Virus record (IMG/VR): IMGVR_UViG_3300006802_000271
Coordinates: 1 to 34,489 of that record
Length of the DNA: 34,489 nucleotides
Strand: one strand, 5' to 3'
DNA from: a virus
The notes beneath the pieces are model-generated. The model saw only the letters and a list, made by a program, of their open reading frames with translations. It was not told where the DNA came from and did no database searches. This document shows positions 1-34,489 of this stretch, piece after piece; the stretch's first letter is position 1; each line of letters starts with the position of its first letter. Both the position numbers and the translations under genes were made by a program.

Positions 1-123
1 GAGGTATATTATGAATCAACTACATCGGTACATTTACACAATTTCAGAGACGACGGCACGCAAATTATCCCCGTAGCTATGGATTATACAGATGCACAGG
101 CTCAAGATAAATACCAGTTTCGA
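1..123. repeat. Terminal direct repeat, left copy (circular-contig overlap)
   Basis: These 123 bases are identical to 34367-34489. The repeat lies inside a coding sequence whose reading frame is preserved through the join (34367 and 1 are both first codon positions). This is what a circular assembly cut at an arbitrary point looks like. A true T7-style terminal repeat would be expected outside a gene. Confidence 0.95.
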
Positions 124-1125
124 TATACGGTGCCAATAGTTGAATGGGCGAATGCAGGAACTTTCAACGTCCTTCAAGAAGACAACATGACAATGTCAAA
201 GTCGGTTACGTTGGGTTATTCGGCAAGTGGTACGAACTTAGGTACTGGTTCCGTTGATTCAGGCCATTGGTTGCGAATTGGTAACATGATGATGTTGCAA
301 GGCAGGGTTATCTGGGGAACATCACCAACGGTCGGAACCGGTGAGTTTTCAATCACCGTTCCCGATGGCTATAATATAGATACGAATTATGTAAGCGTTG
401 GCAATGAATTCGACGCCAGTGTTTTAGGGTCTGGTACTTATGTTGATTACAGTAGTTCTGGCGCAAATACTCAGGTTATGGTTCAAGCCGAAACAACAAC
501 AACATTAAAATTCAATTGTTCTGAAGACAATTTAGGCTACATTAGCGCGACGTTTCCTATGGTTCCTGCCGCGCAGGACTTTCTTTCATTTTCCTGCATG
601 ATACCAATCGCAGAATGGGCCAACGTCAACCAGAACAGCTTGGTCGGGTTTAGTCAATACGATGGCACTAACGCAGGCTTGTTACCGAATCCTACTGCTT
701 TGAGTGATGCTGCTGCTACTAGCTTAGGGATGAAAGTTTATGTCGGTGACGGAACAACTTATAATGGAGGTAATGCTGCCACAATAACATTTTCATCGAG
801 TGCTGGATCAATATCATACGACTATAGTTCTTTAATACCATATCAAATGCAAGATGGGACATGGCGCTTGAAGGGAAATATTGGCGGCACAGGTAGCGCG
901 ACAAATAGGACTTATGGTTCTGCTACGGTAGCAGGTATTACTAGCATTGCCGAGAGCCAAGCAATATCGGCTAGTGTTAGCGACGTTGCTGGTACTATGC
1001 AGGTTGCTTATATAACAGCCTCGTCAAACACTTTCACACTCTATCATGCGGCAGCCGGTAGTGGTGATCAATATCAATGGTCATTTGATATAGCACTAGC
1101 AAGTAAGCCTACGTGGGCATATTAA
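1..1125 (+). CDS. Tail fibre / receptor-binding protein, C-terminal part (continues from 32681)
   Basis: The frame is open from base 1, and the true start is at 32681 across the circular join, so the first ATG at 79 is internal. The joined gene is 2,811 nt (about 936 residues). This part is Gly, Ser and Thr rich with beta-type patterning and no cysteine-rich or enzymatic motif. Two stretches of the form PI-x-EWAN (near residues 27-33 and 175-181 counted from the ATG at 79) end two related modules. Each module holds a 'W-x-R-[IV]-G' stretch followed by 'P-x-GY-x-ID'. A third related block lies near 750-1100 ('DGTWRLKGNI'). Tandem beta modules at the end of the last late gene fit the distal, host-recognition end of a fibre. 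The CpG-rich style matches 32681-34489 and 14646-16957 rather than the neighbouring sugar genes. Confidence 0.85.
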   Translation, partial: EVYYESTTSVHLHNFRDDGTQIIPVAMDYTDAQAQDKYQFRYTVPIVEWANAGTFNVLQEDNMTMSKSVTLGYSASGTNLGTGSVDSGHWLRIGNMMMLQGRVIWGTSPTVGTGEFSITVPDGYNIDTNYVSVGNEFDASVLGSGTYVDYSSSGANTQVMVQAETTTTLKFNCSEDNLGYISATFPMVPAAQDFLSFSCMIPIAEWANVNQNSLVGFSQYDGTNAGLLPNPTALSDAAATSLGMKVYVGDGTTYNGGNAATITFSSSAGSISYDYSSLIPYQMQDGTWRLKGNIGGTGSATNRTYGSATVAGITSIAESQAISASVSDVAGTMQVAYITASSNTFTLYHAAAGSGDQYQWSFDIALASKPTWAY

Positions 1126-1162
1126 CCTCTGAAGGAACTGAGGAAATGAACAGAATAGATGA

Positions 1163-1191
1163 TTGACATATAGCTTGCCTCTAGCTAAGAT
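1163..1191 (+). promoter_or_regulatory. Strong sigma70-type promoter of the sugar cassette
   Basis: TTGACA at 1163-1168 is a perfect -35. A 17-base spacer separates it from TAAGAT (1186-1191), which matches the -10 consensus in five of six positions. Transcription would start near 1198, about 25 bases before the ATG at 1223. It lies in the 97-base gap after the fibre stop and reads into the small membrane protein and the sugar genes. Confidence 0.75.
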
Positions 1192-1222
1192 TTATATAGT
1201 TAAGTTTTAGTTGAGGCAAATT

Positions 1223-1456
1223 ATGATAGAATACATTACCATTGGATGTTTATTCCTCAGTAATTTAATTACTGGGGTTTTTTTATACTTAAGCTATAAA
1301 AAGATAAAACACCTTAAAAATAGCCACAAAGACAAGCAGCTTGATACTAATGCCACTGAGCTACTCGCTGAGCTAATGTCTGGTGGCGCTGTTGTTGTTG
1401 CCAATGTTGTTGATAGGGACTCTATTTTTCAATGGTCACCAAAGGTGCAAAGATGA
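1223..1456 (+). CDS. Small membrane protein, first gene of the sugar operon
   Basis: A 77-residue protein with one N-terminal membrane segment (about residues 2-26) followed by a Lys-rich, probably cytoplasmic stretch. It ends in a pattern I associate with small phage membrane proteins: ATELL, then SGGA, then IFQWSP. Start chosen: ATG 1223, which has GAGG at 1213-1216 six bases upstream; an in-frame TTG at 1211 is less likely. Its stop overlaps the ATG of the next gene (ATGA), implying coupling. The function is unknown. A holin-like or membrane-anchoring role is possible, but nothing in the sequence decides it. Confidence 0.7.
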   Translation: MIEYITIGCLFLSNLITGVFLYLSYKKIKHLKNSHKDKQLDTNATELLAELMSGGAVVVANVVDRDSIFQWSPKVQR

Positions 1457-2277
1457 TTATTTTTGGCGGTACTGGCACACTTGGTAAGGCTTTAGTTAAA
1501 GAGGTTTACAACAAGTATCAAACTATACATATAGTCAGCAGAGATGAAATCAAGCAAGCAGAGATGAAAAAAATGTACCCTAAGTGTGAGTTTCACCTGG
1601 GTGACATAACAAACACATCAAGCTTACCCTATATCAAAAATCCTGGGCCAGTTTTCAATCTAGCAGCTATGAAGCACGTAGAATTAGGTCAAAAACATCA
1701 TGAGTATTGCGTTAATGTTAATTATCACGGTGTTATTAACACTTATTCATGGGCACACACACATGGAGCTAGTAGCTATACTCAGTCAAGTACCGATAAG
1801 GCAGTTGAGCCAGTTAATGCTTATGGAAAAGCTAAAAGTTTGGCTGAGGATTACTTGTTAAGCAGAAACAGAATTTTCCCTGTTAGCATTTTCAACTGGG
1901 GCAATGTTGTTGGCTCTCGTGGCAGTGTGTTACACAAGTTTGCTAAAACTCTAAAAGAAGAAAACACACTATACATAACTGATTTTAATATGACTCGTTT
2001 CTGGGTAAGTATTGATGATGTTGCAAATTTTATGTGGGCCAACCATGAAAAGAGTGGCTACCATGTGCCCCCAATGCGAGGCGCTAAGGTTTTAGACCTT
2101 GGGCTAGCTACCGCTATTGTGCTTGGTATCGAGCCTAAAAAAGTTAAGTTGGTTGAGGTTGGTAATCGTGGTGGCGAGAAACTGCATGAGAAACTTAATG
2201 GGCAATCGTCTTATGACTGCCCACAATATAAAAAACAAGAGCTGATTGACTTGGTTAGAAAGGGATTAAATGAGTAA
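1453..2277 (+). CDS. PseB/FlaA1-like UDP-sugar 4,6-dehydratase or epimerase
   Basis: An extended short-chain dehydrogenase/reductase of 274 residues. It shows the Rossmann motif GGTGTLG (residues 5-11), FNLAAMKHV (68-76), STDKA (113-117), the Tyr-Lys pair of YGKAK (124-128), GNVVGSRGS (150-158) and TRFWVS (181-186). These match the polysaccharide-biosynthesis branch containing PseB/FlaA1, which convert UDP-GlcNAc to a 4-keto-6-deoxy sugar, the first step toward pseudaminic acid. It is shorter than typical PseB (about 330). Start ATG 1453 overlaps the previous stop and has AAGGTG upstream; it was preferred to an in-frame ATG at 1432. The exact stereochemistry cannot be told from sequence. Its place in a nonulosonic-acid gene set supports a nucleotide-sugar substrate. 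Confidence 0.85.
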   Translation: MIIFGGTGTLGKALVKEVYNKYQTIHIVSRDEIKQAEMKKMYPKCEFHLGDITNTSSLPYIKNPGPVFNLAAMKHVELGQKHHEYCVNVNYHGVINTYSWAHTHGASSYTQSSTDKAVEPVNAYGKAKSLAEDYLLSRNRIFPVSIFNWGNVVGSRGSVLHKFAKTLKEENTLYITDFNMTRFWVSIDDVANFMWANHEKSGYHVPPMRGAKVLDLGLATAIVLGIEPKKVKLVEVGNRGGEKLHEKLNGQSSYDCPQYKKQELIDLVRKGLNE

Positions 2278-3040
2278 GCCACCAATAATAGTTATTGGAT
2301 ATCTTGGTAATATGGGCAAGCGATACACCACCATACTCGATAAATTAAATTATCCTTGGATTGGTATTGAAAACATGGGTGCACACTACGATAGGCAAAT
2401 GGGTGAGTTTATATCTGGCTTACATGCTATTGCATACCACAGTGTGATAATAGCCACGCCAACGTATACGCATATGGATATCATTAAACGCTACAGAACT
2501 CTCAACCTGCCAGTGTTGTGTGAAAAGCCAATAAGCAAGAGCGCTGATGACATCGATTATTTAGTTAATAACAACATAAACATCACAATGATCAATCAAT
2601 ATAAAAACCTAAGTGGCAAGGGTGGCGCTACTTACTACAATTTTTATAACAGCGGTGGTGATGGGATTGAGTGGGATTGCATTAACATCGTAGGCCTTGC
2701 TGGGCAAGAAAGGGCTTACATCAGCAATGAGTCACTAACTTGGGACTGTTGCATTAACGGTAAAAAGCTCGAGCTTAATGATGTTAACCAGGCTTATGTT
2801 GATATGATCAAAGATTGGATTGAGTCACCGGGCTCTGATTTAGAATACATAAAAGAGGCCCATAAGCGGGTCAGAGAGGGATATTTTGAAGAGGGTACTT
2901 ATAGGCATACAAGCAAGGTCAACAAGCCAAAGGCTGCCAAAAAAGATACTGATGATGCTACCGGGCAAAAAGACAGTCCTGCAGAAAGTGGTGGGAGCTT
3001 GCCAAAGGAGCGCGGCATACGTAAACGACAGAAGCAATAA
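2270..3040 (+). CDS. Gfo/Idh/MocA-type NAD(P)-dependent oxidoreductase
   Basis: The N-terminal Rossmann region (IVIGYLGNMG, residues 7-16), the IATPTYTHMD strand-helix (about 63-72) and the EKPIS motif (about 85-89) mark this family, which oxidises or reduces sugars. At 256 residues it is about 80-100 shorter than usual family members. Its last 52 residues are Lys- and Asp-rich and look disordered; they are read from DNA that also encodes the start of the next gene in another frame. The compact core therefore ends near residue 205. It overlaps the upstream stop by eight bases, so it is likely coupled. The substrate is probably an intermediate of the ulosonic-acid pathway, which is an inference from context. 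Confidence 0.8.
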   Translation: MSKPPIIVIGYLGNMGKRYTTILDKLNYPWIGIENMGAHYDRQMGEFISGLHAIAYHSVIIATPTYTHMDIIKRYRTLNLPVLCEKPISKSADDIDYLVNNNINITMINQYKNLSGKGGATYYNFYNSGGDGIEWDCINIVGLAGQERAYISNESLTWDCCINGKKLELNDVNQAYVDMIKDWIESPGSDLEYIKEAHKRVREGYFEEGTYRHTSKVNKPKAAKKDTDDATGQKDSPAESGGSLPKERGIRKRQKQ

Positions 3041-3587
3041 TATTGAGGTAGCTGTTGCTCTTCTAACACCTCACGGCGATAGCATTAACGCGATTGACCA
3101 TAATGTTGGTGTTTACACTGGCCCAGAGCATGATGTTTTAACCAGGTACTTCAGAGCTGCTAAGGCCTGCAAGGCTGATTATATTGTCAGAATCACAAGC
3201 GACTGCCCTCTAATACCACCAGGTTTGATAAGTAAACATATCTTTGCAGCTGCTAATCACGGACTTGATTATACAACCAATGTTTTTCCTAAGGCTAAGA
3301 CTTACCCAGATGGCTTTGATTGTGAGGTTGTGAGCTATAGGATGTTAGAGTGGTTAGACGCCAATGCTGGCCAGGCTACTCACCGAGAGCATGTAACAAG
3401 CTTGCTGCATGAAATGACCCCAGACTGGTGCAAAAAGGGTGGCTGTTATGGCAATGTTGATAATCAGCACTTGAAGCTTTCTATTGATGAGAAAGCAGAT
3501 TATGACTTTGCCTGCATGTACATGGATTACATGCAATCAAAGATTGATTGGTTGAAAAATAACTGCGAGGTGATTTTCACATGGTAA
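2886..3587 (+). CDS. SpsF/NeuA-like cytidylyltransferase (CMP-sugar synthetase)
   Basis: A 233-residue nucleotidyltransferase. It has the CTP-binding signature QARSTSQRLPKK (residues 9-20), HDVLTRY (about 82-88), RITSDCPLI with the metal-binding Asp (102-110), YPDGFDCEV (140-148), REHVT and LSIDEKADYDF. This is the SpsF branch (spore-coat polysaccharide F) of the family that activates sialic, pseudaminic or legionaminic acids as CMP-sugars. Start: TTG 2886, because AGAGGG lies five to six bases upstream and the signature must be included; no ATG is available. The start lies 155 bases inside the upstream gene. The product would be the activated donor for the DUF115 transferase at 24064; that link is an inference. 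Confidence 0.88.
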   Translation: MKRVLIGIQARSTSQRLPKKILMMLPGKKTVLQKVVGACQRSAAYVNDRSNNIEVAVALLTPHGDSINAIDHNVGVYTGPEHDVLTRYFRAAKACKADYIVRITSDCPLIPPGLISKHIFAAANHGLDYTTNVFPKAKTYPDGFDCEVVSYRMLEWLDANAGQATHREHVTSLLHEMTPDWCKKGGCYGNVDNQHLKLSIDEKADYDFACMYMDYMQSKIDWLKNNCEVIFTW

Positions 3588-4762
3588 CCTGGTTGGATCG
3601 ATCAAATAAAAGCATATCTCAAGGCGGTTTAACAAATAGCAAATGGCCTGAATCATATATCAGGGGTGTATATCCAACACACATAAAAGCTGGCCACGGT
3701 TGCCATTTATATGATGTTTATGACTTAAAGTATGTTGATTTCATTTGTGGCCTTGGATCTAATTTATTTGGTTATGGAAACGAGAAAATAACTCAGGCTG
3801 TTATGCGTCATGTTTACAATGGGGCTAATCACAGCTTGCCTACTGTGCATGAGGTCATGGCTGCTGAGAAGTTAAAAGAGATGTTTCCATTTGTTGATAG
3901 GGTTAAATGGCTCAAGACTGGCAGCGATGCTTGTAATGCTGCTGTTAAGTTTGCTAGAGCATTTACTGGTAGGGATATTGTTGTATCTGAGGGCTATCAT
4001 GGTTGGGGTGATGACTTTGTTAGCATGACACCACCTGCTAAGGGTGTGCCAGAACGTAGTTGGATATACAAAGAAGCTGACCTTGATAATGCTGCAGCAG
4101 TAATAGTTGAGCCAGTAATAACAGATGACTCGAGAGAGCGCATTGATTGGCTTAGGTCACTCAGGCAGCAGTGTGATGATTCGGGTGCTCTGCTAATATT
4201 TGATGAGGTCATTACTGGGTTAAGGTATGAGGGTTACAGTGTTTCTAACCATTATGGGGTAAAACCAGACCTTATATGCTTGGGTAAGGCTATAGGTGGT
4301 GGCTTAAGCTTAGCTTGTGTGGCTGGCAGGAATGATGTTTTAGATGATAAAGAAGTTTTTGTTAGCAGCACTTATGCTGGCGAAACTTGGCCTTTGATAG
4401 CTGGTTATACAGCCATGAGCATGATGCAAAAAGACAATGACTATAACATTGATTACCTTATTGAAATGGGTAAAAAGTTTATCAGTGAATTTAATGAAAT
4501 GGGTGGCATTCAGATAGAGGGTTATGGCACTCGTGGTAAGTTTGTTGGCACCCCAGAAGAGAGGGCATTATTTTGCCAAGAAATGGCTAAGGCCAAGGTG
4601 TTATTTCACCCTGCCACATGGTTTTTTAATTTTCCCTTGATTGATGTTATGGATGACGTTTTAAATATAATAGACGGTGTTAAAAGTAAGATTAGAGCAG
4701 GCGGTGCTAAGCTTGAGTTTGACTTGCCAGAATCGCCATTTGCGGCAAAGGTGAGAAATTGA
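3581..4762 (+). CDS. Class III PLP aminotransferase (glutamate-1-semialdehyde aminomutase-like)
   Basis: A 393-residue fold-type I PLP enzyme. FDEV (residues 207-210) holds the Asp that contacts the PLP ring nitrogen. Lys236 in CLGKAIGGGL is the expected Schiff-base lysine. The N-terminal YPTHIKAGHGCHLYDVY and NLFGYGN blocks resemble glutamate-1-semialdehyde 2,1-aminomutase relatives. Relatives of this type occur beside SpsF and NeuB genes in surface-sugar clusters, where they probably aminate a keto-sugar; haem synthesis is unlikely in this context. Classical pseudaminic or legionaminic routes use a DegT-family enzyme instead, so the step may differ here. The start ATG 3581 overlaps the upstream stop by seven bases. 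Confidence 0.85.
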   Translation: MVTWLDRSNKSISQGGLTNSKWPESYIRGVYPTHIKAGHGCHLYDVYDLKYVDFICGLGSNLFGYGNEKITQAVMRHVYNGANHSLPTVHEVMAAEKLKEMFPFVDRVKWLKTGSDACNAAVKFARAFTGRDIVVSEGYHGWGDDFVSMTPPAKGVPERSWIYKEADLDNAAAVIVEPVITDDSRERIDWLRSLRQQCDDSGALLIFDEVITGLRYEGYSVSNHYGVKPDLICLGKAIGGGLSLACVAGRNDVLDDKEVFVSSTYAGETWPLIAGYTAMSMMQKDNDYNIDYLIEMGKKFISEFNEMGGIQIEGYGTRGKFVGTPEERALFCQEMAKAKVLFHPATWFFNFPLIDVMDDVLNIIDGVKSKIRAGGAKLEFDLPESPFAAKVRN

Positions 4763-5034
4763 AAACACACAACGGCGGTGCCTGGGCTGATGAGACTGAA
4801 GTTATTGACAACCTTGTACCAGTCAGTTTTGACTGTGCAGATGTATCAACTTTTTTAGAAAGGCAGAGAATGAAAATAGAAGAGATGAAACAAAAAGAGG
4901 CTGAGGTTAGCAAGGCAATCAATGAGGCTCGTGACATTTGGGTTGAGCGCTATGGTTTTGCCCCTGATGTGAGAATGAGCTGCTTTCAGGTGGTTGAGCT
5001 ACTTGAGAAACTTGGATTGTTAAAAGATGATTGA
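4759..5034 (+). CDS. Small protein of unknown function within the sugar operon
   Basis: A 91-residue hydrophilic protein with a central helical, charged stretch (about 35-60, coiled-coil-like) and a C-terminal helix ending EKLGLLKDD. No catalytic motif, membrane segment or signal peptide is visible. The likely start is TTG 4759, overlapping the previous stop as TTGA; it overlaps the acetyltransferase downstream by eight bases. The tight coupling on both sides suggests it is made with the sugar enzymes, perhaps as a small partner subunit, but I do not recognise the family. Confidence 0.65.
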   Translation: MKTHNGGAWADETEVIDNLVPVSFDCADVSTFLERQRMKIEEMKQKEAEVSKAINEARDIWVERYGFAPDVRMSCFQVVELLEKLGLLKDD

Positions 5035-5587
5035 TTTTGAGTATGGGGTTGGACTCGGCCCCTTAAGAGATGAAAATGCAGCCGTCTACTACCATGCTAG
5101 AAATGACTATAATATCTGGAAGTGGTGCAGGCAAAACGATGTAATCCAAATAGGTGAGCACGTTAGCTGGCTGCAGTATGTCACAGCTGATACAAGCAAA
5201 GTGCGCATGTACGAGGTTCTTGACCAGCACGAGCTTGTTGGTGTGTGCGGTTTAACTGATATTGATCACGTTAACCGTAGGGCTGAGTTTAGCCTATATA
5301 TAATCCCGAAATACCACCGCAAAGGGTACGGCAAAAAGGCGTTAAAAACACTATTAAAGCATGGGTTTTATAACCTTGGTTTAAATACTATCTGGGGCGA
5401 AACTTACGAGGGTAACCCAGCATTTGATATGTTTATGTCACTTGGTATGACTCACGAGGGCACTAGAGATGAATTTTATTATCGCAATGGTAGGTTTATC
5501 GACTGTCACCTCATTAGCCTCACTCGTGGGGTGTTTGATGATGTGGAAAAAACTTGGCCAAAAGCCAAGCTACGATGCATCAAGTAA
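5027..5587 (+). CDS. GNAT N-acetyltransferase (RimJ/RimL- or PseH-like)
   Basis: A 186-residue acetyltransferase. The acetyl-CoA site is seen as the strand AEFSLYIIP followed by the loop HRKGYGKKAL (about 104-113, the R/Q-x-x-G-x-G/A loop). It then continues with LGLNTIWGETYEGNPAF and a C-terminal FYYRNGRFIDCHLISL, typical of the RimJ/RimL-type subfamily that also contains PseH and related amino-sugar acetyltransferases. Lying last in the coupled sugar operon, after an aminotransferase, it probably N-acetylates the newly added amino group. The substrate is inferred. The start ATG 5027 overlaps the preceding stop by eight bases. Confidence 0.85.
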   Translation: MIDFEYGVGLGPLRDENAAVYYHARNDYNIWKWCRQNDVIQIGEHVSWLQYVTADTSKVRMYEVLDQHELVGVCGLTDIDHVNRRAEFSLYIIPKYHRKGYGKKALKTLLKHGFYNLGLNTIWGETYEGNPAFDMFMSLGMTHEGTRDEFYYRNGRFIDCHLISLTRGVFDDVEKTWPKAKLRCIK

Positions 5588-5693
5588 TGAAAACAAGCGG
5601 GTTATGATGACACCATCTGGCCCGGTTGTAATTGATTCAAAGCGTAAGCCTACAATTAATGATGACCACATACTAGCTGACAGAGGTTTATGA
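5469..5693 (+). CDS. Small single-pass membrane protein overlapping the acetyltransferase end
   Basis: A 74-residue frame with an N-terminal hydrophobic stretch (about residues 1-25), then basic WKKLGQK and a polar tail. The membrane part is overprinted on the last 119 bases of the acetyltransferase; the tail after 5587 has its own sequence. The start is uncertain (ATG 5469 or ATG 5487), with only weak ribosome sites. The orderly continuation to the next promoter, and the membrane-then-polar-tail design common in small phage proteins, support it being real. Function unknown. LASLVGC looks like a lipobox, but it lies within the membrane segment and is followed by hydrophobic residues, so lipidation is doubtful. 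Confidence 0.5.
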   Translation: MNFIIAMVGLSTVTSLASLVGCLMMWKKLGQKPSYDASSNENKRVMMTPSGPVVIDSKRKPTINDDHILADRGL

Positions 5694-5699
5694 TATAAT
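5691..5699 (+). promoter_or_regulatory. Extended -10 promoter
   Basis: TATAAT at 5694-5699 is a perfect -10, immediately preceded by TGA at 5691-5693. That triplet gives the extended -10 TGn and is also the stop codon of the gene before it. No good -35 is visible at 17 +/- 1 bases. Transcription would begin near 5706, just ahead of the small gene at 5729. Confidence 0.55.
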
Positions 5700-5728
5700 A
5701 ATCATATGCACACAATCAGGAGGTATTT

Positions 5729-5887
5729 ATGGACTATTTAATTGGTATTTTCCTAGAAGTTTTGAAATTCATCAAAGAAAAGGGTTACATCGTCGAGCTG
5801 CTAGAATGGGCTGAAACTGAAGCAGCAAAATCCGAGTCACCCATTGATGATGTAGCTGTTAAAATATTAAAGTTTTTTCTCGGATAA
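5729..5887 (+). CDS. 52-residue amphipathic small protein
   Basis: ATG 5729 has a perfect AGGAGG at 5718-5723 with five bases of spacing, the best ribosome site in this part of the genome. The product begins MDYLIGIFLEVLKFIKEKG and ends AVKILKFFLG: an N-terminal helix with a hydrophobic face, an acidic middle (EWAETEAAKSES) and a second short hydrophobic helix. It carries no cysteine and no signal peptidase site. It lies between a -10 box and a small membrane gene. The strong translation signal and helical amphipathic character suggest a membrane-surface peptide or small structural partner; the family is not recognised. Confidence 0.7.
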   Translation: MDYLIGIFLEVLKFIKEKGYIVELLEWAETEAAKSESPIDDVAVKILKFFLG

Positions 5888-5893
5888 TCCCAG

Positions 5894-6115
5894 ATGCTCG
5901 ACAACAAGAGCGCCAAAGAATTGGGCGTTATTGCTTGGCTGTTGGCACTAAGCTTTAGTATGGGTGTATCTTACATGCAGATACAATCAAATACTGAGCT
6001 GATACAAAGCGATATAGTCAGTAGGCGTAGGATGTGGGATGCAATTAACGGTATGCGTGATGAAATTCACACTATTGCTGGGTACATAAAAGGCAGAGAA
6101 GAAAATAAGAGATGA
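5894..6115 (+). CDS. Small membrane protein with C-terminal helical tail
   Basis: A 73-residue protein with one membrane segment (about residues 11-30, ELGVIAWLLALSFSMGVSYM) and a charged helical C-terminus (RRRMWDAINGMRDEIHTIAGYI). The topology, one membrane span then a coiled helix, resembles small phage lysis or anchoring proteins, including i-spanins, but there is no partner o-spanin next to it. It ends in a terminator hairpin, so it closes the rightward transcript. The ribosome site is weak; the start is the first ATG after the preceding stop. Confidence 0.65.
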   Translation: MLDNKSAKELGVIAWLLALSFSMGVSYMQIQSNTELIQSDIVSRRRMWDAINGMRDEIHTIAGYIKGREENKR

Positions 6116-6140
6116 GGGGCTAGGCCCCTCTTTTCTATTT
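6114..6140. terminator. Rho-independent terminator between convergent genes
   Basis: GAGGGGC (6114-6120), loop TAG, GCCCCTC (6124-6130), then TTTTCTATTT. It is a perfect seven-pair GC stem with a U-rich tail on the rightward transcript, and it begins on the stop codon of the gene before it. The opposite strand has a weaker T-rich tail, so it may also stop the leftward SSB transcript. Confidence 0.85.
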
Positions 6141-6492
6141 AGAAAGGTATGTTGTTTGGATCTTCTTTGGGCTCTTGATTGTTTGAGCTAGCAGCCTTTG
6201 CTCCAAACTCAACTTTGCTGGCCGTAAGATAGGTAACATAAGAGTCATCTTTTTTAACATTTTCAATAGTACCCTCACAAATAACATGCTGACCTTTCTC
6301 GAGATACTTAGCACAGTTTTCTGCAGCCTTGCCAAAAACGGTAACGCTATTCCATGCCGTAGATTTCTCGTAGTTATCGCCATTTTTAACCGTCTTATCA
6401 CTTGCTACATTTAGGTGCACCTTGTTGTAGTTTTCGCCTGATAAAAGCTCTGGTTTTTTTGAAATCCTGCCTGTAATAATAAATTTATTCAT
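6139..6492 (-). CDS. ssb: Single-stranded DNA-binding protein
   Basis: A 117-residue OB-fold protein: FIITGRISKKPEL, then HLNVASDK, STAWNSVTVFGKAAENCAKYLEKGQHV and YLTASKVEFG, all in the usual SSB order. A short acidic tail ends DPNNIPF, matching the C-terminal tip that bacterial SSBs use to dock recombination and replication partners. It would coat single strands made by the RecE-like nuclease and support annealing by ERF. Last gene of a leftward run; on the minus strand GAGG lies six bases before the ATG. Confidence 0.93.
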   Translation of the reverse strand: MNKFIITGRISKKPELLSGENYNKVHLNVASDKTVKNGDNYEKSTAWNSVTVFGKAAENCAKYLEKGQHVICEGTIENVKKDDSYVTYLTASKVEFGAKAASSNNQEPKEDPNNIPF

Positions 6493-6494
6493 GT

Positions 6495-6944
6495 CTAACC
6501 TCTCACTATTTCACTGACTGCTTGAGTGACGCCAGTAGCGTATTCTATCACTTCTTGCTTGTTAATCATTATGTTACTAGAGATGTAATTAATAGATTTT
6601 CTTTTTATCGGGTCATAAACTCGCATGGTGCCACACTTATTACGGCCCATAAGTACAACCTTTTTAACATATGGCTCAAATGGTGACTTAACAAACACCT
6701 CTTTATCAATATTTTTAAGAATAATTTCTACCCTTGGGGTTCCACTACTACGTCTTTGAGTATACACATTGCGCACTATTTTTTTATGAGTAATGGGATT
6801 TCTACCATAAACATCGGTCACAATTGTGCCTTTATTCCACTTCCAAATGTATAGGTCACCTTGTTGCGTTAATAGGGTAGTTTTGCCCTGCTTGGCTGTT
6901 GTTGGTTTGTTAAAGTCGATTTTTATTAGAGTTTGATCGTTCAT
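6495..6944 (-). CDS. Unknown protein inside the recombination operon
   Basis: A 149-residue protein, basic in the middle (for example ITHKKIVRNVYTQRRSS and VKKVVLMGRNKCG), with beta-rich patterning and no membrane segment. I do not recognise a family. It sits between ERF and SSB, overlapping the ERF stop as ATGA with AGGA seven bases upstream, so it is certainly co-translated with the recombination proteins. The basic surface would be consistent with nucleic-acid binding; that is only an inference. Confidence 0.75.
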   Translation of the reverse strand: MNDQTLIKIDFNKPTTAKQGKTTLLTQQGDLYIWKWNKGTIVTDVYGRNPITHKKIVRNVYTQRRSSGTPRVEIILKNIDKEVFVKSPFEPYVKKVVLMGRNKCGTMRVYDPIKRKSINYISSNIMINKQEVIEYATGVTQAVSEIVRG

Positions 6945-7579
6945 TGTATAGTCCTTTCTATAATTTCATTTACTTGATCCCAGGTTGGGTCATCCCATAG
7001 CCCTTTGATTTTTTTGATTCTTTCGGCAGCCTCTGTGTTGATACCTTTTAGCTGCTCAAACATTCTTTTCTTCTCTTGCACACTCCATACTTTGTTAACC
7101 TCTGGCTTTCTTTGAGCCACTTTCTGGGGTGCGGTTGTACGTGGTTTACTTGCTTCTTTATCTGAATCCTCACCAGTTTCAAGCATAAAAGTTTTAAGCA
7201 AGGCATACTTAAACATATAGCTAATGGCTTTACCTGGTGATTTATCGCCTGAGTCAAGACCGTAGCCGATAGCCTCAACAGTCAAGACATCCATTGGGTC
7301 ATCGATGTTGCAGAACTTGACGGCACCTTTTATTTTTGTCCTGGTTTCTCGCCGTTTGCCGAATTTGTTTTCAAATTCTAGCTCATCATCCTCAACCTGA
7401 ATGTGCTCAATAAAGCAAACAACACCATGCTTAACCATGGCATCCCGCACTTTCGCAGTCACTGCATCATGACTAACAGCTTTATAGCTGCCCTTGCCCA
7501 TGCTAACGCTAGTGTCTTTTTGCACATAGTGCACATCAGCCATGACTGCATGTATTCTCTGTAACAAGTTTCTTTTCAT
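6941..7579 (-). CDS. erf: ERF-family single-strand annealing recombinase
   Basis: A 212-residue protein with the family signature GYGLDSGDKSPGKAISYMFK (about residues 105-124) followed by YALLKTF and an acidic GEDSD. The second half is a Lys- and Pro-rich linker and a C-terminal helical part. ERF proteins (type member in phage P22) anneal complementary single strands and, with an exonuclease and SSB, recircularise or recombine phage DNA. A strong GGAGGTGA ribosome site lies within the end of the nuclease gene. The length agrees with P22 Erf (about 204). Confidence 0.9.
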   Translation of the reverse strand: MKRNLLQRIHAVMADVHYVQKDTSVSMGKGSYKAVSHDAVTAKVRDAMVKHGVVCFIEHIQVEDDELEFENKFGKRRETRTKIKGAVKFCNIDDPMDVLTVEAIGYGLDSGDKSPGKAISYMFKYALLKTFMLETGEDSDKEASKPRTTAPQKVAQRKPEVNKVWSVQEKKRMFEQLKGINTEAAERIKKIKGLWDDPTWDQVNEIIERTIQ

Positions 7580-8436
7580 AATCTCACCTCCAAAATTCCA
7601 TCATTACCAAGACCTGGGTACTGGTTGTTTCTATTTGCGTAATCAATCGCAAGCATTAGTGCTTTATATTCTGCCTCTGTGTTTCTTCGAGTGCTCTCAT
7701 CAAGTACAGTGAGTCTTGTAGTAAAAGGTGGGCTTTTCTCACACCAGCCCAGCGCGAAAGCTTCGGACATATAAGGGACACAAGCCCTAACACCTGCCAC
7801 ATAATGCGCCTCTTGCAAATCATAGCGAAAGTTTTTATACCCATAAAATATATCCTTACTGGTTATCGGTTTAGCCGTTGTTTTAAGGTCTAAAATCCCA
7901 TGCTCGAGGCTGAGCAAATCAACTTTGCTTTTACATTGCATGTTGGATGTAGGGCACACCCAAAACATAGCAACCTCTGTGTAGTGCTCACCTGCTGTGT
8001 AATCTTGCCAATAATCGGACTCATAAATATTTTTAGCCATTTGCTCAATCTTATACATATCGAGCTCATCAAGTATGTGTTTATCTTTGTTTTCGAGCTT
8101 CCAGGCTCTGCCTTCTTTAGTTCTTAAATCAAGTTTGGGCTTAGCGATAAAACTCTTATTAAACTCATCTTTATCAAGCATGTAGGCGTGAAATGCTGAC
8201 CCAAATGCAAAATAGTCTGGCCGCCATGTTAGTGGCATACTTTCGTCCGGGTGCGCTACTGCATTATAATGAGCTAAAGATATTGCTGCAGCCTTGATAG
8301 ATGTTGAGTTTACACCTGCTTTAAAAGCGTGGTAGTCATCATCATTAACCTTAAACACACCTTCAACGGGCCCATACTCATGAATCTGCTCAAGCTCTTC
8401 CAATGTCTTACTTTCAATTTTCACATGACTCTCCAT
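7576..8436 (-). CDS. RecE/exonuclease VIII-like PD-(D/E)XK nuclease
   Basis: A 286-residue nuclease. GSAFH (79-83) begins the conserved region. The core shows Asp173 in KVDLL, then ILDLKTT (Asp183, Lys185: the D-x-K of PD-(D/E)XK) and QEAHY (Gln208, Tyr212), the motif IV of RecB/RecE-type nucleases. It would resect double-stranded ends 5' to 3' to give ERF its substrate. Start: ATG 8436 is used; an alternative GTG at 8424, four codons in, has a better ribosome site (GGAGAG). First gene of the leftward recombination run. Confidence 0.88.
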   Translation of the reverse strand: MESHVKIESKTLEELEQIHEYGPVEGVFKVNDDDYHAFKAGVNSTSIKAAAISLAHYNAVAHPDESMPLTWRPDYFAFGSAFHAYMLDKDEFNKSFIAKPKLDLRTKEGRAWKLENKDKHILDELDMYKIEQMAKNIYESDYWQDYTAGEHYTEVAMFWVCPTSNMQCKSKVDLLSLEHGILDLKTTAKPITSKDIFYGYKNFRYDLQEAHYVAGVRACVPYMSEAFALGWCEKSPPFTTRLTVLDESTRRNTEAEYKALMLAIDYANRNNQYPGLGNDGILEVRL

Positions 8437-8481
8437 GGTTGTGAGGAACCTAGTATTACTAGATATTACTTGAGGTGGTCA
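8437..8481. promoter_or_regulatory. 45-base divergent intergenic region with operator-like palindrome
   Basis: This gap drives RecE leftward and the endolysin rightward. It holds CTAGT-ATT-ACTAG (8450-8462), a perfect palindrome, and a repeated TATTACT. A rightward pair TTGTGA (8439-8444) / GATATT (8462-8467) with a 17-base spacer is plausible but only 4/6 at each box. GGTCAA at 8477-8482 reads TTGACC leftward. The boxes overlap the palindrome, as an operator would. Confidence 0.4.
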
Positions 8482-8952
8482 ATGGTAAAAATGATAAAAT
8501 CTGAAAATCTCTTATATCCAAGATTCTTGGAGAAACTAAAAGACGTTCAAAAAGAGTTTAATGAACAAACTGGACACCGTATATTGATACACGAGACATA
8601 TCGGCTACCTGAGCGGCAGCAGTGGCTTTACGAGCTGGGTAGAACCAGAAAGGGAAGAGTTGTGACCAACACCCTTGCCAGCACACACTTTCTGGGCCTT
8701 AGTTGTGACTTTGTTGGTGACATTAGCCCGGCCCCAGGCATCCAAGGGCCTTATGACATTGACTGGAATAAGCTTGGTGCAATTGTGCTTAGTAAAGGTT
8801 TAGTTTGGGGTGGTAACTTCAAGAGCCGCGACATGGTGTACGTTGAAATGAGGGGCCCATATACGGTAAAAGATCTTTTTGAAATGGTTGAGCAGCATGG
8901 TATTTTATACCTTTGGAATAAGCTAGAGGGTTATTATGGACAAGGTACCTAG
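8482..8952 (+). CDS. M15-family peptidoglycan endopeptidase (endolysin-like)
   Basis: A 156-residue protein with the peptidase M15 layout. ETYRLPERQQWLYELGRT corresponds to the usual 'R-t-x-x-x-Q-x-x-L-y' helix. STHFLGLSCDF supplies His69 and Asp76 (the S-x-H-x-x-G-x-x-x-D zinc site), and WGGNFKSRDMVYVEM is the terminal block. In M15 enzymes that last block normally has D-x-x-H-x-E with the third zinc ligand; here the position is Tyr120, while Glu122 is kept. It is probably the phage lysin, cutting peptide cross-links, with no signal peptide. The start ATG 8482 has GAGG at 8472-8475. It overlaps the next gene by 17 bases. Confidence 0.8.
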   Translation: MVKMIKSENLLYPRFLEKLKDVQKEFNEQTGHRILIHETYRLPERQQWLYELGRTRKGRVVTNTLASTHFLGLSCDFVGDISPAPGIQGPYDIDWNKLGAIVLSKGLVWGGNFKSRDMVYVEMRGPYTVKDLFEMVEQHGILYLWNKLEGYYGQGT

Positions 8953-9343
8953 TTTTGAAATCTTTATACCAATTTTACCAGTGCCTAAAGCTCATCGGCG
9001 TTATGGTAAAAGAATTGTACTAACTGATTCTTGCCGTGACTATCAACGCCAAGTGACCGAGTTTTTAGAAAAGCATAAAATAGATACTTTAGACGGTTAC
9101 ATTTGGGCTGATTACACTTTTTATTTAAAGCGCCCAAGCTCTTCCAAAATGGATTACCCAGCGCGTAAGCCAGACCACGATAACTTGGTTAAAAGTTTGC
9201 AGGATTGTTTAGAGAGGGCAGCTATCATCAAGAATGATAGCCGCATTGTGGTATGTACAACCAGGAAAGTGTTTGTGTGCGGAAAGGGATCGGATGGCGT
9301 TATTTCAGTTGGTACGAAAGTCCAACTGGGATTACTTGCATAA
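8936..9343 (+). CDS. rusA: RusA-family Holliday-junction resolvase
   Basis: A 135-residue protein with the RusA design: a PVPKAHRR basic stretch near the N-terminus, then KPDHDNLVK (Asp80, Asp82) and KNDSRIV (Asp101), matching the three acidic catalytic residues of E. coli RusA (D70, D72, D91). RusA dimers cut four-way junctions. Together with ERF, RecE-like nuclease and SSB this completes a phage recombination kit, probably to resolve concatemers before packaging. Its 3' end overlaps the convergent gene at 9300 by 44 bases. Confidence 0.9.
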   Translation: MDKVPSFEIFIPILPVPKAHRRYGKRIVLTDSCRDYQRQVTEFLEKHKIDTLDGYIWADYTFYLKRPSSSKMDYPARKPDHDNLVKSLQDCLERAAIIKNDSRIVVCTTRKVFVCGKGSDGVISVGTKVQLGLLA

Positions 9344-9599
9344 CTTCAATGTTAGGATGTTCTTTATACCTTTTTTTTCTCATAGGTCTACCTAAAATCA
9401 CCACCACATTATTAATTTTTTGCAGGCTTAAGATGAAATTACATACACTGCTGTGACTGACCATAACAAAGGGCTCATTATCAAATAGGCGTATACCGTC
9501 AAAAACTTTGAGGTTCTTTTTTCTTGTTCTACGCCATTTAACAATTGCGATACCGCAACCATCCTCTAAGCCCCATAGCCTAGATTCTCTGCCAGTCAT
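9300..9599 (-). CDS. Unknown 99-residue protein
   Basis: Ends a chain of five overlapping leftward genes; its ATG overlaps the previous stop (ATGA). The product is basic at the start (VKWRRTRKKN) and in the middle (GRPMRKKRYKEH), with hydrophobic strands such as NNVVVILGRP. No known domain was recognised. The last 44 bases lie under the end of rusA, so one of the two 3' ends is free to vary only with the other. The gene is supported mainly by coupling and by the frame staying open outside rusA. Confidence 0.55.
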   Translation of the reverse strand: MTGRESRLWGLEDGCGIAIVKWRRTRKKNLKVFDGIRLFDNEPFVMVSHSSVCNFILSLQKINNVVVILGRPMRKKRYKEHPNIEVMQVIPVGLSYQLK

Positions 9600-10003
9600 C
9601 GGTATTTGTGGGTATCAAGGTGTTTTAATATATTCTCGTATCGCTTGGCAGATTTCTTGGCTTGCGTTAGTGACTTTATTTTTTCTGCAGTGGCTTTTAA
9701 ATAGTCTTGCTGTGCTTGCATCCAAAAAAATGCACTTTCGTTTTCCGAGTTTTGATTTTGGCTTTGGCTCGGGGCCCCTTGCACCCATGGTATCTCCCAG
9801 TCAGTGATGACGCCACCGAGTGCTTTTTTAAAAGCGTGGAGCGTCTTGAAGTTTTCAGAAAACTTAGTATCACTTTTACAGCATCGCCGCAATGTTTTGA
9901 TGTGCTCAATCTCTGTTTTGCTGTAGCACACCAGGCTCTCATGTTTCTCACCGATCCAAACAAATTCATCTATCAACTCACTGTAATACTTCAATGCAGC
10001 CAC
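9596..10003 (-). CDS. Unknown helical protein
   Basis: A 135-residue protein in the leftward chain. The N-terminal half has ELIDEFVWIGEKHESLV and a small Cys-rich patch (RRCCKSD). The middle contains a Gln/Asn/Ser-rich linker (about 78-88), and the C-terminal third is a long basic helix (DYLKATAEKIKSLTQAKK). No domain is recognised. It overlaps the genes on both sides by 4 and 13 bases. Confidence 0.6.
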   Translation of the reverse strand: MAALKYYSELIDEFVWIGEKHESLVCYSKTEIEHIKTLRRCCKSDTKFSENFKTLHAFKKALGGVITDWEIPWVQGAPSQSQNQNSENESAFFWMQAQQDYLKATAEKIKSLTQAKKSAKRYENILKHLDTHKYR

Positions 10004-10287
10004 ACCTCTTGATTTTCTTCATGGGCCTCAAGCAATATGACAGTCATGCAATACTTACAAGTAAGTTTTGAAATATCTCGTGTTATTATGTGATTAGGGT
10101 AATACCCAGTTTTGCACAGCAGCCCTACACCATTCTCATCTGAGTATTTATAGTGTATCTCGTTTGTGCTTGGCTCGTGTGCTGGGTAGTCTTTTCTTGA
10201 ATCTGGTATATCTGGCCGCGCGATTAATAACGAATATTTTTGTAAGGTTTTCAAACAGGCAGCAGATACTTTCTTCTTGCTTTTCAT
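9991..10287 (-). CDS. Small protein with a CxxC pair, overprinting the metallopeptidase end
   Basis: 98 residues. The C-terminal third, LLCKTGYYPNHIITRDISKL followed by TCKYC, resembles small phage zinc-knuckle proteins. The N-terminal 47 residues are encoded by DNA that also encodes the end of the metallopeptidase in another frame (140-base overlap). ATG 10287 has AGGA about ten bases upstream on the minus strand. A later non-ATG start that avoids the overlap cannot be excluded. Function unknown; metal or nucleic-acid binding is a guess. Confidence 0.55.
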   Translation of the reverse strand: MKSKKKVSAACLKTLQKYSLLIARPDIPDSRKDYPAHEPSTNEIHYKYSDENGVGLLCKTGYYPNHIITRDISKLTCKYCMTVILLEAHEENQEVWLH

Positions 10288-10516
10288 TGATTGTTTGTCC
10301 TAACCCCGAATAATAAAAAAAAGCGTGACAAATCTCATGCACCAGCGTCATGTACATTTGTTCTGGCCTTTCTATTCGGATTATTATTTTGTTTTCATCA
10401 GGTATAAAAAGACCATGCAAATACTCGCCGTCATGCGATGGTATTTCTTTTTGGTATTTAACTTTAACCCATGTACCGAGAGTGTTAACAGATGTTGGCA
10501 GTGTTAAGTCATCCAT
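10148..10516 (-). CDS. HExxH metallopeptidase-like protein (ImmA/IrrE- or SprT-like)
   Basis: 122 residues with TLVHEICHAFFYY: His60, Glu61 and His64 form the zinc-binding HExxH helix. A following helix EKQEESICCLFE supplies a candidate third ligand (Glu81 or Glu82). This small gluzincin layout is like the ImmA/IrrE peptidases, which cleave phage or ICE repressors, and the SprT group. The region after about residue 90 is Arg/Lys rich and shares its DNA with the next gene. No repressor target is visible in the genome, so it could act on a host or resident-prophage regulator; this is an inference. It overlaps the metallophosphoesterase by 13 bases. Confidence 0.65.
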   Translation of the reverse strand: MDDLTLPTSVNTLGTWVKVKYQKEIPSHDGEYLHGLFIPDENKIIIRIERPEQMYMTLVHEICHAFFYYSGLGQTINEKQEESICCLFENLTKIFVINRAARYTRFKKRLPSTRAKHKRDTL

Positions 10517-11202
10517 GTTTTACCCTCTACAAGTGAAATGAATCTCGGCCCAAATTCATCGACGATAGCGAATCCATTCATGAAGTTTGAAAACTTTCTT
10601 TGTGCGGTGTAGCTCAGTGGTACGCTCGAAAGGTCTGCCATTGTTGCAGCGTTTATCTCCCAAATAACTGAGTCTTTGATGCGCCTAAAAACACATGAGC
10701 CTTTATGGGTGTGCCCAAACGCTGTGTTTTTCATGTTGTAATTCATGTGAGTACCAGGCCTTGAATAGTGCCCATGAATAAAAACGATATCTTTTAAAAT
10801 AAGCTCATCTGCTTGCGAGCTCTGTGTTGCTACGCCGTCAAACTCCCAAAGGTGAGCCATATCGATTGTCTCGTACAACTCGGGCAGCTTAGCCATTACC
10901 TGCTTTTTTAATCTTTCGTCATGGTTGCCAATGAGTTGGTAGCATTTTGCTTTAGGGTACAAGTCCTGCAGCTTATCCCACATTTCTTGAGCACACACTC
11001 GGGCCTTTCGGATTTCCTCAGCTGGCTTATCGATATTAAGACTGCGAGGGTAGCGAGATAAGTTGTAAAAATCATAAAGGTCACCTACCTGCACTATATG
11101 GGTAAATTCTGGCAGTTTTTTGATTGCTCTGAAAAAACCGCGAAAAGACTTTTTACAGTGATAGGGGAAGTGAGTATCCCCAATAATAAGTATATTTAGC
11201 AT
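10504..11202 (-). CDS. Calcineurin-like metallophosphoesterase
   Basis: A 232-residue enzyme with all metal-binding blocks in order: GDTHFPYH (Asp9, His11), VGDLYDF (Asp41), GNHDER, FIHGHYS and FGHTHKG. The family hydrolyses phosphomono- or diesters using two metals; phage members include lambda-type protein phosphatases and nucleases, and the substrate here is not readable from sequence. First gene of the leftward chain. There is no Shine-Dalgarno sequence. The -10 TATAAT at 11209-11214 would place the transcription start on or next to the ATG, so the message may be leaderless. Confidence 0.88.
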   Translation of the reverse strand: MLNILIIGDTHFPYHCKKSFRGFFRAIKKLPEFTHIVQVGDLYDFYNLSRYPRSLNIDKPAEEIRKARVCAQEMWDKLQDLYPKAKCYQLIGNHDERLKKQVMAKLPELYETIDMAHLWEFDGVATQSSQADELILKDIVFIHGHYSRPGTHMNYNMKNTAFGHTHKGSCVFRRIKDSVIWEINAATMADLSSVPLSYTAQRKFSNFMNGFAIVDEFGPRFISLVEGKTWMT

Positions 11203-11208
11203 AACAAT

Positions 11209-11214
11209 ATTATA
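11209..11214 (-). promoter_or_regulatory. Leftward -10 box implying a leaderless message
   Basis: On the minus strand TATAAT ends seven bases before the ATG at 11202. The -35 region (AAACAT at 17 bases) is poor. If used, transcription starts at the A of the start codon, consistent with the absence of a ribosome site. Confidence 0.45.
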
Positions 11215-11306
11215 TCAGTTTATGTGGCCGGATGTTTTGGTGCTTTGAGATCAACTAAAGTTACCCGCCAAAGACCCGATAAGGGTAAAAACAAGCGAGG
11301 TGACCC

Positions 11307-11396
11307 ATGTTTGCAGTTATATCGGTAGTCTTTTTGGTGATTTACGCGATAAAAAAAGCCCCAGGCGAGTGCCCAGGGCCAAAAACAAAGGAATAA
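11307..11396 (+). CDS. 29-residue predicted membrane peptide
   Basis: ATG 11307 is preceded by GAGGTG with about five bases of spacing. The peptide starts MFAVISVVFLVIYAIKK, a short hydrophobic span followed by two lysines, and ends APGECPGPKTKE. The size and layout fit a small toxin-like, holin-like or regulatory membrane peptide. The end of the frame coincides with a hairpin that is a terminator on the opposite strand. Because a peptide this short could arise by chance, support rests on the ribosome site and the membrane pattern. Confidence 0.4.
   Translation: MFAVISVVFLVIYAIKKAPGECPGPKTKE
11351..11379 (-). terminator. Leftward rho-independent terminator
   Basis: Read on the minus strand, GCCCTGGGC (11379-11371), loop ACTC, GCCTGGGGC (11366-11358), then seven Ts (11357-11351). 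The nine-pair stem contains two G-U pairs on this strand; on the plus strand the same positions are A-C mismatches and there is no T tract. It is therefore strand-specific and stops transcription coming from the right before the leftward operon. Confidence 0.8.
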
Positions 11397-11474
11397 GGTG
11401 AATAAAATCAACTTGTGAAAGTTTTATGCTAAAATGTAGAAAATATCAACAAATTTATCACCACTTAAAAGCCT

Positions 11475-11492
11475 GATATCTATACAGATATC
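11475..11492. promoter_or_regulatory. 18-base palindrome, operator candidate
   Basis: GATATCT-ATAC-AGATATC is a perfect seven-base inverted repeat with a four-base spacer, 44 bases upstream of a strong -35. The hexamer AGCCTG recurs nearby at 11470, 11501 and 11567, and AGCCT/AGGCT forms a second small dyad at 11501-11516. The cluster looks like a binding region for a phage regulator. Confidence 0.5.
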
Positions 11493-11535
11493 CTGAAAAC
11501 AGCCTGCCCCAAGGCTTCGATGGATTATAAACCTG

Positions 11536-11565
11536 TTGACAACTATTTGGTGCTTACCCTATAAG
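11536..11565 (+). promoter_or_regulatory. Strong rightward sigma70-type promoter
   Basis: TTGACA (11536-11541, perfect) and TATAAG (11560-11565, five of six) with an 18-base spacer. Transcription would start near 11572 and give a leader of about 45 bases before the ATG at 11617. Confidence 0.75.
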
Positions 11566-11616
11566 CAGCCTGCTAGTGATTAATTTCTAGCCTCAAAAAC
11601 AGAAAAGGAAAAAACC

Positions 11617-11862
11617 ATGCAAGAGAAATTACTAACAGTAAACAGTTGGGCTAAAGATGTAGGATTGAGCTTAGGCAGACACATGACTGGGGAGGTTGGA
11701 AAGATTGCCACAGGATTGGCACACAGCCGAATGATACCCCTACTTAAAGATATAGACCAACAAGGCACAAAGCGTAATTTGTACCCAAGGCCTATCATTG
11801 AATCAGCTTGGAGCTTGTACACGAGAGATAATTTGAATTGCCCGGAAGTTCTATTTGGATAA
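11617..11862 (+). CDS. Small probable regulatory protein of the control region
   Basis: 81 residues, preceded by AAGGA and driven by the best promoter of the control region. The pattern LTVNSWAKDVGLSLGRHMTG followed by EVGKIATGLA, then a basic KRNLYPRPIIESAW, suggests a compact helical DNA-binding protein; I recall similar short segments in phage antirepressor-like proteins, but no family can be named with confidence. Two tandem hairpins start two bases after the stop. Position, size and promoter strength suggest an early regulator. Confidence 0.65.
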   Translation: MQEKLLTVNSWAKDVGLSLGRHMTGEVGKIATGLAHSRMIPLLKDIDQQGTKRNLYPRPIIESAWSLYTRDNLNCPEVLFG

Positions 11863-11863
11863 C

Positions 11864-11901
11864 TTGCGTCTAAAGACGCAAAACACAACTGACGTTGTGT
11901 T
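11864..11901. other. Two tandem perfect hairpins after the small regulator gene
   Basis: TTGCGTC-TAAA-GACGCAA (11864-11881) is followed without a gap by AACACAAC-TGAC-GTTGTGTT (11882-11901). Stems are seven and eight pairs, loops four bases. No T tract follows on the plus strand, so this is not a standard terminator; an mRNA 3' stabiliser, a protein-binding RNA or an antitermination element are alternatives. Confidence 0.7.
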
Positions 11902-11969
11902 GATAAAGGAATTATTTGCTTAAAAAAGAAAAAACAGAAAAAAAGAAAAAATGGTGAAAACATTTTTTC

Positions 11970-12056
11970 GAGCCCGGTGTGTGCTATAATTATTTAGACG
12001 ATTGATTTGTTTAGTTGATTGACTAAGTGGTTATATCTTATCGCCCTACCGGGCTC
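11970..12056. repeat. Nine-base inverted repeat flanking an extended -10 promoter
   Basis: GAGCCCGGT (11970-11978) and ACCGGGCTC (12048-12056) are exact reverse complements 69 bases apart. Between them lie TGC-TATAAT (-10 at 11985-11990, perfect with extended TGn), a T-rich -35 region of low quality, and repeated TTGATT. The left arm falls upstream of the transcript start, so pairing would act at the DNA level or in a longer transcript. Confidence 0.6.
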
Positions 12057-12061
12057 TATTT

Positions 12062-12091
12062 AATGTAGTTTGGTATTGATACCCTTGTCAA
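12062..12091 (-). promoter_or_regulatory. Weak leftward promoter with a palindromic spacer
   Basis: On the minus strand TTGACA (12091-12086) lies 18 bases from TACATT (12067-12062, four of six). The spacer contains GGTATTGATACC (12072-12083), a perfect palindrome. A transcript from here would run antisense to the small gene at 11617 and meet the leftward terminator at 11351-11379. Confidence 0.35.
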
Positions 12092-12120
12092 GTCAATTAT
12101 GAAAAGGGCTTTGTTATCAA

Positions 12121-12405
12121 ATGACTACAATAATCATAATACTTACCATAACAGTAGCACTGCTAGGTGCATTAACTAGCGTTTTCAAAGCTTACAACCA
12201 GCCAAAGGTTGAGAAGTATCGCAATGAACGCGAGCGAATAGAGATATTAGAAGAAAATAACGAGCACATTAACGAAATGGAAGAGCGAGAGCAGAAAGCT
12301 CGGCTAAGAGCTGAGAAACTTGCCCTTAGGGATAAGAGGCGCGCTGCCAGGCGTGAATCTCTCTATATTTGGAGAAAAAAAACTTTCCCCTGGCTGTTTA
12401 AATAG
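12121..12405 (+). CDS. Small membrane-anchored basic coiled-coil protein
   Basis: 94 residues. The N-terminal membrane anchor (about 3-22, IIIILTITVALLGALTSVF) is followed by a highly charged helix with coiled-coil spacing (EKYRNERERIEILEENNEHI and onwards) and an Arg/Lys-rich end. The layout is like an i-spanin (Rz-type) but also like many small phage anchors. It is the first gene of the rightward packaging region, 131 bases after an extended -10. No good ribosome site is near the ATG. Confidence 0.65.
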   Translation: MTTIIIILTITVALLGALTSVFKAYNQPKVEKYRNERERIEILEENNEHINEMEEREQKARLRAEKLALRDKRRAARRESLYIWRKKTFPWLFK

Positions 12406-12462
12406 GTTATACAAAGTTTAGAGCTTGTATAAAAAATAGAATAATCAAACGGTGATTAATCG

Positions 12463-12858
12463 GTGGGCAGAGAGAAAACACAGTTTAAAAAAGGCAACCC
12501 TGGTGGCCCTGGGAGGCCTCACAGCCCCAAACACATCAAACAGGTAGCAAAGCTTACCCGAGAGCAGGCAAAGCAGCTATTTCTTGAGCTGATGCACAAG
12601 AGCCAAACAGAACTCGAGCAAATTGTTAAGGATAAGAGCAGAACGGTGCTGCAGCTAGCGGTTGCCCGGGTAGCTCTTGACTCAGTTAAAAGCGGTGATA
12701 TTTCAAAAATTGGGTTTATGCTTGACCGCACTATTGGCAAGGTCAAAGAAGAGGTTGAAATCAAGCTACCAAAACCGATGATTGTAGAAAACTTAGAGGG
12801 CTCTGGTGTAATGCTTGGCGCTAAGGATGAGTCGATAGATGCAGAGGTGGTTGAATGA
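12463..12858 (+). CDS. terS: Probable small terminase subunit (DUF5681-like N-terminus)
   Basis: 131 residues. The start, TQFKKGNPGGPGRPHSP, is the Gly/Pro-rich DUF5681-type motif that often opens phage packaging-associated proteins. A helical part follows (KLTREQAKQLFLELM and onwards), then LDRTIGKVKEEVEI and a conserved-looking tail KPMIVENLEGSGVMLGA. Small terminases bind pac or cos DNA and feed the large subunit. It lies 5 kb from terL, which is unusual but known in phages. GTG 12463 is the first start in frame; the ribosome site is weak. The assignment is by motif and context. Confidence 0.65.
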   Translation: MGREKTQFKKGNPGGPGRPHSPKHIKQVAKLTREQAKQLFLELMHKSQTELEQIVKDKSRTVLQLAVARVALDSVKSGDISKIGFMLDRTIGKVKEEVEIKLPKPMIVENLEGSGVMLGAKDESIDAEVVE

Positions 12859-13136
12859 TTGAGGGTGGTATTGCTGGTGTGTTGCAAGAGGTCAACCACA
12901 AGCTACAAGAAAAGGTTGAAGAGCAGAAATTGATTATTGCGAGTATGCAGGCCAGGAATGTTGAGCTTTTAGACAAGGTTTATGAGCTCGAGCTGCTTGT
13001 TTCTCAGAATAGCAGTAGCAAGGTTGCAGCGCTTGAAGAGCGTATAGAGCAGCTGAATCAAAGAACTACAGCGCTTAACAATCGCCTTAGTGCAGCTGAG
13101 GCTTATAGGAGATGGAAACATGAGGCCACACGTTAA
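12855..13136 (+). CDS. Coiled-coil protein of unknown function
   Basis: 93 residues, almost wholly a heptad-type coiled coil (for example LQEVNHKLQEKVEEQKLIIA and LEERIEQLNQRTTALNNRL), with no membrane segment or signal peptide. It starts on an ATGA overlap with the terminase-like gene and overlaps the next start. A partner or oligomerisation factor for its neighbours is likely, but no function can be assigned. Confidence 0.65.
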   Translation: MIEGGIAGVLQEVNHKLQEKVEEQKLIIASMQARNVELLDKVYELELLVSQNSSSKVAALEERIEQLNQRTTALNNRLSAAEAYRRWKHEATR

Positions 13137-13353
13137 AAAGGTACTTTGGTGGTTAATGGCCTTTATGGTTTTTGGGCTTTTAGGGGCTTTGTTGGTTGAT
13201 TTCTGGCTGTTTGTTAATGACACCGATGCCACGATTAGCGCGACGCTGCAGGACTATCTGGGCGGTTCTAACGAGAGCTACAGAGCTGCTATCTTTGGCT
13301 TTCTGGTGGGGAGCTTACTGAATCACTTTGCTGCTTGGGGCAGAGATACTTGA
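13120..13353 (+). CDS. Two-span membrane protein, possible holin
   Basis: 77 residues with two hydrophobic segments (about 8-30, VLWWLMAFMVFGLLGALLVD; and about 54-69, AAIFGFLVGSLLNHFAAW) joined by a short acidic loop, and basic at the N-terminus. That is the size and layout of small class II holins, although the lysin is 4.6 kb away on this map. ATG 13120 is preferred over an upstream in-frame start because AGGAG (13108-13112) lies at good distance. It overlaps the coiled-coil gene by 17 bases. Confidence 0.6.
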   Translation: MRPHVKKVLWWLMAFMVFGLLGALLVDFWLFVNDTDATISATLQDYLGGSNESYRAAIFGFLVGSLLNHFAAWGRDT

Positions 13354-13574
13354 ATGAGCAAGATTTAAGAGAAGAGCTTGAGGACTTGCGAGCTGAAAAC
13401 GAGCGGCTAAGGCAGGGCTGTATTGATTTAACCAGGCCTTTTCATGAGATTGAGAGACAAGTTATTGAGATTGTTTATAGGCAAAACAACTACAATAAAA
13501 CAGCTACAGCCAGGCAGTTGAGGCTGGGGGCTAGAACAATACAAAGAAAGTTTAAACAATGGTTTACTACTTGA
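13350..13574 (+). CDS. Fis-type helix-turn-helix DNA-binding protein
   Basis: 74 residues: an N-terminal coiled segment (REELEDLRAENERLRQ), then HEIERQVIEIVYRQNNYNKT followed by ATARQLRLGARTIQRKFKQW. The second part matches the Fis/NtrC C-terminal HTH pattern (…N-K-T-x-A-A-x-x-L-x-x-x-x-R-T-[LI]-x-R-K-x-K). It is therefore a small dimeric DNA binder. Start: TTG 13350 overlapping the previous stop as TTGA, or TTG 13335. Possible roles are a late-gene activator or a packaging or architecture factor; the sequence does not decide. Confidence 0.75.
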   Translation: MNEQDLREELEDLRAENERLRQGCIDLTRPFHEIERQVIEIVYRQNNYNKTATARQLRLGARTIQRKFKQWFTT

Positions 13575-14383
13575 GAATGGCTATGGGTGTGTGGCTAACC
13601 ACGGTTATTTGGGTGCTGATTATGGCTAGTTTGGTTGGATGTGGTCATTTTGATATAATTAAACCTAAGAGTCCACAAGCAAGCAAATTGCAGTTATTGC
13701 AGGCTAGGTATGATGAAAACCTTGCCAAGCTAGGCAACCGTTGGCCCAGCAGGTCAGATTGCGATGCTGTTTTATGGGCATCCATTTCTAAGCATGGGGG
13801 CAATGATGTTGATATTACCGAGTCACAAGCAGAGTCAGGGCAGTGGTTTAGGCGCCCTGGTAAAGATTGCTTTTCTACTGCTTCTAGTAGGTCAAGTTTC
13901 TCTAATGATATGGCTTTGGGCATTGTACTTGCCGCTAGTACACATGATATTAAGCGTTGGTTTAATTGGGTAAAGCGCAATAACTACCGCATGGGCCCAG
14001 GTGACCCAGGTGCTGCAGTTTTAAAGCCTAATGTGATGGCTGTTATTGGCAGGCGAGTTGGTTGGAATCTTGGCCCGAGATACCCATATGTGAGCAACAG
14101 CCGTGATTATGTAAGGCATATTCAAACTTTAATGATTTATGTTGATGGTTTGAGCACTGGCTACATAACTAAGGGTGAACTTTCTCTGCTTAAGAGGTAT
14201 AATGATGGCAGAGATTACTTGATAGCAAGCGTGTTGGCCAAATATACGGGTGACTTTGATGCAGCGGTGGGGCTACTTCTGGAAGAGGGTGAGCCCCCAA
14301 GCTATGTCAGAGGTGATAGTCCTGAGATGTTTAGGTTAGCCCATTGGGTAATGTCAGCAAAAATAGTTTTAGGTGTAAAATGA
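13559..14383 (+). CDS. Phage-encoded lipoprotein, unknown function
   Basis: 274 residues with a clear type II signal: hydrophobic residues 8-27 end in the lipobox LVGC, the lipid-modified residue being Cys28. The mature protein has paired Cys residues (SDCD near 68, GKDCF near 104), suited to disulphides in the periplasm, and an extended helical domain with MGPGDPGAA and ITKGELSLLKRYNDGRDYL. A Gly/His after Cys28 rather than Asp suggests outer-membrane sorting. It is too large for an o-spanin. Phage lipoproteins can block superinfection or receptor use; that is speculation here. Confidence 0.75.
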   Translation: MVYYLRMAMGVWLTTVIWVLIMASLVGCGHFDIIKPKSPQASKLQLLQARYDENLAKLGNRWPSRSDCDAVLWASISKHGGNDVDITESQAESGQWFRRPGKDCFSTASSRSSFSNDMALGIVLAASTHDIKRWFNWVKRNNYRMGPGDPGAAVLKPNVMAVIGRRVGWNLGPRYPYVSNSRDYVRHIQTLMIYVDGLSTGYITKGELSLLKRYNDGRDYLIASVLAKYTGDFDAAVGLLLEEGEPPSYVRGDSPEMFRLAHWVMSAKIVLGVK

Positions 14384-14646
14384 GCGATCAAAAATATACA
14401 GAGCTACCAAGTAATCGCAATGATTTAGAGTATGACCGCTTTGCTTTGAGCGATGAGGGTAAGGTTGGTGTTAGGGTTGTTGACTCTCTGAAGCTGTCTG
14501 ATGGTGTACAGATCAACACATACTTAACTAAGCAGTTTGAGATTATGGTTGAGCAGCTTGACAACTTGAATGAAAAGGTTGAGGCCTTATTGAATCATGT
14601 CAGAATCATAAACGAACTAGATGACCATAAAGGAAATAAATACTAA
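14380..14646 (+). CDS. Small protein preceding the receptor-binding cluster
   Basis: 88 residues. The start MSDQKYTELPSNRNDLEYDR is polar; the middle GKVGVRVVDSLKLSDGVQI looks like a short beta segment, and the C-terminal half is a coiled helix (FEIMVEQLDNLNEKVEALLN). ATG 14380 overlaps the lipoprotein stop (ATGA) and was chosen over an upstream in-frame start. It resembles small virion-associated proteins placed ahead of fibre genes. Function unknown. Confidence 0.65.
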   Translation: MSDQKYTELPSNRNDLEYDRFALSDEGKVGVRVVDSLKLSDGVQINTYLTKQFEIMVEQLDNLNEKVEALLNHVRIINELDDHKGNKY

Positions 14647-15233
14647 TGGGAACTTTTATAAATGACGGTAAAGGCTCAGGGCTTAGCGCGCAGGTTGATG
14701 ACCAGAACAGACTAAGAACTCATGCAGTAACAGAGGACGAGTCTTTACATGCTGCCGAAGAGGGTAACGCATACAATATAAATACAGGGCTAATCTCTAT
14801 TACAGGCGACGCTACGCTAATCTATTACAAGAACACAGGCGAGAAAGACTTTGTTGTTGAGGCTATCGCTTTAGGTAGTTTTGAAGGCATTACCCACAGT
14901 GACGACCCTTATATAACTTTGGTTAGGAATCCCACTGGCGGCGATTTAATCTCAGATGCCACAGCAGTATCAATGAACCAAAACAGAAATTTTGGGTCAT
15001 CTAATTCTACGAGCGGGTTGGCTTATAAGGGCAAGGTCGGCGGAACTTTGACAGGTGGAAATGACATTGCCATATTGCAGGCTAGTCCCGGTGGGAGATC
15101 ATTCTACAGTATAAACTTTGTACTGCCTAAAGGCTCTAGCGTTGGTCTTAAGCTAACTGCTAATGTGTCTTCAGGCTCAGCTAATTGGTACGCAGCAATC
15201 ATTGGATTTGAAAAAGACGACACTACAGACTAG
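14646..15233 (+). CDS. Virion/appendage-type protein, copy 1 of an N-terminal motif family
   Basis: 195 residues, beta-rich, Gly/Ser/Thr rich, with no cysteine. Its opening, DGKGSGLSAQVDDQNRLRTH, recurs in the next two proteins. A second shared block is PTGGDLISDATAV followed by an Asn/Ser-rich stretch (SMNQNRNFGSSNSTS). It starts as TAATG overlap with the small gene before it. No enzyme motif is present. Such short repeated proteins next to a LamG-domain protein suggest parts of a receptor-binding or head/tail decoration structure. Confidence 0.65.
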   Translation: MGTFINDGKGSGLSAQVDDQNRLRTHAVTEDESLHAAEEGNAYNINTGLISITGDATLIYYKNTGEKDFVVEAIALGSFEGITHSDDPYITLVRNPTGGDLISDATAVSMNQNRNFGSSNSTSGLAYKGKVGGTLTGGNDIAILQASPGGRSFYSINFVLPKGSSVGLKLTANVSSGSANWYAAIIGFEKDDTTD

Positions 15234-15241
15234 GGGATAAA

Positions 15242-15805
15242 ATGAAGATAGAAGACGGAACAGGATCGGGTCGCTTTGCGGCGGTAGATACCACTAAGCG
15301 CTTAAAGACGGCGGCGGCTGTTTCAAGTGCGTTGCATGAAAACTCGATAAATGAAAAACAAGTATATATATTTTCCACAGGCGGATTTATTTCTATAACA
15401 AGCACTGGAACTGAGACAGGTGTCTTTTATCTTAAAAATACTAGCTCAACGAAATACTTGTTTATCAACAGTATTAGAACATGCGGCACTCAGATCCAAA
15501 AAGTTCTCATTTATAAAGATCCAACAGGCGGGACATTGATTAGTACAGCTAACGCAGCTGAATCAACTAACCTAAACCTGACAAGCTCGAATACCAGTGA
15601 AAGCACTCAATACTATGGCGCTAACGCACTGACGGTAACAGGCGGCACTCATATTGCTAACCATATTAATCATGTCGGTCATTCGACTATGAACTTGGAT
15701 GACGCGCTTGTACTAGGTAAAAACAATTCAATTGCTATTACATTTGAAGTAGATACGGCGGCTGATGTTTGTGTGGCAATCGAAGGCTATTATGCTACAG
15801 AGTAG
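15242..15805 (+). CDS. Virion/appendage-type protein, copy 2 of the N-terminal motif family
   Basis: 187 residues. N-terminus IEDGTGSGRFAAVDTTKRLK aligns with copy 1, and the middle repeats the block as KDPTGGTLISTANA followed by NLNLTSSNTSES. The two are therefore diverged paralogues arising from a tandem duplication. A CpG-rich coding style sets it apart from the head genes. GGGGAT precedes the ATG. Function unknown, presumed structural. Confidence 0.65.
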   Translation: MKIEDGTGSGRFAAVDTTKRLKTAAAVSSALHENSINEKQVYIFSTGGFISITSTGTETGVFYLKNTSSTKYLFINSIRTCGTQIQKVLIYKDPTGGTLISTANAAESTNLNLTSSNTSESTQYYGANALTVTGGTHIANHINHVGHSTMNLDDALVLGKNNSIAITFEVDTAADVCVAIEGYYATE

Positions 15806-15811
15806 GTATTT

Positions 15812-16957
15812 ATGATTAAGGTTCAACTGGTAGACGGACAAGGCAACGGTTATGCTGCAAAGGTCAATGAAACAGGGCAACTTGTTTCAGGCCCGTTAGA
15901 GTATTCAGAACCGTATGCAGTGACAATGGATAGCGTAAATACTGCGTATGTGATTGCGACGCCGTTGATTCGTTTCCGCTTTGTCATAACTGGCATTTTG
16001 CTAGATGCTGGCAAGGATGTTTCAGCTAGTACAGCGGGAACGATTGTTCTTTATGAAACAGATGCCGAAGATTCAATCGTTGAAACAAAGGAAATATTAA
16101 CCTTTGAAATGTTGAAAAACACTAGCAGGGTTATAACCGGCCTCAACGTTATTGTTACCGAGGGCGAATGGTTAAGCATTCGAACAACCGATGCAACGGT
16201 TTATGCGACTGTATTAGGTTATTATGTTGAGTTCGACAAAGAGCCAATACTTTCAACTGGTGGTGGATCTAGTTCTATACCTGTAGCATCACCATTGTTG
16301 ACTGATTTGTATGCTTGGTATGACTTAGAAGAGGATAGCGGAACAAGAGTTGATGCGCTTGGTAACTGGGATTTAACCAGTCAAAACGGAACGCCTGATA
16401 ATGATACCGGGTTGATCGGTTCGGCACTAAACTTGAACAGCACTGGAACAGCGGAATCAATTTATGGTGCGCTATCAACTGGACTTGGTTTTGACGGCGA
16501 CGGTGATTTTACTATATCCTTGTGGGTTAAATTCGACGCAGGTGGAACATTCGAAACATATGTATCGCATTGGGGCGGCAATGGTTCAAAATCGTGGTTC
16601 TTCTCGAAAGATGCTAGCGACAACATCCGGGTTGATTCATCAAGCAACGGCACAGGCATTACAACGACAACAACACATGGCAGCATAACCGCGACAAACT
16701 GGAATCATTTGGTTTTTGTTTATGACGATACAGCAGGAGAGATCCGGGTTTATGTCAATAACAGCTTAGACGCCACGACTCATAGCAGCTCACTTGCGGT
16801 TGTTGCAAATTACTTTGTTATTTGGGGGACGCTTGGCACTAACTCGAATGCCATGAATGGAAACATTGATCTAGTAGGCTGTTGGAACAGAAAGCTTGAT
16901 AATACTGAAGTCTCATTGCTGTATAATAGTGGAGCTGGCACAACATATCCATTCTAG
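15812..16957 (+). CDS. Receptor-binding-type protein with C-terminal LamG-like domain
   Basis: 381 residues. The N-terminal VDGQGNGYAAKVNETGQL is the third copy of the motif. After a Gly/Ser linker (near 150-157, GGGSSS) the C-terminal 220 residues have the concanavalin A/laminin G-type pattern: LYAWYDLEEDSG at the entry strand, FDGDGDFTISLWVKF in the middle, then WNHLVFVYDDTAGEIRVYVN, the 'W-x-H-v…v-Y-v-D-G' signature strand pair. LamG-like domains commonly bind glycans. I infer an adhesion role. It is followed at once by the NeuB-type gene. Confidence 0.75.
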   Translation: MIKVQLVDGQGNGYAAKVNETGQLVSGPLEYSEPYAVTMDSVNTAYVIATPLIRFRFVITGILLDAGKDVSASTAGTIVLYETDAEDSIVETKEILTFEMLKNTSRVITGLNVIVTEGEWLSIRTTDATVYATVLGYYVEFDKEPILSTGGGSSSIPVASPLLTDLYAWYDLEEDSGTRVDALGNWDLTSQNGTPDNDTGLIGSALNLNSTGTAESIYGALSTGLGFDGDGDFTISLWVKFDAGGTFETYVSHWGGNGSKSWFFSKDASDNIRVDSSSNGTGITTTTTHGSITATNWNHLVFVYDDTAGEIRVYVNNSLDATTHSSSLAVVANYFVIWGTLGTNSNAMNGNIDLVGCWNRKLDNTEVSLLYNSGAGTTYPF

Positions 16958-16964
16958 GGGTTTT

Positions 16965-17882
16965 ATGTACATAATAGCTGAGATAGGTAGTAATTTTAAT
17001 AGTGTTGAGGATTGCTTGCTACAGGTTGAGCTAGCAAAAAAGGCTGGGGCTGATGCTGTAAAGTTTCAGCACTTTACTCTAAGAGAGATGTACGGTCATG
17101 GTGATGGTGAGGTTACCCCAGAAAGTTGGCTTATTGACCTGCACCGCTACAGCAAGCAAATTGGCATTGATTTCTCTTGCACTTTCTTCTCACCTGAAAA
17201 GCTCTTGAAACACCTGGGGCTGCTTGATTTCATCAAAATAGCATCATCCAACATGATGGATAAAAGGCTGTTAGACATCGCCAAGGCTAGCGGCAAGAAA
17301 ACGCTGATATCTACTGGTGGCCATGAGCTGCATGAAGTACAGAGGGTTTTTGATTATTTTGCCGATGCTTCGTTTATGTATTGCGAGAGCGCTTACCCAT
17401 CGCATGTGAATAATTACAAAAAGATGAAAGATTTTTACTTTGACGGCATCAGCGACCACAGCCTTGAGGTTTACCCTGAGTATCCACACTGCAGGTATGT
17501 TGAGAAACACGTTAACTTTTTGGATTTAAACGATAAGCCCGATGCAGGACATGCTCTCGGGTTTTTTCAATTTACCAGGTTTTGTAAGCATGTAAGAGGC
17601 GATGACAAGTACCATCCTTTATTGAGTGTCGAAGAGGTTGACATGCGCACCAAGTACAATGTGAGGCTTGTTGCTAAAAAGGATATTGGCACAGGCTGCA
17701 AGCTTACCTGGGATAATGTTGGTGTATACCGGGGCACTAGGGATGCACAGAACTACATTACAGCTTTAGATGCTGATAAGGTTATTGGAAAAGTAGCAAA
17801 AAAACACATTAAAGCATGGGATAGCATTGGATACTCAGATTTTCAAACCGCACAGTCTGAAGCAGAACAAGTGCATACATAG
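16965..17882 (+). CDS. NeuB/SpsE-type nonulosonic acid synthase
   Basis: 305 residues. N-terminal TIM-barrel: AEIGSNFN (5-12), VKFQHF (32-37), IKIASSNMMD (90-99), LISTGGHE (114-121), ESAYPSH, then SDHS (His165) and EKHV (His182). Those two histidines correspond to the metal-binding pair of NeuB. A C-terminal SAF (antifreeze-like) domain runs from about 234 to 288 (LVAKKDIGTGCKLTWDNVGV). The family condenses PEP with a hexosamine to give sialic, pseudaminic or legionaminic acid. The usual N-H-N after the glycine is N-F-N here. At 305 it is about 40 short of classic NeuB. ATG 16965 has AGGGG upstream. It overlaps terL by 56 bases. Confidence 0.9.
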   Translation: MYIIAEIGSNFNSVEDCLLQVELAKKAGADAVKFQHFTLREMYGHGDGEVTPESWLIDLHRYSKQIGIDFSCTFFSPEKLLKHLGLLDFIKIASSNMMDKRLLDIAKASGKKTLISTGGHELHEVQRVFDYFADASFMYCESAYPSHVNNYKKMKDFYFDGISDHSLEVYPEYPHCRYVEKHVNFLDLNDKPDAGHALGFFQFTRFCKHVRGDDKYHPLLSVEEVDMRTKYNVRLVAKKDIGTGCKLTWDNVGVYRGTRDAQNYITALDADKVIGKVAKKHIKAWDSIGYSDFQTAQSEAEQVHT

Positions 17883-19140
17883 TGATAAGAAAATCATTAT
17901 TCTAGCTTGTGGTATCCAGTTCGGTAAAACCATGGCTGGCGCTATTTTCATGAAAATGAATATGCATAGGCATACAGACCCTATGGATAACTTCATAATT
18001 ACCGCACCAACCTATAAAATCCTGCAGCAAGCAACACTCCCAGCATTTTTAAAAGTCATGGAAGGCTATGGAACATTCCATAAAGTCGATGCAATGTTTA
18101 AGATGCATAACGGTGGCACTTGTTATTTTCGTACTGCTACCGATCCCGATAGCGTGGTAGGCATCACTAGGGTTAAGGCTATCTGGGGTGACGAGTCTGG
18201 GCTGTATTCTCTGTACTTCCATGAAAACCTTCAGGCCAGAGCTTCCTTTTCTCAGGCTCAGATAATCTATACTACTTCCCCTTATTCCATGAACTGGATT
18301 TATACTGATTACATTAGGCCATGCCATAGGGGTTTGGAGATCAGTAACGAAGTTGAGCTGGTACAGGCTAAAAGTAGCGAAAACCCTTACTTCCCTAAGG
18401 AAGAATTTGAACGTAAGAAGCGCACGATGGACTCAAGGCGCTTTAATATGGTTTATGGTGGTGAGTTTCACAAGCTTGAGGGCTTGGTATACAGCTGTTT
18501 TGATGAAGAAACGCATGTTGTTAAGCCTTTCCCTTTGCGTGGCAAGTTTAAGATTGTTGCTGGTGTTGACTGGGGCTTTACTAACCCAGCTGTTATTGAG
18601 GTTATGGCTATCACTGATGAGGGCATATTTTTGGTGCATGAGTGGTACAAGGCTCAGAAAACTATTGGCGAGATTGTCGAGCAGGCTGCAAGGTTGAAGT
18701 CAATTTATGATATTGAGCGCTTTTATTGTGACCCATCAAGCCCTGCTAATATTTTTGAGTTTAATAAGGCTGGTTTGACTGCGATACCTGCAGACAACAA
18801 CATTAGGCCTGGCATTGATGCTGTTTATGAGAAAATGGCCTCTGGAAAATTCAAGGTTTTTGAGGGTAAAGCCCCCAACTTTCTTGATGAGGTTACTATG
18901 TATCATTATCCCAATGTTGAGGATGTTAAGCCTGATGCTGATGTAAAAGACCAGCTGCCGGTTAAGCAGTATGACCATTCAATGGATAGTATAAGGTACG
19001 TAATTTATGGCCTTCACAAATCAGATGTATCGAATAAGAGAAAACCTGTTATCGGTGGCACAAAAAAAACTGTAAATCCTTATGATTATCGTGATAGATT
19101 GCTTAAAGAACTTAATACAACAACAGACTATGATTGGTGA
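17827..19140 (+). CDS. terL: Large terminase subunit (packaging ATPase/nuclease)
   Basis: 437 residues. Walker A-like CGIQFGKT (28-35) and Walker B KAIWGDES (117-124; Asp122, catalytic Glu123) form the packaging motor. The nuclease half has VAGVDWGF (Asp248), RFYCDPSSP (Asp302) and QYDHSMDSIRY (Asp383/Asp387), the acidic RNase H-fold set. The deviant P-loop without Arg/Lys at position two is common among phage terminases. Start: TTG 17827 with GGGA five bases upstream is the only sensible start before the P-loop; it lies inside the NeuB gene. Length and layout fit a P22-like or related headful packager. Confidence 0.93.
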   Translation: MDTQIFKPHSLKQNKCIHSDKKIIILACGIQFGKTMAGAIFMKMNMHRHTDPMDNFIITAPTYKILQQATLPAFLKVMEGYGTFHKVDAMFKMHNGGTCYFRTATDPDSVVGITRVKAIWGDESGLYSLYFHENLQARASFSQAQIIYTTSPYSMNWIYTDYIRPCHRGLEISNEVELVQAKSSENPYFPKEEFERKKRTMDSRRFNMVYGGEFHKLEGLVYSCFDEETHVVKPFPLRGKFKIVAGVDWGFTNPAVIEVMAITDEGIFLVHEWYKAQKTIGEIVEQAARLKSIYDIERFYCDPSSPANIFEFNKAGLTAIPADNNIRPGIDAVYEKMASGKFKVFEGKAPNFLDEVTMYHYPNVEDVKPDADVKDQLPVKQYDHSMDSIRYVIYGLHKSDVSNKRKPVIGGTKKTVNPYDYRDRLLKELNTTTDYDW

Positions 19141-19142
19141 AA

Positions 19143-19505
19143 ATGATTTACCCTTATATTTGCCCTAAGTGTGACAATAATTTTGAGGTCATAAAATCTG
19201 TTAAGGATATAGACCAGCCTGAAAATTGTCCATCATGTGATACAATAAGTAATAGGACTATCTCAAGATTTCAGGCTGTTGACTCTACTGCTGCTGCAGA
19301 TTGGAATAATAAGACATATAACCCAGCCTTTGGCAAAGCTCTTACACCACAGCAGGCCAAGAAAGAGGCGAGGGCTAGAAATTGGGCAGAGGTTGGCACT
19401 GAGCCACCTGAAAAAATCCATAAGCATTTTGCTAAGCAGCGGGAAGAAAAAGAAAAAGCTAAATGGGATAGTTTTAATTTAAATTTAGGCGAGGTTAAAT
19501 CGTGA
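19143..19505 (+). CDS. FmdB-type zinc-ribbon protein
   Basis: 120 residues: YICPKCDNNFEV then ENCPSCDT gives two CxxC pairs 18 residues apart in the FmdB/regulatory zinc-ribbon arrangement. The remainder is a polar, Lys/Glu-rich helix. Such ribbons often sit between terminase and portal genes in phages; their role is unclear. ATG 19143 is used, although GTG 19137 or TTG 19134 are in frame. It ends on a GTGA overlap with the portal start. Confidence 0.75.
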   Translation: MIYPYICPKCDNNFEVIKSVKDIDQPENCPSCDTISNRTISRFQAVDSTAAADWNNKTYNPAFGKALTPQQAKKEARARNWAEVGTEPPEKIHKHFAKQREEKEKAKWDSFNLNLGEVKS

Positions 19506-20206
19506 GCGATATTTCACTTGGTGATGATGGTATTGACCCATCGATTAGTGAGGAGGATGCGCAAGATGTTAAAATGGTTTTGGACTTATTTAAAAAGTAC
19601 AAAAAACATCGTGCAAAATACGATAGTAATTGGATGCACTACTATAAAATGTGGCGTGGTGACCAATGGCATAACATAAAGATGCCCAGATTTAGGCAGC
19701 AAGAGGTTATCAACCTTATCTGGCAAACTGTGCAGTCCAATATGCCACTGCAGACAGATGTTAGGCCCAAAATTTCTTATATCCCAGAAGAGCCCTCAGA
19801 TAAGCTATTAGCAGAGGTTTTAAACCAGGTGAGTGAGTCTGATTGGGAGAGAAAAGACTGGCTCAAGGTTTTATCAGAAGTAATTTTAGATGGGTATTTA
19901 TATGGCACAGGATTCGCTAAGATTGGTTATGACCCTGATGATGACTACGGTGTTGGTAGTGCTACTTTTGAATCTGTTGACCCATTTTATTTGTACCCAG
20001 ACCCAGAGGCGAAAGAAATAAACGGCCCGGACTCATTTGGTATAATAATCGCTAAGCCTGTTGAAACAAAGCGCCTAAAACAGAAGTACCCACACTTAGC
20101 AGACAAGATAAAAGCAGATATCAAAGATAACATTGCTAGCTCAAAAACTTCTTTGAACGATTTAAGCTTAAAATGTCAAATACTGACAGAGATATGCCAG
20201 ACATGA
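19502..20206 (+). CDS. Portal protein, N-terminal part (split by a frameshift)
   Basis: 234 residues. Contents: an acidic N-terminus, YKMWRGDQWHNIKMPRFRQQ (the typical opening of P22-like portals), VNLIWQTV-type core residues, LDGYLYGTGFAKIGYDPDD, then VDPFYLYPDPEA. All are recognised portal blocks. The frame ends at 20206 after a few out-of-place residues (ILTEICQT). The rest of the protein continues in the -1 frame from about 20173. Start GTG 19502 with GAGG upstream. The portal is the dodecameric DNA gate at the unique capsid vertex. Confidence 0.85.
   Translation: MSDISLGDDGIDPSISEEDAQDVKMVLDLFKKYKKHRAKYDSNWMHYYKMWRGDQWHNIKMPRFRQQEVINLIWQTVQSNMPLQTDVRPKISYIPEEPSDKLLAEVLNQVSESDWERKDWLKVLSEVILDGYLYGTGFAKIGYDPDDDYGVGSATFESVDPFYLYPDPEAKEINGPDSFGIIIAKPVETKRLKQKYPHLADKIKADIKDNIASSKTSLNDLSLKCQILTEICQT
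20140..20206 (+). other. Portal frame change (-1) zone
   Basis: The second frame is open after the TAG at 20137-20139 and the first stops at 20206, so the shift lies between. Candidate sites are CTTAAAATG at 20167-20175 (A4 run at 20170-20173) and an A5 run at 20143-20147. One extra A in the A4 run would restore a continuous portal, so an indel or assembly error is as likely as programmed slippage. Confidence 0.7.
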
Positions 20207-21318
20207 CTTTTATGGATGGCGAGAGCAAGGCAGAAGACAAGACCATGCTTATAACTGCTTATTTAAAGCCTCAAGAAACACAAGATGAGGAAAAAATAGA
20301 TGAGGCAGGTGATGTTAAGGTTGTCACCAAGAAAATATACCCTTTCGGCAGGGTTATAAAGGTTGCTAATGGCTTGAAGCTTGAAGAGAAAGAGCTGCCA
20401 TTTGAAAACGGCAAGTTTCCATTTGCAAAATACAACAATTACCTTTTACCAAGAGAGTTTTATGGTGTTTCAGAAGTTGAGCAGCTTGAGTCACCTCAAA
20501 GGGTTTTTAATAAACTACTTAATGCCTCTCTTGAAGTGCTCAACCTTATGGGTAACCCGGTTTGGATTGTCGATACTGCAAGCGGTGTTGACCCGCAGCA
20601 CCTTGTTAATAGGACGGGTTTGGTTGTCGAAAAAGAACCAGGTAGTGAAGTACGTAGGGAATCGGGTGTACAACTATCAGGTTCGGCGCTATCACTTATT
20701 GATAGGCTCGAAAGTTGGTTTAACAATGTATCAGGCACACAAGACATTACGCGAGGCGAAACACCTGGATCGGTCACTGCAAGTAGTGCTATTGAGCAGC
20801 TGCAAGAGGCGGCTCGAACACGAATTAGACAGAAGCAGCGAAATTTGGACTCATTTATACGAGACATTGGACGCCAATATTCAGAAGTTGTCCTTGAATA
20901 CTACAACAAGCCAAGAATTTTCAGAGTCACAAATGATGAGGGATCTACAGAGTTTTTCCGATTCAGTATTGAAAGAGATGATAGACCTGGGCCTACTGGA
21001 ATGACGCAAGAGAAAACGGCTATTATCCAAAGGTTTGCTGATGGTGAGATTGATGGCAATGATGTTGTATTAGAGCAAACACCTGTTAGAATAAAGCTAG
21101 CATCATCAAGTTTTGACGCAAGAGTTAACACAGGTTCAAGCTTGCCATTTACCACTGCAGACAAAGAGCAGAAAGCTCTAAACTTGTTTGATAGGCAGGT
21201 TATTGATGCAGAAGAGTTGTTAAGAATTTTGGATTTTCCAAATAGGGAAGAAATATTAGAGAGAATGAAACAACGCGAGGCTGAGCTTGCAGAGCAGGCA
21301 GCTTTAGAGGGAGGTTAG
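20173..21318 (+). CDS. Portal protein, C-terminal part (split by a frameshift)
   Basis: 381 residues containing the rest of a P22-like portal: FPFAKYNNYLLPREFYGVSE (the wing-stem transition), ESPQRVFNKLLNASLEVLNL, GTQDITRGETPGSVTASSA and AIEQLQEAARTRIRQKQRN (the stem helices). Together with the first part it makes about 605 residues, matching family size. ATG 20173 is only the first ATG in this frame; in a functional phage it should be made by fusion to 19502. It overlaps the first frame by 34 bases. Confidence 0.85.
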   Translation: MSNTDRDMPDMTFMDGESKAEDKTMLITAYLKPQETQDEEKIDEAGDVKVVTKKIYPFGRVIKVANGLKLEEKELPFENGKFPFAKYNNYLLPREFYGVSEVEQLESPQRVFNKLLNASLEVLNLMGNPVWIVDTASGVDPQHLVNRTGLVVEKEPGSEVRRESGVQLSGSALSLIDRLESWFNNVSGTQDITRGETPGSVTASSAIEQLQEAARTRIRQKQRNLDSFIRDIGRQYSEVVLEYYNKPRIFRVTNDEGSTEFFRFSIERDDRPGPTGMTQEKTAIIQRFADGEIDGNDVVLEQTPVRIKLASSSFDARVNTGSSLPFTTADKEQKALNLFDRQVIDAEELLRILDFPNREEILERMKQREAELAEQAALEGG

Positions 21319-21322
21319 TAGA

Positions 21323-21679
21323 ATGGGGCCAGGTAATCAAGCGCCTGCAGATGTAGCGCCGGGTATGGCAGAGGGCAACATGCCAGGTACAGAAATGCCA
21401 GAGGGCGCAAGTGGAGCTGATCAATTGCGCGAGCTAGTTGGTGGCGTACAGCAAGGGCTAGAAATGCTTAGGGGTTTAATGGAGGCTACACCAGACGCGC
21501 CAGAAGAGGCCAAGGGCTTACTAGATGCTGCAACAGATTCTTTTATGCAATCGATGCAGTTAATGGTTGGTGGTGGTGGTGATGATGAGGCGGCAGCAGA
21601 GCCACAAATGCCAGTGGCACCAGAGGCAGCGCTTGCACAGCAGCCAGCAATAAGACCCAAAGGCATGGGCACTTTATAA
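21323..21679 (+). CDS. Small Met/Ala/Pro-rich protein between portal and scaffold
   Basis: 118 residues of low complexity (many Met, Gly, Ala, Pro, Glu). A central helix runs LRELVGGVQQGLEMLRGLME to about residue 78; the ends look disordered. It is similar in style to small helper proteins found beside scaffolds. GGGAGG precedes the ATG by eight bases. No known domain; likely involved in head assembly, as inferred from position. Confidence 0.6.
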   Translation: MGPGNQAPADVAPGMAEGNMPGTEMPEGASGADQLRELVGGVQQGLEMLRGLMEATPDAPEEAKGLLDAATDSFMQSMQLMVGGGGDDEAAAEPQMPVAPEAALAQQPAIRPKGMGTL

Positions 21680-21713
21680 ATATTAGTTAATTAATTTTAG
21701 TTAAGGGGTAGTT

Positions 21714-22634
21714 ATGGATACAGAACCAACGAATGAAGAAATTTTAGCGAGTTTAGAGGAAAATGTTGAGCCCCAGGCTGAGGGTGTTGACCAGGTTGAG
21801 CAACAACCAGAAGAGCAACAACCAGAAGAGGCTGCAGGGTTTAATTTTAAATCACTAGATGACCTATATGCTCACAAGCTCAAGTACACCGCTAGCGGTA
21901 AAGAGGTTGAAGAGTCACTTTCTGACATTCTAAAAAGGGCTTCTCAAGGTTATCATTACAGTCAGCGCATGAGTGAGCTTAAGACTCAAGAGAAAGATTG
22001 GCAGCGTCAACTTTCTGAATCGCAAGCGATGGCTGATAAGTACCGAGAGATAGACCAATACGCGCGTGACAATCCTGAGTGGTTTGACTACTGGAATAAT
22101 GCGTATCAGAATCGCAGCTTGCCGGTCGGTTCACCTGATCAAACTGGAGGCTTTGACCCTGCTCAAATAACCTCATTAATTGACCAGAAACTTGCACCTT
22201 TTCAAGAAACGATTCAACAGCAGCGTGAGAGGATGGAAAATGAGCGAATTTCTCAAGAGGATGCAGCATTAGAGTCTCAGGTACAGGCAACAAGGCAAGA
22301 ATTTTCCGATGTTGACTTCAGTGCCACAGACCCAAATACAGGCGTATCTCTTGAAAACAAGGTGTTTCAATTCATGGTTGATAATGGAATATCAGACTTT
22401 AACAAAGCGTATAAAGTAATGGATTACGATAACATCATGGCACGTAGGATTGAGGCAAGCAAAGCGGACTTAGTGAAGCAAGAGCAGATGAAACGAAGAA
22501 ACGGCATTGTTTCTGAGACTTCTGGGCAAGCTAAGACACCACCAGCGCCAATTGATTACAGCAAAATGACTCACGACCAACTTGAAGCTGCACAATCACA
22601 ATTTTTAAACCAATTAAGACAACAAGGGGGCTGA
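21714..22634 (+). CDS. Scaffolding protein
   Basis: 306 residues, acidic and helical. A Glu/Gln-rich disordered N-terminus (about 1-44, including QQPEEQQPEE) precedes SLDDLYAHKLKYTASGKEVE. A long coiled central part and a basic C-terminal tail (around RRNGIVSETS onward) follow. The tail ends MTHDQLEAAQSQFLNQLRQQ, a helix like those by which scaffolds bind coat. No protease motif is present. Position between portal and coat supports it. The intergenic 34 bases are AT-rich, and AAGGGG precedes the ATG. Confidence 0.8.
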   Translation: MDTEPTNEEILASLEENVEPQAEGVDQVEQQPEEQQPEEAAGFNFKSLDDLYAHKLKYTASGKEVEESLSDILKRASQGYHYSQRMSELKTQEKDWQRQLSESQAMADKYREIDQYARDNPEWFDYWNNAYQNRSLPVGSPDQTGGFDPAQITSLIDQKLAPFQETIQQQRERMENERISQEDAALESQVQATRQEFSDVDFSATDPNTGVSLENKVFQFMVDNGISDFNKAYKVMDYDNIMARRIEASKADLVKQEQMKRRNGIVSETSGQAKTPPAPIDYSKMTHDQLEAAQSQFLNQLRQQGG

Positions 22635-22635
22635 A

Positions 22636-23559
22636 ATGGCTTTAAGCGTTGATCAATTAAATGCGATCACGGAAAAATTCTGGGTCAAGAAACTTCATGA
22701 CTCAATCTTTGACTCTAACCCACTATTGATGAGAATCAAGAAAAGTGGCTCTTACAAATCAACATCGGGCGGTACTCAAATCTATATCCCGCTAAACTAT
22801 GCACAGAGCACAGCCTCTGGCTGGTACAGCGGCGCTGATACTTTGAGCACTACTGATAATGAAAACATTACATCTGCAGCATACGACTGGAAGTCACTTT
22901 ATGCAGGCGTAACTATTTCAGAAGAGGATGAGCTCAAAAACAGCGGTGACGCTGCTCAATTAAACCTTTTGAAAAGCAAGATGCAAATTGCAGAGAAAAC
23001 TTTGGCAGACAGCCTTGGTACAGGTTTGTTTTCTGATGGCACAACTGCTGACTCTATTGTTGGCTTGCGTGACATCGTAGCTGTAGACCAAACTGTTGGT
23101 GGCATTGACCAGGCAAGTTACTCTTGGTGGCAAGGCCAGGTAGATAGTTCTACATCTACTAACAGCCTTTCTAAGATGAATGAGCTCTTTCAAGACTGTA
23201 CTGTTGATTCAGAACATCCTAACTTTATCGTGGCTAGCCGCGCTGTTTACAACACTTACTATGACCTCTTAACACCTGTTCAACGTTTTGTTGATGAGAG
23301 CATTGCTAAGGGTGGCTTTGAGTCTCTAATGTTCAATGGCCAGCCTATTGTTTCTGATTCTCATTGTCCTGCACAACATTTGTTTATGCTTAACTTGGAT
23401 CATTTGCACTTGTTCTATCATCCTAAGCGCAACTTCTCTATGGAGCCATTCCAGAAGCCAATTAACCAACAGGTTAAGGTTGCTCGAGTTCTTTGGATGG
23501 GTGCACTAGGGTCATCTAACAACAGACTACATGGTAAAATGAGCGCAATTACTACATAA
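22636..23559 (+). CDS. Major capsid protein
   Basis: 307 residues with the usual opening for phage coat proteins of this type (LNAITEKFWVKKLHDSIFDS) and the Ser/Thr-rich TASGWYSGADTLSTTDNENI, corresponding to an extended N-arm or E-loop part. Helical EEDELKNSGDAAQLNLLKSK forms the spine, and the C-terminus is beta-rich (FNGQPIVSDSHCP). The HK97 fold is presumed from the family and position. It directly follows scaffold and precedes a strong-ribosome-site decoration gene. Many exposed Ser/Thr make it one possible glycan acceptor. Confidence 0.85.
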   Translation: MALSVDQLNAITEKFWVKKLHDSIFDSNPLLMRIKKSGSYKSTSGGTQIYIPLNYAQSTASGWYSGADTLSTTDNENITSAAYDWKSLYAGVTISEEDELKNSGDAAQLNLLKSKMQIAEKTLADSLGTGLFSDGTTADSIVGLRDIVAVDQTVGGIDQASYSWWQGQVDSSTSTNSLSKMNELFQDCTVDSEHPNFIVASRAVYNTYYDLLTPVQRFVDESIAKGGFESLMFNGQPIVSDSHCPAQHLFMLNLDHLHLFYHPKRNFSMEPFQKPINQQVKVARVLWMGALGSSNNRLHGKMSAITT

Positions 23560-23574
23560 TAAGGAGGTTTTAGT

Positions 23575-24054
23575 ATGACTGCATATAGCGCAAGTCCAGT
23601 ACGTTTTGCTGGCGTTTCTCAGGTAACTGCATCTTTGGGGGCAAATGACCCAGAGGTTGGTACTTGCATCAAAGAGGGTGATGAAGAGTACATCTTTGTT
23701 TACAACACAGGTGCTGATGCACAGATTGACCCAGGTCACTGTGCTGTGCTTTCTGGTGTTACAGGTTACAGCGTAACCGTATCATCTACATCAAGCTCTG
23801 ACATCGCTGTTGGTGTTTGCAAACATGCCACAATCACAACTGGTGCATATGGCTGGTTGATGACTAAAGGCTTTTCTGCAATCGAAATGACTGCCACTTC
23901 TGGTACAGTAGCTGCTGGTGGTTTGGTTGAGGTATCTGCAGATGGTACATTTGCACCTCAGTCTAACACTACTGGTGCAGGCTTTGGCCCAGTTGGAAAA
24001 GCAATGGAGGCTATTGTCTCTGGTGCATCTGGTCAGGCTTATTTGAAATTTTAA
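23575..24054 (+). CDS. Capsid decoration (cement/head-associated) protein
   Basis: 159 residues, beta-rich, small-residue rich, with no helix of note. The pattern (short beta strands with many Gly, Ala, Thr and a Ser/Thr-rich TGYSVTVSSTSSSD at about 62-75) matches small trimeric head proteins. GAGG with a perfect AGGAGG-type site (TAAGGAGG) predicts very high expression, as needed for a copy number near that of coat. It is immediately followed by the DUF115 transferase gene, making it the first candidate for glycosylation. Confidence 0.7.
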   Translation: MTAYSASPVRFAGVSQVTASLGANDPEVGTCIKEGDEEYIFVYNTGADAQIDPGHCAVLSGVTGYSVTVSSTSSSDIAVGVCKHATITTGAYGWLMTKGFSAIEMTATSGTVAAGGLVEVSADGTFAPQSNTTGAGFGPVGKAMEAIVSGASGQAYLKF

Positions 24055-24063
24055 GGGGGCTCT

Positions 24064-25128
24064 GTGAAAAGGCGCGAAATAATTTGTAATTACCAGCCTT
24101 ATATACTCGCACCACCGGTGGCTAGTGTTAAGCTTAGGGAAAATTCTACCAAGAATGACTCTACAACCATTAATCACTGGCAAGATATTTGGCTTAACAA
24201 TATTCGCGCTAATAAAGAGCAAATGGGCTCGTTTTCAGCAAATGGCTTGCAAAACCTTTATGGTAGGTTAAGACATCGCCCAGCAATCCTTGCTGGGAGC
24301 GGGCCCTCTCTTAAATACAATGCAGAAAAATTGAGAGATAGGGGTGGGGTGCCCTTAATTTCTTGCTTGCATAATTTTCACTACTTCGAAGATTTAGAAA
24401 TAAATGCAGATTATTACGTATCTCTTGACGCTGGCCCAATAGTTGTCTCAGAGGTTACAAAAAGCGGGAAAATGAGTGAAGAGGATTATTGGCAACGCAC
24501 TGAAAAAAGAAAGCTGGTTGCCTTTATTGGCAGTGACCCAGATTTAATAAAAAAATGGCGTGGAGAGATATATTTCTTCAATTGCCCCATCCCTTCTCAA
24601 GACTACATGGCTAAGGTTGATGAGATAGAGCATTATCACACTTTTTTTAGCACAGGCGGCAATGTTTTGGGTGCTGCTCTGTATTTGGCTAAGGCTTTTC
24701 TTGGTGTTAGCACAGCTGTTTTTATCGGGGCTGATTTCTGTTTCGGCTATGATGACAAATTCCACAGCTGGGATGATGACACTTACGATACCAGTAAGGG
24801 CTACTGCATAAAAGCTGTTGATGTGTTTGGTAATCGTGTTGATACTTGGCAATCTTACAAAAATTTCAAAGATTGGTTTGACTGGGTAGCGATCAATGTG
24901 CCTGGCATCTACATAAATGCCTCAGAGGGTGGCACCATGGGCGCTTATGCTGAGGGCAACCTTGCAGCTTATAAGATAATGGATTTATCCGATGCGCTTG
25001 AGATGCTTAATATGTCTGATAGGATTTACAGGCAGGCAATGCACCCCGACTGGAATGGTGATTTAAGGCTAGGCAAAGAGCAAGACAGACCAGAAGAGTT
25101 AAATAGTTTTAATTATGTATTATTTTAG
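24064..25128 (+). CDS. DUF115/Maf-type putative glycosyltransferase (MptE-like domain)
   Basis: 354 residues. The core RPAILAGSGPSLKYN (about 72-86) carries the family GSGPSL nucleotide-binding loop. Then come VPLISCLHNFHYFEDLEINA and DYYVSLDAGP, AFLGVSTAVFIGADFCFGYD and NASEGGTMG, all in family order. DUF115 proteins include Maf, which attach pseudaminic or legionaminic acids to flagellin; the same fold is also annotated as MptE-like pterin kinase. With a NeuB, a CMP-transferase and a PseB-like gene in the same genome, the transferase reading is preferred. GTG start with GGGGG upstream. Located in the head operon. Confidence 0.75.
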   Translation: MKRREIICNYQPYILAPPVASVKLRENSTKNDSTTINHWQDIWLNNIRANKEQMGSFSANGLQNLYGRLRHRPAILAGSGPSLKYNAEKLRDRGGVPLISCLHNFHYFEDLEINADYYVSLDAGPIVVSEVTKSGKMSEEDYWQRTEKRKLVAFIGSDPDLIKKWRGEIYFFNCPIPSQDYMAKVDEIEHYHTFFSTGGNVLGAALYLAKAFLGVSTAVFIGADFCFGYDDKFHSWDDDTYDTSKGYCIKAVDVFGNRVDTWQSYKNFKDWFDWVAINVPGIYINASEGGTMGAYAEGNLAAYKIMDLSDALEMLNMSDRIYRQAMHPDWNGDLRLGKEQDRPEELNSFNYVLF

Positions 25129-25142
25129 TAAAGGATAAAGTT

Positions 25143-25520
25143 ATGGCTAACACATTAGTAAAAGTATGGAACGATAACAGCCTTGAGCACATTGAAACTT
25201 TCAAGGGTCAAGAGATTAAGATACCAGCCCATGGTTATGTTACAATGAATAGACACGAGGCTGTTGAATTTAAGAGCCAATTTAAGTCACCAGTATTTTT
25301 AAAAGGTGGCGTACCAGATCCGGCCCATAAAAAGATGATTAGGGTTGAGCCTATAAATGATGATAAAATAGAAGAAACACAAGCACCTGATGACTTTGAC
25401 TGCCAGAAATGTGGCTTTGTTGCCAAGAGCGCTGCAGGCTTGAAATCTCACATAAGAGCCAACCACCTGCAAAGCGTAGCTGACAGTGAACTTAGAAAGG
25501 AGCTTTCACAGGAGGCCTAA
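25143..25520 (+). CDS. Head-region protein with a C-terminal C2H2 zinc finger
   Basis: 125 residues. The N-terminal half (about 1-70) is beta-like and predicted virion-associated. The C-terminus holds Cys87, Cys90, His103 and His108 in CQKCGFVAKSAAGLKSHIRA followed by NH, spaced CX2C-X12-HX4H, a classical C2H2 finger. The finger follows an acidic linker (DDKIEETQAPDD). AAGGA precedes the ATG. C2H2 fingers are rare in bacterial phage structural regions; a DNA- or protein-contact role at the head is possible. Confidence 0.75.
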   Translation: MANTLVKVWNDNSLEHIETFKGQEIKIPAHGYVTMNRHEAVEFKSQFKSPVFLKGGVPDPAHKKMIRVEPINDDKIEETQAPDDFDCQKCGFVAKSAAGLKSHIRANHLQSVADSELRKELSQEA

Positions 25521-26156
25521 TTGACACCTGCTGAAATAGAAACACAAGTAAGAGCACGATATAATGCTAGTGGTGACCCACATTTTACTAGCGCTGAAAT
25601 TAGAAACGCTATCTATCAAGCTGAGCTTGAGCTAGCACTTGAGGCCTTTGTTGTTGAGGCGGTTACTACTACCGTTTCTGTAGCATCTACTCAAACTATT
25701 GCTTACCCTACTAACTGCATAGGTATTAAGCGGGTTGAGTATGACGGCAAAAAGCTAGCTACTGGCTCACTTGATTCAGACCCAAAAACAAGCACAACAG
25801 AGGTAACTGGCACCCCAGGCGAGTACACCACCTGGAATGACACTATCTACCTGTACCCAACACCTGACGCTGTTAAAACTGTAAAGATTTTTCACTACAA
25901 TCAACCTGCAGAGGTGACAACAGCAAGCACTACAATGAGTGTGCCTTCAAGGTATCACACTGATATTATCGATTTCTGCTTGTCTATAATGTACGCCAAA
26001 GATCAAAATACCCAGATGGCCACATATCACAGAAATAGATGGGAAGAAAACGTCAACAAAATCAAACGCAATAGACGCAAAGAAAAGACCAGTGACGCCT
26101 TTACGGTTGTAAAAGAGTTTGGTGTTAATGACGGCTATGCAGGGCTGATAGCATAA
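25521..26156 (+). CDS. Head-tail adaptor / connector protein
   Basis: 211 residues, opening MTPAEIETQVRARYNASGDP, a helix pair like gp4/gp6-type connectors. It continues with EIRNAIYQAELELALEAFVV, a beta section (ISLYPTP-like TIYLYPTPDAVKTVKIFHYN) and a basic C-terminal helix (NRRKEKTSDAF). TTG start with AGGAGG four bases upstream, just after the zinc-finger gene. The position directly before the nozzle protein matches the ring below the portal in podoviruses. Confidence 0.75.
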   Translation: MTPAEIETQVRARYNASGDPHFTSAEIRNAIYQAELELALEAFVVEAVTTTVSVASTQTIAYPTNCIGIKRVEYDGKKLATGSLDSDPKTSTTEVTGTPGEYTTWNDTIYLYPTPDAVKTVKIFHYNQPAEVTTASTTMSVPSRYHTDIIDFCLSIMYAKDQNTQMATYHRNRWEENVNKIKRNRRKEKTSDAFTVVKEFGVNDGYAGLIA

Positions 26157-28117
26157 TGGCAGCTAATAACAATATCATATACCCGAATAACAACAGGGTT
26201 TTCTTTGATGGTGGGTTAAACAACAAATTTGACGTTAACCTGATCCCAGACAATGAGAGCCCTGACTGCCTTAATGTTGTTTTTGATGATGGTGCGGTAT
26301 CAACCAGGTTGGGCATTGCTACAATGAATAGCTGGGTAACTGATACTGTTGGCTCAAATGTTTGTGATGGGCTTTTTACCAGGCAAGATAGCAACAACTC
26401 TGATGCTATTGTATCTGTTTGGGGTGGCAACATTTATGCTGGTGAGGATGCAACAGCTGTATCTCAGCAGCCTGATAGCTTCGTTACAGGCACAAGATGT
26501 ACTGCAGCAGAGTATGAGGGTTATCTTTTTATTGGGCAAAGTGGTGCCACACCATATAAATTGCTTGATGATAACTCGACACTTACCAGGCATGGCATAC
26601 CTGTAGCACCAGACTCAATGACTGCAGGCTCTGCAGCAACCACAGCAGGCACAGCTCTATCAGGTGATTACAGTTATAAGGTCACCTGGGTTAACAGTGC
26701 ATTAGTTGAGGGTGATGTATCTACAGCTGTAAGCTTTTCGCCTGTTGCAGAAAATGTCACCTTATCAAACATACCAACAGCACCGGCCAGCTATGGTGTT
26801 GAGGCTCGAAAGATTTACAGGACAGCTGATGGTGGCTCTACTTATCTACTACTAACAACAATAAATGATAACTCAACCACAACATTTGATGATGCTGTTC
26901 CAGACTCTTCTTTGTCCATAACTGAGGCACCAACAGACCAGGGTGAGCCGCCAAATTACAGCGTGAGTATATACCACCAGGGTAGATTGTTTGTTATTGA
27001 CCCAGAGGATAAACTGGTTAAGTACAGCGAAATAGGTAACCCTTATGTTTTTAAAGCTACTAACTTTATTCGTGTGGGCGATACGAGTAATGACACCCCT
27101 GTTGCTCTTGATATTTACGATAACAGCCTTGTTGTCTTATGTAGACGTAACCCGTGGCTTGTCTATATGGGTAGCACTTCTGACTCTGATTGGCGGGTAC
27201 TTAGAGTGCGTTCGCCTTATGGTACGCTGAGCAAATTTGGTTCTTTTAGATACAACAACAAAGTAATGTACCCAGCAGTACAGGCGGGGCGCTTTGTGGG
27301 CTTTGCGGCTCTAGAGGGCCAAACAGTATCACCATCTGCATCGCTACTAACAAACACCGCACTAGGCTCGGACTTGCAGAGTACGCGAGTCGAGGCCTCA
27401 ATGGACTTAGTAAATGAGGACTTGGTTGCTGATATTTGTAGCCATGTATTTGAGCGAAAGGCTTACATTTCAATACCTATTGATGTTATTAACGATAATC
27501 AATCAATTACACTAGCCACAGAAAATAACCGGATATTTCTTTTTGACTTCTCACTTGGCAGACTAGACAGAAAACAAGAGGCTAGCTGGTCAGTGTGGGA
27601 TAATTGCAAGTTTAGTTGTTTTACTGAGTACAGGCACAGCAGCCTTGACCGTACACAGCTATATGGCGGCAGTATTTTAGCAGATGGAAACATCAGAGAG
27701 CTTAATGTTGAAAACACTTATATTGACGATGGTGCTACTGCAATTAATAGCTACTACTACACCAAGCGCTTTTCTGGCCTTAAGAGAGATGAAAACTCAC
27801 ACAAGGATTTTCGCTATGCTCTGATACTGCATGACGTTAGTTCAACAGACCAGGACATGAATTTTAGCTACATAGTTGACGGCCAGACTGAGGGCACTAC
27901 TAATGTCATAGCTTTGACTGGTGCAGCCACTTGGGGTGAGGTTAACTGGAATGAGTTTCAATGGTCACCTGGTTCGGGCTCGAGAGAGCAAAGGCAGTAC
28001 ATTGCCCCTAGCTATGGTAAGCGGATACAGTTTAAGTTTGATAATCAAAATACAGCTAACTATCATTTTAAAATTTATGGCTTTAACTTTGTTTATAATA
28101 ATAAGGGACTCCGGTAA
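26156..28117 (+). CDS. Tail nozzle / stabilisation protein (P22 gp10-like)
   Basis: 653 residues, nearly all beta. The start NNNRVFFDGGLNNKFDVNLI then DNESPDCLNVVFDDGAVSTR is the recognisable opening of tail nozzle or stabilisation proteins of podoviruses. Repeated strand pairs follow, with Tyr- and Asp-rich turns (SIYHQGRLFVIDPEDKLVKY). This hexameric part extends the portal-adaptor channel and carries the fibre. It overlaps the adaptor stop (TAATG). Confidence 0.75.
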   Translation: MAANNNIIYPNNNRVFFDGGLNNKFDVNLIPDNESPDCLNVVFDDGAVSTRLGIATMNSWVTDTVGSNVCDGLFTRQDSNNSDAIVSVWGGNIYAGEDATAVSQQPDSFVTGTRCTAAEYEGYLFIGQSGATPYKLLDDNSTLTRHGIPVAPDSMTAGSAATTAGTALSGDYSYKVTWVNSALVEGDVSTAVSFSPVAENVTLSNIPTAPASYGVEARKIYRTADGGSTYLLLTTINDNSTTTFDDAVPDSSLSITEAPTDQGEPPNYSVSIYHQGRLFVIDPEDKLVKYSEIGNPYVFKATNFIRVGDTSNDTPVALDIYDNSLVVLCRRNPWLVYMGSTSDSDWRVLRVRSPYGTLSKFGSFRYNNKVMYPAVQAGRFVGFAALEGQTVSPSASLLTNTALGSDLQSTRVEASMDLVNEDLVADICSHVFERKAYISIPIDVINDNQSITLATENNRIFLFDFSLGRLDRKQEASWSVWDNCKFSCFTEYRHSSLDRTQLYGGSILADGNIRELNVENTYIDDGATAINSYYYTKRFSGLKRDENSHKDFRYALILHDVSSTDQDMNFSYIVDGQTEGTTNVIALTGAATWGEVNWNEFQWSPGSGSREQRQYIAPSYGKRIQFKFDNQNTANYHFKIYGFNFVYNNKGLR

Positions 28118-29163
28118 TGAATATCAAAAAAATACAAGGAAAAGCAAACGCTGCAGCCAGGCGTATAAAAGAGCAAGCAGAGAAAAAAACTCTAAGAGCT
28201 AGAGAGGATATACAAAGGCAAACTGCTGAGAAAGAGGCAGCAGCAGCAGCAGCAAAAAAGGCAGCTGGTGAGGCTGCTATAACTAAAGCAGGCACAGATG
28301 CGGCGGCAATAGGCGAGAAATTGACAGGCCAGGCAGCTGGCATATCAAGAGAGCAATTTGGCTTAGGCGATGAGCAAAGAGCAGCAGCTGCAGCCAGGAG
28401 AGCTGATATCTTTGCCAAACAGCAAACAGCCATGCTAGGGCAGCAAGCAGCACAAAAAACTCAGGCGCTAAGTGCTTTACAGAGGCGTATGCAGTCAGCA
28501 GGTATCAGGGGCACTGGTACAGCTGAAAGATTGGCTCAAGTAGCTGAGAAAGAGATTGCAGGACAATCAGGCCAGCAAATGACCGGATTAAAACTAGGGC
28601 AAAGCCAGCAAGAGCTAGCAGCTTCAGAGGCAGAACAGCAGGCGCTTAGGCAGTTTGAGCAGTTTAGAGAAGCATCGCAGGCTAGGGCGCAAGAACTTTC
28701 TACCAACCTTGAAGCTTCAGGAATTTCTGCAGAGCGTGCGAGACAGTTTAGCTCAGACCAAGCAGAACGTGGCAGAGCCTTCCAGCAGGATGTTGTTATG
28801 AAAATGCAGTCAGAGCAGTTCAAAGAACGTATGGCTGTAGGTATAGATCAATTCCAGCAGCAGATGCAGCAAAGACAAGCCGAGTTTGATCTAGACGAGG
28901 AAGTAACTAGATTCAACATGGGCCTAGCAAGAGCAGAGGCTAATAAAAAAGGCTTATTTGGTTCTATTGGCCAAATGGGTTCTAACCTTTGGAATGGCAT
29001 TACAGGCGGCGGCGGCACTGCTGGTACTATAGGTGCCACAGGTGGTGCTGTAGTTGGCGGTACGCTTGGCTCATTGTTTGGCCCAGTAGGAACATATGCA
29101 GGCGCTACAGCGGGTGCTGCAATCGGTGGCCAAATTGGTGGCGCTATAGATAGGGGTTTTTAA
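28117..29163 (+). CDS. Ejection-type internal virion protein (P22 gp7-like position)
   Basis: 348 residues. Long Ala/Gln/Glu-rich helices (for example EKEAAAAAAKKAAGEAA and RQFEQFREASQARAQELS) precede a Gly-rich C-terminus with repeated GxxxG (GGTAGTIGATGGAVVGGTLG onward), suited to membrane insertion. Such proteins are stored in the head and form a conduit through the envelope. It overlaps the nozzle gene at TAATG. No cysteine. Confidence 0.7.
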   Translation: MNIKKIQGKANAAARRIKEQAEKKTLRAREDIQRQTAEKEAAAAAAKKAAGEAAITKAGTDAAAIGEKLTGQAAGISREQFGLGDEQRAAAAARRADIFAKQQTAMLGQQAAQKTQALSALQRRMQSAGIRGTGTAERLAQVAEKEIAGQSGQQMTGLKLGQSQQELAASEAEQQALRQFEQFREASQARAQELSTNLEASGISAERARQFSSDQAERGRAFQQDVVMKMQSEQFKERMAVGIDQFQQQMQQRQAEFDLDEEVTRFNMGLARAEANKKGLFGSIGQMGSNLWNGITGGGGTAGTIGATGGAVVGGTLGSLFGPVGTYAGATAGAAIGGQIGGAIDRGF

Positions 29164-29164
29164 A

Positions 29165-29524
29165 ATGGCTGTTCAAGTTTCACAACCAAAGAAAAAGAAT
29201 GAACTAGGCGAACTAGGTGCGGTAGTCAATATTGCTCAGGGTGGCGCTAGGTTAATGGGTGGTGACCCCACAGGTGCTATCAGTGTTGCACAGGGAGCTA
29301 GCTCTTTAGATCAGCAGCAGCAAGGCGGCCCACAAGGTATAGCAGCAGCAGAGAGGCGATTAGGCCCACAGGCTGCAGCCCTTCCAGAACCAGCAGACCC
29401 TATGCAGGCAGTAGAGCAAGCACAGGCAGCAGTAACTAACTTACCACCAGACCAGCAGAAACAGTTTGCACCAGCTCTACAGGCTGGCTCTGCAGCATTG
29501 AGAAGACAGAGAGGATTAGCCTAA
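29165..29524 (+). CDS. Small Gln/Ala-rich virion-associated protein
   Basis: 119 residues: a basic start (VSQPKKKNELGELG), then QGGARLMGGDPTGAISVAQG, repeated Gln tracts (DQQQQGGPQG) and an Ala/Pro-rich tail. It lies between two ejection proteins with TAATG coupling and an AGGGG site, so it is probably part of the same internal complex. No domain recognised. Confidence 0.55.
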   Translation: MAVQVSQPKKKNELGELGAVVNIAQGGARLMGGDPTGAISVAQGASSLDQQQQGGPQGIAAAERRLGPQAAALPEPADPMQAVEQAQAAVTNLPPDQQKQFAPALQAGSAALRRQRGLA

Positions 29525-30576
29525 TGGTAGTAGCAGTTCAAAGACCTAGAAGAGAATCAGATTTAGATACAGTTCTTAAAGGCCTTCAGGTTGTTGGTGG
29601 TGTTCTTAATATCAAAGACCAGCTTGGAGCTGCAGAGAGGCTTAAGGCCCAGCAAGACAGACAAGCGACTCTTGACGCTAGGGCGCAGGAAAAGCACGAG
29701 CTAGATGTTGAATCAGCAGGGCTAGCAAAATCTGCAGTAGAGAGAAAACTAGCTAAAGAAGAGCGTTTTGCTGCTGGTAAGTTATCCCCAATGGAAGCCC
29801 AGCAAGAGGGCTTGGTTGAATCACCTAAAGGGCTAGCTGGTGGCATTACTATCACAGACCCAGAAACAGGATTAGCTAGGACTATGGTCCCTAGATCCCA
29901 GATTGAGTCAAGGCAGAGAAGTGAAGCACTAGCAGAGCAAAGACAGTTCAATAATGAAATGAAGCTTATCAACTTAGAAATGAAGAAATCACAAAATGAA
30001 GAAAAAAGACGTAAGCTAAAAAACACTGCTATAGAGAAGCTTACCAATAACTTTAAAAAAGACGGTGTTCCAGAGATGTACGCAGCTCTAAGAGAGTTAG
30101 ATGACCTGCTAGATATTGATGGTGATGATGATATTGACGGCGTGGGCGCTACGGCGAAACTCCCTGATTTAATGGTTTCAAATAAAGGCAGGAACATAAG
30201 AAAAAAATTAGCAAACCTATTTAACGTTATATTAAAAACTAGGTCAGGTGGCGCGGTTACACCTCAAGAGGCCCAAAGGCTTGTAGATGAATTAAAGGGC
30301 CAGATGGGTAGTGATTTAGACATAAGGCAAGGTTTAAGAAATGTTAGATCAGGGCTTAGAGCTAATATAGAAAACAGAGAGGCAGGCATAGACCCAGAGG
30401 TACTAAGCGCATATAGGGAGCGGGCTAAGTCTATAAGCAGCTCTGATAATCTTTTTAAAGAGATTGCCAGAGATGATGCAAGGGCAATTGCCAGAGATGA
30501 GCTAGGGTTTTCAAATGATGACTATCAGGCAGAGCTAAGAAGGCGTGGCTTAGTCCCTAACACAGCGGAGAAGTAA
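29524..30576 (+). CDS. Ejection-type internal protein with a calcium-loop-like motif
   Basis: 350 residues. A coiled N-terminal region (RQATLDARAQEKHELDVESA and more) leads to a linker with DPETGLARTMVPRSQ. A second helix set includes DDLLDIDGDDDIDGVG (193-208), a D-x-D-G-D-x-D-x-D pattern like a calcium-binding loop of EF-hand or dockerin type. The C-terminal third is helical and basic. It starts on the previous stop. Position corresponds to P22 gp20-like ejection proteins. Confidence 0.65.
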   Translation: MVVAVQRPRRESDLDTVLKGLQVVGGVLNIKDQLGAAERLKAQQDRQATLDARAQEKHELDVESAGLAKSAVERKLAKEERFAAGKLSPMEAQQEGLVESPKGLAGGITITDPETGLARTMVPRSQIESRQRSEALAEQRQFNNEMKLINLEMKKSQNEEKRRKLKNTAIEKLTNNFKKDGVPEMYAALRELDDLLDIDGDDDIDGVGATAKLPDLMVSNKGRNIRKKLANLFNVILKTRSGGAVTPQEAQRLVDELKGQMGSDLDIRQGLRNVRSGLRANIENREAGIDPEVLSAYRERAKSISSSDNLFKEIARDDARAIARDELGFSNDDYQAELRRRGLVPNTAEK

Positions 30577-32681
30577 TGGCTGATTTATCTAAAATGTCAG
30601 ACGAGGAACTAATGCAAAGGGCAAAAGCTGCTTCTGCACCTAAGCCTAAAGCCGATCTTTCTGCTATGAGCAATGAAGAGCTAATGCAGCGGGCTGCTGG
30701 TGTTCACGAGCAACCAGAGCCTAGCATTGGTCAACAAGTACTAGGCGGCGTGATAGCTGCTGGTGAGTTTGTTGATAAATATACGGGAGCGCCAACACGC
30801 GCTGCTATTGGTGAGTTAATACCTAGTAGGCCTAGGATGCCAGCACCTAAGCAAGTCGAGGGTGTGCCTATGGGTTCTGAGTTTCTTGGTACAGGTGTCA
30901 CTGCACCACCTGCATTTGGTGGCGGTTCTGTAGTTGGTGCTATTGAAAAGTTTGGCGAGCAGTTTGGTGAGGATCCCAGAACGGCCCCAACTGGAAAAGA
31001 ATTGGCCACAAGAATGGGCGCTAGTGAAGAGGAAAGCCTTAGGGTGCCATTCACAGATTTCACTTTCTCACCAGCAGGCGCTGCTGGGCTTACTCTTGAA
31101 ATACTTGCAGACCCAACAAACTTAATACCATTTTCTGCAGCTGGTAAAGTTGTATCAAAAACATCAGCAGGCATAGCAAAGGCTGGTAAAACCGCTACAA
31201 AGGCAGCAGCAAGCACTGCAGCAAAGTCAGCAAAAGTATCAGCAGACATAGCAAGAAAAACGCCACCAGTTAAGATTGCTGAAAACAGCGCCAAAAAGGT
31301 GGCTGATATTGTATCTGGTTATGTTAACCCGAAGCAGGCGGCTAACTTTGAACGCATGAAAAAAACAGCTTTAAAAAATGGGATTGACCCCAAAACGCTA
31401 CCAGACCAGGTTGAGTTTGGTGCAGAGTCATCTTTGGGTAAACTATCTAGGGCACAGGCTGAGGTTGATATCAACAATGAGCTAAGCCAGAAATTTATCC
31501 AAAGTTTGCAAAACACTGAGCAGGCCCTAGAAAATCGAATAATAAAGATAGGCAAAGTTTCAAGGCCACCAGATGCACTTGAGGCTGGTAATGTTATTCT
31601 TGATGGTGTCCAAAAAACTTTTAACTCTCTATTTGGTGACTTTGCGGTTACCTACAAGCAGTTAACTGATGCAGTGCCAGGCTTAAGGCTTACTGATGAT
31701 GCCAGTGATAACATGGTATCAAAGCTAGAGAGCATTCTATCATCTGCAGAAAGGCGCTCTAGGGTTGCATCTGTTGGTGCAGAGGCAGCACAAGCAAGGC
31801 AGGTTGCTGATAATGTTTTTAATATATTATCTTTAGGCGATAACATCGATGATTTAGTGTTAAAGCTTCACAGCATCGGGAATGCTGGTTATGTCTCAAA
31901 GTTTGCCAGGGGTGTTGATATTGCCCCAGATGAAAAGGCTTTTAGAGAAATTTATGATGTTTTAAAAGATGCAATCATTGACTCAGTGAGGTCAGCTGAC
32001 CCAGCTGTTGCTGATGACCTTATAGAGACTAATGCAAGAATATCTAAGTTTTTAAAGGCAAGAGAGCCAATTGAGAATATCTTAACAGATGGCAGAAAAG
32101 CACCAGAAAACATCTTTAAATCACTGGTTACAAATGGAGACTCTAAAAGAATAGAGGCATTAAAAGAAGTTATGCCAGCTGATGACTTTGCTGCATTAAA
32201 GTCAACGTACTTAGAAAACCTAGTTAAAAGAAATGCAGACGGCAATGTAAGCTTTATGCAAACATCAAACAAGTTGGCTAACAAGGTTGAGCAAATAAGA
32301 TTATCTAAAATGCTTAGCGAGCAAGAGCTAACTGATGTTGCTGAGATATTAGAGCTTGGAAGAAATCACGGGAACATGGTTTTAAATCATTCAAACACTA
32401 ATGTCAGAGAGTTTATCACAAACTTATTTGACGGCATCAAAACAACATTTTTAAACGAAGAAATATTAAGCGCGATGAGAAGTAGGGCTCGGAAACTTGG
32501 GCCTCCAACACCACCAGCAGGGTTGAGGCCACCTAGTGTGCCTGTAGCACCTTTAGGGCCAGCAAGACCACAGGGCTTAATGCCACCAGCACCGCGATCA
32601 TCAGGGCTAGCTAGGGCTTTGGGCAGATTACCTGTAACAACACCGATAAAACCTTTTCAAAACAGAGAGGATAGAAAATAA
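30576..32681 (+). CDS. Large ejection-type internal virion protein (gp16-like position)
   Basis: 701 residues, mostly helical. The N-terminus carries a doubled motif, DLSKMSDEELMQRA and DLSAMSNEELMQRA (3-16 and 27-40), 24 residues apart. Then come a Gly-rich region with VVGAIEKF and the membrane-active-looking ILADPTNLIPFSAAGK, long helical stretches (ADIARKTPPVKIAENSAKKV onward) and a Pro/Arg-rich end (PPAGLRPPSVPVAPLGPARP). No peptidoglycan hydrolase catalytic motif was found, although gp16-type proteins can carry one. Last gene before the fibre, which begins on its stop (TAATG). Confidence 0.7.
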   Translation: MADLSKMSDEELMQRAKAASAPKPKADLSAMSNEELMQRAAGVHEQPEPSIGQQVLGGVIAAGEFVDKYTGAPTRAAIGELIPSRPRMPAPKQVEGVPMGSEFLGTGVTAPPAFGGGSVVGAIEKFGEQFGEDPRTAPTGKELATRMGASEEESLRVPFTDFTFSPAGAAGLTLEILADPTNLIPFSAAGKVVSKTSAGIAKAGKTATKAAASTAAKSAKVSADIARKTPPVKIAENSAKKVADIVSGYVNPKQAANFERMKKTALKNGIDPKTLPDQVEFGAESSLGKLSRAQAEVDINNELSQKFIQSLQNTEQALENRIIKIGKVSRPPDALEAGNVILDGVQKTFNSLFGDFAVTYKQLTDAVPGLRLTDDASDNMVSKLESILSSAERRSRVASVGAEAAQARQVADNVFNILSLGDNIDDLVLKLHSIGNAGYVSKFARGVDIAPDEKAFREIYDVLKDAIIDSVRSADPAVADDLIETNARISKFLKAREPIENILTDGRKAPENIFKSLVTNGDSKRIEALKEVMPADDFAALKSTYLENLVKRNADGNVSFMQTSNKLANKVEQIRLSKMLSEQELTDVAEILELGRNHGNMVLNHSNTNVREFITNLFDGIKTTFLNEEILSAMRSRARKLGPPTPPAGLRPPSVPVAPLGPARPQGLMPPAPRSSGLARALGRLPVTTPIKPFQNREDRK

Positions 32682-34489
32682 TGGCTAGTCCAGCGATCAC
32701 ATATACTTTTAGTAATGGTACGACGGCATCGGCGACAGAAGTCAATCAAAATTTTTCAGATTTAGTTAATGGACTAACTAATGGGGCCACAGGCTTTGAC
32801 TTGACCATAAATGACTTAACCACGCTTGGCACTGTTGTTTTGACAGCTCCACAGATACAGGATACCAGCAGCGACCACCAGTATGTATTTGCTGTAAGCG
32901 AGCTTGCGGCAGATAGAACGGTCACACTTCCGCTACTTACTGACAATGATGAGTTTGTGTTTAAAGATCATGCCGTGACTATGAGCAATAAGACTTTTGT
33001 TGCTCCGGCATTGGGTACTCCTGCAAGCGGCACACTAACAAATTGTACTGGTCTGCCGATTAGCACAGGTGTTTCAGGACTAGCGGCAGGTATAGCGGAT
33101 TTTTTGGCAACACCAAGCAGCGCAAACTTGATAACAGCAGTTACCGACGAAACAGGCACAGGAGCCCTAGTATTTGCGACCAGCCCAACGCTAGTCACAC
33201 CTATACTTGGCACTCCAACAAGCGGCACACTGACAAATTGTACAGGACTACCTACTGCTGGAATTTCTGATTTAGGCTCTAATGTAGCTACATTTTTAAC
33301 AACGCCAACGGATGCGAATTTCAAGGCCACGATCACTGGCACAGGGTCAGGCGGTAACGTGGTATTTGCAACGGCTCCAACGATCACAAGCCCGCAGCTT
33401 AGTGGCGCGACAATGGATATTCAATTTGGCACTGGTACTGATACTTCAACTTTCATACCTCCAAAGGTAACAACATCACAGCGTACAGGGTTGACTGATG
33501 TTGACGGATTGCTTGTTTATGATACCGATCTTGATAGCCTGTTTACTAACGACGGCTCAACTTGGAGTCAGGTTGGTTCTGGTGCAGGTGGCGGTGGTAA
33601 GAACTATGTGACTAACCCTAGTGCAGCGACATCTATCACAGGATGGACAGCTTTTGATTCTAACGTATCTGTCGGAAGAAACACGACTCCCGGCGATCTT
33701 CCAAGAGAGCAAACAACTGGTACAGGTATTGAGATACTTGGATCGGCTACTGATTCTACAGCCTCATATGTTTATTATGATTTTGACCTAGACGATGTAG
33801 ACACTGGAAAGCTTTTAGGCTTAGAGTTTGCTGTTAAAGTTAAAGGCACATATGCCGATGATGACATTCAAGTTTTCTTAGCGGCTCAATCAGCTAGAGC
33901 AACGGCAATAGCTACTCCAAACAATACTGACATTAAAGCTCAGGATAAGGTTTTCAAAGCAAGCTTTCTTACTACCAGTACAACAGCGGTATCTCTTGTT
34001 TTTAAATTCACAGATAATCTAACAGCTACCGAGGGTATCGTAATCTCCGATGTGAAGGTAACTCCTGATGTTGCTGCTAGCGGTGCGGTTGTTGGGAGTT
34101 GGGAGGACTTTACACCAACGTCACCAGACCTTAACGTCAACACTTGGACAACGCAAGAAGGCAGGTGGCGCAGGGTTGGCGAAGAAATGGAGGTTGAATG
34201 TTACCTTGAAGTTAACGGAAGCAATGGGTCTGGCAATTTAACTTTCAATATTCCAAGCGGCTATACAATTGACACCGTAAAATTGAAAGGCGAAGGGTTT
34301 CCGTTAGGCGGTTGCCCGATTGGTTATGGTGTTGGTCACGATTCTGGTTCTAGGTATCAAAGTATAGAGGTATATTATGAATCAACTACATCGGTACATT
34401 TACACAATTTCAGAGACGACGGCACGCAAATTATCCCCGTAGCTATGGATTATACAGATGCACAGGCTCAAGATAAATACCAGTTTCGA
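32681..34489 (+). CDS. Tail fibre / receptor-binding protein, N-terminal part (continues at 1)
   Basis: ATG 32681 overlaps the previous stop. The frame stays open to the window end and continues at base 1 (position 34367 equals 1), giving 936 residues in all. The N-terminal 90 residues (SPAITYTFSNGTTASATEVN) probably attach to the nozzle. Tandem repeats of about 65 residues follow, with the phrase LGTPxSGTLTNCTGLP. Then there is a beta domain (YDFDLDDVDTGKLLGLEF) and WEDFTPTSPDLNVNTWTTQE, the start of the first of the repeating C-terminal modules. The gene is not visible as a whole if only complete frames within the window are considered. Confidence 0.85.
   Translation, partial: MASPAITYTFSNGTTASATEVNQNFSDLVNGLTNGATGFDLTINDLTTLGTVVLTAPQIQDTSSDHQYVFAVSELAADRTVTLPLLTDNDEFVFKDHAVTMSNKTFVAPALGTPASGTLTNCTGLPISTGVSGLAAGIADFLATPSSANLITAVTDETGTGALVFATSPTLVTPILGTPTSGTLTNCTGLPTAGISDLGSNVATFLTTPTDANFKATITGTGSGGNVVFATAPTITSPQLSGATMDIQFGTGTDTSTFIPPKVTTSQRTGLTDVDGLLVYDTDLDSLFTNDGSTWSQVGSGAGGGGKNYVTNPSAATSITGWTAFDSNVSVGRNTTPGDLPREQTTGTGIEILGSATDSTASYVYYDFDLDDVDTGKLLGLEFAVKVKGTYADDDIQVFLAAQSARATAIATPNNTDIKAQDKVFKASFLTTSTTAVSLVFKFTDNLTATEGIVISDVKVTPDVAASGAVVGSWEDFTPTSPDLNVNTWTTQEGRWRRVGEEMEVECYLEVNGSNGSGNLTFNIPSGYTIDTVKLKGEGFPLGGCPIGYGVGHDSGSRYQSIEVYYESTTSVHLHNFRDDGTQIIPVAMDYTDAQAQDKYQFR
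33011..33400 (+). repeat. 195-base tandem coding repeat in the fibre
   Basis: The phrase encoded at 33011-33057 recurs at about 33206-33252, a period of 195 bases (65 residues); the shared reading LGTP-[AT]-SGTLTNCTGLP is kept with synonymous changes. A diverged third copy begins near 33395 after the shared VVFAT/LVFAT-x-PT phrase. This phrase is familiar from many phage fibres. Confidence 0.75.
34367..34489. repeat. Terminal direct repeat, right copy
   Basis: Identical to 1-123. It is the overlap closing the circle; the non-redundant genome is 34,366 bases. Confidence 0.95.

Follow-up and report, generated by a model that had tools for sequence, protein, structure and literature searches.

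Why does a phage that carries genes for nonulosonic acid synthesis keep a gene of the DUF115 family among its head genes, and do the two belong together? Maf-type protein sialylation is known in flagella and, to our knowledge, glycosylated phage virions are rarely known. The window analyzed here is a whole IMG/VR record, a linear stretch of 34,489 bases, and its first-pass annotation raised the possibility that the phage sialylates its own coat. As a whole, that interpretation was partly supported. On the basis of sequence comparisons and structural models, we favor, with moderate confidence, the reading that this phage carries a virion-glycosylation system in which a CMP-nonulosonic acid is made late and moved by the DUF115 protein onto a protein of the virion, the decoration protein being the likeliest acceptor.

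The DUF115 gene and its neighbors

The gene at positions 24064–25128 (plus strand) opens with a GTG start codon, has a GGGGG purine stretch just 5' of that start and encodes 354 amino acids. Its product matches PF01973 (DUF115) in Pfam (E=1e-16; 61.7 bits against a cut-off of 34.6), as do 13 of the 13 members of set A1. From this match, a fold match to Maf 5mu5 and conserved motifs, we propose that it is a Maf-like nonulosonic-acid transferase. Only 9 bases separate it from the end of the decoration gene (23575–24054, plus strand), which is assigned by predicted fold. On its 3' side lie genes for a small, conserved C2H2-like zinc-finger protein (25143–25520) and for a head-tail adaptor-like structural protein (25521–26156; phrog_399), both on the plus strand. 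The placement between decoration and adaptor genes that had been described from the letters is therefore upheld. The same strand also carries the genes for the major capsid protein (22636–23559; phrog_9953, E=1e-66) and the large subunit of terminase, TerL (17827–19140, open reading frame bounds; phrog_2, E=3e-40), which adjoins NeuB in the lineage; PHROGs confirmed the head genes of the window. The portal gene of the window (19502–21318) is split into two overlapping open reading frames by a frameshift, which may be a sequencing error or real; relatives have a single frame of 603–620 amino acids. Positions 6139–11202 hold a recombination module (SSB, ERF, a PDDEXK nuclease, RusA and a calcineurin-like phosphatase), and a relative of this phosphatase adjoins NeuB in G053.

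The DUF115 protein has 84 distinct, alignable homologues, of which 72 are left after clustering at 75% identity (mean pairwise identity 51%), and about 34 columns are invariant in an alignment of 73 sequences. Judged by these homologues and invariant columns, the gene is a genuine feature, far beyond chance. The motifs GSGPSL, SCLHNFHYFED, LDAG, GGNVLG, GADFSF, FHxW and N(C/A)(T/S)EGG are kept, and the gap between decoration and DUF115 genes has a median of 28 bases in the lineage (72 cases). A tblastn search of INPHARED with the DUF115 protein found no relative. In a search of genome contigs, an Actinomycetota MAG gave a single matching fragment, too short for naming a host, and a PF01973 search of 149 Actinomycetota genomes returned mostly weak matches. 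Two contigs with PF01973 in long open reading frames were considered as full-length Maf candidates and set aside, having given no useful alignment.

Gene order in the phage lineage

Searching IMG/VR with the single DUF115 protein yielded 15 loci, and searching it with the DUF115 alignment gave 119 matching stretches, the best 80 of which were kept. The mapped contigs follow a single gene order: NeuB, TerL, a small gene, portal, scaffold-like, capsid, decoration, DUF115, zinc-finger and adaptor. After the adaptor come a stabilization protein, internal and fiber proteins and then a PseB-Gfo-CTP-aminotransferase-GNAT cassette, which lies behind the fiber genes in those mapped contigs that cover it. 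In contigs fetched independently with the capsid protein, DUF115 was absent only from those that break off about 1 kb or less past the capsid gene; each contig that extends about 1.2 kb or farther downstream carries it. No close relative of the lineage was found among 50,697 phage records. As read from these contigs, the arrangement from NeuB to the adaptor, with the sugar cassette behind the tail-fiber genes, is a fixed architecture of a large, diverse, uncultured lineage of short-genome tailed phages.

Two variations in gene arrangement were also seen. The capsid gene of L138 (9600–10779), and likewise that on the contig of L139, is interrupted by about 230 bases between open reading frames of 242 and 73 amino acids; a group I intron in the split gene of L138 was considered and found unsupported, with no Rfam intron match. 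In some relatives (L230, 3299; L231, 3267), a Gfo/Idh relative immediately follows TerL in the reverse orientation, outside the main cassette.

Maf or MptE: the fold of the DUF115 protein

An AlphaFold2 model of the DUF115 protein, made with 13 natural sequences (pLDDT 85.8, pTM 0.86), was compared with the PDB by Foldseek. The top match was the Maf flagellin glycosyltransferase 5mu5 (E=3.9e-9, TMq 0.52), over 335 columns and the whole length. The archaeal HPPK/MptE structure 8sd5 ranked second and matched the core only (E=2.2e-5, TMq 0.35, about 215 columns), and human ST8SiaIII sialyltransferases ranked third (E 0.01–0.09, probability up to 0.98). The choice between Maf and MptE structures, which the first-pass annotation had named as one check, thus falls to Maf at the level of fold, and the model places the protein nearer Maf than MptE. 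The overall superposition on 5mu5 is loose (rmsd 16.5), so the domain arrangement may differ from that of Maf. A sequence profile of 73 DUF115 proteins likewise found Maf in the PDB (E=5e-4), the alignment taking in the GSGPS motif, and HPPK was absent from its matches at E up to 10; by this profile, no PDB entry other than Maf is a credible match. The nearest neighbors of the model in viral structure libraries are proteins of uncultured phages that carry an MptE-like annotation.

Maf has a three-domain architecture of about 600–650 amino acids. The 354-residue phage protein corresponds to the Maf central domain with a C-terminal extension, the N- and C-terminal domains of Maf being missing, and for this reason we do not file it as a Maf, although we liken the system to that of Maf. 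The Maf central domain itself resembles the sialyltransferase Cst-II (PMC11339370). With the Maf flagellin transferases (MAF_flag10, PF01973, 5mu5), the phage system shares the central domain fold, the GSGP(S) motif, a genome that also encodes NeuB and a CTP-transferase and, as we infer for the phage, a soluble cytoplasmic protein as acceptor. It differs in that Maf, at about 650 amino acids, is encoded in a flagellar locus, whereas the shorter phage protein, without the extra terminal domains, is encoded in a head operon. No flagellin gene was recognized.

NeuB and the sugar cassette

The reaction of NeuB is a condensation of a six-carbon sugar with phosphoenolpyruvate, and its product is activated by cytidylyltransferases. 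The window encodes a NeuB-family nonulosonic acid synthase (16965–17882, plus strand; PF03102). The lineage profile of this protein has the pseudaminic acid synthase 8h2c as its best PDB match (E=9e-47), and the active-site motifs AE(I/V)GSN, VKFQ, KIASS, SDH and EKH are kept; the copy in the relative G008 is truncated and altered. A gene for a LamG/concanavalin-like lectin-domain protein (15812–16957) lies directly upstream of NeuB in the window. The remaining sugar genes, all on the plus strand, encode a PseB-like UDP-sugar 4,6-dehydratase (1432/1453–2277; Polysacc_synt_2; PseB TIGR03589, E=2e-42) with the motifs GGTGTLG, STDKA and YGKAK, a short Gfo/Idh/MocA oxidoreductase of 256 amino acids (2270–3040; PF01408), an SpsF/NeuA-type cytidylyltransferase (CTP_transf_3; 2886–3587; PF02348, E=1.5e-10), a class III PLP aminotransferase (Aminotran_3; 3581–4762; PF00202, E=2e-36) and a PseH-like GNAT acetyltransferase (5027–5587; PF13302; TIGR03585 at E=3e-19, below its cut-off). 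All six exceed their Pfam cut-offs, which bears out the list of sugar genes originally named. The nearest NCBIfam families are PseB for the dehydratase, PseH for the GNAT protein and NeuB/PseI for NeuB, with equivalog cut-offs reached by none. A tblastn search of INPHARED with NeuB returned at most three distant records.

Among the genes scanned, a canonical PseC-type aminotransferase was not recognized, the enzyme present being of class III instead of the DegT type, and a PseG/NeuC-type UDP-releasing hydrolase had no match. The set therefore falls short of a complete canonical pseudaminic or legionaminic pathway (PseB-PseC-PseH-PseG-PseI-PseF or the Leg equivalents). With these two steps not recognized, the pathway to a CMP-nonulosonic acid is not closed by homology and the sugar cannot be named; the host, or a gene that escaped recognition, may provide the missing hydrolase. 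Of the claim that the phage makes a CMP-sugar acid, what stands is the presence of NeuB, the CTP-transferase and the PseB- and PseH-like proteins, while sialic acid as the product is unsupported. The sps legionaminic acid pathway of Bacillus subtilis offers a parallel, comprising SpsE (NeuB type), the cytidylyltransferase SpsF and the acetyltransferase SpsD and making a sugar that coats the spore (PMC7439481). The phage shares the NeuB-type, cytidylyltransferase and acetyltransferase functions, and the sps sugar also coats a particle; unlike sps, the phage has a class III aminotransferase and a Gfo/Idh protein and no recognized SpsG.

Co-occurrence of NeuB, CTP-transferase and DUF115

Co-occurrence was counted in 23 contigs of at least 30 kb, the window included, which were ascertained by the DUF115 or capsid protein and not by NeuB. 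NeuB was present in 21 of the 23 and the CTP-transferase in 22 (one below the Pfam cut-off), with both in 21/23. Among the 16 first records, 11 had NeuB and the other five were fragments of at most 6.9 kb. The arrangement of DUF115 next to coat genes in phages with NeuB thus recurs, and the pattern named as speaking against it, such an arrangement mainly in phages without the sugar genes, is reversed in this lineage. These counts are linkage evidence and not proof, since one ancestral acquisition, through common descent, could explain them.

The two exceptions differ from each other. G059 lacks NeuB and Gfo and keeps the rest. G026 lacks NeuB, PseB, Gfo and the CTP-transferase and retains only a shortened aminotransferase relic that, as we read its sequence, has lost the usual PLP-lysine motif. 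Its DUF115 motifs are intact, and this protein may therefore use a host CMP-sugar or have another role; G026 is the strongest single fact against a strict dependence of DUF115 on the pathway. Upstream of TerL, the same contig (L168, 9041–10509) encodes an FkbM methyltransferase and a TET/JBP-type oxygenase, which may serve to modify DNA. The isolated distant phages BUCT555, ctMlz233 and ppBjS10J-1, whose capsid proteins are about 30% identical, have neither DUF115 nor NeuB.

A reverse search with NeuB returned, as best matches, mostly the same lineage, along with two contigs, close relatives of each other, from a different phage type. These have an SU10-type portal and the order TerL-NeuB-portal-DUF115, with a 291-residue PF01973 protein after the portal; a CTP-transferase lies upstream in one of the two. 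From its gene content, this second architecture repeats the pairing of NeuB with DUF115 in a head operon. Many weaker NeuB-bearing viral contigs in the search had no PF01973 match, so NeuB alone is no predictor of DUF115 across all viruses.

The decoration protein as candidate acceptor

The model of the decoration protein (pLDDT 81) matches the decoration proteins of HFTV1, Pam3 and TW1 and the base of the phi29 head fiber; by this predicted fold, the candidate acceptor is an outer-capsid protein. The Ser/Thr-rich loop TGYSVTVSSTSSSD, to which the first-pass annotation drew attention, does exist and is Ser/Thr-rich across the family (mean 46%). Positions 15, 18, 66, 70 and 149 are Ser or Thr in at least 95% of 84 homologues. 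As a sign of the acceptor the loop is not specific: the capsid proteins of the same phages have stretches just as Ser/Thr-rich, and the fiber proteins are similar. We therefore dropped the loop as an acceptor mark and claim no acceptor site. These stretches, and the location of the cassette behind the fiber genes, would also suit the same mechanism with a tail fiber or the major capsid protein as acceptor and a glycan that tunes adsorption; the transferase gene, however, consistently adjoins the decoration gene, and we regard such an acceptor as unlikely.

Discussion

We propose that, late in infection, the cassette enzymes and NeuB, co-expressed with the virion genes, would convert UDP-HexNAc to a CMP-nonulosonic acid. 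The DUF115 protein, as a Maf reduced to its catalytic core, would attach this sugar to Ser/Thr residues in the cytoplasm, while capsids are being assembled or earlier. The acceptor would be a protein of the virion, with the decoration protein as the likeliest candidate, and the finished particle would bear an acidic sugar layer. The benefit could lie in evading host receptors or defenses or in altered adsorption. Maf transfers its sugar to Ser/Thr in the cytoplasm, ahead of export (PMC4065374), so that phage proteins made there would be accessible, and it has no fixed sequon (PMC11339370). A stronger version, in which the phages of the whole lineage encode all that is needed to make the CMP-nonulosonic acid, a minimal Maf sialylates the decoration protein and the virion gains an acidic coat independent of host sugar metabolism, is put forward tentatively, and we lean slightly against it.

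The cassette might instead remodel the host surface, its CMP-sugar being used by host or phage transferases to modify lipopolysaccharide or capsule, for example as a superinfection block, with the DUF115 protein as part of it and the place in the head operon incidental. The prophage enzymes epaA/epaB do alter pseudaminic acid on the Acinetobacter capsule (PMC12053666), where phage genes act on a nonulosonic acid, although one in a host capsule sugar and not on a phage protein, and the Maf and sialyltransferase folds are related. We nevertheless judge this improbable, to the same degree as a fiber or capsid acceptor: dozens of diverged phages, and a second phage type besides, keep NeuB and DUF115 with the late virion genes, and the window genes scanned included no recognized gene for a glycan polymerase or a membrane acceptor. 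Least likely is a DUF115 protein that is no glycosyltransferase at all and is unrelated to NeuB, be it an MptE-type pterin kinase or a fold-derived head-completion protein, since against the naming of PF01973 after MptE, the core fold and Pfam family shared with the second-best match, archaeal 6-hydroxymethylpterin diphosphokinase (HPPK 8sd5), and the persistence of DUF115 in G026 without the pathway stand a stronger, whole-protein match to Maf, a near-universal co-occurrence with NeuB, strongly conserved enzyme-like motifs and no recognized pterin gene among the window genes scanned.

Glycosylation of the virion by the phage itself has precedent in the mycobacteriophage Che8 and its relatives, whose phage-encoded glycosyltransferases place glycans on major capsid proteins (Freeman et al. 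2023, as described in PMC11256854). Phage-encoded transferases are common to both systems; the mycobacteriophage glycosyltransferase genes lie near the genome end, and the portions of PMC11256854 that we draw on mention no nonulosonic-acid pathway or Maf-like enzyme. Our literature search, of incomplete coverage, found no report of a phage nonulosonic-acid pathway coupled to a Maf-like enzyme or to virion proteins.

Taken together, it is probable that the phages of this lineage make a sugar themselves and place it on their own coat. A half-size Maf-like enzyme without the extra Maf domains would be useful for asking how such transferases choose their protein target. Since several conserved sugar-pathway genes stay linked to the capsid genes throughout so varied a lineage, glycosylation of the virion may be a core trait of this unsampled phage group.
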